64,000 bases of DNA from assembly GCA_964058805.1 (NCBI GenBank), contig CAXKVV010002154.1:77001-141000 (forward strand), read 5' to 3'. A program made the position numbers and the translations under genes. Below are positions 1-64,000 of this stretch, in pieces. Below the pieces are notes generated by a model that saw nothing but the letters and a program-made list of their open reading frames with translations, was not told the origin of the DNA and did no database searches. The number at the start of each line of letters is the position of its first letter. Within the stretch, counting starts at the first letter, position 1. Source of the DNA: Schoenoplectus triqueter. Lineage: Eukaryota > Streptophyta > Magnoliopsida > Poales > Cyperaceae.

Positions 1-119
1 AGCACTCGGCACCGCCGAAAACGAGTCCGGGAGCGCAAAACGTGAAAACGGGACCCGAAGCACTCGCCACCGCCGAAAACAAGTCCGGGGGCGCAAAACG
101 TGAAAACGGGACCCGACGC
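1..119 (+). repeat. 58-bp satellite, family A, end of an array
   Basis: About two units of the GC-rich 58-bp satellite that also fills 4265-11133. Each unit has the same order of blocks: GGCACCGCC, a GAAAAC tract, GAGTCCGGG, GCGCAAAACGTG and GGGACCCGA. The array runs in from outside the window and stops near 119, where LTR sequence begins. It shows that the LTR fragment at 120-4264 has satellite on both sides. Confidence 0.9.
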
Positions 120-394
120 ACAACCGAGAAATATCAGATAATGGAAAATAATCGATGTCAGAAGAGGGTGCTACACAATTCTCCAAGTACAATTGATCTT
201 TAAGGTGATACAATTTCAAAATTGGAGGATTAAAGGTCAGTTCTTTAGAATATATATAGGAATTGAGTATTCAAATGTGTCCAATAAATAAATAACAGTA
301 GAATTTCATTTGATATTTTTCATTTTGTCTTTACTGATCTAATTTCTTTGCTCTTCTTTTTGCAATGAATGAATTTAAGTTTTATGATAAATTT

Positions 395-563
395 TTCATC
401 GATTGATCTCGGTTGAATAACTTGAGAACTCGATGAATTTCCCTTTTGTCACTCTCGGCTAACAAAATATGCTTCTAGTCCTTATGGTATGAACAAGTAA
501 TGAGAATACACTCTTATTCAAGCTGATCGATCTCGGTTATAACTTGAGAACTCAGCAAGAATA
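395..563 (+). other. Two module-1 hairpins in the LTR leader
   Basis: Module 1 has a near-constant core, TTGATCTCRGT, a short loop, then ACTTGAGAAC, enclosed by a variable outer stem. Copy one pairs TTCATCGA (395-402) with TCGATGAA (430-437). Copy two pairs GCTGA (522-526) with TCAGC (552-556), and across an AA/AA internal loop TATTC (515-519) with GAATA (559-563). Stem sequences differ but complementarity is kept. Inside, CTC pairs with GAG and RGT with ACT. Confidence 0.7.
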
Positions 564-1379
564 GTTTGATTCCATTATAAGTGTCGTTTTTTTTGTTTTA
601 GAATTTAAGTCAAATATTGAGAGGAAAACCAAATACATTCGAAACAAGTCTCATGTAATCATTAGCAGCGACATTAGGGTTGTTAAAGATGTGAATAGTC
701 TAGCAATGGAATAAACAGCAAGCTCTTCATTAGATTGTGATTGAGATTAACTAGAATTATACATTTTTGATTGATAATCTGACTTTAACAGATTGCTAAC
801 CTCATGGTAATTCATGATCAAGGCATTAGGATGATGCACATTTAAACATCAATTCCTTGAAATTTTGGTCGAATTGAACAAACTTGGAAGTACAAGAATT
901 ATGGTACTGAACCGTACCGCTTCATCCCAACCGGTACCGGCATATACGATCAATCACCGTATGGATTCTCGATCACCTTCCATAGAAAGACTCCCCGAAG
1001 CCAGGCGATGCCGTCGGTCTTGTCCGATCAAGGAGGCGGAACCCCAGTCGCCGGCAACACCTATCGGCACGAATCTCAGCGCAGCGGTTGGAAAGACAGT
1101 CAATGAGATATAACCGCACGACCCTTAAAGCGCGAGCTTAAATCTTGATATACATGTGCGAATCTTGAGAGTAATCTGACGACGGGAATAAAGTTCAAAT
1201 TTAAATAAAAACTGTAGAATAAATCTGGGCCCCTTATCTTATATAACTCAATCTCAAAATAAATCTAACGGCCCATATTAAATAGCATAATTAAGATAAA
1301 AAGGAGCCGGCCCAGTCACCATATTGGGCTTATTCGCAAGGAAAATAAATAAATAAAACCGGCCCAATCCGTTAAGCCC

Positions 1380-2532
1380 AGTAATTAATAATAACAGAAT
1401 ATTAATAGTATAGAATAAATAAATCATTTGAAAATGCTCCTGAACTCCAAATTAACTCAAATTTGTTTCTAAAATTTCCTTATTTTTCATACTATTTTTC
1501 TATATGATAATATTCCAGTTTTGAAAATATAATCATGTTGAAACAATTTAAAAGCAAAAGACATTACATATATTGATATATTTGACTTAGCTTTGACTTG
1601 TCATTTTAAATACTATAAAAATCCCAAAAATTCAAATAAAAATCATGAATAATAACTAGATATATTTTACTAATTTTTCAAGTAATTTTTCATGAAATAA
1701 TAATGACAATAGTAATATGCCATAATAAATAATGAAATTAGCTATATTCTTTGATAAAAAAATATATAAATAATAATAGATATTATGTTGATATTTTCTG
1801 TAAAAAGAATAATAAAAATAAATAGCACAAAAATACCAAAATATATATTACCATGATAATAGATAGTAAATATATTTTCTTTTATAATAAAGAATGATAA
1901 TATAGTTTTATAATATGAATTACATTTCTTTTGATATTTCTATACAAATATACAATAAAAATATTTTTGATGAATAAAATGCAACAAAATAATAGTGGTA
2001 ATAAAAATATAATGAATTTCATCTCTTATGGCTATTTTCAACTAATAATAAAAAATCTTATACTTTTCTATAGATAATAAATAGAAATAATAAAAAATAA
2101 TGAATAGTATAATAAGTAAGATAGAATATTGATAATGATTTTTAGCTATTATAGATCTTAAAAATAAAAAAATAATAATAATAATAAAAAATAATATAGT
2201 TAGCTATCTTTTGATTTGTAAATAATTCTTACATAATGAATAGTATTTCAACATAATAGAATATAATAATGAAATTCTATTACTTTGGCTATTATAAAAA
2301 AATAAAAATGTACAAATAAAAAAATCATGGCCATTTTATTTTTCTAGTATTTTGTAAGTGATTTTCTACAAAATAAATAGAGTTTAGAAATAATAAAAAT
2401 AAAATTCTATCATTTTACCTATTATAAAAATCCCAAAAATATAAATAAAATTCTAGTTAATAGCCAACCCATTTTCCTATTATTTTTTGTAAATAATTTT
2501 TCTACATAGATAAATAGAGTTTAAGAATAAAA

Positions 2533-2576
<44 letters not shown>

Positions 2577-2640
2577 GCATCTTTATAATAGAAATAATAA
2601 TGGAAGATATTATATAATAGACTTTTTACATTTTGGAAAT
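1380..2640. other. AT-rich LTR segment with a trinucleotide run
   Basis: No gene. Strongly AT-rich sequence made of short repeats of the type TTTTGGCTATTATAAAAATCCC and runs of AATA. It includes an uninterrupted AAT microsatellite at about 2533-2571. Homologous AT-rich segments occupy 20330-21700, 53780-55000 and 63540-64000, so it is a fixed part of the Tat LTR. Confidence 0.75.
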
Positions 2641-2717
2641 GAACAAAAATGCTCACACAAGGAGTGTAGAGCCACATGAGAATGTTTGCACACATGATAT
2701 AACCTTTAGAACGATTA

Positions 2718-2972
2718 GTCAAGACAAGAACATCTTGACGAAGGATAAACAAGGTTGCAACGACAACACGAGAAGATACGTCGAGACAGGAACATTTTGA
2801 CGTAGGATGACTAAAGCTTCGATAGCAACATGAGAAGATACGTTGAGACAAGAACATCTTGACGTGGGATGATTAAGACTTCGATAGCAACATGAGGAGA
2901 TATGTCGAGACAGGAACATCTTGACGTTTGATGAAGAATAACCAGAGCTGCGATATTAACATGAAGATGTAT
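2718..2972 (+). repeat. 62-bp tandem repeat, four units, in LTR1
   Basis: Units start at 2718, 2780, 2842 and 2904. Each opens with GTCRAGACARGAACATYTTGACG, shown here as its two pairing arms GTCAAG and CTTGAC, which can form a 6-bp hairpin. Units 2-4 replace the G-A-rich arm with GTCGAG or GTTGAG, still able to pair through G-T wobble. LTR4 has about two units (55079-55215), so copy number varies between LTRs. Confidence 0.75.
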
Positions 2973-3302
2973 GTCAACTCTGAGGAAGAAGAACATTACG
3001 ATGTCCTAGAGAGGTGACATCTTAATGACTCACTACCATGAGCAAGTAACTCATGACTGAATACGCTCACACGAGAGATGTAGGGCAACGTAGTAATTTT
3101 GCACAACTAATGCAACACGTAGAATGATTAGTCGAGACAAGAACATCTTGACGCTCGCTGAAGAATGACCAAAGCTACGACATCAGCATGGAGAGACATG
3201 TCGACTTTGAAGAAGAAGAACATTACGATGTCCGAGCGAAGCGACATCTTAATGACTCGGTGTCATGAACAAGTAATTCATGACCATTTGAGCTAGCAAG
3301 AC

Positions 3303-3957
3303 TGAACTCATCCGTCGATAAGTTTGTCTCCTGGCTCATTTCCCGAGACTGTGAGATTGAATCGTTCTGTAGTAGATTCATCCACAAAACAGTGAATGTG
3401 AACCGTTCTGTAGGTAGGTTCCTTCACTAACACATGCCTCAATGTTGAACTGACCCAGCGCTTCAGGTTTGACATTGTGTGTAATTGTGTTTCCTAGGTT
3501 TATGAATCGGCTTAGTGCTTCGAATTCATGATCTAGAAGATCGGTGAGAAGAAACACGTGGGCCATATCCACCCTTCTCCTGATTCACCAACCTCAAGAT
3601 CAACCGGCTCAGTGCTTCGAGTTGTATTTTGTGTGATTGGTTGTTGACTAGTTAAGATTGAACCGTTCTGTAGTAGGTTTATCTTCTAGATCAACGGAGG
3701 TCGAGTCGTTCTGTATGTAGACTCACCTCAAGCCCCTCTGAAGAGATTAACCTGGTCTGTAGTAAGGTTACATCTCGAGGTGGCATAGACTGAACCGATC
3801 TGTTTGTAGGTTCGTCTTCCATAAGACAGAACCGATCTGTTTGTAGGTTTGTCTTCCATAGAATTAAGTAGAGATTGAACCGATCTGTTTGTAGGTTCGT
3901 CTTCCATAGGATTAAATAAAGACTGAACCGATCTGTTTGTAGGTTCGTCTTCCATGG
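3303..3957 (+). other. Hairpin array with invariant GWTCTGTAGTA loop (LTR1)
   Basis: At least nine short hairpins share the loop GWTCTGTAGTA (or GWTCTGTTTGTA) but have different stems: TGAATC/GATTCA (3358-3380), GAACC/GGTTC with outer AGTGAA/TTCACT (3391-3428), AACC/GGTT with outer AAGAT/ATCTT (3654-3690), GAGTC/GACTC, TAACCT/AGGTTA, and several GAACC/GGTTC with outer AGAC/GTCT (up to 3957). Between them lie hairpins with a second constant loop, CGGCTTAGTGCTTCGA, for example ATGAAT/ATTCAT and CAAC/GTTG. Equivalent arrays lie at 21958-22470, 28745-29440 (inverted) and 55540-56235. Nothing protein-coding is seen. Confidence 0.75.
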
Positions 3958-4068
3958 ACCCCTTTTTATGAACCCAGACGACCACTTGACCATCTTTTAA
4001 CTATACTATTTGCTTCTCCCTTTCAAAGATCCAGAGGTGCCTCGAGGTTAGTAGCCCAGGGTAATTAA

Positions 4069-4264
4069 CGGTGGGGGCTTGCGCCCACCGGAATCTACAA
4101 GAACTCACAATCACTAAAAAACCCCCTGAATGTGCATCCAAATATCTCTAAACGGCAGAATCGGCCGACACCCAGCAGATGCACGCTCGGGAGGGATCTC
4201 CGTGTCCTTCTTCCGCGAACCCATCGCCCAGCGGCGGTGCGGCGGCGCGCGAAAAAGGGTCGCA
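4069..4264 (+). other. Structured 3' terminus of LTR1
   Basis: CGGTGGG (4069-4075) pairs with CCCACCG (4084-4090). Downstream, GTGCATC (4132-4138) pairs with GATGCAC (4178-4184), enclosing CGGC/GCCG (4153-4156 with 4164-4167). The LTR normally ends GGGTCGCACA; here the end is altered and runs directly into the satellite instead of a primer binding site. Confidence 0.65.
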
Positions 4265-7200
4265 AAGGGACCCGACGCACTCGGCACCGCCGAAAATGAG
4301 TCCCGACGCGCAAAATGTGAAAACGGGACTCGAGCACTCGGCACCGCCGAAAATGAGTCCGGGAGCGCAAAACGTGAAAACGGGACTCGAGCACTCGGCA
4401 CCGTCGAAAACGATTCCGGGAGCGTAAAACTTGAAAATGGGACCCGACTCCCCCGTGACCGCCGAAAACGAGTCCGGGCGCGCAAAACATGAAAACGGGA
4501 CCCGACGCACTCGGCACCGCCGGAAACGAGTCCGGGAGCGCAAAACGTGAAAACGGGACCCGACCAACTCCGCACCGCCGAAAACGAGTCCGGGGGCGCA
4601 AAACGTGAAAACAGGACCCGACGCACCCGGTACCGCCGAAAATGAGTCCGGGCACGCAAATCGTGAAAACGGGACCCGACGCACTCGGCACCGCCAAAAT
4701 GAGTTCGGGCCCGCAAAACGTGAAAACGGGACCCGACGCACACGGCACCGCCGAAAACGAGTCCGGGCGCGGAAAACGTGAAAACGGGACCTGACGCACT
4801 CGGCACCGCCGAAAACGAGTCTGGGGGCGCAAAACGTGAAGACGGGACCCGAAGTACTCGACACCGACGAAAACGAGTCAGGGCGCGCAAAACGTGAAAA
4901 CGGAACCCGACGCGCTCGGCACCGCCGAAAACGTGTCCGGGCGGGCAAAATCTTGAAAATGGGTCCCGACGACCTCGGCACCGCCGAAAACGAGTCCGGG
5001 AGCAAAAAACATGAAAACGGGACCCGACTACCACGTGACAGCCGAAAACGTGTCCGGGCGCACAAAACATGCAAACGGGACCCGACGCACTCGGCACCGC
5101 CGAAAATGAGTCCGGGCACGCAAAATAGGAAAACGGGACCCGAGGCACTCGACACCACCAAAAACGAGTCAGCGCGCGGAAAACGTGAAAACGGGACCCG
5201 ACGCACTCGGCACCGCCGAAAATGAGTCCCGGCGCGTAAAATGTGAAAACGGGACCCGAGGCTCTCGACACCGCCGAAAACGAGTCCGAGAGCGCAAAAC
5301 GTGAAAACGGGACTCGAGCACTCGGCACCGCCGAAAATGAGTCCGGGAGCGCAAAACGTGAAAACGGGACTCGAGCACTCGGCACCGCCGAAAACGATTC
5401 CGGGAGCGTAAAACTTGAAAATGGGACCCGACTCCCCCGTGAACGCCGAAAATGAGTCAGCGCGCGCAAAACGTGAAAACGGGACCCGACGCACTCGGCA
5501 CCGCCGAAAATGAGTCCCTGCGCGCAAAATGTGAAAACGGGACCCGAGGCACTCGACACCGCCGAAAACGAGTCCGGGAGCGCAAAACGTGAAAACGGGA
5601 CGCGAGCACTCGGCACCGCCGAAAACCATTCCGGGAGCGCAAAACGTGAAAACGGGACTCGTGCACTCGGCACCGCCGAAAACGATTCCGGGAGCGTAAA
5701 ACTTGAAAATGGGACCCGACTCCCCCGTGACCGCCGAAAACGAGTCCGGGCGCGCAAAATGTGAAAACGGGACCCGACGCACTCGGCACCGCCGGAAACG
5801 AGTCCGGGAGCGCAAAACGTGAAAACGGGACCCGACCAACACCACACCGCTGAAAACGAGTCCGGGGGCGCAAAACGTGAAAACGGGACCCGACGCACCC
5901 GGTACCGCCGAAAATGAGTCCGGGAGCGGAAAACTTGAAAATGGGACCCGACTCCCCCGTGACCGCCGAAAACGAGTCCGGGCGCGCAAAACGTGAAAAC
6001 GGGACCCGACGCACTGGGCACCGCCGAAAACGATTCCGGGCGTGCAAAATCTTGAAAATGGGTCCCGACGAACTCGGCACCGCCGAAAACGAGTCCGGGC
6101 GCGCAAAACGTGAAAACGGGACCCGACGCGCTCGGCACCGCCGAAAACGTGTCCGGGAGGGCAAAATCTTGAAAATGGGTCCCGACGAACTCGGCACCGC
6201 CGAAAACGAGTCCGGGAGCAAAAAACATGAAAACGGGACCCGACTCCCACGTGACAGCCGAAAACGTGTCCGGGCGCGCAAAACATGAAAACGGGACCCG
6301 ACGCACTCGGCACCGCCGAAAATGAGTCCTGGCATGCAAAATAGGAAAACGGGACCCGAGGCACTCGACACCACCAAAAACGAGTCAGCGCGCGCAAAAC
6401 GAGAAAACGGGACCCGACGGACTCGGCACCGCCGAAAAAGAGTCCCGGCGCGCAAAATGTGAAAACGGGACCCGAGGCTCTCGACACCGCCGAAAATGAG
6501 TCCGGGAGCGCAAACGTGAAAACGGGACCCGACGCGCTCGGCACCGCCGAAAACGTGTCCGGGCGGGCAAAATCTTGAAAATGGGTCCCAACGACCTCGG
6601 CACCGCCGAAAACGAGTCCGGGAGCAAAAAAAATTAAAACTTGACCCGACTACCACGTGACAGCCGAAAACGTGTCCAGGCGCACAAAACATGAAAACGG
6701 GACCCGACGCACTCGGCACCGCCGAAAATGAGTCCGGGCAGGCAAAATAGGAAAACGGGACCCGAGGCACTCGACACCACCAAAAACGAGTCAGCGTGCG
6801 CAAAACGTGAAAACGGGACTCGACGCACTCGGCACCGCCGAAAATGAGTCCCTGCGTGCAAAATGTGAAAACGGGACCCGAGACTCTCGACACCGCCGAA
6901 AACGAGTCCGGGAGCGCAAAACGTGAAAACGGGACTCGAGCACTCGTTACCGCCGAAAATGAGTCCGGGAGCGCAAAACGTGAAATCGGGACTCGAGCAC
7001 TCGGCACCGCCGAAAACGATTCCGGGAGCGCAAAACGAGAAGACGGGACCCGAAGTACTCGACACCGACGAAAACGAGTCCGGGCGCGCAAAAAGTGAAA
7101 ACGGGACCCGACGCGCTCGGCACTGCCGAAAACGTGTCCGGGCGGGCAAAATCTTGAAAATGGGTCCCGACGACCTCGGCACCGCCGAAAACGAGTCCGG

Positions 7201-10200
7201 GAGCAAAAAACATGAAAACGGGACCCGACTCCCACGTGACAGCCGAAAACGTGTCCGGGCGCGCAAAACATGAAAACAGGACCCGACGCACCCGGCACCG
7301 CCGAAAATGTGTCCTGGCACGCAAAATAGGAAAACGGGACCCGAGGCACTCGACACCACCAAAAATGAGTCAGCGCGCGCAAAACGTGAAAACGGGACCC
7401 GACGAACTCGGCACCGCCGAAAATGAGTCCCGGCGCGCAAAATGTGAAAACGGGACCCGAGGCACTCGAAAACGAGTCCGGGAATGCAAAACGTGAAAAC
7501 GGGACCCGAAGCACTCGCCACCGCCGAAAAAGAGTCCGGTCGCGCAAAACGTGAAAACGGGACCCGACGCACTCGGCACCGCCGAAAATGTGTCCGGGCG
7601 CGCAAAATCTTGAAAATGGGTCCCGACGACCTCGGCACAACGAAAACGAGTCCAGGAGCAAAAAACATGAAAACGGGACCCAACTCCCATGTGACCGCCG
7701 GAAACGTGTCCGGGCGCGCAAAACATGAAAACGGGACCTGACGCACTCGGCACCGCCGAAAATGAGTCCGGGCACGCAAAATGTGAAAACGGGACCCGAG
7801 GAACTCGACACCGCCCAAAATTAGTCCGGGCGCGAAAAACGTGAAAACGGGACCCGACGCACTCGGCACAGCCGAAAACGAGTCCGAGCGTGCAAAACGT
7901 GAAAACGGGACCCGACGCACTCGGCACCGCCGAAAATGAGTCCCGACGCGCAAAATGTGAAAACGGGACCCGAGGCACTTGACACCGTCGAACACGAGTC
8001 CGGAAGCGCAAAACGTAAAAACGGGACTCGAGCACTCGGCACCGCCGAAAATGAGTCCGGGAGCGCAAAACATGAAAACGGGACCCGACTCCCACGTGAC
8101 CGTCGAAAACGAGTCCGAGGGCGCAAAATGTGAAAACGAGACACGACGCACTCGGCACCGCCGAAAACGAGTCCGGGCACGCAAAACGTGAAAAAAGGAC
8201 CCGACGCACTCGGCACCGCCGAAAACGAGTCCGGGCGCGCAAAACGTGAAAACGGGACCCAAAGCACTCGGCACCGTCGAAAACGAGTTCGGGCGCGCAA
8301 AACGTGAAAACTGGACCCGACGCACTCGGCACCGTCGAAAACGAGTCCGGGAGGGCAAAAAGTGAAAACGGGACCCGAAATACTCGACACCGCCGAAAAC
8401 GAGTCCGGGCGCGCAAAACGTGAAAACAGTACCCGACGCACTCGGCACCGCCGAAAACGTGTCCGGGCGCGCAAAATCTTGAAAATGGGTCTTGACGACC
8501 TCGGCACCGCCGATAACGAGTCCGGGAGCAAAAAACATGAAAACGGGACCCGACTCCCACGTGACCACCGAAAACGTGTCCGGGCGCGCAAAACATGAAA
8601 ACGGGACCCGACGCACTCGACACCGCCAAAAACGAGTCCCGGCGCGCAAAACGTGAAAACGGGACCCGACGCACTCGGCACCGCGGAAAATGAGTCCCGG
8701 CGCGCAAAATGTGAAAACGGGACCCGAGGCACTCGACATCGCCGAAAAAGAGTCCGGGAGCGCAAAACGTGAAAACTAGAATCGAGCACTCGCCACCGCC
8801 GAAAACGAGTCCGGGAGCACAAAACATGAAAACGGGACCCGACTCCCACGTTACCGCTGAAAACGAGTTCGGGCGCGCAAAACGTGAAAACGGGACCCGA
8901 CGCACACGGCACCGCCGAAAAAGAATCCGGGCGCGCAAAACGTGAAAACGGGACCCGACCCACTCCGCACCACCGAAAACGAGTCCCGGCGCGCAAAATG
9001 TGAAAACGGGACCCGACGCACTCGGCACCGCCGAAGACGAGTCCGGGCGCGCAAAACGTGAAAAAGGGACCCGACGCACTCGGCAACGCCGAAAACGAGT
9101 CCGGGAACCCAAAACGTGAAAACGGGACCCGACGCACTCGGCATCATCAAAAACGAGTCCGGGCGCGCAAAACGTGAAAAAGGGACCCGACGCACTCGGC
9201 ACCGCCGAAAACGAGTCCGGGCGCCCAAAACGTGAAAACGGGACCCGACGCACTCGGCACCGTCGAAAACGAGTCCGGGAGGGCAAAACGTGAAAACGGG
9301 ACCCGACTCCCACGTGGCCGCCGAAAACGAGTCCGGGCGCGCAAAACGTGAAAACGGGACCCGACGCACTCCGCATCGCCGAAAACGTGAAAACGGGACA
9401 CGACCCACTCCACACCGCCAAAAACGAGTTCGGGGGCGCAAAACGTGAAAACGGGACCCGACGCACTCGGCACCGCCAAAAACGAGTCCGGGCGCGCAAA
9501 ACGTGAAAACGGGACCCGACGCACTCAGCACCGCCGAAAACGAGTCCCAGCGCGCAAAACGTGAAAACGGGACCCGACGCACTCTGCACCGTCGAAAATG
9601 AGTCCGGGAGTGCAAAACGTGAAAACGGGACCCGAAGCACTCGCCACCGTCGAAAAAGAGTCCGGGCGCGCAAAACGTGAAAATGGGACCATACGCACTC
9701 GGCACCGCCGAAAACGTGTCCGGGCGCGCAAAATCTTGAAAATGGGTCCCGACGACCTCGGCACCACGAAAACGAGTCCGGGAGCAAAAAACATGAAAAC
9801 GAGACCCAACTCCCACGTGACCGCCGAAAACGTGTCCGGGCGCGCAAAATATGAAAACGGGACCCGACGCACTCGGCACCGCCAAAAATGAGTCCGGGCA
9901 CGCAAAATGTGAAAACGGGACCCGATGCACTCGACACCGCCGAAAACGAGTCCGGGCTCGCAAAACGTGAAAACGGGACCCGGCGCACTCGGCACCGCCG
10001 AAAACGAGTCCGGGCGTGCAAAACGTGAAAACGGGACCCGACGCACTCGGCACCGCCGAAAATGAGTCCCGGCGCGCAAAATGTGAAAACGGGACCCGAG
10101 GCACTCGACACCGCCGAAAACAGGTCCGGGAGCGCAAAACGTGAAAACGGGACTCGAGCACTCGGCACCGCCGAAAATAAGTCCGGGAGCGCAAAACATG

Positions 10201-11133
10201 AAAATGGGACCCGACTCCCACGTTACCGCCGAAAACGAGTCCGGGGGCTTAAAACGTGAAAACAGGACCCGACGCACCCGGCACCGCCGAAAACGAATTC
10301 GGGCGCGCAAAACGTGAAAACGGGACCCGACCCACTCTGCACCGTCGAAAACGAGTCCGGGCGCGCAAAACGTGAAAACGGGACTCGACGCACTCGGCAA
10401 CGCCGAAAATGAGTCCGGGCACGCAAAATGTGAAAACGGGACCCGAGGCACTCGACACCGCCAAAAACGAGTCCGGGCGTGCAAAACGTGAAAACGGGAC
10501 CCGACGCACTCGACACCGCCGAAAACGAGTCCGGGCGCGCAAAACGTGAAAACGGGACCCGACGCACTCGGCAACGTCGAAAACGTGTCCGGGCGCGCAC
10601 AATCTTGAAAATGGGTCCCGACGACCTCGGCACCGTCGAAAACGAGTCCGGGAGCAAAAAACATGAAAGCGGGACCCGACTCCCCCGTGACTGCCGAAAA
10701 CGTGTACGGGCGCGCAAAACATGAAAACGGGACCCGACGCACTCGGCACCGCCGAAAATGAGTCCGAGCGCGCAAAATGTGAAAACGGGACCCGAGGCAC
10801 TCGACACCGCCAAAAACGAGTCAGGGCGCGCAAAACGTGAAAACGGGACCCGACGCACTCGGCACCGCCGAAAACGTGTCCGGGCGCGCAAAATCTTGAA
10901 AATGGGTCCCGACGACCTCGGCACCGCCGAAAACGAGTCCGGGAGCAAAAAATAGCAAACGGGACTCGACTCCCCCGTGACCGCCGAAAACGAGTCCGGG
11001 CGCGCAAAACGTGAAAACGGGACCCGACGCACTCCGCACCGCCGAAAACGTGAAAACGGGACCCGACCCACTCCACACCGCCAAAAACGAGTTCGGGGGC
11101 GCAAAACGTGAAAACGGGACCCGACGCACTCCG
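4265..11133 (+). repeat. 58-bp GC-rich satellite array, family A (about 118 units)
   Basis: Continuous tandem array with a 58-bp period, and very CpG-rich (about ten CpG per unit). Several unit variants recur in fixed order: a type containing CTTGAAAATGGGTCCCGAC appears near 4948, 6047, 6162, 6569, 7147, 7606, 8475, 9729, 10600 and 10890, always followed by a type with GGAGCAAAAAACATG. That points to amplification of blocks of several units as well as single units. Because 58 is not a multiple of three and the minus strand of the unit lacks stops, very long minus-strand open frames (up to about 930 codons) appear. They are by-products of the repeat and are not annotated as genes. Confidence 0.95.
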
Positions 11134-12856
11134 TGTTGGAATTTAGTTTGAACAAGCAAGTACACGAACATGCGGAATTTTAAATTTTTCGGTGCACAAT
11201 TCAAACAAGGATCTTGCATGTGATAAAACTGAACCAAAATCATAGATCTAGACTAAACTATTGTACCTTTGATGTGTGAGTCTTCGGGGAGGCTCGGGGT
11301 AGTCTCTTTCTCGCTCGATTTGCACCGGTACCCGCAAAGACACCAAGCGTAGGCGCCCTCCAAGGTATCCACCGAGGCAGCCCACTATCCGATCTCCTTC
11401 GCACTTGCTAGGATGCTAGGGAGACTCTTCTTGATCTCCTCCACACTACTGTGATTAAACTCCTTTAATCTATGTGAAAAATCTGGTGGAAGATGGGTCT
11501 CAACACATGAGATACGCGGCAGAAATTCAGTAGAGCTTCCGCGCGCGTAAGTGAAAGATCGATGTGTTTTTTGGCAGCCTAGGCCTCCTTTTATAGAGCC
11601 CCAAGGCAGGAGACTCCCCTCCCATGTCCCTAGGTAGTCTTCCCACGTTCTAGAGTGGAGAACAACCCAAAACAGCAAAAAAACTGCCGAAAAACTGCTG
11701 AAAACGTGGCAAAACAGCTCCCAACTTCAGCCTTGCCTTCTACCCACGTTTTGGCATAACCACCCACTACTTTAGGCCATGTGCAGCCATTAGAAGGGCC
11801 CTAGTTGGGCTTCATGTGTCCAGAATAGTGAGGTGTCTTGCACTATGGGTATTTGGGTCGAATGAAAGTCGAATGGGGCTGAACCGGGCTGTCTTTGCAT
11901 CGTTTTCATAATTTCAGCCTATTTATCAAACCATTTGATAAATATAATTAATTAGTCATTTTCTATGACTATATATATCTCATGTTTAAGACTCAATTTA
12001 ATATGTCCAACATATTAAATGATCAAGGAACGAATAGAGGCACAATCCTTTCACGGTGTGACCCTTTGGGACCTAAATTATTTAGCAATGAGATTAAACC
12101 CCTTAATCTCATAGATTGTGAGCGGTACCCAGCAATATGCATCACAACCCCTAAATAATTCAGATTTGAGTGCGATACTTATATCCCGGTCCTAGGCAAC
12201 GACAATTGCCTCATGCTTATTCTATGTCCTATGATATCTCGAATGTTGCAAGGCAAGATCATGTCATCTATTGCAATGCATTCGTATACTATGTGCACCT
12301 AGTTGGATATCATCACTCCCGTCGACAAACGAGAGAGACATCGGTCTTCTTGACTCATGCATCCCCTTCATACGAAAGACGTACACCGAGATAAAGCCCT
12401 TATGGCTGCCAGTTACGGACAACGTTAGACGATATCCACAAATGCAAATCAGATGTATAAGAAGATCATTTGTCTCAACCTAAGAATTAGCATCCAAATG
12501 AAATACTAATGACATCAAACACAATCTTTATAGTATTTCAACATGGGTCATGTCCAATAACATGTCCAACATGCTATTTGTGTAATTAAGCCGATAAACT
12601 CCTTATCGAGTGATCTGTGAAACACGATCAACACTTAACTTACATACTAATCCATTTGTGTTAATTATTGTTCCTAGATAATTAGAGTTTTTCATTATAA
12701 TCTTTATATATATATATGTTTCATATTTGAAGTCCAACTCAAAATATAAACAATGAATACTCAAGGAACAAATGAAATATCAAATATATCATCCTTTTAC
12801 ATGAAACTAAATACAATCATCCAATGATTGGCTACTAGATCACTACAACACTAACA
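11134..12856 (-). mobile_element. Solo LTR of a different retrotransposon, 1723 bp
   Basis: The insert begins TGTTGGAATT and ends CACTAACA, giving the 5'-TG...CA-3' ends and short inverted repeats typical of an LTR. It has no coding domains. It sits between satellite A on the left and satellite B on the right. The five bases on each side (CTCCG and GTCAG) do not match, so there is no target site duplication. The minus orientation is a guess from AT-rich promoter-like sequence near 12700. The TGTTGG start resembles copia LTRs, but the superfamily is not proven. Confidence 0.65.
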
Positions 12857-15405
12857 GTCAGTACCACAGAAAACGAGTCTGTGCTCCCGAAACTTGAAAA
12901 GGGGACCCAACGCCCACGGTATCACCGAAAACGAGTCCGGGCGCGCAAAACATGAAAACGAGATGCGACGCCCTCGGTACCGCCGAAAACGAGTCAGGGG
13001 GCGCAAAACATGAAAACATGACCCTACGCCCTCGGTACCGCCGAAAAAGAGTACGAGCACGCAAAACATGAAAACGGGACCCGACGCCCTCGGTACCGCA
13101 GAAACCGAGTCCGAGCACGCAAAACTTGAAAACGGGACCTGACGCCCTCGGTACCGCTGAAAACGAGTCAAGGGGCGCAAAACATGAAAACGGGACCCGA
13201 CACCCTCGGAACCGCAGAAAACGAGTCCGAGCACGCAAAATGTGAAAACAGGACCTAACGCCCTCGGTACCGCCGAAACGAGTCGGGCGCGCAAAGCTTG
13301 AAAACGGGAACCGACGCCTTCGGTACCGCTGAAAACGAGTCCAAGCGCGCAAAACCAAAAAACGGGACCCGACGCCCTCGGTACCACCGAAAACGAGTAC
13401 GGGCGCGCAAAACCTGAAACACGACCCGACGCACTCGGTACCGCCGAAAACGAGTCAGGGGCGCAAAATATGAAAACGGGACCGTACGTCCTCGGTACCG
13501 CCGAAAAAGAGTCCGGGCGCGCATAACCTGAAAACGGGACCCGACGCCCTCGGTTCCGCCGAAAACGAGTCCGAGCGTGCAAAACCTGAAAACGCGACCC
13601 GACGCACTCGGCACCGCCGAAAACGAGTCAAAGAGCGCAAAACATGAAAACGGGACCCGACGCCCTCGGTACCGCCGAAAACTAATCAGGGCGCGCAAAA
13701 CATTAAAACGGGAAGCGACGCTGTCAGTACCACAGAAAACGAGTTTATGCTCCCGAAACTTGAAAAAGGGACCCGACGCCCTCGGTATCACGGAAAACGA
13801 GTCCGGGCGCGCAAAACATGAAAACGAGAAGCGACGCCCTCGGTACCGCCGAAAACGAGTTCGGGCGTGCAAAACCTGAAAATGGGACCTGACGCACTCA
13901 GTACTGCCGAAAATGAGTCCGAGCGCGCAAAACGTTAAAACTCGACCCGATGCCCTCGGCACCGCCGAAAACGAGTCAGGGAGCGCAAAACATGAAAACG
14001 GGACCCGACGCCCTCGGTACCGCCGAAAATGAGACCGAGCGCGCAAAATGTTAAAACTCGACCCGACGCGCTCGACACCGCCGAAAACGAGTCAGGGAGC
14101 GCAAAACATGAAAACAGGACCCGACGCCCTCGGTACCGCCGAAATTGAGTCCGGGCGTGCAAAACATGAAAATGGGACCCGATGCCATCGGTACCGCCGA
14201 AAATGAGTCCGGGCGCGCAAAACATGAAAACAGTACCCGATGTCCTCGGTACCGCCGAAAACGAGTCCGACAGTTCAAAACGTGAAAACGGGACTCGATG
14301 CCCTCGATACCGCCGAAAAAGAGTGCGGGCACGCAAAACGTGACAACGGAACGCGACGCCCTCGATCCTGCCGAAAACGAGTTCGGGTGCGAAAAACCTG
14401 AAAACTAGACCCGACGTACTCGTCACCGCCGAAAACGAGTGAGGGAGCGCAAAACAAGAAAACGGTTCCCGACGCCCTCGGTACCGTCGAAAACTAATCG
14501 GGGCGCGCAAAACATGAATAAGAGAAGTGACGCCCTCGGTACCGCTGAAAACTAGTCCGGGCGCGCAAAACATGAAAACGGGACCCGACGCCCTCGGAAC
14601 CGCAAAAAACGAGTCCGGGCACGCAAAACTTGAAATCGGGACCCGACGCCCTCGGTACTGCCGAAAACGAGTCCGGGTGCACAAAACCTGAAAACGGGAA
14701 CCGACGCCCTCGGTACCGCCGAAAATGAGTCCGGGCGCGCAAAACCTGAAAACGCGACCCGACGCACTCGGTACCGCCGAAAACAAGTCAGGGGGCGCAC
14801 AACATGAAAACGTGACCGTACGCCCTTGGTACCGCCGAAATTGTGTGCGGGAGCGCAAAACATGAAATAGGGACCCGACGCCCTCAGTACCGCTGAAAAC
14901 TTGTCCGGGCGCGCAAAAGATGAGAACGGGACCCGACGCCCTCGGTACTGCCGAAAATGAGTCCAGGCGCGCAAAACGTGACAACGGGACCCGACGCCTT
15001 CGATACCGTCGAAAATGAGTCAGGGGCGCAAAACATGAAAACGTGATCCTACGCACTCGGTACCGCCGAAAATGAATCCGGACGCGCAAAAGATGAGAAC
15101 GGGTCCCGACGCCCTCGGTACCGCCGAAAACGAGTCAGGGCGCGCAAAACATGAAAACGGGGCCCAGCGCCCTTGGTAACGCCGAAAATGAGTCCAGGCG
15201 CACAAAAAGTGACAACGGGACCTGACGCCTTCGGTACCGTCGAAAATGAGTCAGGGGCGCAAAACATGAAAACGTGATCCTACGCACTCGATACCGCCGA
15301 AAACGAATCCGGGCGCGCAAAACATGAAAACGGGACCCGACGCCCTTGGTACCGCCGAAAATGAGTCCGGGCGCGCAAAACTTGAAAACAGGATGCGACT
15401 CCCTT
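12857..15405 (+). repeat. 58-bp satellite array, family B (about 44 units)
   Basis: Same block order and period as family A, but with consistent differences: CCCTCGGTACCGCCG replaces CACTCGGCACCGCC, and AAAACATG or AAAACCTG usually replaces AAAACGTG. Units are more divergent from each other than in family A and contain more indels. The array ends near 15405 against inverted LTR sequence. Long minus-strand open frames are again artefacts of the repeat. Confidence 0.92.
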
Positions 15406-15916
15406 AACTGGACTCTTGACAAATCTTGTGTGTTGATAGATTTCAAGATTAGTGTAATGCTTCAAAGTTCGTGCAAATGAGATCCCTTCAGCCTCTGACT
15501 TCCCGATACATTAAGATCCGTGCTAGGTGGCGTTCCCAGCGGCCGAAGCTCTTCTTCTCCGATCAGACCAATGCATTAGTATCGTCTCAGTGTGTAGAGT
15601 CTCTTTAAGGTATTTGATTAAAGATCCATACAGTGGCAGAAGCCGTGCAATGGTACCAGTTGAGGTGTACCAATCGGAATTGGTACCGAGTTGAATTCTT
15701 TATCAAATTCGACGAAATTAATCACTATTGTTATCAATTGCAAGCTTAATGAGTATTGTTTAGGGTCGTTAATGCAATCTAAGGTGAGTAAGATACTTCT
15801 TGCTTGTTCTTGATCGTGCTGGAGCATGGCTCTACTTGGCGATGCATGGTACCGACTGGTACCAGCCTTAATTAGCTCGAATTGCAGCCTCACATCAACT
15901 CCCTTAACACTGTTGG

Positions 15917-16460
15917 CACTCTTCAGGCCTAAAGGCACACCTAGGCATTGCTAGGGCCAGTGGCTCACTAAATTGAGTGTGATAGAAGTATAATTCTAAT
16001 TACGGCCTTCAATTTCGACTGATCTCGATCTGGATTTGAACAGATTATTCATAATTCACTAAACTCCGGTACTTGATTCACATATCTCAGGCCTAAAGGC
16101 ACACCCAGGAGTAACTGGGGCCAATGGCTCACTGAGGTTGTGATGATGTTGCCCGATTCACCCTTTAGAAATCGGGCGATGCACTGTTTTGTGCCAGATT
16201 TGACATATTCATTGTAAAATTGCAAATTTCAACATTTTGATCAATAACATCTCACTACTAAGGTAACTAAAGGATGATGAACTTGTGCCTTTCAGTTATT
16301 GTGCAAGTAGGGATACGGAAATTAATTGCAAATAAAAATTTCACAAAGGAAATTGATGTAGTAACTGTTGCATCACAAATTCTCGATTCTTACAACTGGT
16401 TCAGGCCTAAAGGCTCGCCAATCACTTTATGATTGGGCTAGTGGCTCACTGAATTCAGTT
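15917..16460 (-). other. Three module-2 cloverleaf-like structures (minus strand)
   Basis: Each copy holds constant strands GTGAGCCACTGGCC and GTGCCTTTAGGCC around a variable inner stem, inside a variable outer stem. Inner stems (plus coordinates): CCTAG/CTAGG (15940-15955), CCCAG/CTGGG (16104-16119), CCAATCA/TGATTGG (16418-16436). Outer stems: CACTC/GAGTG (15917-15921 with 15975-15979), CTCAG/CTGAG plus TCACA/TGTGA (16078-16143), TTCAG/CTGAA plus AACT/AGTT (16394-16460). Within the constant strands GCC-ACT-GGC and GCCT-TT-AGGC could form two further small arms. Confidence 0.7.
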
Positions 16461-16713
16461 AATTAATATTGATTGATGCTTTTTAAAGGAAGAATAGCAA
16501 AGAAAGAGATGAACCAGTCTAAAGGAAGAAATAACAAGAACAAAAAAAAAAGGAAATTCAATTGACTATTTGATAAGATTGAATTGGATATTTGAGACTC
16601 GGCTCTAGAGGAAGAAATGTAAAGAAAATTAAATGAATCGATGAACAAAACCAATTACCTTCAATTCTTGATAAAAAAAAAGTAAATTGAGCAACTTCTT
16701 TTCTAACTCTTCA

Positions 16714-16765
16714 CTCTCTCTCTCTCTCCACCACTGACAGAAAGTGTGTGTGTGTGTGTGTGTGT
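16714..16765. repeat. CT and GT microsatellites
   Basis: A CT dinucleotide run at about 16714-16728 is followed by a GT run at 16744-16765 inside the inverted LTR fragment. No gene is associated with it. Confidence 0.9.
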
Positions 16766-16840
16766 ATGCTCTTGATCTTAGTTTCTCTTGCTATCTTGCC
16801 TCCTTGTTTTCTCCCCCTTTCTCTTGTTGCTGATTCTTGG

Positions 16841-16848
16841 TTTATATA
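16841..16848 (-). promoter_or_regulatory. TATA box of the inverted LTR fragment
   Basis: TATATAAA on the minus strand, upstream of the three module-2 structures in that orientation. This matches the TATA-to-module order of LTR5. Confidence 0.55.
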
Positions 16849-17499
16849 GCCTTCAATCGGACAATTTGCTTGACTGTGATTGGTTGACTACCTCTGGGTT
16901 GGATTGCCAGCTTGGGTAGATCCTAGCCCTCCATTCCACTTGCTTGGATGGCTGAGATTGGGTTGTGTTTGTTGCCGGACTGCTATAACCGTTTCTGTTA
17001 TTGATTTGACTGTGCCGCCAACTTAATTGACTCTAATTCGGCATATGTTTCAGTTCACAAGCAGGCCCCACCCCACCAGATCATATTTAAACGCCTCTAC
17101 TTCAACTCCAACATCTCAAAACCGTGCTTCTGTCTCACCTTTCCTCTTGACCAATTTGTGCTGACTTGTACCAACCAGAAGAAGCCATCTGTAACATCTG
17201 TGTACACTGTGTGATGACATGGCACCAATAAAGGAGTCAGGGGCAAAAGTGGAATTAAAAATTACAGGGGTGATCATCATGAATTTAAGAATTTTTGGTG
17301 AAAATTTCATGATTTTTGGATGAGTGGAGCTATTCAAATAAATTCAGAGAAGATAAAACAGATTAAATAAGCAAATCGAGGGCTGAGATTCAATCAAGGG
17401 TTCATCTGGGTGCAACTTGGGGATAGATACACTGTTGGGTGCAAATTGGGGATCTCAAACATACACATACAGAATCAGAGAAGAGAGAGAGAGGGTGCC

Positions 17500-17780
17500 A
17501 CGTGTCAGCATCCCATTGGTCCACCTCAGCCATGTGGGCCCCACCACTACACTGACCTGACATGTGGGTCCCACCAACATGCCACGTGGCAGGCCCTGAC
17601 AGGTCCACCTCAGCACTCACAAGCCACATGGCAGCATGGCAGCAACACACCTCAGCATATTAAACAATACCTCTTGACACATGGCAATTCATTATTGGTG
17701 CCATTAGGCAGCGTGGACACATGGCATTTACTAGTCAATGCCACCTCAACATACATTAACACTAACACAAGTGATTAATA
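17500..17780 (+). promoter_or_regulatory. ACGT-core (G-box/ABRE-like) cluster in U3 of LTR2
   Basis: Repeated CCACGTGTCAGC, GCCACGTGGCAGG and CCACATGGCA motifs occur within 280 bp, upstream of the LTR TATA box. CACGTG with flanking G or C is the known core bound by plant bZIP and bHLH factors. The same cluster occurs at 50925-51280 and, inverted, at 26193-26545. Regulation by such factors is inference. Confidence 0.5.
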
Positions 17781-18880
17781 GAGTGATTAACTAAGTGGCC
17801 CTATCAGATTGTGCCAAGTCAGATCAATTAAGCATAAGCAGAGAGTTAATAAATCCACATTGAATCTATAGACCTAGATTCAGCTACTGACATAAAGGGC
17901 CCATCTGTAAGGTTTATGAGTATACAGCTCACACAAGTGATCATGCACCAAGCCCATATACAGCTCTAAACAAAGATTTAAATCAAAAGGAAAAGGCGAT
18001 GTGTACCTGGCTCATACGCGATGCGCCTTTGACGGTGGACCCAAGTGAACTGTGGACTCTGTGCGCCGAGCGCAGCCTCCTTTCTTCCTTCTCCTTCTCC
18101 CCTCCCTCTCTTCCTTCTTCTTCTCGCCGAGGTCGATGGCGCCATTAACTCCAATTAAGCTCTCTGGAGCTTGAAACTTCAAGTCCTTATGGCCAGAGAT
18201 AGCCCATGCATAGGAAAGAAGGGGTGAACATTTGAAATTAAAAGGGAACACTTGAATAGAACAGTGAAAGAGGATGATCACCTCGGGTGATTAATGAAGA
18301 ACTTTGATCCTTGGTTCTAAGCTTGAAATTGATGATATAAGCAATCTCTAATCACCTAGGCGATGTTGTAAATGGAGAAAGAAACAACAATTAAGCAGTG
18401 AACAGAAGCAATTGATATGAGGTGATGGAATCGGGCAAATTGAGGAAAGTTGAAACCTTATGCTATAGAGTCGAATTAGTAATGTTTGTAGCTTCTATGT
18501 GCCTACACGATGCTGCTTAAGTGATTGGAATTGTCAATTGGATGATGGAGATATGCTTTTGACCAAGGCTTGCAACCAGGTGATCAAATTCTGAGATTTG
18601 GAGGAAAGTTGCAACGGCAGAGGAGAAAGAGACGCCATGGGTGCATTCAAATGAGTATATATAGTATGCTGAGGATGCTAGAAGGTTCTATGAACAATGA
18701 GAAATGAGAAGATAATGGAACCAGGTCAATGGTCAAAGATTTGAGCTTTGGATTCTTTAAATGTGACCCACATCGCAACAGAATGAATAACAGAAAATGA
18801 AGACCATGTTCATAGGCCAAGGCAGTTCAATTGATGGTGTTTGAATGGTGTATGGCTCTGTGCACTCTTGCAAATTCTTA

Positions 18881-18887
18881 TATATAC
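18881..18887 (+). promoter_or_regulatory. TATA box of LTR2
   Basis: TATATAC follows the U3 boxes and lies about 170 bp before the first module-1 hairpin and about 3.9 kb before the LTR end. LTR4 has the same layout at 52384. Confidence 0.5.
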
Positions 18888-19054
18888 CATGTCAGAACCA
18901 ATAAAGAAAAGGGGTGAAGAGAGAGAAAGCAATTAAGCAAAGGCAAGCAATTCAGAGACAAGAAAAGAGATCAGTATACCTATACACAAGCAATTGAGAG
19001 AGAAATTGAGCGAAAAATCGAGTGAGTGCAAGAAAAGAGAAAAGAAAACTGGTA

Positions 19055-19540
19055 AATCGATTGATCTCAGTATTACACTTGAGAACTCGATTCATTTACT
19101 TCAATTACTTGTTCAGAGGTAAGTTCTAAGCCCTATCCTTTGTTAATTAGAAGTTAACAAGCCCAATTCTTGAAGATAAAGGCTAAGGAATGTAATAGCA
19201 ACTGTATTTTTGAATATCAGCACAATATTGTGCCGTTTGTTGAATTTTCTTAATTTCTGTCGATTTTCCTTTGATTTTCTTCTTTCTTTTATGAGTTATA
19301 AGGTCAATAAGAATATATCTTTCATTTTCTTTGATTAATTCCATCTGAAACTTGATGAATTACACTGTTAATTCGATTGATCTCAGTATTATACTTGAGA
19401 ACTCGATAACAGTGAAGTTCTTCATCCAATTTTCCACTTTTAAGCTCTAATTGCTTAATTATTGTACATACTATATGAATTAAGGTCTGTACATTCATCT
19501 TAAATTGATTGATCTCAGTGATCCACTTGAGAACTCGATT
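19055..19540 (+). other. Three module-1 hairpins in LTR2
   Basis: Copy one: AATCGA (19055-19060) with TCGATT (19087-19092). Copy two: CACTGTTA (19363-19370) with TAACAGTG (19407-19414) plus TCGA (19373-19376) with TCGA (19403-19406), giving 12 pairs around a 2-nt bulge. Copy three near 19503-19540: AATTGA with TCGATT, which needs one T-G wobble and so fits a plus-strand RNA. All share the TTGATCTCAGT/ACTTGAGAAC core. Confidence 0.7.
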
Positions 19541-20329
19541 AATTTGAAGCTAATTCACTGTTATCGCGTCCCGTTAATGAAATTGAGTTCCAAATTGGAA
19601 ATTGAAGAGAATTATGAGTATGTTTAGGTACACTTTGGTCCAAATGAATGTTACAAATATGGTTGAGCATGTAAATGTCAATATCAATCAGTAAACAATA
19701 AGAATTTGAGATGAATCACGATTAGTATCGACTGACTTCATCCCGTGTCAGTAATCATCTCAAAAAGTGAATGCATACTCTAATTTAAACTACTCTAATC
19801 ATGTTAAATGCACTTACGTACTTGTGAGATGTCAATTAAGTGTTCAATTGCTAGAAAGGATGTTCAATTGTGTTGAATTTGCGAGATTTGAGACTCGGTA
19901 CCGATTGGTACCAAATCGAATCATCTGGTACCAATACATAGCGTGATTCACCGTATAGATCGTCGATCGGACGTCATAGAACAACTCCCCGGAGAGAGAC
20001 AATGCTGGAGGAGCTGTCTGATCGGAAAGAGGCAGCCTTAGTCACCGGAAACGCCACCAGCACGAATCTTGGAGGCGCCATTGACTGGAGATTCAAAGAA
20101 ACGCAGTAGCACGAGTATTGATGTGCAAGCACGAATATTGAAGCGCGCGTGTGAATCTTGGAATAGATCGGATGTCCATAATAAGTCGTAGTTTAAAAGA
20201 AAATAACAAATGAATCTGGGCCTCTCATCTCATATGCCTTAATATCAAAACAAATCTAGCGGCCCAAATAAGAATAAGGTTAAATGAAAGATGTTTGTTA
20301 ATCTCAACGCGGATCTAAAGGCCCAGATT

Positions 20330-21700
20330 AAGCCCAATAATCAATTAATAACAGAATATTAAAGTATAGAGTAAATAAGTCATTTGAAAATGTTCCTAAA
20401 CTCCAAATTAAGTCAAATTTATTTTTAAACATTCTTTATTTTTCATAGTATTTTTCTGTATAAGAATATTCCAATTTTAAAAATATTATTATATTGAAAT
20501 AATTTAAAAGCAAAAGATATTATATTGCATTTATATATTTGACTTAGCTTTGACTTGTCATTTTAAATGTTATAAAAATTCCAAAAATTCAAATAAAATT
20601 ATGAATCATAACTAAATATATTTTCTGACTTTTCAAATAATTTTCATAAAATAATAATAATGAAAATAATGAAATTCAATAAATTATAATAAAACAAATT
20701 CTATTCTTTATTACAAAAAGATAATAAATAATTTATTAACAATAAATAAATATTATTTTTATTTTTTTTATAAAAATAAAATAAATAAATAAATAATAAT
20801 AATAAATAATAATAATAAATATACCTTATTCCATTTAAAATCTAAAATAAAATTATATATCCTTTTGACTATTATATAGAGATCTAAATCTCAAATAAAA
20901 AATATAATAATAATAGAATAAATCTTATCATTTTTCAGTTAAAAAAATAAAATATAAATAAAAATATAATAAGAAATAAATCATTCCTAATATTTTTGTT
21001 AATAAAATTCAATAAGGAGAATAATGATTATAATGAAGAATATAATAAATCTCTTTCTTTTAGCTATTATAAAATCTCAAAAATTCAAATAAAAATCATA
21101 AATAATAGCTAATTCATTTCCTATTATTTTTTATAAGAAATTTCCTACAAAAATAATTAAAGTGAAAAGTAGTAAAAGTAAAAAAAATCCTATTCTTTTA
21201 GCCTAAAATTCAAAAAAAATTACAAAATTCATTTTCTAAAAAATCTTAAAATTCAAATAAAAATTATAAATAGAACAAAAATAATAATAAAATCCTAAAA
21301 TCAAAACAAAAATCAAGAAGAATAGTTAACTCATATTTTATTATTCTTTTAAATAAATTTCTATAAAAATAAATAGAATTTAAAAATAATAAAAATAAAA
21401 TCCTATTACTTTGGCTATCATCCTAAAAATTCAAATAAAATCATAAATAATAGCCAATTTATTTCCTATTATTTTTGTAAGTAATTTTCTACAAAAATAA
21501 GTAGAGTTAAAAATAATAATAAAAAAAATAAAATTCTATTACTTTAGCTATTATAAAATCCCAAAAATCTAAATAAAAAATTCTGAATAATAGCTAACTC
21601 ATTATTTCTGTAAGTAATTTTCTACAAAAATAAATAGAGTTTAAAAATAAAGATAAATTCACTTTTGTAATTGAGATAATAATGAAATACACTACCTTGC
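20330..21700. other. AT-rich segment of LTR2
   Basis: No gene. AATA and AAT-rich sequence with repeated TTTTGGCTATTATAAAATCCC-like blocks, homologous to 1380-2640 and 53780-55000. Confidence 0.75.
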
Positions 21701-21957
21701 TAAAATCAATAAACAATGTGATAATATCTTAAAAGTAACTAGATACGCTCACACAAGGGATGTTAAGTGAAACATTAATTTCTACACAAGTAATGCAACA
21801 TTCAGGATAGTCAGTTGAGGCAAGAACATCTTAATGTACGTCAGAGAATGACTGAGACTATGACAACAACACAAAAAGGAGAGCATCACGGTGTCCGAGG
21901 AGGAGATATCACGATGGCCCTGTGTCATGAACAAGTAATTCATGACCAAATAGGCTA

Positions 21958-22470
21958 GTAAGACTAAACTAATCCGTCGATGAGTTTGTCTTTTAGTCTG
22001 GAGGATCGAATCGTTCTGTAGTTGATTCATCCTCTAATAGTGGAATGAACCATTCAGTAGAAGGTTCTTTCACTGACACACGCCTCAACGTCAAGCTGAC
22101 TTAGTGCTTCAGATTTGACCTTGTGTGCAGTAGTGTTCCTAGGTTTATGAATCGGCTTAGTGCTTCGAATTCATGATCTAGAAGATCGGTGAGAAGAAAC
22201 ACGTGGGCCAAATCCACCCTTCTCCTGATTCACCAACCTCAAAATCAACCGGCATAGTGCTTCGAGTTGGATTTTGTGTGATTGGTTGTTGACTAGTTAA
22301 GATTGAACCGTTCAGTAGTAAGTTTATCTTCTAGATCAACTGAGGTCAAGTCGTTCAGTAGTAGACTCACCTCGAACCCTTCTGTAGAGATTAATCTGAT
22401 CAGTAGTAAGGTTATCTCTCGAGGCGGTAAAGACTGAACCGATCAGTAGTAGGTTCGTCTTTCACTAGAT
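21958..22470 (+). other. Hairpin array with GWTCWGTAGTA loop (LTR2)
   Basis: Homologous to 3303-3957. Stems include GAATC/GATTC with outer GGAT/ATCC (near 22005-22030), AGTC/GACT with outer GAGGT/ACCTC (near 22345-22375) and GAACC/GGTTC with outer GAC/GTC (near 22430-22462). In this copy several loops read GTTCAGTAGTA instead of GTTCTGTAGTA while stems remain paired. Confidence 0.7.
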
Positions 22471-22677
22471 CAACCTTCTGGCGCATCCAGGATGCCCTAA
22501 TGATCCTCGATCATAAGGGCACACGACCACTTGACCATCATTTAGTTATATTATTTTCTTCTCCCTTTTAAAGATCCAGAGGTGCCTCGAGGTTAATAGC
22601 CCAGGGTAATTAACGGTGGGGGCTTGCGCCCACCGGAATCTACAAGAACTCACAATCACTAAAAACCCCCCTAAATG

Positions 22678-22727
22678 TGCATTCAAATTGGTCTAAATGG
22701 TAGAATCAACCGGCGTTAAAAAATGCA
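22678..22727 (+). other. Covarying terminal stem of LTR2
   Basis: TGCATT (22678-22683) pairs with AATGCA (22722-22727), where LTR1 and LTR4 pair GTGCATC with GATGCAC. The enclosed stem is GGT/ACC (22699-22701 with 22709-22711) where the others have GGC/GCC. Both differences are compensatory. Confidence 0.6.
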
Positions 22728-22823
22728 TGCTTAGGAGGGATCTCCGTGTCCTTCTTCCGCATCCCATCACCAACACCACCAGGAAGGCGGTGCGGAGCGC
22801 GCGAAAAAGGGTCGCACAGGATC

Positions 22824-22841
22824 TGGCACGCCCGGTGGGAC
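22824..22841 (+). other. Primer binding site of Tat copy A
   Basis: TGGCACGCCCGGTGGGAC begins five bases after the LTR end at 22818. It starts TGG, as expected of a site complementary to a tRNA 3' CCA end, and the same sequence with one change is at 56548-56565. I could not assign the tRNA. Confidence 0.6.
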
Positions 22842-22958
22842 CTAGATTCTCCTCTTATCTTTGAAAGAGAGAAGCAAATAGAATAGTTAAAAGATACAAG
22901 TGGTCTTTTATGCGCTAAAAATGACTAATGAATTTCAAGTATTTTCATTTTGCAGGAA

Positions 22959-25900
22959 ATGGCATACTTCGGTAACTTCAACCTTGCTCCTTACGCTGTC
23001 ACACTTGCATAGAGCCCAGACGGTAAGCTCTTCATGTTCTTCGGGACTATCCCGCAAGAACTTACTTTCTACAGCCCAGCTCCAGTGGCCACCTTCACTC
23101 CCGCAACCGTCCGAATCTCCATCCCGGATGAAAAAGAGGACTCAATCGTCCTGACTCCCAAGGGCATTGCTAACAATGTCATGGCCTCTCCTACTACCTC
23201 TCCAAAAAGGAGAAGGCGACCGTCCAAGAAGACAGCCCCAACGGCCGCGGCCCAAATTACCCGCAACTCTCAAGTGTCCAGGAAAAGGGCCCTGGACGCA
23301 TACCAAAACCAATTGGTGGCTAGGCCAGTCATCCCAGTCTCCAACAAGTTCACGGCACTTCGTATAGTGGCCAAGAACTCAACAACTGGCCAGCTCCGCC
23401 AGGCATGGGAGGTGCCTAAACCCACACCTCGCCCAACTCAGAGGCCTCAACACTGCCAACGCAAGTCTTAAGCCCCTGCAGAAGCCATTTATAATGCTCA
23501 TAGGGCCCTCAAACAGAGGAAGAGCGTTAGAAACGCTAAGTCGAGATAATATGTCTCCCGCTCTAGTCAATCTGAAGATATGGCTCAACCGCAAGCCATT
23601 ATCCCGGCTCCACGCCTAAGAAGGTTTACATCAAAAGTAACACCTAGCGTCCAGCAGATGTGGTTCCCAAAGGGTTCCCAACCAATGAAAACCCGGTCTC
23701 AAACCCAGCCCAGCAAGGCAGGCAACTCAAGCGCTCCGTCCGAGAGTGTATTCAGCCGATTAGGCTCGAAAGTACCACTCAACAGTTTAAAGATAGCTGC
23801 CCCTAACCAAATGAAAAAGAAGAGGAGAACCGCCCGCTACGAAGAGCACTTCTTGGTCAACACCATCAGTGTAAGCTACGATACCGACCCAGATACTAAC
23901 ACTGAGGTGAATATGGTCCAGGACGACCAATCCCCGCCTAATCAAGCTCATGTCACCAATACCAACAAGAATAATGGTAGAAAAGGGAGACCTCCTAAGA
24001 GGGTCAACCCCGAAGGCAATAGCAGGGAAGGGGAAGACCACGATGAAAATCCCGATCTCTTCGATAATGAAGATGACGTTGAAACACGTCCCGAAGTGCC
24101 TATCGATGAAATCGAAATCTTGAAAGGCCACATCGAGGTACGGGATGAAGAACTGATTAGGCAACGGGAGCTAATCGCTACCATGCTAAAGCAAAATGAA
24201 GAATTAATTAAGGCGGTTAAATCATTACAAGAGTCACAAGACGCCAATTTTAAAGCTCGTAGTTCCCGTCAAGAAGGGGTCCACAGTACCAAAAGCAATC
24301 ACAAGGAAAAGCAACCTGTCAATTCTAAACCTCATCCACATAGAACAATAGAGGTGGAGGCTAAACCAACGGGACTATCCCGAAAAGAGATTCAAGCTAT
24401 GATTGCCCAGCAAATGCAGATAGCTGGAGGTGGATACGCCGTCCCTCCGGTCAAAAACTGTGGACATCCATACCCCGCTGTGTACGATTTAGAAGAATAT
24501 CCTAAGGGGTATGTGATCACTCGCTTCAGGACCTTCTCCGGGGAGGGCAATAAAGATTTAAACCCCGAACAACACCTGGCCCACTTTGTAGCCTCGTGCG
24601 GCAACACAGGCGGCAATGATGCACTGTTGTTGAGACAATTTCCTCAAAGCTTGGTGGGAACCGCCTTTCAATGGTACTATTCACTGAAAAACAACAGCAT
24701 CAGGACCTGGGACGAGATGGCAGACTCGTTCAGGGCATGATTTGTCATGGTGTCTGACAAAATAAACATAGCCGATTTGGCAAGCACTAAACCCAAGAAA
24801 GGGGAGTCAATGATAGATTTTATCAACAGATGGCGGAACCTCAGCATCAAATACAACCGCACATTAACCGAAGATGAGGCCGTCAACCTAATCATGAAGA
24901 ACATTGACGGGTGGATGTGCATGCTACTTGGTGTGATAAAGGTCAATACATTTAAAGATTTACTCATGTCGGTATCCAATATGGAAAGGATGTCACCACA
25001 CACCGTGCCAAACTTCATGATCAACAGGCCATAACGAGGAGCCCAAGCTGAAACCAAGGTGACATTTACCTTATTAAAAGATAAGATGGTTGCTAACATG
25101 AACACTCAAAGCGGCAACAGCGGCACGAGTGGCAACAATTATAACAAAGGACCTAGGTTCAATCCAGGAGGGGGTTCGCAGGGCTTTGAGTCCCTCAAAC
25201 AAAAGAAATCTAAGCCGTACTCCTTCAAAAAAGATAAAGTTGCTCAAATCTTTAGAGGAGCACTAAAGAACGGCCTAGTCTTGCCGGCCAGTAAACGTCC
25301 AGAAGATGCTAATAAATCGGACGAGCCCAACTTTTGCCCATATCACAGAATATTATGGCACTCAATTGAAGATTGTTGGGTCTTCAAAGATTGGGTCGAA
25401 AAGGCATACAAAAATGGCGAAATAACCCTACCCCAGGGATTCCTACAAAGCCCAGCCGCCCATGAACAAGCCAACACAATATCTCACGAGGAAGAGAAAG
25501 GCTTGAGTCAAACAACCCAAAGAGGTAAGGGAACTCTTAACGAATACTACTCACATCAAATGAGGGAAAATTGTTGCTTGACTGTTGTTGAGGTATTAGA
25601 CGACAAGTCAGAAGAAGACAACACCCCAATCCTGAAAAATGCTTTGAAGCAGCTAGAAAAGGAACCTAACACAGTCGATGAGTTAGCCGAAATCAATCTG
25701 GGGACAGAAGAGGACCCACGACCAACCTTTATAAGCGCGTCATTACCAGAAGAGGCGGCTGACAGGTTGAAGACGTTCCTTAAAAGCTATATGGACTGTT
25801 TCGCTTGGAGTTACAAAGAAATGCCAGGACTAGACCCCGACGTGGCAGTTCATTACTTGAAAATTGATCCAACCTTCAAGCCAATCAAGCAAGCACCGAG

Positions 25901-26189
25901 GCGAATGAGAATAGAACTGGAAGAAAAGGTCGTAGAGGAAACAAAGAAACTCATCGACGCAGGCTTCATACGGGAAGAAGAGACACCAGAATGGGTGGCT
26001 AGCATTATCTTGGTTAAAAAGAAAAATAGACAGATTCGCATCTGTGTGAATTTTCGAGACTTAAACAAGGCGTGCCCCAAAGATGACTTCCCGCTCCCAG
26101 TAACCGAAATCATAATTGACCATACATCCTCCTATGAAATCTTCTCCTTCATGGACGGTTATGCGGGCTATAATCAAATCAAAATGGGA
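22959..26189 (+). pseudogene. Tat-lineage gag and start of reverse transcriptase, copy A, decayed
   Basis: One reading frame from the ATG at 22959 encodes a Gag-type protein and, after an apparent internal loss of the protease region (copies A and B diverge from about 25490), the pre-RT segment and the first part of reverse transcriptase (fingers motif ICVNFRDLNKACPKDDFPLP, near 26038-26097). The frame ends at 26190 where inverted LTR sequence begins. Five in-frame stops interrupt it: TAG 23010, TAA 23469, TAA 23547, TGA 24738 and TAA 25032. Against copy B each is CAG, CAA or CGA changed by C to T. A conserved Gag core (FQWYYSL, NRWRNLSIK) follows an acidic, Glu/Lys-rich possible coiled coil. 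An AG that could act as splice acceptor sits just before the ATG. Confidence 0.85.
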
Positions 26190-26192
26190 TAG

Positions 26193-26450
26193 GTGATGTG
26201 GCCAAATGACAGACTACCACGTGGCACTATGGTGGGGCCACGTGACACTGTGGTGCGTGGTGCGGGCTATGACAGACTACCACGTGGCACGTTGCACTGT
26301 GGTGGGGCCACGTGGCACTGTGGTGCGTGGTGCGGGCTATGACAGACTACCACGTGGCACATGGCACTGTGGTGCGGGCTATAACCAAATGACAGACTAC
26401 CACATGGCACTGTGGTGGGGCCCACTTGTCAGGTGACTTGTGCCAGGGTG
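26193..26450 (-). repeat. Short tandem repeats with CCACGTGGCA boxes
   Basis: About four imperfect 70-80 bp units, each containing GACAGACTACCACGTGGCA and a GTGGTGSGGC block. They lie directly after the point where the copy A reverse transcriptase frame is broken. The unit appears to be an expanded form of the U3 ACGT-core boxes. Confidence 0.75.
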
Positions 26451-28448
26451 GGGCCCACCTACTGACATGGACCAATGGGAGTGTGCCACGTGGCACAGCT
26501 GTTTTTGAGGTGTCCCAATCAGGTGCTGCCATGTGGCATAGCCTGCTGGAGGTGGCTGCTAGGGTATAGGCTTATTCAAGTCTCTAAATTGTACCTAGAG
26601 AGTATTATGTCCCCAAATTATACCCAGAGAAGTTTGTGATCAAATCTCAGCCCTTGATCGGCTTATTTAATCTGTTTTATCTTCTCTGAATTTATTTTTA
26701 TAGCTCCACTTGTCCAAAAATTCTAAAATTTTCACCAAAAATCTCTAAATTCATGATGATCACTCCTGTAATTTTTTATTCCCATTTTTCCTCTGTCTCT
26801 TTGTGCTAAAAATTCTTTTGTCAAGAGAACTCTATTTTCTCCTCTGAAATAATCTCAATTTCAATTATAGCTCTATTTGTGTCTCTGCCAATAATAGCTC
26901 TTTTGTCAATAATAGCTCTTCTGAAATAATCCCAATTTCAATTTCAATTATATCTCTTTTGTCAAGAGAACTCTATTTGTGTCTCTGCCAAATAAAATTC
27001 TCTTACAGAAACCCTCCTAATTAAACACCAATTAGACTTGGATTGATGCTTCATTAGGGTTTGACTTGATCAACAGTTGATTACTTATCAACAATTGATA
27101 CAAATCCTGACTTGATCAGATGTTTGCAACATTAGCACCTGACTAGTCTTGTGAAATTGACTTTCAATTCATGTTCATGAAAGTGATTTGATCAATAGTT
27201 GATTACTTGTCAATAATTAACACAAATCTTGGCTTGATCAGGTGTTTGTAACTTTGGCACCTGGTCAGCCTTGAAAGCAAAATCACATTGAAATTTTTTA
27301 TAGTTAGTTATATCAAAATACTGGTTTGGCATTGACACAGTTCTGTTTGTGGGATTGTACAGCTTCAGCTCTTAGGATTTGTTCCGAGGGTTTGATCTGA
27401 GGGTTGATTCTTAGGGTTTAATCTTGACTTTTCCTTGGTCTTTATCATTGAGGTGTGGGACTCACCTGTCAGTGAAAAATAATCAGATGGATGACCCCTC
27501 AGGAGATCTCTCTCTTGAATCTCCTAAGGGTTATCCACCTCGAATTAACAGGAGTGGCAGGGCTTTTATTTCCTTATGGGATTAATGCTTATTCCTTATT
27601 CCGGCTTGATTAGATTTAGTGGATAGGCTAGGTTCAGGCTGTTGAAGCTGCTTGTGTGGGACTGTCAGGTGAGTCCCACTTGTCAGAGGAAAATGATTGC
27701 ATGGATGACACCTCAAGAGATCTCTTTCTCTCTCCTGAATCTCTTGAGCGTCATCCACCTCGAATGGATAGTAGATGGTGGGGTATTTATACCCTTGCTT
27801 TTTATCCAAAAATTTCCTTGTGGGACAAATAGACTTTTTTTCAGAATTCAACAGCGGCTTCTTCTGGCTGGTGGACCCTCTCTCTTGCCTTTCTTTCCCC
27901 TTCTTATGATTTATCACTGATAATTGATATTTATTCTTAATCGTTCCTCTGCTTTATTTCTTGAGATTTTTCAAGAGTAAACAGTGTCATCCACCTCAAA
28001 TGGACAGTAGATGGTGGGGTATTTATACTCTTGCCTTTTATCCTAACATTTTCTTGTGGGACAAATAGACTTATTCCGGAGTTCAGCAGCGACTTCTTCT
28101 GGCTGGTGGCCCCTCTCTCTTGCCTCTCTTTCCACTTTCTTATGATTTATCACTGATAATTGATATTTATCCTTGAGATTTCTCAAGTTTAGATAGTTGC
28201 ATTCTTGTATTTCTTCATTTTATTTTCTCCTTTTCCTGACATGGTCATGGATGTATCTGGATATACTTGTGGATATTGCATTTTGGTTTACTGCTTTATT
28301 CCTTATTCTCTTTACATTGTGGATGATGATTACTCCTTTTCTTCTCTTTTTGTTCCATCGCCTCTTCTATGATGCGGGGAGATATTCCACTTATTCTACA
28401 TCATATCTTTACATTTTCTCTAAAAATTACCTAAGTACAATATGCTCT
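26193..28448 (-). mobile_element. Inverted Tat 3' region and LTR 5' part
   Basis: Read on the minus strand, 26193-28200 matches LTR4 from about 49740 to 51280 in reverse order, including the ACGT-core cluster and the TATAAATA-containing block. That block is tandemly duplicated here, with copies at about 27720-27955 and 27960-28190. The stretch 28200-28448 joins this to an LTR 3' end without a primer binding site, so the inverted element has lost its internal region. No gene is recognised; open frames at 27582-27917 and 28197-28565 are in LTR-derived sequence. Confidence 0.65.
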
Positions 28449-29891
28449 TGTGCGACCCTTTTTCGCGCGCTCCGCACCACCGCTGGGCGATGGGATGCGG
28501 AAGAAGGACACAGAGATCCCTCCCAAGCGTGCATCTGTTTAATGCCGGCCGATTCCGCCGTTTAGAATGATTTGGATGCACATTTAGGGGGTTTTTAGTG
28601 ATTGTGAGTTCTTGTAGATTCCGGTGGGCGCAAGCCCCCACCGTTAATTACCCTGGGCTATTAACCTCGAGGCACCTCTGGATCTTTAAAAGGGAGAAGC
28701 AAATAGTATAGTTAAATGATGGTCAAGTGGTCGTCTGGATTCACCGAAAGGTTGATCCCGTGGAAGACGAACCTACTACAGATCGGTTCAGTCTTTACCG
28801 CCTCAAGAGATAACCTTACTACAGATCAGATTAATCTCTTCGAAGAGGTTCGAGGTGAGTCTACTACAGAACGACTCAACCTCAGTTGATCTAGAAAATA
28901 AACTATTACATAATGGTTCAAAGTTGATCCCATGAAAGACGAACCTACTACAGATCGGTTCAGTCTTTTACCGCCTCGAGAGATAACCTTACTACAGATC
29001 AGATTAATCTCTTCAGAGGGGTTTGAGGTGAGTCTACTACAGAACGACTCAACCTCGGTTGATCTAGAAGATGAACCTACTACAGAACGGTTCAATCTTA
29101 ACTAGTCAACAACCAATCACACAAAATACAACTCAAAGCACTAAGCCGGTTGATCTTGAGGTTGGTGAATCAGAAGAAGGGTGGATTTGGCCCACGTGTT
29201 TCTTCTCACTGATCTTCTAGATCATGAATTCCAAGCACTAAGCCGATTCATAAACCTAGGAACACAACTGCGCACAAAGTTAAACCTGAAGCACTAAGCC
29301 AGCTTAACATTGAGGCATGTGTTAGTGAAGGAACCTACTACAGAACGGTTCACATTCACTATTTTGTGGATGAATCTACTACAGAACGATTCAATCTCAC
29401 AATCTCGGGAGATGAACCAGAAGACACACTTATCGACGGATGAGTTCAATCTTACTAGCTCAAATGGTCATGAATTACTTGTTCATGACACCGAGTCATT
29501 AAGATGTCACTTCTCTCGGACATCGTAATGTTCTTATCTCTTGGAGTCGACATATCTCTTCATGTTGATGTCGCAGCCTTGGTTATTCTTCAACGAGCGT
29601 CAAGATGTTCTTGTCCCGACTAATTATTCTAATATGTTGCATTACTTGTGCAAAATCACTGTGTTGCTCTACACCCCTTGTGTGAGCATATTCATTCACC
29701 TCTAAAATGTAAAAAGAATTATTACATTTTTATTGATTTTTATTATTAAGATAATGTCTCTCATTACTATCTCTATTACAAAGGTGAATATATATATTTT
29801 TATTTTTAAACTCTATCTATTTCTGTAGAAGATTATTTACAAAAATAATAGGAAATGGGTTAACTATTATTGGGAATTTTATTTAGATTTT
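28449..29891 (-). mobile_element. Inverted Tat LTR 3' portion
   Basis: The minus-strand LTR end GGGTCGCACA lies at 28449-28458. Going right, the sequence is the reverse complement of the terminal domain, the GWTCTGTAGTA hairpin array (about 28745-29440), the 62-bp repeat motif (about 29590-29630) and the start of the AT-rich part. At about 29891 it is joined to the leader of Tat copy B in plus orientation, with GGGA shared at the junction. No gene is seen. Confidence 0.7.
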
Positions 29892-30015
29892 TGGGACCTA
29901 GATTCTCCTCTCATCTTTGAAAGAGAGAAGCAAATAGAATAGTTAAAAGATACAAGTGGTCTTCTATGCGCTAAAAATGACTAATGATTTTCAAGTATTT
30001 TTGTTTTTGTAGGAA

Positions 30016-33000
30016 ATGGCATACTTTGGAAACTTCAACCTCGCTCCTTACACCGTCACACCTGCACAGAGCCCAGAGGGCAAGCTTTTCATGTTCTTTG
30101 GGACCATCCCGCAAGAACTTACTTTCTATGACCCAGCTCCAGTGGCCACCTTTACTTCCGCAACCGTCCGGATCTCCATCCCGGACGAGGAAGAGGACTC
30201 AATTACCCTAACTCCCAAGGGTATTTCTAATAATGTCATGGCCTCTCCTACCACCTCCCCAAAGAGGAGAAGGCGACCGTCCAAGAGGACAGCCCCAATG
30301 GCCGCAGCCCAAGTTACCCGCAATTCTCAAGCGTCCAGGAAGAGAGCTCTGGATGCATATCAAAACCAGCTGGTGGCTAAGCCAGCTATCCCAATCTCCA
30401 ACAAGTTCACAGCCCTCCGAATAGTGGCCAAGAACTCGGCCACAGGCCAGCTCCGCCAGGCATGGGAGGTGCCTAAGCCCACACCTCGCCCAACTCAAAA
30501 GCCTCAGCGCCGCCAGAATAAGTCTCAAGCCCCTGCAGAAGTCATCTACAAGGCTCACAGGGCCCTCAAACAGAGGAAGAGCGTTAGAAACGCTAGGTCG
30601 AGACAATACGTCTCCCGCCCCAATCAATCTCAAGACATGGCTCAGCCGCAAGCCATTGTCTCCACTCCACACCCAAGGAGGTTTACATCAAAGGCAACAC
30701 CTAGCGTCCAGCAGGTGTGGGTCCCGAAGGGTTCCCAGCCAACAAAACCCCAGTCTCAAACCCAGCCCAGCAAGGCCGGCAAATCCAACGCTCCATCCGA
30801 GAGTGTATTTAGCCGCCTAGGTCAGAAAAGTGTATTCAGCCGATTAGGCTCGAGAATACCACTCAACAACTTAAAAATAACTGCTCCTGACCAAATGAAG
30901 AAGAAGAGAAGAACTGCTCGTTATGAAGAGCACTTCTCAGTCAACACCATCAGTATAAGCTACGATACTGATCCAGATACTGATACAGAGGTGAATATGG
31001 CCCAGGACGACCAGTCCCCGCCTAATCAAGCTCACGTCACCAATACCAACAAGAACAATGGTAGAAAAGGGAGACCTCCTAAGAGGGTCAACCCTGAAGG
31101 CAACAGCAGAGAAGGGGAAGATCACAATGAAAACCCTGATTTCTTCGAAAACGAAGATGACGTTGAAACACGCCCCGAAGTGCCTATCGATGAAATTGAA
31201 ATATTAAAAGGCCACATCGAGGCACGGGACGAAGAATTGATTAGGCAATGGGAGCTAATCGCTACCATGCTGAAACAAAATGAAGAATTGATTAAGGCGG
31301 TCAAATCCTTACAAGAATCACAAGACGCCAATTTCAAAGCTGGTAGCTCCCGACAAGAAGGGGTCCACAGTACCAAAAGCAATCATAAGGGAAAACAACC
31401 CGTCAATTCTAAACCCCATCCACATAGAACAATAAAAGTGGAGGCTGAACCAACGGGACTATCCCGGAAAGAGATTCAAGCCATGATTGCCCAGCAAATG
31501 CAAATAGCTGGAGGTGGATACGCTATCCCTCCCGTTAAAAACTGTGGACATCCATACCCTGCCATATACGATTTAGAAGAATATCCTAAAGGGTATGTGA
31601 TCCCCCGCTTCAGGACCTTCTCCGGGGAGGGCAATAAAGATCTAAACCCCGAACAACACCTGGCCCACTTTGTGGCCTCGTGCGGTAACACGGGCGGCAA
31701 TGATGCATTGTTGTTGAGACAATTCCCCCAAAGCTTGGTGGGAACCTCTTTCCAATGGTACTATTCGCTGGAAAACAACAGCATCAGGACCTGAGACGAG
31801 ATGGCAGACTTGTTCAGAGCACGATTTGTCATGGTGTTTGACAAAATAAACATAACTGATCTGGCAAGCACTAAACCCAAGAAAGGAGAGTCAATGACAG
31901 ATTTTATCAACAGATGGCGGAACCTCAGCATTAAATGTGACCGCACATTAACCGAAGATGAGGCCGTCAACCTAATCATGAAAAACATTGACGGGTGGAT
32001 GGGCATGCTACTTGGTGTGACAAAGGTCAACACGTTCAAAGACTTGCTCAGATCAGTATCCAATATGGAAAGGATGTCACCGCACACCGTGCCGAACTTC
32101 ATGAATAATAGGCCGCAACGAGGAGCCCGAGCTGAAACCAAGGTGGCATTCACCTCGTTAAAAGATAAAATGGTCGCCAACACAGATACTCAAAGCGGCA
32201 GCAGCGGCACAAATGGCAACAATTATAATAAAGGACCTAGGCCCAATCCAGGAGGGAGTTCACGGAGTTTTGAAACCCTTAGACAAAAGAAGACCAAACC
32301 GTACTCCTTCAGGAAAGATAAAGTTGCTCAAATCTTCAGAGGGGCATTAAAGAACGGTCTAGCCCTACCGACCAGTAAACGCCCAGAAGATGCCGATAAA
32401 TCGGACGAACCCAACTTCTGCCATATCATAGAGTACTAGGGCACTCAATTGAAGATTGCTGGGTCTTCAAAGATTGGGTTGAAAAGGCATACAAAAATGG
32501 TGAAATTACTCTACCCAAAGGGTTCTTGCAAAGCCCATCAGCCCATGAACAGGCCAATATGATCTCTCACGAAGAAGATAAGATCCCGGGCCAGTCAAGC
32601 GGAAACCAAGAAGAACAATGGACTACGCACTTATCGAAGAAGTGATTAAAATGCTTAAAACTCTTAAGAAAGAACCCGTCATGAAATGGAAAGACGACAT
32701 CACGCCAGTGGTCCCACCAAAACCCAGGGTATATTATAAGGTGGACCAGAGCCAAGACCAGGTTCTTAAGAAAAGAAAGAAGCATAGAAGCAATAAGTCC
32801 AGAAAGAATAAAATTGAAGAATGCGAGTAGGGCAGCCCCGAGGCAATTACCCTTCAACACTTCATCTCCAAAGAAGACTGGGAGAAGTTAACCCTAGGTC
32901 AGAAGAAAGAAAATATAGATGAAGAAATAAATAAAGAAGAAAATGAAGAGATCTGGGGTGCTTCGTGCAACATGGTATATTCTTCTCACGACGAAGATAT

Positions 33001-33022
33001 GCCAACTTTAGAGGAGATGTTC
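30016..33022 (+). pseudogene. Tat-lineage gag and linker, copy B, decayed
   Basis: Starts at ATG 30016, preceded by TTTTTGTAG, a possible splice acceptor. The frame holds a basic, Pro/Gln-rich N-terminal region, an acidic stretch near residues 320-370, a possible coiled coil (EELIRQWELIATMLKQNEEL, near residue 410) and the retrotransposon Gag core ending near 32070. A TGA at 31792 replaces the Trp codon present in copy A (G to A). A one-base loss near 32425 causes the stop at 32437. Remnants of the downstream linker can be read in other frames to about 33022, where a chromovirus is inserted. The protein is not expressible intact. Confidence 0.85.
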
Positions 33023-33684
33023 TGATAGCGTTCGAGCTATGAATCGTCCAAGGACACGCACACGTTCAACTATAAAATCACAACTGGAGGATACTCTCAA
33101 CTCACAGCAGGATAAAAGAGGAGATAAACTCAACTCAAGATAAACTTTTTCATAATAATTCAACAAGTGAGTTTACATTCAGAAATTAGGCTTTATATAG
33201 CCATACAACTCAACTCTAGAAACTTCCTACTAATTAATAACTCCTTAACTATTTTTGCAAATATCAAAACACAATAAAAATAACATTAACTACTACTGTT
33301 AATTCCAAAATATAATTAAAACATAGAAAGACTCAAAGACAAGTTCCAAGAAACTAAATGCTGGCTGGCTCCTCAGTAATCACGCTCACTTGACACGAGG
33401 TTTTGATCAAGAAGACTCTAGAATATGGATAAACTCAAAACACCAAAAAGATAGTCCATTTCATCATCTGATCACAGAAATTTGAATCACCCAAATCCGA
33501 GTTATTATGAGAGAGTTATGCCCAAAATACGGGCCCAGTATGAATCTGTCCAGAAAGCTGCTGTTTCGTAAATTAATTGTAAATATGACTTGGGCCTGGT
33601 TCTTCAAACTGAGAACTGGTCCAGAACTTGCTTTCTTGATCATGATTGTTCACCTGTAGACCTGTCATGACTTGATCGCCATCA
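33023..33684 (-). repeat. 3' LTR of the minus-strand chromovirus
   Basis: 662 bp, with ends TGATGGCG and CGCTATCA on the minus strand. It matches the 663-bp LTRs of 35156-39927 but with many substitutions, so it belongs to an older copy. The purine-rich tract preceding it lies at 33685-33694 (GGGGAGAA on the minus strand). Confidence 0.9.
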
Positions 33685-35155
33685 TTCTCCCCTGGTTGAA
33701 AAGAACTCGCCCACGAGTTCGGCTCATTTTCGCCATGGTATGGAGAAAGATCCTTCACATTGAATGTGGATGAAACACCATAATCTCCGGGAAGCTCCAC
33801 CTTATAAGCATTGTCACCTATGCGCTGCAAGATTTTAAACGGTCCATCACCACGGTGCTTGAGCTTTGCATTGCGCCCAGGTGGAAATCTCTCCTTGCTC
33901 AAATGCACCCACACAAGATCACCTTCTTTGAAAATCACAGCCCGAAGCTTGTTAGCTTGTCTTTCAGACTTCTGATTTTGCTTCTCAATCCTCTTGCTGA
34001 CTTGTTCATGCAAGTCCTTGATTGCTTTAGCACGCTCATCTGCATCTCCACTATAGCTATGGCTGATTGGCAATGACACAAGATCAAGAGGAGTCTTTGG
34101 ATTGCATCCATACACCACTTCAAAAGGGCTTTTACCTGTCGTCTTGCTGTTGGACCTGTTGTAAGCGAATTCAGCTTGAGGTAGAACAAGGTCCCATTGG
34201 CGTATGTTATCACCCACCAAGCTTCTCAACAGATTGCCCAAACTCTGATTCACAATCTCAGTTTGGCCATCGGTTTGAGGATGATAGGCTGAACTAAACT
34301 GCAGCTTTGTACCCATCTTACGCCAAAGTGTTCTCCAAAAATGCCCAACAAACTTCGGGTCTCTGTCAGATGTTATGGTATTTGGAATGTCATGCAACTT
34401 CACTATCTCCTTGAAATAAAGATCAGCTATGTTAGTGGCATCCATCGTTTTTGCACAAGGAACAAAGTGCGCCATTTTAGAGAACCGATCAACCACCACC
34501 ATGATTGAATCTTTGCTGCGTTGAGTTCGGGGCAATCCCATCACAAAGTCCATGCTCACATCTTCCCACGGTGCATTAGGAACAGGAAGGGGAGTGTAAA
34601 GTCCAGAATTTTGAGACTTTGTTTTTGCTAGATGGCAAGTTCTACATCTCAAAATGTAATGGTTCACATCCTTCATCATTTTAGGCCAATAGAAACGGTC
34701 TTGGAGTAATGCACCAGTTTTATCTCGTCCAAAATGACCACTTAACCCACCATCATGAACCTCTTTAATGATCTGCCACCTCAAAGAACAATTCGGTACG
34801 CACAAACGGTTGCCATAGAAAATATATCCATCATTCACCACAAGTTCTTTATATGGCCCTTTTGCACATTCAGCTTTTATCATGCCAAAGAACTCATCAT
34901 CAGAATACAACTCCTTGATCACTTCAAACCCAAGAACATTTACCTTCATTGTGGACAGCAAAGAATGCCTCCTACTTAAAGCATCCGCCACTTGATTTGA
35001 AGCACCACTTTTATGCTTGATGTGGAATGTGTAGCCTTGTAAAAAATTCCACCCACCTTGCATGCCTTTGTTTGAGCTTGTGCTGCCCATTTATGAACTT
35101 CAGCGCCTCATGGTCGGAGTAGAGAATGAACTCCTTGGAAATGAGGTAGTGTCTC
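33573..35155 (-). pseudogene. Chromovirus RNase H end, integrase and C-terminal domain
   Basis: From 35155 down: end of RNase H ([16 protein letters not shown]), then integrase with an HHCC zinc region (CRTCH near 34650), a core carrying the D,D,E residues (SMDFVMGLP, TSDRDPKF, HPQTDGQTE), and a C-terminal region with a chromodomain-like GPFKILQRIGDNAYKVELP. The frame ends at 33573, inside the LTR. A run of six A at 35041-35046, five in the sister copy, shifts the frame in RNase H, so the polyprotein is broken here. Otherwise the integrase is open for about 500 codons. Confidence 0.88.
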
Positions 35156-35818
35156 TGATGGCGATCAAGTCATGGCAGGTTTACATATAAACAATCATGA
35201 TCAAGGAAGCAAGTTATGGACCAGTTCTCAGCTTGAAGAACCAGGCCCAAGTCATATTTACAATTAATTTACGAAACAGCAGCTCTCTGGACAGATTCGT
35301 ACGGGGCCAGTATTTTGGGCATAACTCTCTCATAAAGGCTCGGATTTGGGTGATTTAAATTTCTGTGATCAGATAATGAAATGGACTATCTTTTTTATGT
35401 TTTGAGTTTCTCCAGATTCCAGAGTCTTCTTGGTCAAAACCTCGTGTCAAGTGAGCGTGGTTACTGAGGAGCCAGCCAGCAATTAGTTTCTTGGAACTTG
35501 TCTTTTGAGTCTTTCTATGTTTTAATTATATTTGGGAATTAGCAGTAGTAGTTAATGTTGTTTTTATTGTGTTTTGATATTTGCAAAAATAGTTAAGGAG
35601 TTATTAATTAGTAGGAAGTTTCTAGAGTTGAGTTGTATGGCTATATAAAGCCTAATTTCTGAATGTAAACTCACTTGTTGAATTATTATGAAAAAGTTTA
35701 TCTTGAGTTGAGTTTATCTCCTCTTTTATCCTGCTGTGAGTTGAGAGTATCCTCCAGTTGTGATTTTATAGTTGAACGTGTGCGTGTCCTTGGACGATTC
35801 ATAGCTCGAACGCTATCA
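35156..35818 (+). repeat. 5' LTR of the young chromovirus
   Basis: 663 bp, with a TATA box (TATATAAA, 35642-35649). Its last base is two bases before the primer binding site. Confidence 0.92.
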
Positions 35819-35820
35819 GT

Positions 35821-35832
35821 TGGTATCAGAGC
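35821..35832 (+). other. Primer binding site, initiator Met tRNA
   Basis: TGGTATCAGAGC is the usual plant retrotransposon sequence complementary to the 3' end of initiator methionine tRNA. It lies two bases after the LTR end at 35818. Confidence 0.92.
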
Positions 35833-35844
35833 AGCAGGCGAAGG

Positions 35845-36474
35845 ATGGTGCGACGTAGTGCTCGTGTCAATCCTCCTGAAGGCAACCAGCAAGCCGATCG
35901 AGATATTGAGTTGAACGAGTTGAGGCAGCATGTGCAACAACTCCAAGAGCGTCTAGCGCGCATGGAGGCCGCTGGGAACAACCGCGATGATTCCTATCGT
36001 GGCTCAGATGGCGAAACTTATGGTGACGATGATGCCGAGTTCAACCCCTTCCACGACAACCACACCTTGGTGTCCAGTGATGAAGAGGCTCTCCATCAAA
36101 ATCACACCCGAAGGAACCAGCAATTTCGACGGGCTTTTGATCTAAAAGCGGATATTCCTGTGTACGAAGGGCGCATACAACCCGATGAGTTCATAGATTG
36201 GCTCAATACGGTTGAACGTGTCTTTGAATACCAAGATGTCCCTGAGGAAGAGAAGGTGAAGATTGTTGCCATCAAATTAAAGAAGCATGCATCTATTTGG
36301 TGGGAGCAGTTGAAGATGAAGCGAGCCCGTGAGGGTAAGCAAAAAATCAGAACATGGGAAAAGATGGTGAAAGAGTTACGAAAGAAGTTTCTGCCGGAAG
36401 GGTACTTGCAAGAGGCCTTTTTTCAACTTCATGGCTTTGTTCAAGGTGAAAAAAACTGTGGCAGATTACACTGA
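35845..36474 (+). CDS. Gag, N-terminal part (frameshifted)
   Basis: Opens with MVRRSAR, followed by a Leu/Gln/Arg-rich coiled coil (about residues 25-50), an acidic stretch and the first half of the retrotransposon Gag domain (FDWLNTVERVFEYQDV-like region read here as FIDWLNTVERVFEYQDV). The start ATG is 13 bases after the primer site. The frame continues as Gag only if one base is skipped in the A7 run at 36449-36455: the downstream frame carries the second half of the same domain (TVADYTEELDHLMLKCG). A six-A run would keep one frame, so an A insertion is the simplest explanation. The ORF as it stands ends at 36474. Confidence 0.75.
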   Translation: MVRRSARVNPPEGNQQADRDIELNELRQHVQQLQERLARMEAAGNNRDDSYRGSDGETYGDDDAEFNPFHDNHTLVSSDEEALHQNHTRRNQQFRRAFDLKADIPVYEGRIQPDEFIDWLNTVERVFEYQDVPEEEKVKIVAIKLKKHASIWWEQLKMKRAREGKQKIRTWEKMVKELRKKFLPEGYLQEAFFQLHGFVQGEKNCGRLH

Positions 36475-39376
36475 AGAACTTGATCACCTCATGTTGAAAT
36501 GTGGCGTTGTTGAGCCCGAAGAACAAACCATTGCACGATATCTTCGTGGCCTTCGCAAGGAGATTCATGATGTGGTAACTTTACAGCCTTTTATCTCTTA
36601 TCATGATGTGTTTAAACTTGCCACAAAAGTTGAGAAGCAACTCAAGGAGAAAGAAGTCAGAAAAACAACGAGCTTTGGTGGTAGCCGAGTTCTCAATCGA
36701 GGCCATCCAACAAGCCATGGGAGCAGTACGCAATCAGCCAAACCAACATCAAGTGCAGTGGCCAAATTTTCAGCAAAAACCGCAACCGCAGGACCCTCTA
36801 AACCAGCCCCTAAAGCTGTTCAATGCTATCGGTGCAAAGGGTACGGTCACATCATGTCCGAGTGCCCAAACCAGCGGGTATTTACCATTATTGAAGAACC
36901 CCTAGAAGAGGAGCAAACAGATTTTGATTCTCCACCCGTGTTTGATGAGGCAGCAGATGAGGAGGATGTCATTTATGGAGATACGGGTGAGATGTTGGTG
37001 ATTAGGCGTGTGCTGAATTCCAGTCCCGTTCAAGATGATGTGTGGCTCCGTAACAATATCTTCCATACACGATGCACCTCTCATGGGAAGGTATGCGATG
37101 TTATCATTGATAGCGGGAGTTGTGAGAATGTTGTTTCTGAAATTATGGTACAAAAGTTGCCGCTTAAAACTGAAAAGCACTCAAAACCGTACAAACTCTC
37201 TTGGTTGGAAAAGGGTAAATGTGTGCAAGTTGACCAGCGTTGTTTGGTTAATTTTTCTATTGGTGAGAAGTACCGAGATGAGGTATGGTGTGATGTAGTT
37301 CCTATGGATGCTTGTCATTTACTTTTGGGGAGACCTTGGCAGTTTGATAGAAAGGTACACCATGATGGTTTTAAAAACACTTATTCTTTTGAGCTGAATG
37401 GTGCTAAGATTACTTTGGGTCCTTCTAGAATGGAAATGAAATCTAAACCAGCCCTCAAGGATAGCAATTTCATTCTCTCAAAATCTGAATTTACTGAAAT
37501 TTTTGAAGAATCCCAAATAGCCTTTGCATTGGTGGTGAAAGAAGTTAAGGGTGACAGAAATCCTCTAATACCCGGACCAGTGGTACCTTTACTTGAACAA
37601 TTTCAGAACCTTGTTCCAGATGAAATTCCAGCAGGTTTACCTCCAATGAGGAGTGTGCAACACTGCATAGATTTTGTTCCTGGTGCAATTTTGCCAAACA
37701 AAGCAGCATACCGAATGAACCCAACAGAAAATGCCGAGTTGCAGCGGCAAGTAGATGAGTTGATGAGAAAGGGTTTGGTGCGTGAAAGCATGAGTCCTTG
37801 TGCAGTTCCAGCCTTGCTTGTGCCAAAGAAAGATGGTTCTTTTCGTATGTGTGTGGATAGTAGAGCGGTCAACAAGATTACTATCAAGTATCGCTTCCCT
37901 ATTCCTCGTCTAGATGACATGCTAGATCAGCTCCATGGTGCTAGTGTGTTTTCAAAGATTGATCTTAGAAGTGGGTACCATCAGATTCGTATGAGGCCTG
38001 GTGATGAATGGAAGACAGCATTTAAGACCCGTGATGGATTGTTTGAGTGGTTGGTGATGCCATTCGGACTCTCTAATGCTCCTAGTACTTTTATGAGACT
38101 AATGAATTTGGTGTTTAAGTCTTTTATTGGCAGATTTGTGGTGGTCTATTTTGATGACATACTCGTGTATAGCACGGGTAAAGAAGAGCATTTGGAACAC
38201 CTTCACCAAGTCTTTGAAGTGCTAGCTGAACAGAAACTCTACATCAACCTCAAGAAGTGCGAGTTCCTAACCAGCAACTTGGTGTTTTTAGGCTATGTGG
38301 TTTCAGCTGAAGGTATTCATGTTGATCCTTCTAAGGTGGATGCAATTGTTTCATGGCCAACACCAGCCAACATTCATGATGTGAGAAGTTTTCATGGACT
38401 GGCCTCATTCTATCGCCGGTTCATTCGAGATTTCAGCACTCTTGTCTCTCCAATCACCGAGTGCTTGAAAGGAGGAGTATTCAAATGGACGAAGGAAGCT
38501 GAAAAGAACTTTCAGCTCATCAAGGAGAAGATGACAGCAGCCCCAATTCTTGCTTTGCCCAACTTTGAGAATATTTTTGAGCTTGAATGTGATGCATCTG
38601 GTGTAGGCATTGGTGCGGTTCTCAATCAAGAGGGTCGACCTATTGCCTTCTTTAGTGAAAAGCTTTCAGATTCACGTAAGAACTACACTACATATGACAA
38701 AGAGTTCTATGCAATTGTACGAGCTCTTGGGCATTGGAGACACTACCTCATTTCCAAGGAGTTCATTCTCTACTCCGACCATGAGGCGCTGAAGTTCATA
38801 AATGGGCAGCACAAGCTCAAACCGAGACATGCAAGGTGGGTGGAATTTTTACAAGGCTACACATTCCACATCAAGCATAAAAGTGGTGCTTCAAATCAGG
38901 TGGCAGATGAGCGTGCTAAAGCAATCAAGGGCTTGCATGAACAAGTCAGCAAGAGGATTGAGAAGCAAAATCAGAAGTATGAAAGACAAGCTAACAAGCA
39001 CCGAAGGGCTGTGATTTTCAAAGAAGGTGATCTTGTGTGGGTGCATTTGAGCAAGGAGAGATTTCCACCTGGGCGCAATGCAAAGCTCAAGCACCGTGGT
39101 GATGGACCGTTTAAAATCTTGCAGCGCATAGGTGACAATGCTTACAAGGTGGAGCTTCCCGGAGATTATGGTGTTTCATCCACATTCAATGTGAAGGATT
39201 TTTCTCCATACCATGGCGAAAATGAGCCGAACTCGTGGGCGAGTTCTTTTCAACCGGGGGAGAATGATGGCGATCAAGTCATGGCAGGTTTACATATAAA
39301 CAATCATGATCAAGGAAGCAAGTTATGGACCAGTTCTCAGCTTGAAGAACCAGGCCCAAGTCATATTTACAATTAA
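36431..39376 (+). CDS. Gag end, protease, reverse transcriptase, RNase H and C-terminal domain; integrase deleted
   Basis: A 981-codon frame. Residues 1-75 complete Gag. A CCHC zinc knuckle (CYRCKGYGHIMSEC) is at 132-145, an aspartic protease DSG at about 227-229, reverse transcriptase from about 430 with YFDDILVYS at 573-581, and RNase H from about 710 ([11 protein letters not shown]) to 825. At about 38900-38908 the frame passes from GASNQVAD straight to ERAKAIKGL, which in the older copy are about 315 codons apart. The lost segment is the whole integrase core and zinc region. The loss is in frame, and short homology (GCAGATG against GCGGATG) at its borders suggests a deletion. The last 37 codons lie in the 3' LTR. 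An ATG at 36431 is only the first in this frame; translation probably depends on the gag start. Confidence 0.85.
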   Translation: MALFKVKKTVADYTEELDHLMLKCGVVEPEEQTIARYLRGLRKEIHDVVTLQPFISYHDVFKLATKVEKQLKEKEVRKTTSFGGSRVLNRGHPTSHGSSTQSAKPTSSAVAKFSAKTATAGPSKPAPKAVQCYRCKGYGHIMSECPNQRVFTIIEEPLEEEQTDFDSPPVFDEAADEEDVIYGDTGEMLVIRRVLNSSPVQDDVWLRNNIFHTRCTSHGKVCDVIIDSGSCENVVSEIMVQKLPLKTEKHSKPYKLSWLEKGKCVQVDQRCLVNFSIGEKYRDEVWCDVVPMDACHLLLGRPWQFDRKVHHDGFKNTYSFELNGAKITLGPSRMEMKSKPALKDSNFILSKSEFTEIFEESQIAFALVVKEVKGDRNPLIPGPVVPLLEQFQNLVPDEIPAGLPPMRSVQHCIDFVPGAILPNKAAYRMNPTENAELQRQVDELMRKGLVRESMSPCAVPALLVPKKDGSFRMCVDSRAVNKITIKYRFPIPRLDDMLDQLHGASVFSKIDLRSGYHQIRMRPGDEWKTAFKTRDGLFEWLVMPFGLSNAPSTFMRLMNLVFKSFIGRFVVVYFDDILVYSTGKEEHLEHLHQVFEVLAEQKLYINLKKCEFLTSNLVFLGYVVSAEGIHVDPSKVDAIVSWPTPANIHDVRSFHGLASFYRRFIRDFSTLVSPITECLKGGVFKWTKEAEKNFQLIKEKMTAAPILALPNFENIFELECDASGVGIGAVLNQEGRPIAFFSEKLSDSRKNYTTYDKEFYAIVRALGHWRHYLISKEFILYSDHEALKFINGQHKLKPRHARWVEFLQGYTFHIKHKSGASNQVADERAKAIKGLHEQVSKRIEKQNQKYERQANKHRRAVIFKEGDLVWVHLSKERFPPGRNAKLKHRGDGPFKILQRIGDNAYKVELPGDYGVSSTFNVKDFSPYHGENEPNSWASSFQPGENDGDQVMAGLHINNHDQGSKLWTSSQLEEPGPSHIYN

Positions 39377-39927
39377 TTTACGAAACAGCAGCTCTCTGGA
39401 CAGATTCGTACGGGGCCAGTATTTTGGGCATAACTCTCTCATAAAGGCTCGGATTTGGGTGATTTAAATTTCTGTGATCAGATAATGAAATGGACTATCT
39501 TTTTTATGTTTTGAGTTTCTCCAGATTCCAGAGTCTTCTTGGTCAAAACCTCGTGTCAAGTGAGCGTGGTTACTGAGGAGCCAGCCAGCAATTAGTTTCT
39601 TGGAACTTGTCTTTTGAGTCTTTCTATGTTTTAATTATATTTGGGAATTAGCAGTAGTAGTTAATGTTGTTTTTATTGTGTTTTGATATTTGCAAAAATA
39701 GTTAAGGAGTTATTAATTAGTAGGAAGTTTCTAGAGTTGAGTTGTATGGCTATATAAAGCCTAATTTCTGAATGTAAACTCACTTGTTGAATTATTATGA
39801 AAAAGTTTATCTTGAGTTGAGTTTATCTCCTCTTTTATCCTGCTGTGAGTTGAGAGTATCCTCCAGTTGTGATTTTATAGTTGAACGTGTGCGTGTCCTT
39901 GGACGATTCATAGCTCGAACGCTATCA
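39265..39927 (+). repeat. 3' LTR of the young chromovirus
   Basis: 663 bp, reading the same as 35156-35818. It is preceded by the purine-rich primer tract GGGGGAGAA (39256-39264). The pol frame overlaps its first 112 bp. Confidence 0.92.
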
Positions 39928-39932
39928 GTCTC

Positions 39933-42091
39933 CAATGCCCAAGAGCTCGGACAATTGCATAGAACTCTTTGTCATATGTAGTGTAGTTCTTACGTGAATC
40001 TGAAAGCTTTTCACTAAAGAAGGCAATAGGTCGACCTTCTTGATTGAGAACCGCACCAATGCCAACACCAGATGCATCACATTCAAGCTCAAAAATATTC
40101 TCAAAGTTGGGCAAAGTAAGAATTGGGGCTGCTGTCATCTTCTCCTTGATGAGTTGAAAGCTCTTTTCAGCTTCCTTTGTCCATTTGAATACTCCTCCTT
40201 TCAAGCACTCAGTGATTGGAGAGACAAGAGTGCTGAAATCTCGAATGAACCGGCAATAAAATGAGGCCAATCCATGAAAACTCCTCACATCGTGAATGTT
40301 GGTTGGTATTGGCCATGAAACAATTGCATCCACCTTAGAAGGATCAACATGAATACCCTCAGCTGAAACCACATAGCCTAGAAACACCAAGTTGCTGGTT
40401 AGAAACTCGCACTTCTTGAGGTTGATGTAGAGTTTCTGTTCAGCTAGCACTTCAAAGACTTGGCAAAGGTGTTCCAAATGCTCTTCTTTACCCGTGCTAT
40501 ACACGAGTATATCATCAAAATAGACCACCACAAATCTGCCAATAAAAGACTTAAACACCAAATTCATTATTCTCATAAAAGTACTAGGAGCATTAGAGAG
40601 TCCGAATGGCATCACCAACCACTCAAACAATCCATCACGGGTCTTAAATACCGTCTTCCATTCATCACCAGGCCTCATACGAATCTGATGGTACCCACTT
40701 CTAAGATCAATCTTTGAAAACACACTAGCACCATGGAGCTGATCTAGCATGTCATCTAGACGAGGAATAGGGAAGCGATACTTGATAGTAATCTTGTTGA
40801 CCGCTCTACTATCCACACACATGCGAAAAGAACCATCTTTCTTTGGCACAAGCAAGGCTGGAACTGCACAAGGACTCATGCTTTCACGCACCAAACCCTT
40901 TCTCAACAACTCATCTACTTGCCTCTGTAACTCGGCATTTTCTGTTGGGTTCATTCGGTAGGCTGCTTTGTTTGGCAAAACTGCACCAGGAACAAAATCT
41001 ATGCAGTGTTGCACACTCCTCATTGGAGGTAAACCTGCTGGAATTTCATCTGGAACAAGGTTCTGAAATTGTTCAAGTAAAGGTACCACTGGTCCAGGTA
41101 TTAGAGTACTTCTGTAACCCTTAACTTCTTTCACCACTAATGCAAAGGCTATTTGGGATTCTTCAAAAATTTCAGTAAATTCATATTTTAAGAGAATGAA
41201 ATTGCTATCCTTGAGGGCTGGTTTAGATTTCATTTCCATTCTAGAAGGACCCAAAGTAATCTTAGCACCATTCAGCTCAAAAGAATAAGTGTTTTTAAAA
41301 CCGTCATGGTGTACCTTTCTATCAAACTGCCAAGGCCTCCCCAAAAGTAAATGACAAGCATCCATAGGAACTACATCACACCATACCTCATCTCGGTACT
41401 TCTCACCAATAGAAAAATTTACCAAACAACGCTGGTCAACTTGCACACATTTACCCTTTTCCAACCAAGAGAGTTTGTACGGTTTTGGGTGCTTTTCAGT
41501 TTTAAGCGGCAACTTTTGTACCATAATTTCAGAAACAACATTCTCACAACTCCCGCTATCAATGATAACATCGCATACCTTCCCATGAGAGGTGCATCGT
41601 GTATTGAAGATATTGTTACGGAGTCACACATCATCTTGAACGGGACTGGAATTCAGCACACGCATAATCACCAACATCTCACCCGTATCTCCATAAATGA
41701 CATCCTCCTCATCTGCTGCCTCATCAAACACGGGTGGAGAATCAAAATCTGTTTGTTCCTCTTCTAGGGGTTCTTCAACAATGGTAAATACCCGCTGGTT
41801 TGGGCACTCGGACATGATGTGACCGTACCCTTTGCACCGATAGCATTGAACAGCTTTAGGGGTTGGTTTAGAGGGTCCTGCGGTTGCGGTTTTTGCTGAA
41901 AATTTGGCCACTGCACTTGATGTTGGTTTGGCTGATTGCGTACTGCTCCCATGACTTGTTGGATGGCCTCGATTGAGAACTCGGCTACCACCAAAGCTCG
42001 CTGTTTTTCTGACTTCTTTCTCCTTGAGTTGTTTTTCAACTTTTGTGGCAAGTTTAAACACATCATGATAAGAGATAAAGGGCTGTATATT
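39933..42091 (-). pseudogene. Older chromovirus: Gag end, zinc knuckle, protease, reverse transcriptase, RNase H start
   Basis: Reads from 42091 (middle of Gag) down to the insertion point in RNase H. It contains the CCHC knuckle (near 41820-41860), DSG protease motif, YFDDILVYS (near 40510-40540) and the RNase H LECDASG motif. A TGA at 41624-41626 replaces a Trp codon of the young copy (G to A on the coding strand). Otherwise the frame is open. The other half of the gene is 33573-35155. Confidence 0.88.
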
Positions 42092-44256
42092 ATTTAAGTC
42101 GCATGATGGTAGGGGCAGAACACGGATATTCGCCGATCGAGAAGCATTGTTTAGCCTTAATCTTTGCGGTAAAGAAATTAAGGCATTACATGCTAGCCCA
42201 TAAAATCATTTTAATATCCAAGGTGGACCCCCTCAAATACCTGATGACTCGGCCAATGTTGACGGGTAGGCTGGCCAAATGGGCGATCATTCTTACTGAG
42301 TTTGACATCATCTACACACCGCAAAAGGCGATCAAGGGGCAGGCGCTGGCAGACTTCTTAGCTGCACATCCGATTCAAGATGACTCTCCATTAAAATGTG
42401 ACTTTCCCGACGAGGAAACTCTACATGTTGAAGAAGGAAATCCTATATGGGAGTTGTACTTTGATGGTGCCTCATCGATCAAGCCGATCGCAGGCCCGGG
42501 AATTCCAACTGTGCGAGCTGGCGCAGGACTAGTCTTCGTGACCCCGGAAGGCGGGATAATACGACATTCTCTAGCTTTAACCGAACCATGCACAAATAAT
42601 GAAGCAGAGTATGAGGCACTTATCGCCGGACTAGAGCTATCACTGGAGCTAGAAATCAAAGCTGTGCGCATCTTTGGGGATTCACAGTTGATAATAAATC
42701 AAATAATTGGCGAATACAAAGTCCTAAAGCTGGAGCTAATACAATATCACCAGAAGGCCATGGAATTAATGAAGAAAATCCCGTACGTGTCCATTGAGAA
42801 GGTCACGAGGGCTGTGAATGGTGAAGCAGATGCGTTGGCCAAACTCGCCAAGGAGCTGGGTGAACCAACAGAGCCGGAAATCCACATCATCGTCCGCAAT
42901 AGAAGGCCATTATCATTGTGTCAGACGACAAACAATGCAAATAATGAAGGTACTGGGCTAGAAAAGATGGAATGCCAAGAAACAATGATAACTGAAGAAG
43001 ACGATGATTGGAGACAACCGTTCATCGAATATTTCCGGCATGGCACCCTCCCTAAAGACAAAAGAATCGCTGATCAACTAAGAAAGCGGGTACTACGATA
43101 TGCGTATGTGGGCAATACGCTATACCGTAGGTCTTATGATCAACTATGGCTGAGATGCGTATCAGGGCCTGAAGCCGAGCAGGTTATGAAAGAAATTCAC
43201 TCCGGGCTATGCGGAGCACATCAGTCTGGGCCAAAAATGAAGTTAAAAATCAAGCGAATGGGGAATTATTGGCCCACGATGGTGGCTGATTGTGAAGAGC
43301 ACGCAAAGAAGTGCCGCATGTGCTAGATACATGGCCCTTTTATACATCAAGCGCCAAACCCGTTGCACCCCACAGTAGCATCCTGGCCATTTAATATGTG
43401 GGGCACAGACATAGTGGGGCCCATAGACCCTCCTAAGTCAAGAGGTCACCGGTTCATCTTGGCGGCAACGGATTACTTTACCAAATGGGCCGAAGCCATT
43501 CCACTTAAAGAAGTCAAAGCATCTGATGTGGTTAAGTTCTTCAAGACACACATCCTCTACCGATTCGGCACCCCACAACGAATAATATCTGATAACGGGA
43601 CGGCCTTCAAGATCTCTAAAGTCTATGCCCTGGCGGAGCAATTTAACATTGACTGGAGATTCTCATCCATTTATAACCCGAGAGCCAACGGCCTGGCCGA
43701 AGCCTTTAACAAAACCCTGATCAATATTATGAAAAAGACCGTGGACGGCAACCAACGAGACTGGGATAATCGTCTACAGGAGGCATTATGGGCTTATCGA
43801 ACCACGTACCGTACGCCTACGCAAGCTACCCCGTATTCTTTGGCTTTTGGGGTTGAAGCCGTTCTCCCTCTTGAGGTGGAATTACCGTCATTGCGGGTGG
43901 CTATGCAAAATGATATGACCATGGATGAATGCCAACAACTTAGATTGGACGAGTTGGATGCCATGGACGAGAAGAGATTAATAGCCCAGCAGAATCTTGA
44001 GATATATCAGGCAAAAATGGCAAGGGCTTATGACAAAATGGCGTGAGTCAGGGCATTTCAACAAGGGGAGCTTGTTCTTGTCCTTAAGAGGCCAATTATT
44101 GGCCGGCACATTGGCCCAAAATTTTCTCCGAATTGGGAAGGGCCATATGTAATTGAGAAGGTATACGGGGGCGGCGCATACCAACTCATAGACCATGAAG
44201 GTGAAAGGCCCATGCCACCGATTAATGGGCGATATCTGAAGAAGTACTACACATAG
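42092..44256 (+). pseudogene. Tat-lineage RNase H, additional RNase H and integrase, copy B
   Basis: One frame from YYLSR at 42092 to the stop at 44254. It holds the end of the ordinary RNase H (YSPIEKHCLALIFAVKKLRHY), then a second, archaeal-type RNase H (YFDGASS near 42461, NNEAEYEALIAGL, GDSQLIINQ) that is diagnostic of the Tat lineage, then integrase with an H-H-C-C zinc region (from 43197) and catalytic D, D and E with 35 residues between the last two (SDNG near 43590, E at 43699-43701). Two in-frame stops, TAG 43324 and TGA 44044, are C-to-T changes relative to copy C. The reverse transcriptase that should precede 42092 is absent. Confidence 0.9.
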
Positions 44257-46000
44257 CCCGGAGCGGGGCCGATCGAATAGTATTTATTGTAAATAAATAA
44301 GGAGGAAATAAGTGTTCGCTTACACACACGTGCACGAAACACAAACCCATGTCTAACCTCCACTTTTGCATAAAAATCTCAAAAACCTTACTTGCGCATC
44401 TGTAAATAGAATGCATCCAAAGATCTAAAACCACACAAATACATTTAGCCCTACAACAAAATAAACAAAATAGAATAAAAGATTTCAATGCCAAAACCAC
44501 GCGAGAATGTAAGGCGAGAGCCTTGGTGTTTGGGCTCATAATACAAATACCACTGGGTTTGTCCATTTGATACAGAATAAACACAAAAATGGGCAGGGTT
44601 TGCAGTTTGTCCCTCAAACTATCTGTTGCCCAATGACGAAAGTTGCTCATATTGGTCGCCTGCGGCGCAAGCCAAGGGATAGGTCGAGCAAATTGGTGGC
44701 TAGTGAATAGTCGCTTCCGAGGGCATATAAATAAATAACTCTCGTATTATTAGTAACATGTATCACTAATAACAAAAAAAAATCTGCTCTCTTCTAATAA
44801 AATAAAAGGATATCTAAGTAAAACAATAAAAACCTATTTTCCTTACTCATCAATCAAAAAAAAAATAATAAAAAAATAATAAAATCTTTTCAATAAGGGG
44901 TTGCCACCTTTGTCCCCGACACCACGAGTGTTATACAAAGCCAGGTTGGGTGCATTCATCCGTAAAAGCACCACACGCCCAAAGAAATGATGTGTCATAA
45001 TCCCACGGCGCATCATGGAGGGGTCAGATTAAGGGTTTATGCTTGTACCCGACATTTCATGTTAAACAAAGCGGCTCGCTTAAAGAAGTGACTTAGGTCA
45101 TGGAGAGCGGACCTACCCGATGAAAGCCTGTCTCGCGGGGATGCGTGATGGATGTTTGAGGGTAGCCAAAATATAAAAAACCAGGTTGGGTACATTCATC
45201 CGCAAAAGTACCACACGCCCAAGGAGGTGATCTGTTTCTAATCCCAAAATAGATCATGGAGGGGTCAGATTAAGGGTTTACGCTTTTGCCCGACATTCAG
45301 TGTCAAATAAAGTAATTCGCTTAAAGAAGTGACTCAGGTCATGGAAGCGGACCTACCCGATGAAAGCCTGTCTCGCAGGGATGCGTGATGGATGTTTGAG
45401 GGTAGGACCCCCACAAAACAAATTGAGTGGAGATGAGTGAATGTGAGTTTCCACTTTAGCACGCAACGGTGCATAAATGAGGGGAGAGTGGGTGAGCTTC
45501 CACAAATAAATGTCAACTAAATATACAAGGAGCATCCACAAAATGGTGTTATCAATTGCATCCATAATCCAATTGATACTGGTAAGTTTATCCATCAGTA
45601 ATAAAGGGATAAACGGGTTTATTCTGTACCCGGCCTAGGGGTCAATACAGACAGGTTCGGTATCCGTAAAATACCACGGTTACTTGAGTTCTGTATTGTA
45701 ATAAATAAGGAAAAACATGCATAGAATAAATGTAATAGGATGTTGTAAAATTTTCCTTTTATTATGTTAGACACTGCGAGAGAATGAAGCAGTTGTAATC
45801 GAGCGCTTTTACAAATAAGATTGGAGGTGCATAGCATGAAATCAATAAAATACTTCCTCGCGCTGCAGAGGAAGTGACGAAGGGATAACAATAAAGGCAA
45901 GCATCATCCACAACAAAGAGATCAAAGATAACAAGTGTCAAGGCATCCTATACCAAGTATAGCAAAAGAAAAGGAGAAAAGAAGAAATGAAAAGTACAAT
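44257..46000 (+). other. 3' untranslated region of Tat copy B with a tandem duplication
   Basis: No plus-strand gene. It contains a roughly 235-bp duplication (about 44939-45178 and 45179-45408). Each copy begins CCAGGTTGGGT and ends with a block in which CTACCC and GGGTAG can pair. The same duplication is in copy C at 58498-58967, so it predates the split of the copies. The open frames on the minus strand here have no recognisable domain. Confidence 0.75.
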
Positions 46001-49000
46001 CTACGGGCCCAAAAAGCGGGACTCCAGCTCTAATAGCACAGTGCTAATGGTCTCCAGATAAGCATGGAGGGAGTGCCTATCCTCCTCTGAAGTCGCCTCG
46101 AAATCCAAGAACTGAGAGAAGGCACTATCCCGGGCACTCGAATGAATCTGCAGCTCCAGGAGACGTCCCGCCAGATGTCGAGAGAAGCCCTCTACTGACA
46201 ATCTGTGGTCCTCTAGCTCCTGCACGAGCAGTCGAGCGGGCCCACCACTGACTCCCATAGAGCGGAGAGTGGCACAAGAAGAGAGCCGCTGAAGATAGCG
46301 GAGTCGAGCAGCCTCCAAGTGCCTGCGCAGCTCATGGATCTCCAACTCGTGCTGGTATACGAGAGAGCTCGCATCCTGATAAGCCCCGAGCAGCTCCTCA
46401 CACCTCCTAGAAATGAAGGTACTCTCGAGACGAGGTGCAATGAGTAGAGCTGGCGCGATGGTATCCCGCATCAGCCTATACCAATCGAAGGAAAAGTCAT
46501 CGGGCAGGGACTCCAAGATCTCGAAATCTAGCGGATAGTCTCCGAAGAAGGTGTCTCGGAGTGCATCCGCCAGCGCGGCCAAGGCGAGCTTCACATCCCT
46601 CAATATAACATCTACAAATAAGATAAATGGGTTAGACAAGTTGTTATAATCAAAGAAGAAATAGAAGGAAGAGAAGATCTAACCTATCGCCTCGTCGCCT
46701 GAGACTGGCGGGACTGAATCAGGGATAGGGATGTCGGTCGCCTCAGGAGGACCCGCAGGTGCACCAGACCCGGCTACAAAATAAAATGAAAAGCATAAGT
46801 ATATGAAAAGTAAAGTACGGGCAAATGACAAAAGAAGTATAAGGTACCGGGAGAGGCATGAGGCTCGATGAGACCCTCACTAGCCGGGACCTCCGTCTCT
46901 GGGCTGTGGAATAGCTGCTCCACTAACCAATTCTCATCCAGCTCTGAGTCATAATCGACTGCAGCCTGCTCAGTCGAGTCCTCCACCCGACTAACCGATG
47001 AGACTATGCCATCTGTAGCCACGAAAGGCTGCCTGTCAGGAGATGAAGAGACATGAAATGGCCCTCCCTCGATCAAGAGTGGCTCGTCGCCTGCGGGCTC
47101 GACAGCCAATGGACTCCCCTGCTCGAAAGAAGCCTCCTCTGATCTAGTAAGAGTGAACACTGGCTCCAAAACCACGTCAAATGAGTCGCCATCTCCAGTG
47201 GGTACCAGTAAGATCGACGGTGAGGCAGGGCCGTCATGAAAGAAAGACTCTTAACGATGTGGAGATGCCATGTCATCGGCCTCAGGGCCTGTAAAATCTA
47301 CATGTAAGGATGAAAATACTGATGCATATTGGCAACTAAGTATTAAATGAAGCACACGAACCTGCGACGGCAAGGTCGGTGCAAAATCCTGAAAGGGCAG
47401 TGCTCGCCGGCGCCGGTGAATCTGCTATGATGTCATCTCGGGCTGCCTCTAAAGGAGATGTCCCGCGAGCTAGAAAATAAACCTTAATCAGAGCTGTAAA
47501 TGAAGTGCGCCCGAATAAGGATAGGCGAGTCAGTAAAGAAAATCACCCGGAATGGGAGAAGGGAAAGAAGATAGGGAAAGCGGCCGAGAAGCGCCATCTC
47601 GATCTCTCTCCACGGTGGCTGGAGCCGGTGGCTCGACAGGTGGCTGCGAATGAACGCCAACTACTCGTGGGCGAGGGACTGAGAACCCAGGCTCCGCATG
47701 ATCATACTCGTAAGCCAACTCTGAATCAAAAAGAGAATTGGTTGAGATGAAACGAGGCTTATCAAAAGGAAACAACCTAAAGGGATGATGAAGTGTACCT
47801 GTGAGAATAGTCCTAATAGAAGCACGAGAAAACCGGCTGTCCAAACCCTGGAAATCGACAGGCTCTGCGGCAATGGCCGGAAAAGGGCTGCGATCACGCG
47901 AGACGGTGCCATCTAATAGAGGCTGGTCATCTCGCGGACATGTACTCCGGACGACCACCGGAGGAGTATACGACTGGTAAGAGCGAATAGCCTCATAATA
48001 CCACTGCTGGTAACGCCTTGAGAAGGTGGAAGCCCTAGAAGTGGATACCATCTGGTAGCGAGTGCCTGTGCCTAGTCGGAAGAGGTGAGTGTAACACCAT
48101 CCGATCCCCTCCAAATCGGCTGCCAAAGATATAGGGCGGAGAAGAGGCGCTGGAATATCCTGATCCAAGCCAAACTGATGCGCGCATTGATGCGGCGAAT
48201 ATGGCTCGATGAACATATAATCGCCCAATCTGAGGGGAAGGAAGCCCTGACGAATACTGATCAGGTACTCCAAGTCGATAGGCCTAGCTCGGATGCTAGA
48301 AGAGTTAGAAGAGGGAACCCTGCCGTCAATCACCATCCTGTCGGCAACCCTAGCTGCCCCACGGGCCACTGATCTATCTCGAGAGAAGCGCAGATGGTCT
48401 CGGCTCCTAAAGAATCTATACCGAGCAGCCTCCGGAGTCAATGAAGCTGGCTGCACCCCAGCCAAGTCACTCAGTAAAGGTAGGCGGTCTCGCAGCGTAA
48501 CCGCCATGCCAGGATCATATGAACCAGACCAGTGTAAATGGAGTCATCCGCTAATCAGATGCCATGGAATCAGCTCCTGGCACTGTGAAGGACTACGGGA
48601 TGAAGTCAGACCGCGGAGACATCTGTAAATGTTGGCCAGTACAGGCACGGCCAAAGAAATCCTATCGCCACGCGCAATCAGGCTCGCCATGACGAACACT
48701 GAAGGCCGAATGGTGTATGCGGGGGAGCTAGGCAATAAGAAATAGCAGATCCACCAAGAGATGAAGGCGGTCAGATAAGTCTCCCGATCCACGTCATGTG
48801 AACACAGGGTATCCTGAGAAGGGATAGGGCCATCATAATGAATATCGTGCCGACCTGTACCAAATGGATCCCTGGTGGAAGCCAAGCCCGTAGGGCGAGT
48901 ATGGACCCGGTCGGTGAAATAGGCGATCCAATGCCTGAATGGGACTCCGGGATGCCCCCTCCGTAAATGATAATAAATCTCATAAGTCCTCTGCAAAGAA

Positions 49001-49677
49001 GGCAGAAATCGAGTGAAGTCTCCCGAGTCAGCGGGTGAGACCATGAACTCGTCATAGAAATGGTCAAAGATCGGCAGCCCGGTCAACTGCTGTATCTCCA
49101 GGAGGGTCGGAGTCAGCTCCCGGTCATCGATGAACAAAGTATTGGTGGAGTAGTTCCACCTCTCACAAAAGGCCCGTAGCCAAGGTGTGTCGATATGATA
49201 ATGGAACATCGACAAAAAGACCGAGTCATATATCCCGGCTCGCCTAAGCAGAGTCCTCTCCCGCATGAGCATATACCGGGTCCACTCTAGCTGATAGCCA
49301 TGGCACTCTAAGGGAGTGATGAAGGGAGCAGTGGTCCATCTGTGAGCCTCCCCGTCAATAATCTCCTTGCCCAGGATATGTGTCAAAGGAGCTGTAGAAG
49401 CAACGCCTAAGGGCTGAAGGGGCATGATGTCATGAGGCTGATCATCTCTAAAGAATAAACCGCCGCCTCGCGGGTAGACAGGAGTCACTCGGATGGCTGA
49501 GATGAGGGGAGTCCAGTCACTAGGATCCTCATAAAAAGAATGATAATGACTCAAGGGGCGACGCGGAATGGCGTCATGAGAAGAAACTACAATACCCGAA
49601 GAAGAGAAGACGTCATGAGAAATGAAGAGATAGATGATAAGGAACAATGCACCAAGACAAGCCTTTCGAGCGTTCAA
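46001..49677 (-). pseudogene. Antisense plant mobile domain (PMD) gene, five exons, two nonsense mutations
   Basis: Lies between integrase and 3' LTR, opposite to the element. Exons inferred from the sequence: 49677-47547, 47469-47362, 47288-46848, 46773-46684 and 46611-46001. The four introns are 72-77 bp, start GT, end AG and all split codons in phase 1; joined, they give 1127 codons including the final stop. Exon 1 has PMD hallmarks: NTLFIDDRELTPTLLEIQQL, LTGLPI, a Trp-rich ISWWICYF segment and PYSPHQCAHQFGLDQDIP. Exons 3-4 are acidic and Pro/Ser-rich; exon 5 looks like a helical coiled coil. In-frame stops TGA 48544-48546 (expected Trp) and TAA 47251-47253 make it a pseudogene. The start codon is uncertain. 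PMD domains are known in plant silencing-related proteins and in transposons; the function here is unknown. Confidence 0.82.
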
Positions 49678-49691
49678 GGCTCGTCTTGGTG
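49650..49691. other. Long perfect hairpin at the 5' end of the antisense gene
   Basis: CACCAAGAC (49650-49658) pairs with GTCTTGGTG (49683-49691) and AGCCTT (49660-49665) with AAGGCT (49676-49681), leaving single-base bulges and a 10-nt loop. Copy C has CACCAAAGC (59741-59749) with GCTTTGGTG (59783-59791) at the same place, with two compensatory pair changes. It overlaps the first codons of the antisense frame and is followed by GGTGGGTGGCTCTTTG in both copies. Confidence 0.7.
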
Positions 49692-49778
49692 GGTGGCTCT
49701 TTGTTTACCCTTGAAAAATTCCAAAGATGAATAGATGAATAAATGAAAATAAAATCAATGATTAATGATAAATCATAA

Positions 49779-49809
49779 GAAGAGGGAAGAAGAGAAATCA
49801 AGGAAGAGA
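49779..49809 (+). other. Candidate polypurine tract before LTR4
   Basis: An almost pure purine run (AAGAAGAGGGAAGAAGAGA and on) lies between the antisense gene and LTR4 sequence. The inverted copy has a similar purine run at the same place (near 27890-27905 on the minus strand). The exact LTR start could not be fixed. Confidence 0.4.
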
Positions 49810-50924
49810 TGGCCCACTGATCGGAAGAAGTCGCTGATGGAACTCCGGAACAACTTTATTTGTCCCACAATGGAATTATGGGCATGAAGTGAAGAGTATA
49901 AATACCCCCACTATTCTCTATCCACTCAGCATGAGTGACAGCCGAGAGAATCGAGGGAGAGAGGAGATCTCTCGGGTGTCACCATGTGATTATATCTTTT
50001 CTGACAAGTGGGACCCACCTGGCAGTCCCTTGTAGATGGACCTAACAACATAAACCTAGCCTATCTGATGGGTCATCCATGTGACCATTTTTCACTGACA
50101 GGTGGACCCCACACCTCAGTGACCTATTAAAGGAGTCAGAATTGAACCCTGAGAATCTATCACTATAGCAAACCCTAAGAACTAAAGCAGTATAATCCCT
50201 ATGCTACATGAAATGATGTCAATGCCAAGCTAGTATTCTGATACAACTAGTCATGAGAAATTTCAAATGTGATTTTGCTTTCAAGGCTGATCTGGTGCCA
50301 AAGCTGTGAGCAACCACCTAACCATGCTTTGATTTGTGTCAATGACTGATAAGTAGTCAGTTCTTTGACCAAGTCACCCTCATGTTAAGGGATTGGAAGT
50401 CAATTTCACAAGACTGATCAGGTGCCAAAGCTGGGAGCAACCATCTGATCCAGTCTAGATTTGTATCAACTGTTGACATGTAATCAATTGTTGATCAGAT
50501 CAAACCCTAATGAATATCAATATAAGTCTAATTGGTATTTAGTTATGGTGGTTTCTGCAAGAGAGAGATAATTGGCAGAGACACAGAGCTACAATTGAAA
50601 TCTGGGATTAATTCTGAAGAAGAAATAGGGTTTTATGGATAAAAGAATTTTTAATTCAGAGAGGCAAGGGTAAAAATGGAATTAAAAATTACAGGGATGA
50701 TCACCATGAATTTAGGAATTTTTGATGAAAATTTCATGATTTTTAGATAAGTGGAGCTATCAGAATAAATTCAGGAAAAATAAAACAGATTAAAAAGGAA
50801 AGATCAAGGGCTGAGATTTGATCAAGGCAGCTCTGGGTGCAATCTGGGGACAAAGACTCATCTGGGTGCAAACTGGGGATCCTAAGCACACTTACACAGA
50901 ATCAGAGAAGAGAGAGGGTGTGAC

Positions 50925-51280
50925 ACGTGTCAGCATCTCACTGGGCCACCTCATGCCACGTGTCAGCACCCCATTGGTCCACCTCAGCCATGTGGGCCCC
51001 ACCACCATACTGACCTGACATGTGGGCCCCACCAACATGCCGCGTGGCAAGACCTGACAGGCCCACCTCACCCCTCCATATGCCACATGGCAACACCACA
51101 GCAACACACCTCACCCCTCCATATGCCACATGGCAACACCACAGCATCACACCTCAACACTCCAGTGCCATATGGCAGCTGGCCATTGGTGCCACATCAC
51201 AGGGGACTAAGCCACATGGCACTACACTACAGAGCCACCTCAGCATGCTTAACACTAATGCATATGATTAATGAGGTTAT
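50925..51280 (+). promoter_or_regulatory. ACGT-core cluster in U3 of LTR4
   Basis: Repeated CACGTGTCAGC and CCACATGGCA boxes, plus a tandem duplication of CACCTCACCCCTCCATATG units near 51063-51130, homologous to 17500-17780. Likely U3 enhancer sequence; binding factors are inferred only. Confidence 0.5.
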
Positions 51281-52383
51281 TAGACAAATGGACCTATCAG
51301 AGTGTGCCAAGTCAGATTAATTAGATTTAAGCAGGGGGTTAATCAATCCACAGCTGGACTAATGGGCCGAGATTCATATACTTACATATGGGGCCCATGT
51401 GTAAGGTTTATGAGTGTACAGCTTATACAGATGACCATGAGCCAAGCCCATGCGCAAGAACAAACAGAAATTTAAACCAAGGAGAAAAGGAGATATGTAC
51501 CCGGCCCATGCGTGTCATGCCTCTGATGGTGGGCCCTGTCTTGCGATGGACTTGGTGCGCCGAGTTCAGCTCCTTCCCTCTCTTCTCCTTCTCCCCTCCC
51601 TCTCTTCTTTCTTCTTCTCGACGAGGCTGATGGCGCCATTAACGCTGATCAAGCTCTCCAAAGCTCGCAATTCCAATTCTTTCCAGTTAGAGATAGCCTG
51701 TACATAGGAGAGAAAGAGTGAGTGATCAAAATTAAAAAGTAGTAAGTGAATAGAGCAGTGAGAGAGGATGATCACCTCGGGTGATTAATGAAGAACTTTG
51801 ATCCTTGGATCTAAACTCAAAATTGATGATGCAGATCTCTTCCACTCACTTAGACGATGCTGTAAGTGTAGAAAGAAGCAATAATTAAGTATTAAATATA
51901 AGCAATTGAGATAAGGTGATGAAATCGGGCAAACTGAGGATAATTGAAACCTTATGCTATAAAGACGAATTAGCAATGCTTATAGCCTCCATGTGCCCAC
52001 ACGATACTACTTGAATGGATGGAATTGTCAATTGAATAGTAAAGATATGCTTTTGACCAAAGCTTGCCACCGGGTGATTGAATTCTGAGCTTTGGAGGAA
52101 AGTTGTAATGGCAGAGAAGAGAGAGGCGCCTTGGGTGCATTCAAATGGGTATATATAGCATGCTGAAGATGCTAGAAGGTTCTATGAACAATGAGAAATG
52201 AGAAGATAGTGGAACCGAGTCAACAGTCAAAGATTGGAGCTTTGGATTCATTTAGATGGGACCCGCATCTCAACAGAATGGATAACTGAATTGAAGAACC
52301 ATGTTTATAGGCCAAGGCAGATTAACTGGTGGTGTTTAGATGGTGTATGGCTCTAATCCCGCAGGTGCACCACTCCAATTGCC

Positions 52384-52390
52384 TATATAA
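52384..52390 (+). promoter_or_regulatory. TATA box of LTR4
   Basis: TATATAA lies after the U3 boxes and 143 bp before the first module-1 hairpin. It predicts an R-U5 leader of about 4.1 kb. Confidence 0.55.
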
Positions 52391-52526
52391 CCCGATTAAC
52401 AGCACAAACATAGAGAGACAATATAATAGACCAGAGAGAGATAGAGAGTGATAGATTAGAGAGATATAGCATAGAAAAGACAATTGGAAGAGAAGGATCG
52501 ATTGTGAGAAGGGAAGAAAGCCAAGA

Positions 52527-52993
52527 AACCGATTGATCTCAGTTTTAACTTGAGAACTCGGTTGATATATCTCCAATTATCCACTAGAAGGTCAGTCTTG
52601 AGCTTAATTTCAATTGGATTTGAAGTTTCAGTATTGAATTTTCGATGTAATTGATATATCGCATTTGAATCTTAGAGTAACAGTATCTTTGAGTTGAATT
52701 TTTCAATTTCTTTCTTTTAGTTTGCAAATTCATAACTTCTTTCCTCTAATATTTGATCTGAATTTCAGTTCTTGTTTTGTTTCTTGATTGGATTTCAAGT
52801 GAAAATTAGTAATTAAGCTGGTTAAATCGATTGATCTCGGTTAAAACCTGAGAACTCGATACCAGCAAAGGTCTTTGCTTTGATTCTTTGTTTGAACGCC
52901 AGATTCATCTCAGTTTGTGTTTGTATCACATGTATTCAAAGTCATAGTGTCGTTCAGAGTCGATTGATCTCAGTTTTAACTTGAGAACTCGAC
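52527..52993 (+). other. Three module-1 hairpins in LTR4
   Basis: Copy one: AACCGA (52527-52532) with TCGGTT (52558-52563). Copy two: GCTGGT (52817-52822) with ACCAGC (52861-52866) plus ATCGA (52826-52830) with TCGAT (52856-52860); its inner stem is GGT/ACC instead of AGT/ACT, a further compensatory change. Copy three: GTCGA (52959-52963) with TCGAC (52989-52993). Confidence 0.72.
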
Positions 52994-53779
52994 GGAATTA
53001 GTGATCTTCAATGTGTTATCGTGCCGTGTCAGATAAGTTGGGCTTCAAGTCAGAACCAGAAAGAGATTACATGTATAATTAAACACATTCGGTTTGCAAT
53101 TGTTGTTACAAAGCTTGTCAAGTGAACAATTAGCATTGAAAACAAGTTGATAGCTGGAATTTCGAGTGAATTGTAACTGGTACCGAACGGTACCATCACA
53201 TACTTGGCTTAGCAGAGTTGTAAGTCGATTTGAATGTTGTTAATGGTTTTCATGTATGTTAGCATATACAAACGATGCAAATCAAGCAGTCAATTGTCAG
53301 AAATATCGATTAATTTTGTTGAATTCGCAAAGATTGTTCTTTGATACCGAGCGGTACCAATCTGTTTCAAGTGGCGCTAGTAGGCAGTGTTATCTACCGT
53401 ATTAATTGTCAATCAGCCACCGTAGAAAGCTTTCTCGTGATGAGACGATGCTAAGAGAGTCATCTGATCGGCAAGAGGTGGTCTCAGTCGCCGGCACCAC
53501 CGTGGGCACGAATATTAAAGGATTTATAGATCGGAGAATCAAAGAAGCGCATCGGCGCGAATATTGGCGCCTCAACGCGAATATTGATGTATGTATACGA
53601 ATCTTGGAAGAGATCGAACGACCAAAATAAAGCACTGTTTTAAATAAAGATACAGAATGAATCTGGGCCTTACATCTCGTATGGTTTGATCTTGAAGCGA
53701 ATCTGGCGGCCCAAATAAGAACAGAGTTGAATAAAAGATGGGCGCTAATCTCAGCCAGATCCAAAGGCCCATATTAAAC

Positions 53780-55000
53780 CCATTAGTTAAATAATAACAG
53801 AATATTAATGATATGGAGTAAATAAATCATTTGAAAATGTTCCTAAACTCCAAATTAACTCAAATTTGTTTCTAAAATTTCCTTATTTTTCATACTATTT
53901 TTCTATATAATAATATTTCAGTTTAAAAAATATAATCATGTTGAAACAATTTAAAAGCAAAAGATATTACATATATTGATATATTTGACTTAGCTTTGAC
54001 TTGTCATTTTAAATACTATAAAAATTCCTAAAATTCAAATAAAATCATAAATAATAATTGAATATATTTTAATGATTTTTTCTGGTGAATAATAATGACA
54101 AAAATAATATGCAATAATAAATAATGAGATTAGCTCTATTCTTTGATAAACAAAATAAATAATAATATCAAATAGATATCATGTTAATATTTTTCTGTAA
54201 AAAAAAATATAATAAAAATAGATAATACAAAAATATGCAAAAATATATACAACCATGGTAATAGATATTAAATGCATTTTCTTCTATAATAAAGAATGAT
54301 AAAGTTTTATAATAAAATGAATTACACTCCTTTTGTTATTTCTAAATAAATATACAATAAAAATATTTTTGATGAATAAAATACAATAAAAATAATAGTT
54401 TTAATAAAGGAAATAATGGATTTCATTCTTTGTAGCTATTTTCAAATAATAATAATAATAATAAAACAAAATCTTATATTTTTCTATAGATAATAAATAG
54501 AAATAATAAAAATATAATAAAAACTATCATAAATAGAATAGAATATTAATAATGATCTCTTTTTAGCTATTATAGATCCTAAAAATAAAAAAAATAAAAA
54601 ATATATAGCTAATTCATCTTTTGTTTTGTAAATAATTCCTACAAAATGAATAGTATTTCAAAATAACAAAATATGGTAATAAAATCCTATTACTTTGGCT
54701 ATTATAAATATTATAAAAATACAAATAAAATCATAGCCAGTTCATTTTCTATTATTTTGTAAGTGATTTTCTACAAAATAAATAGAGTTTAGAAATAATA
54801 AAAATAAAATTCTACTACTTTAGCTATTATAAAATCCCAAAAATATAAATAAAATTCTAGTTAATAGCTAACCCATTTCCTATTATTTTTGTAAATAATT
54901 TTCTACAGAAATAAATAGAGTTTAAAAATAAAAATAAATTTACCTTTATAATAGAAGATAATGATGAAAGGTATTGTGTAATAATCTTTCTACATTTTAG
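53780..55000. other. AT-rich segment of LTR4
   Basis: No gene. AATA-rich sequence homologous to 1380-2640 and 20330-21700. Confidence 0.75.
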
Positions 55001-55539
55001 AGATGAACAAATATGCTCACACAAGGGGTGTAGAGCAACACAGTGATTTTGTGCACATAATGCAACATTTAGAGCGATTAGTCGAGACAAGAACAACTTG
55101 ACGAAGAATAACTGAGGCTTTCGATAGCAATATGAGGAGATATGTCGAGACAAGAACATCTTGACGCTTGATGAAGAATAACCAGGGCTGCGACATCAAC
55201 ATGGAGAGATATGTCGACTCTGAGGAAGAAGAACATTACGATGTCCGAGAGAAGTGACATCTTAATGACTCATTACCATGAACAAATGAATCATGACTAA
55301 ATACGCTCACACAAGGGGTGTAGGGCAACATAGTAATTTTGCACAAGTAATGCAACATTTAGAATGATTAGTCGGGATAAGAACATCTTGACGCTCGCTG
55401 AAGAATGACCAAGGTTGCGACATCAACATGAAGAGATATGTCGACTCCAAGAGATATGAACATTACGATATCCGAGAGAAGTGACATCTTAATGACTCGG
55501 TGTCATGAACAAGTAATTCATGACCATTTGAGCTAGCAA

Positions 55540-56235
55540 GACTGAACTCATCCGTCGATAAGTTTGTCTTCTGGTTCATCTCCCGAGATTGTGAGATTGA
55601 ATCGTTCTGTAGTAGATTCATCCACAAAACAGTGAATGTGAACCGTTCTGTAGTAGGTTCCTTCACTAACAAATGCCTCAATGTTAAGCTGGCCCAGTGC
55701 TTCAGGTTTAACATTGTGTGCAATTGTGTTCCTAGGTTTATGAATCGGCTTAGTGCTTCGAATTCATGATCTAGAAGATTGGTGAGAAGAAACACGTGGG
55801 CCAAATCCACCCTTCTCCTGATTCACCAACCTCAAGATCAACCGGCTAAGTGCTTCGAGTTGTATTTTGTGCGATTGGTTGTTGACTAGTTAAGATTGAA
55901 CCGTTCTGTAGTAGGTTTATCTTCTAGATCAACTGAGGTTGAGTCGCTCTGTAGTAGACTCACCTCAAGCCCCTCTGAAGGGATTAACCTGATCTGTAGT
56001 AAGGTTATCTCTCGAGGTGGTATAGACTGAACCGATCTGTAGTAGGTTCGTCTTCCATAGGATCAACTGTGAACTGTTCTGAAGTAGGTTCATTTTCTAG
56101 ATGAACTGAGGTCGAGTCGTTCTGTAGTAGACTCACCTTGAACCCCTTCAAAGAGATTAATCTGATCTGTAGTAAGGTTACCTCTTAAAGCGGTAAAGAC
56201 TGAACCGATCTGTAGTAGGTTCGTCTTCCTTGGAA
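55540..56235 (+). other. Hairpin array with GWTCTGTAGTA loop (LTR4)
   Basis: Stems include TGAATC/GATTCA (near 55600-55622), GAACC/GGTTC, AACC/GGTT with outer AAGAT/ATCTT, GAGTY/GACTC, TAACCT/AGGTTA-like and GAACC/GGTTC with outer AGAC/GTCT (near 56205-56232). In one copy (near 55945) the 5' arm reads GAGTC followed by GCTCTGTAGTA, a loop variant. Same order as LTR1 and LTR2. Confidence 0.72.
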
Positions 56236-56547
56236 TCGACCCCTTTTGTGAACCCAGACGACCACTTGACCATCATTTAACTATACTATTTGCTTCTCCC
56301 TTTCAAAGATCCAGAGGTGCCTCGAGGTTAGTAGCCCAGGGTAATTAACGGTGGGGGCTTGCGCCCACCGGAATCTACAAGAACTCACAATCACTAAAAC
56401 CCCCTGAATGTGCATCCAAATCTCTCTAAACGGCAGAATCAGCCGGCACTAAACAGATGCACGCTTGGGAGGGATCTCCGTGTCCTTCTTCCGCATCCCA
56501 TCGCCCAGCGGCGGTGCGGAGCGCGCGAAAAAGGGTCGCACAGGATC

Positions 56548-56565
56548 TGGCACGCCTGGTGGGAC
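56548..56565 (+). other. Primer binding site of Tat copy C
   Basis: TGGCACGCCTGGTGGGAC, one base different from 22824-22841, begins five bases after the LTR end at 56542. Confidence 0.6.
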
Positions 56566-56611
56566 TATCAAAATAAACTCATGGAATATAAGATTTTGGA
56601 TGCATATCTAG

Positions 56612-56688
56612 GGGGGATCTCCGTGTCCTTCTTCCGCATCCCATCGCCCAGCGGCGGTGCGGAGCGCGCGAAAAAGGGTCGCACACGT
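56612..56688 (+). repeat. Second, detached LTR 3' end
   Basis: A second copy of the last 77 or so bases of the LTR (GGATCTCCGTGTCC through GGGTCGCACA) lies about 70 bp after the first primer site. It is joined directly to integrase sequence at 56689, with no primer site. This marks a rearrangement that deleted gag to RNase H. Confidence 0.8.
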
Positions 56689-57816
56689 AGGTCTTATGAT
56701 CAACTATGGCTGAGATGTGTATCAGGGCCTGAAGCCGAGCAGGTTATGAAAGAAATTCACTCCGGGCTATGTAGAGCACATCAGTCTGGGCCAAAAATGA
56801 AGTTAAAAATCAAACAAATGGGGTATTATTGGCCCACAATGGTGGCTGATTGTGAAGATCACGCAAGGAAGTGCCGCATGTGCCAGATACACGGCCCTTT
56901 TATACATCAAGCGCCAAGCCCGTTGCACCCCACAATAGCATCCTGGCCATTTAATATGTGGAGCACAGATATAGTGGGACCCATAGACCCTCCTACATCG
57001 AGAGGTCACCGGTTCATCTTGGCGGCAACGGATTACTTTACAAAATGGGCCGAAGCCGTTCCACTTAAAGAAGTTAAAGCATCCGATGTGGTTAAATTCT
57101 TTAAGACGCACATCCTTTACCGATTCGGCACCCCACAACGGATAATATCCGATAATGGGATGGCCTTCAAGAGCTCTAAAGTCTATGCCCTGGCGGAGCA
57201 ATTTAACATTGACTGGAGATTCTCGTCCATTTACAACCCAAGAGCCAACGGTTTGGCCAAAGCCTTTAACAAAACCCTAATCAATATCATGAAGAAGACC
57301 GTGGACGGCAACCAACGAGACTGGGATAATCGTCTACAGGAGGCATTATGGGCTTATCGGACCACGTACCGAACACCTACGCAAGCTACCCCGTATTCTC
57401 TGGCTTTTGGGGTTGAAGCCGTTCTCCCTCTCGAGGTGGAATTACCATCATTACGGGTGGCTATGCAAAATAATATGACCATGGATGAATGCCAACAACT
57501 CAGATTGGACGAATTGGATGCCATGGACGAAAAGAGACTGATAGCCCAGCAGAATCTTGAGATATATCAGGCAAAAATGGCAAGGGCTTATGATAAAATG
57601 GCGCGAGTCAGGGCATTTCAACAAGGAGAGCTTGTTCTTATCCTCAAGAGGCCGATCATTGGCCAGCACATCGGCCCAAAATTCTCTTCGAATTGGGAAG
57701 GGCCATATGTAATTGAGAAGGTATACGGAGGCGGCGCATACCAACTCATAGACCATGAAGGTGAAAGGCCCATGCCACCGATTAATGGATGATATCTGAA
57801 GAAGTACTACACATAG
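56689..57816 (+). pseudogene. Tat-lineage integrase, copy C, catalytic Glu lost
   Basis: The frame begins within the RNase H-integrase linker (RRSYDQLWLRC) and covers the HHCC zinc region (H at 56757, C-x-x-C near 56875-56885), the catalytic core and a C-terminal GPYVIEKV domain. The first two acidic residues are present (TDIVGP, SDNG), but the third position, Glu in copy B, is Lys (AAA at 57259-57261; GAA in copy B). The intended stop would be at 57814; a TGA at 57790 (CGA by C to T) ends it earlier. An upstream open frame from 56410 reads through LTR sequence and is not a true protein start. Confidence 0.85.
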
Positions 57817-59830
57817 CCCAGAGCGGGGCCGACCGAGTAGTATTCATTGTAAATAAATAAGGAGGAAATAAGTGTTCGCTTACACACACGTGCACGAAAC
57901 ACAAACCCATGTCTAACCTCCACTTTTGCATAAAAATCCCAAAAAACCTTTCTTGTGCATTTGTAAATAGAATGCATCCAAAAATCCAAAACCACACAAA
58001 CACATTTAGCACTACAACAAAATAAAAAATAGAATAAGAGAATTCAATGCCAAAACCACGCGAGAATGTAAGGCGAGAACTTTGGTGTTTGGGCTCACAA
58101 TACAAATACCACTGGGTTTGTCCATTTGATACAGAATAAACACAAAAATGGGTAGGGTTTGCAGTTTGTCCCTCAAACTATCTGTTGCCCAATGACGAAA
58201 GTTGCTCATATTGGTCGCCCGCGGCGCAAGCCAAGGGATAGGTCGAGCAAATTGGTGGCTAGTAAATAGTCGCTTCCGAGGGCATGTAAATAAATAACTC
58301 TCGTACTATTAGTAACATGTATCACTAATAACAAAAAATCTACTCTCTTCTAATAAAATAAAAGGATATCTAAGTAAAACAATAAAAACCTATTTTCCTT
58401 ACTCATCAATTAAAAAATAAAAAAATAATAAAAATAATAAAATCTTTTCAATAAGGGGTTGCCACCTTTGTCCCCGACATCACGAGTGTTATACAAAGCC
58501 AGGTTGGGTGCATTCATCCGTAAAAGCACCACACGCCCAAAGAAATAACGTGTCATAATCCCACGGCGCATCATGGAGGGGTCAGACCAAGGGTTTACGC
58601 TTGTACCCGACATTTCATGTTAAACAAAGCGACTCGCTTAAAGAAGGGACTTAGGTCATGGAGAGCGGACCTACCCGATGAAAGCCTGTCTCGCAGGGAT
58701 GCGTGATGGATGTTTGAGGGTAGCAAAAATATAAAAACCAGGTTGGGTACATTCATCCGCAAAAGTACCACACGCCCAAGGAAGTGATCTATTTCAAATC
58801 CCAAAATAGGTTATGGAGGGGTCAGACTAAGGGTTTACGCTTTTACCCGACATTCAGTGTCAAATAAAGTAATTCGCTTAAAGAAGTGACTCAGGTCATG
58901 GAGAGTGAACCTACCCTATGAAAGCCTGTCTCGCAGGGATGCGTAATGGATGTTTGAGGGTAGGATCCCCACAAAACAAATTGAGTGGAGATGAGTGAAT
59001 GTGAGTTTCCACTTTAGCACGCAACGGTGCACAAATGAGGGGAGAATGGGTGAGCTTCCACAAATAAATATCAATCAAGTATACAAGGAACATCTACAAA
59101 ATGGTGTTGTCAATTACATCCATAATCCAATTGATACTGGTAAGTTTATCCATCAGTAATAAAGGGATAAACGGGTTTATTCTGTACCCGGCCTAGAGGT
59201 CAATACAGACAGGTTCGGTATCCACAAAATACCACGGTTACCTAAATTCTGTGTTGTAATAAATAAAAAGAAGCCATGTATAGAATAAGTGCAATAGGGT
59301 GCTGTGAAGTTTTCCCTTTTCTATTGTTGTATTTAGATGCTATATGAAAATAAAAGCAGTTGTATTAGGCACTTTTGCAATTAAGATTGAGTGTGTAAAA
59401 TGTAAAGAGTTTGTGAAATATTTCTCCATGCTGCGAAAGAAGAGGTGAGAAAATAGCAAAGAAGGCGATCAACATCCCCAACAATGAAAGAAAAGAGAAG
59501 TGAGGGAAGAAGAAAAAGAAAGCGAAATAAGGTAGCCGAGAGATGCTATCTTTACCTATCCCCATAGTGGCTGAAGCAGGTAGCTCGGCAGGTGGCTGAG
59601 TACATGCACCACTATCCCACGAGCGAGAGGCTGAGAGGACAGGCCCCACCATGTTGCGCTCATAAGAAGAATCTGATTAAAGAAAAATCTATCGAAGTCT
59701 AGCCTGAACCCGAGGAGGAGAGAGGTGTGTCGGATATGTGCACCAAAGCAGGCCCTTCAATTTGCCAAATTCTTCAGGACCCGCTTTGGTGGGTGGCTCT
59801 TTGTTTACCCCTAGAAGGTCGAAGGAAGAA
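57817..59830 (+). other. 3' region of Tat copy C, with the PMD gene almost deleted
   Basis: Matches the copy B 3' region including its tandem duplication (58498-58967). It then jumps from the equivalent of about 45980 to remnants of the antisense gene: 59520-59690 matches about 47560-47750, and 59735-59812 matches 49645-49710 including the hairpin. Most PMD coding sequence is gone. No intact gene is present. Confidence 0.75.
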
Positions 59831-61937
59831 ATACAAGAGAAAAGCCAAGATCAAACTCTATGAACTGAACCAATACAATCCCTATACTATATGGAATAGT
59901 GTCAATGCTAAGCCAGTATTTTGATACAACCAATCATGAGAAATCTCAATATGATTTTGCTTTCAAGGCTGACCTGGTGCCAAAGCTGTGAGCAACCACC
60001 TAACCATGCTTTAATTTGTGTCAATTGCTGATAAGTAGTCAGCTCTTTGACCAAATTACCCTCATGTTAAGGGATTGAAAGTCAATTTCACAAGACTGAT
60101 CAGGTGCCAAAGCTGGGAGCAACTACCTGATCAAGTCTAGATTTGTATTAATTGCTGATAAGTAGTCAGCATTTGATCAAATCAAACCCTAATAAGCATC
60201 AATATTGGTGTTAATTGGGGTGGAATTTCTGCAAGAGAGAGATAATTGGCAGAGACACTGAGCTACAACTGAGAAATTGAGATTAATTGAGAAGAAAATA
60301 GGGTTTTCTGAGCAAAGAAATTTTTAATACAAGGATACAGGGGTAAAATGGGGATTTAAAAATACAGAGATGATCATCATGAATTTAAGGGTTTTTGGAG
60401 AAAATTTCATGATTTTTGGATAAAGGGATCTATTAAAATCAATTGGAGAAAGAAAATTAGATCAATCCAAAGGCTGAAATTCAATCAAGGACTTATCTGG
60501 GTACAACTTGGAGTTGAAAACCTAGCTGGGTGCAAATAGGGGACACCAAGCACAGTGGAGATCAATTTCGGCGCTGGAAGAATCCAACAGAAAAGGGGAA
60601 ATACAGAGATGAATTCGGTCTACACAATTTGTTTCTCATTAAACCTGACTTGTGGGACCGGTTCATGTGAACCAAGTCCACTCAGATAATAAAGCCGTCC
60701 CGCACCACAGTCCCTCTCTGAACAGGAGGCCCCCATGTCAGAGGAGACGTTTCAAAGGCTTACAACTAATTTCATGCGCCAAGTCTGTTTAAGAAGAAAA
60801 TAAAAGAAGTGAAGCCAAGGGCTGGGCTCATGTGAACCGACCCCTGTGTCATTGGGTTGGCCTTTGTAGACCAAGTGAAAACAATGAAGGAGGTTATTTG
60901 AAGAACTCTTCCTCCCTCCCGATTTCTTTTCTTCCTCTCGACCTCTCTCTGACAGGTGAGATGGAAATGGCGCCCAGGAAGCTCATCTGCCAAGACCCTC
61001 TCATTATATATCAATCAAAACCTCATGAGAAGGAGAGACCAGAGAATAATTTATTTTCCTGAATGGTGCCTTGTGTGACACTCACATGGGAGAAGAAGAT
61101 CTCGGGTGTGAAGTAGGAAGTGGCTGAGTCAAGTAGTTGTAATACGAATTAGGGTCTCAGAGAGCATCATTAGACCTCCACGACACTAGCTGGGCCTTTA
61201 AACCTGAATTTCGACATCTCTAGACCCAAGTTCCACCACTTACCCAATCGGATCAGGAAGCAAGGTGTTTAAAACTGGTATTAACATGAGCAAATAGTCG
61301 AATTGATGAGCTAAACCCATTAATGGACTTAATGTGATGCTAATAGAGCCTGCAATTAGAAGAATTGGTCAAGAGATAAATAGAATTAATTCAAGATTTC
61401 CAAACGGGTTTAAAATGAAAGAAACAGGTCTGGTTGCCTAATCGGATCCCCACTTTTATCTAGATCAATCAAGGGGAGTTTTGTGGTACCTGTTGAACGC
61501 TAGGAAGGTTCTAGAAATATCTAGAAACATATAAAAGGCATTAAGCAATGAAAGTGGCAAAGCTGTAAAATTGTCCAAAAGTGTAACAGACTCAAACTGC
61601 CAAGGTTTTCAGTTATTATGAATCAACAACAACCTCAGGATGGTTCAATGGACCATAAGGTGCATCAAGGAGGTGATCAAGCTAATAATTAAAGGACCAA
61701 GTGCAAATGAGATAAAGGGAAGTGGAATTGGCAGGAAAACTAAAAAAAAAACTATCAATTGCCAAGCTGGCAATCCGATCCCAGGTTATTCTCCTCAACA
61801 AACACAACTGAGATTAATTCTAGCCATTGGATTAGTGAAGAAAAGGGGTGAGATGATGCCACCTCAGTGATCCATGGACTCAAACGCAAATTATGTTGAA
61901 AAGAAACACACTTTGGCAGTTATCCCCAACCGACCCC

Positions 61938-61945
61938 TATATAAA
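61938..61945 (+). promoter_or_regulatory. TATA box of LTR5
   Basis: TATATAAA, about 350 bp upstream of the first module-2 structure. The purine-rich sequence that follows (AGAGAGAATAGAGAG near 62055) fits a transcribed leader. Confidence 0.55.
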
Positions 61946-62288
61946 CCCTGGCTACAGCTGAAGTAAAGAGGGCAGGTGGGGGGCTAAAAACAGAAACAGA
62001 TTTCTTTACAACTGTGAAAGAGCAAGAAGAAAGCTTTATACTGCCAGAGTTACCAGCAGAGAGAGAATAGAGAGATTTTGCTGTAATTGAGGCTAGATAG
62101 GTCTAATCCCATCAGAGACAGCCCAGTTTTGTGAAGTAAATAGAGTATATCTGTGCTGCAAGAGAGGTTTGTTGTTACATACTAAGAATCAATAAAATAA
62201 TGGAGGCTTTGTTGTTTTCTTTGCTGTTTTGAGCATTAAATCCTTTCTTTCTCCTTTCTTTCTTAATAATCTGGTGTGTGATGATATT

Positions 62289-62857
62289 GTTCAGTGAGTC
62301 ACTAACCCAAACTGAAAATTTAGTAAGCCTTTAGACCTGAACTGGTTATATTTTCAGAAGATTTACCTTTTGATTCTTGCTGTTCATCCTTTTACATTCC
62401 ATTCTTCTTTGCTTATTTGTTTCCTTTCCTTTACAAGACCTAATTGAACACAAATTAGATTAGTTCTAAAGCTGACATCCAGCGAGCCACTGGCCCAAAC
62501 ACAATGTGTTTGGTGTGCCTTTAGGCCTGGATCAGTTGTTATTCCAAGGGATTCAAAGAGTTAAATGTTGTTTTAGTCAAGTATCTTGATAAGTTCTGTC
62601 ACATTTTCCTTTTCTTGCTTCTGATCAAATAATAACTAGGAATTAAAGGGTTATAAGCACTGCATTTATAATTGAGAAGCTATGATAATTGAACTGTGTG
62701 GTTTATACTCACGGAAATACTGAATTCAATAGAAATCAGTGTTCTGAACCTTGTTTGCTCTGAAGGGAAATAAACCAATTGATATCAATAGAACCTAGTG
62801 AGCCACTGGCCCTGGCTAAAGCCAGGCGTGCCTTTAGGCCTGGGGCAATATCAATTG
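62289..62857 (+). other. Three module-2 cloverleaf-like structures in LTR5
   Basis: Outer stems: GTTCAG/CTGAAC (62289-62294 with 62337-62342), ATCCAG/CTGGAT (62477-62482 with 62527-62532) and CAATTGATAT/ATATCAATTG (62776-62785 with 62848-62857). Inner stems: CCAAACACA/TGTGTTTGG (62495-62503 with 62505-62513) and CTGGCT/AGCCAG (62812-62817 with 62820-62825); the first copy has no clear inner stem. The constant strands GTGAGCCACTGGCC and GTGCCTTTAGGCC lie between. Same structure as 15917-16460 on the other strand. Confidence 0.72.
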
Positions 62858-64000
62858 AAGGTGAGGCATGCACAACCGGTATAATGAATCACAAGGTCTC
62901 GTTATGTTGATGATCGGGCGAAGAAAAAATTATGAAAGAGTTGAGGTTTAATTCTTGACATAAGTGCAGCAGTAGTGATTGGCACAGATGAACGAGCAAG
63001 AAGTAGTGAACAATTGTGCCTAAACAACAACAAATCTCACTCGGTACCGAAGCTGCAACAAGTATCAAAAACTGTACTGGTCCCACCAATAATCCACCCT
63101 ATTGATGGACACAGTGAAGGCACCGCCGTATTCACTGAACTCAGGCGAAGCCAACACCATCGGCCGATTTCCGATCAGAAGCTCCGGTCGTCGGGACACC
63201 ACCTTCGCACGAATCTCGAGGGCTATCTGAAAGGGATATCAGAGAAATGCTTGAGCACGAAATTTAAAGTAAACACACGAATCATGAAGCGGCCAGAAGA
63301 GACCTGGACCGGAGATTATAGCGGAGCAGTTCATCTTACCAGCGTGAATCTAAACCCTCATCCAACGGTCTAGATCTAAGTTGTAAAATAAGGGGCAGCC
63401 CAAAGTAGTTTGCAGCCGATCCAACAGAAAATAACCCGGGCCCAATTCGCAAAAGAAAGAGAGAAAGGAAAATTCAAATCGGCCTGGGCCCAGCAGTAAC
63501 AATTAAAGGAGATTAAATCTTGGCCCACTCAATTAAGCTAAATTTAATTAATAACAGAAAATCAAAAATAAATAGTAGATAAATCATTTGAAAATGTTCC
63601 TAAACTCCAAATTAACTCAAATCTGTTTCTAAAATTTCTTTACTTTTCCATAATATTTTTCTGTATAATAATATTTCAGTTTTAGAAATAATATCATATT
63701 AAAACAATTCAAAAGCAAAAAGATATTACATGTATTGATATTTTGACTTAGCTTTGACTTGTCATTTTAAATATTATAAAAATTCAAATAAAATCATAAA
63801 TAATAATTGGATATATTTTAATGATTTTTCTGGTAATTTTTCATGAAATAATAATGACAATAATAATATTTAATAAGGAATAATAAGAAAAACTCTATTC
63901 TTGGGAATAAATAATAATATTAAATAAATATTATGTTGATATTTTCTGTAAAAAATAAAAAATAAAAATATACGTAAATAAATAATCATAATAATAAATA

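Follow-up and report, generated by a model that had tools for sequence, protein, structure and literature searches.

What keeps the same short, foldable segment repeated within the LTRs of a plant retrotransposon, with paired arms that vary from copy to copy around unpaired letters that are conserved? The question is raised by a stretch of 64,000 nt (hereafter the window) included in the Schoenoplectus triqueter assembly that we searched (82 Mb, 2,086 contigs). An earlier note on this stretch had described six copies of the segment, here called module 2 (M2), as a selected RNA structure of four arms with covarying outer and inner stems. In this work, M2 is shown by computation to be a conserved hairpin that usually occurs two or three times per leader, regularly spaced past a TATA box. 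It is compared with module 1 (M1), a hairpin unrelated to M2 that takes the corresponding slot in other LTRs of the same family.

The element family

The window is plant DNA made up of nested giant Ty3 elements. Its ORFs encode RT-RNaseH, a second RNase H domain and an integrase, with plant-mobile-domain (PMD) ORFs on the opposite strand, a set that points to the Tat/Ogre group according to PMC6317226, where a PMD is given for 57% of Ogre elements. The domain order RT_RNaseH, RVT_3, Integrase_H2C2 was found within 42079-43323 and PMD ORFs are also present, which is the arrangement that defines Ogre within the Tat clade of Ty3. The M2-bearing LTRs probably belong with these Ogre-type domain ORFs, to which they are tied by neighbourhood, and the choice of Ogre over Retand would rest on the PMD. 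The proteins nearest to the window integrase are metagenome entries (up to 95%), and among named plants Dendrobium (64%) and Rhynchospora (66%, rising to 74% in shorter parts) come nearest, which by itself makes a monocot host likely; an integrase search of viral contigs found nothing. Several element copies carry open frames of more than 3,000 aa (e.g., on contigs C167, C1225 and C1009 of the assembly), and the family looks recently active. The window also contains a 58-bp tandem repeat in long arrays at 4267-11131 and 12855-15404, abutting LTR sequence.

Copies of M2 in the window

All six copies were located where the earlier note had placed them, and their arms pair. In the plus-strand LTR, copy 1 (62286..62346; covariance-model E 7.3e-15) is the most diverged and its lone MFE fold differs, while copy 2 (62474..62536; MFE -29.6, z -3.45) and copy 3 (62776..62857 with a distal outer stem, core 62790-62849; MFE -32.2) are found by the covariance model and fold as hairpins. 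The same two lines of evidence hold for copies 1, 2 and 3 of the minus-strand LTR (16395..16457, 16081..16140 and 15917..15976, minus strand), the last with a z of only -0.71; two of the six window copies fold no better than shuffles (z -0.78 and -0.71). A covariance model built from the six copies and run on the window returned exactly those six (E 1.4e-18 to 7.3e-15; 64-78 bits), as expected by construction for its own training set; the next-best match has an E of 1.5, and none but the six falls below E 1. The first constant strand alone is weak evidence, given that 4 of 100 shuffles held as many matches at up to three mismatches; for the second strand, none of 100 did.

The stems were assessed by exchanging arms among the six copies. 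For the inner stems, the copies' own arms beat every other of the 720 pairings. For the outer stems, with the conserved YAG/CTG omitted, the own pairing was only moderately better than swapped arms, 30, 22 and 8 of 720 pairings (own included) being as good or better at arm lengths of 14, 20 and 26. The claim that inner stems pair in five of six copies was correct, and copy 1 of the plus strand retains four of five P3 pairs in the shared register, despite taking a different fold when folded alone. In a whole-window BLAST, the two M2-bearing LTRs have no joint match longer than 120 bp; in a more sensitive search, their module regions align at 59-71%.

M2 across the genome

The exact M2 core matched 212 times in the assembly, the reversed-pattern control giving none, and the core with its twelve P2 letters left free matched 159 times. 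Among the matches listed, 90 overlapping loci were fetched and combined with the window, and 57 distinct copies were extracted by a substitution-tolerant core pattern, structure not being fitted. In these, P1 pairs 4 and 5, with numbering from the core outward, alternate between U-A and C-G, three copies have U-G or C-G in place of A-U at P1 pair 2, and A-U, U-A, G-C, C-G and wobbles all occur at P3 pairs 3 and 5. Loops and bulges conserve their letters though unpaired, in copies chosen by a tolerant pattern on that same core.

For covariation, 53 distinct copies were chosen from 85 model matches, repeats omitted, and aligned with MAFFT. Pairing is kept in 93.7% of cells and two-sided changes occur in 12 of 18 pairs; shifting the partner by one column lowers pairing to 43-52%. 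The covariation measure is 0.357 against 0.149 in shuffles, and none of five measures was reached in any of 500 shuffles, counts which are not probabilities because the copies are related by descent. The earlier proposal of selection on an RNA structure whose outer and inner stems covary is thus supported.

Covarying arms could also be produced at the DNA level, as cruciforms or by quasi-palindrome correction, with no RNA involved. Both strands fold about equally well, as this explanation would have it, and the folding energy of lone strands gave no clear strand preference. However, counted over the paired arms of distinct copies of both modules, G-U exceeds A-C by 35 to 13 (p=0.002, an optimistic value as the copies are related), an excess which indicates the sense RNA strand; further, the bulges keep both their sequence and their place, and the modules stand at a regular position after the TATA box. 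We therefore consider DNA palindromes highly improbable.

The position of M2 relative to the TATA box was determined in 24 distinct leaders, in 22 of which the box lies 331 to 420 nt before the first detected copy; in the window, it is found at 61938..61945 (plus) and 16841..16848 (minus). These TATA counts stand without a chance control. The earlier note's three copies per LTR hold for both M2-bearing LTRs of the window but not as a rule, since the 24 leaders carry three copies in 6 cases, two in 16 and one in 2, as counted by a pattern that allows substitutions only and may overlook diverged copies. Gaps between copies are 286-316 and 153-203 nt in the six three-copy leaders; those of the window's plus-strand LTR are 188 and 316 nt.

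Hairpin or four-way junction

The conserved blocks of M2, namely GCC(1), GGC(1), GCC(2) and GGC(2), permit either a rod, in which strand 1 pairs with strand 2, or a cross, in which each strand pairs with itself. The rod consists of the outer stem, a YGA bulge, GCC/GGC, ACU facing UUUA, GGC/GCC, a second YGA-type bulge and the inner stem, that is, two YGA-type bulges around a 3x4 internal loop; it is pseudo-symmetric, both strands reading mostly YGA-GCC-loop-GGC-C. Both forms show equal pairing (93.7% of cells in each) and equal covariation measures, because only double mutants discriminate and P2 hardly varies. The C-G to T-A change described in copy 1 exists, but it is compatible with the hairpin and the four-way model alike, and the three copies that fit a T at the second letter of the first block are likewise not decisive.

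Other evidence favours the rod. In an energy model without coaxial stacking, it is 1.9-3.8 kcal/mol more stable than the cross in all six window copies, copy 1's own best fold being neither, and RNAalifold run on the 53 sequences returns the rod. The loops are also linked: in each of the 10 copies whose loop 2 reads UCUA, loop 1 is AUU and never ACU, the 21 copies with AUU dividing into UCUA (10), CCUA (3) and UUUA (8). This linkage suggests that the two loops face each other, although few lineages are involved, as only two kinds of inner stem carry UCUA and few independent events must lie behind it. The four-arm cloverleaf of the earlier note is thus not supported over the rod-like hairpin, which in our judgement is clearly the likelier form; a junction form, for instance under a bound protein, keeps a lesser probability.

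Searches for known families

Rfam 15 gave no match in the window at the gathering score and, at E up to 10, no family at the M2 modules or at the M1 modules of LTR Lc. M2 therefore matches no Rfam family, and an identity with known ribozymes was rejected as no ribozyme model matched. ARAGORN found no tRNA, in agreement with the earlier remark that no tRNA consensus was visible, and a tRNA or tRNA-like identity was likewise rejected. A self-cleaving ribozyme of some other kind would account for a conserved unpaired core between variable stems, yet no family appears even at this relaxed threshold, and two or three cleavable sites in a genomic leader would destroy the template; we find this explanation scarcely credible.

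The exact M2 pattern occurs in none of the viral contigs searched. Matches to a looser pattern in viral contigs (17) and prokaryote genomes (74) reach at most 22.1 bits with the M2 model, far below the window copies and the loci of the S. triqueter genome (35.8-77.1 bits), and were taken as chance; likewise the six M1 matches in viral contigs, the best with 18.5 bits. Literature searches with the module letters gave, among the matches listed, only unrelated papers or matches to the shortest term.

M1, an unrelated hairpin in the corresponding slot

M1 is present in three LTRs of the window, with three, three and two copies, all on the plus strand: La (391..441 and 515..563), Lb (19049..19098, just upstream of a predicted donor; 19365..19414; 19497..19546) and Lc (52521..52569, 52819..52867 and 52952..53000). 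It is a covarying hairpin with a UU bulge, an A-A mismatch and a bulged U. For its outer stems, the own pairing was matched by 94, 4 and 19 of 40,320 pairings (own included) at arm lengths of 8, 14 and 20. Genome-wide, 432 exact M1 cores were found against none in the control. Copies usually form triplets spaced about 308 and 132 nt apart, with three copies in 9 of 12 distinct leaders, and M1 and M2 occur together in none of 91 locus-strands, which come from overlapping loci each retrieved around a single module type. Listed singly rather than in triplets, M1-like hairpins whose perfect stem has no bulged U were observed at C22:274358, C22:608871 and C88:13981 of the assembly. Downstream of modules, repeated self-complementary GGTACC...GGTACC motifs were noted at 53180-53360, 19895-19930 and 15855-15680 (minus strand).

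Leader anatomy and a predicted intron

A TATA box precedes the first M1 by 121-180 nt in 11 of 12 leaders. A second TATA-like site, at about -355 to -413 and some 0.23 kb farther upstream, is present in most M1 leaders and leaves the start site uncertain; the near box, where the conserved upstream part ends, was used here.

Downstream of the TATA box, donor-like sites recur. Written with a slash at the splice point, the minus-strand M2 LTR has a predicted 5' splice site AAG/GTAATT at 16657..16658, upstream of all three M2 copies, and an AGGTAA-type site occupies a like place upstream of M2 in 18 of 24 leaders, two further leaders whose TATA box was not in range being excluded from this count. 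The site is absent in the other six, including the window's plus-strand LTR, where AGAG/GTTTGT at 62167..62168 is a weak candidate (the same AGGTTTGT occurs in leaders L106 and L111) and AG/GTCTAA at 62101 a weak alternative; leader L138 has no candidate at all. In M1 leaders, an AGGTNAG site lies at +57/+58 in 10 of 14. Across the donor-like site, composition turns from purine-rich (A+G 0.66-0.70) to T-rich, T rising from 0.18-0.19 to 0.43-0.48. Predicted first exons contain 3 ATGs in 3,520 nt, whereas equal lengths past the donor contain 48, and 21 of 24 first exons contain none, as a raw count without composition correction over the 24 leaders with both TATA box and donor (8 M1, 16 M2).

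On the acceptor side, the gag ATG is preceded, at a distance of 3 nt, by TGACTAAT, a pyrimidine tract and (C/T)AG/GAAATGGC in all nine elements examined (five M2, three M1 and one without an assigned leader), with the primer-binding site (PBS) just upstream of the predicted acceptor in eight. For the Lb element, these signals predict from sequence a leader intron at 19119..22955 of the plus strand (AG/GTAAGT ... TTTTGCAG/GAAATGG), of about 3.8 kb (3,836 nt) and with a GC content of 0.31, which holds M1 copies 2 and 3, the LTR end and the PBS. The putative PBS, TGGCACGCCCGGTGGGACC, is at 22824..22842 (plus), after the LTR end CACA (22818), and the polyprotein ATG is at 22959..22961 (plus), 3 nt past the predicted acceptor.

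We infer a leader intron whose removal would take out M2 together with the PBS and the second and third M1 copies. Since M2 lies, in most leaders, downstream of the donor-like site, it would mark unspliced, genomic RNA, and M1 copy 1, which falls in the predicted exon, would persist in spliced RNA too.

Two explanations bear directly on this anatomy. A translation element (IRES or shunt) might be needed for a leader of 4 kb, as a scanning ribosome would require help with the 55 ATGs of the 3,836-nt Lb stretch if this stayed unspliced; however, a spliced RNA would run from an ATG-poor exon into the gag ATG and have no such need, so that such an element appears very improbable. The hairpins might instead slow or gate splicing of the leader intron and thereby keep part of the transcripts genomic, with no role in export or packaging. 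Such splicing control would suit the start of M1 copy 1 at 57-58 nt ahead of the donor-like site, seen in 10 of 14 leaders, and the position of the remaining copies within the first 0.7 kb or so past it, yet M2 copy 1 starts about 210 nt past the donor-like site where one exists, unlike M1, and structure by itself would need no conserved bulges or loops. We regard splicing control as improbable.

Probable exchange of modules between elements

Each element was classed as M1 or M2 according to whichever listed module lay closest upstream of it on its own strand. Across four M1-element and six M2-element copies, the N-terminal 593 residues of the polyprotein show 93-99% identity and no fixed difference; the compared piece seems to stop close to where the Gag domain begins, short of the nucleocapsid. 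A Gag particular to each module type is thus not supported over this N-terminus. In one M1/M2 pair, the 593-aa N-terminus is 99% identical (98% at the DNA level), which is what a host factor or a shared protein acting on both modules would predict.

Downstream of the modules, M1 and M2 loci have DNA in common (80-90% in the best 14 alignments). No alignment joins their upstream parts, and six odd ones connect M1 flank from far upstream with DNA downstream of M2; farther up still, past those flanks, the window's plus-strand M2 LTR begins with sequence (60232-60554 region) that is again M1-LTR-like, at 77-80%. Two M1 LTRs compared with each other (18850-19950 and 52345-53450) have an identity of 0.72-0.94 before the TATA box, where it falls sharply; over about 1.1 kb past the box it is 0.34-0.60, with the modules at 0.68-0.80, and then 0.72-0.92. 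From these patterns, the inner LTR head seems to be exchanged between elements, and the modules appear as islands in a fast-changing leader.

A proposed role in the fate of genomic RNA

Taken together, the predicted intronic place, the copy number, the conserved unpaired bases and the independence from the polyprotein N-terminus fit protein-binding sites for genomic RNA. As a tentative first choice, held with something short of even confidence, we propose that M2 works in cis in the RNA of a family of giant Ogre-like Ty3 LTR retrotransposons, foremost in the export of unspliced RNA. Lying with the PBS in the leader intron, M2 would be retained only in unspliced, genomic RNA; its pseudo-symmetric bulged core would bind a protein, with the repeats giving avidity, and the bound protein would let the intron-containing RNA leave the nucleus unspliced, as genome. 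M1 would do the same job in sister elements. Points against this proposal are M1 copy 1 in the predicted exon, the six M2 leaders that lack the AGGTAA site, the second TATA-like site of most M1 leaders, the equal folding of both strands and the two window copies that fold no better than shuffles.

The same sites could serve packaging, as putative Gag-binding sites selecting unspliced genomic RNA for particles. This reading shares the predicted intronic location with the PBS and the repeated copies with conserved unpaired bases, and BARE, a plant element, has separate RNA pools for translation and packaging according to PMC3735527. Against it, module type is independent of the polyprotein N-terminus in the four M1 and six M2 pieces, including the 99% cross pair, the nucleocapsid lying outside this comparison. 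No observation in this analysis separates the two roles, and packaging by Gag, rather unlikely when taken alone, is a close second, nearly as likely as export. Export is preferred since a change of module type need not involve the protein, and since an LTR recombination in primates by which one export system took the place of another is documented in PMC11379458.

A broader reading, possible though still doubtful, is that of a modular RNA address, in which two unrelated and interchangeable hairpins, usually two or three copies regularly spaced in the leader intron, would be swapped together with the LTR head and read by a host or shared protein. The LTR head here is the promoter-near U3 plus the leader, and it would pass between elements with one polyprotein in common. 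The question is testable, since the RNA is compact, hundreds of natural variants exist, and M1 can be compared with M2 on a near-identical protein background.

Comparison with known systems

Like Ogre, the elements studied here are giant members of the Tat lineage with PMD ORFs. Ogre splices between ORFs according to PMC3735527, whereas the predicted intron here is in the leader and open frames extend to more than 3,000 aa. Cassandra is reported to carry a 5S RNA in its LTR and likewise offers a conserved structured RNA inside a plant LTR, but M2 has no 5S match in Rfam.

The retroviral Psi lies downstream of the major splice donor, is present in unspliced RNA only and comprises repeated hairpins. 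M2 would resemble it on all three counts, being predicted downstream of a splice donor and in unspliced RNA only, and being itself a repeated hairpin; it differs in having no Rfam match and in that two unrelated modules are found on the same polyprotein N-terminus, and Gag binding is hypothetical here.

The CTE/RTE elements of animal retroelements let intron-containing RNA leave the nucleus by way of NXF1 or an equivalent, and the loop layout of the MPMV CTE is pseudo-two-fold, a layout that M2 resembles. The MPMV CTE, IAP RTE, musD MTE and MER11 CTE are, likewise, structured RNAs of LTR elements, and M2 would act on unspliced RNA as they do. M2 differs from them in its plant host, in its two or three copies placed in the leader and in having no Rfam match (Rfam may not include CTE/RTE models), the export role being proposed by analogy. 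In the open-licence literature searched, no report of a plant counterpart of CTE or Psi was found; if the modular RNA address holds true, M1 and M2 would constitute such a counterpart.
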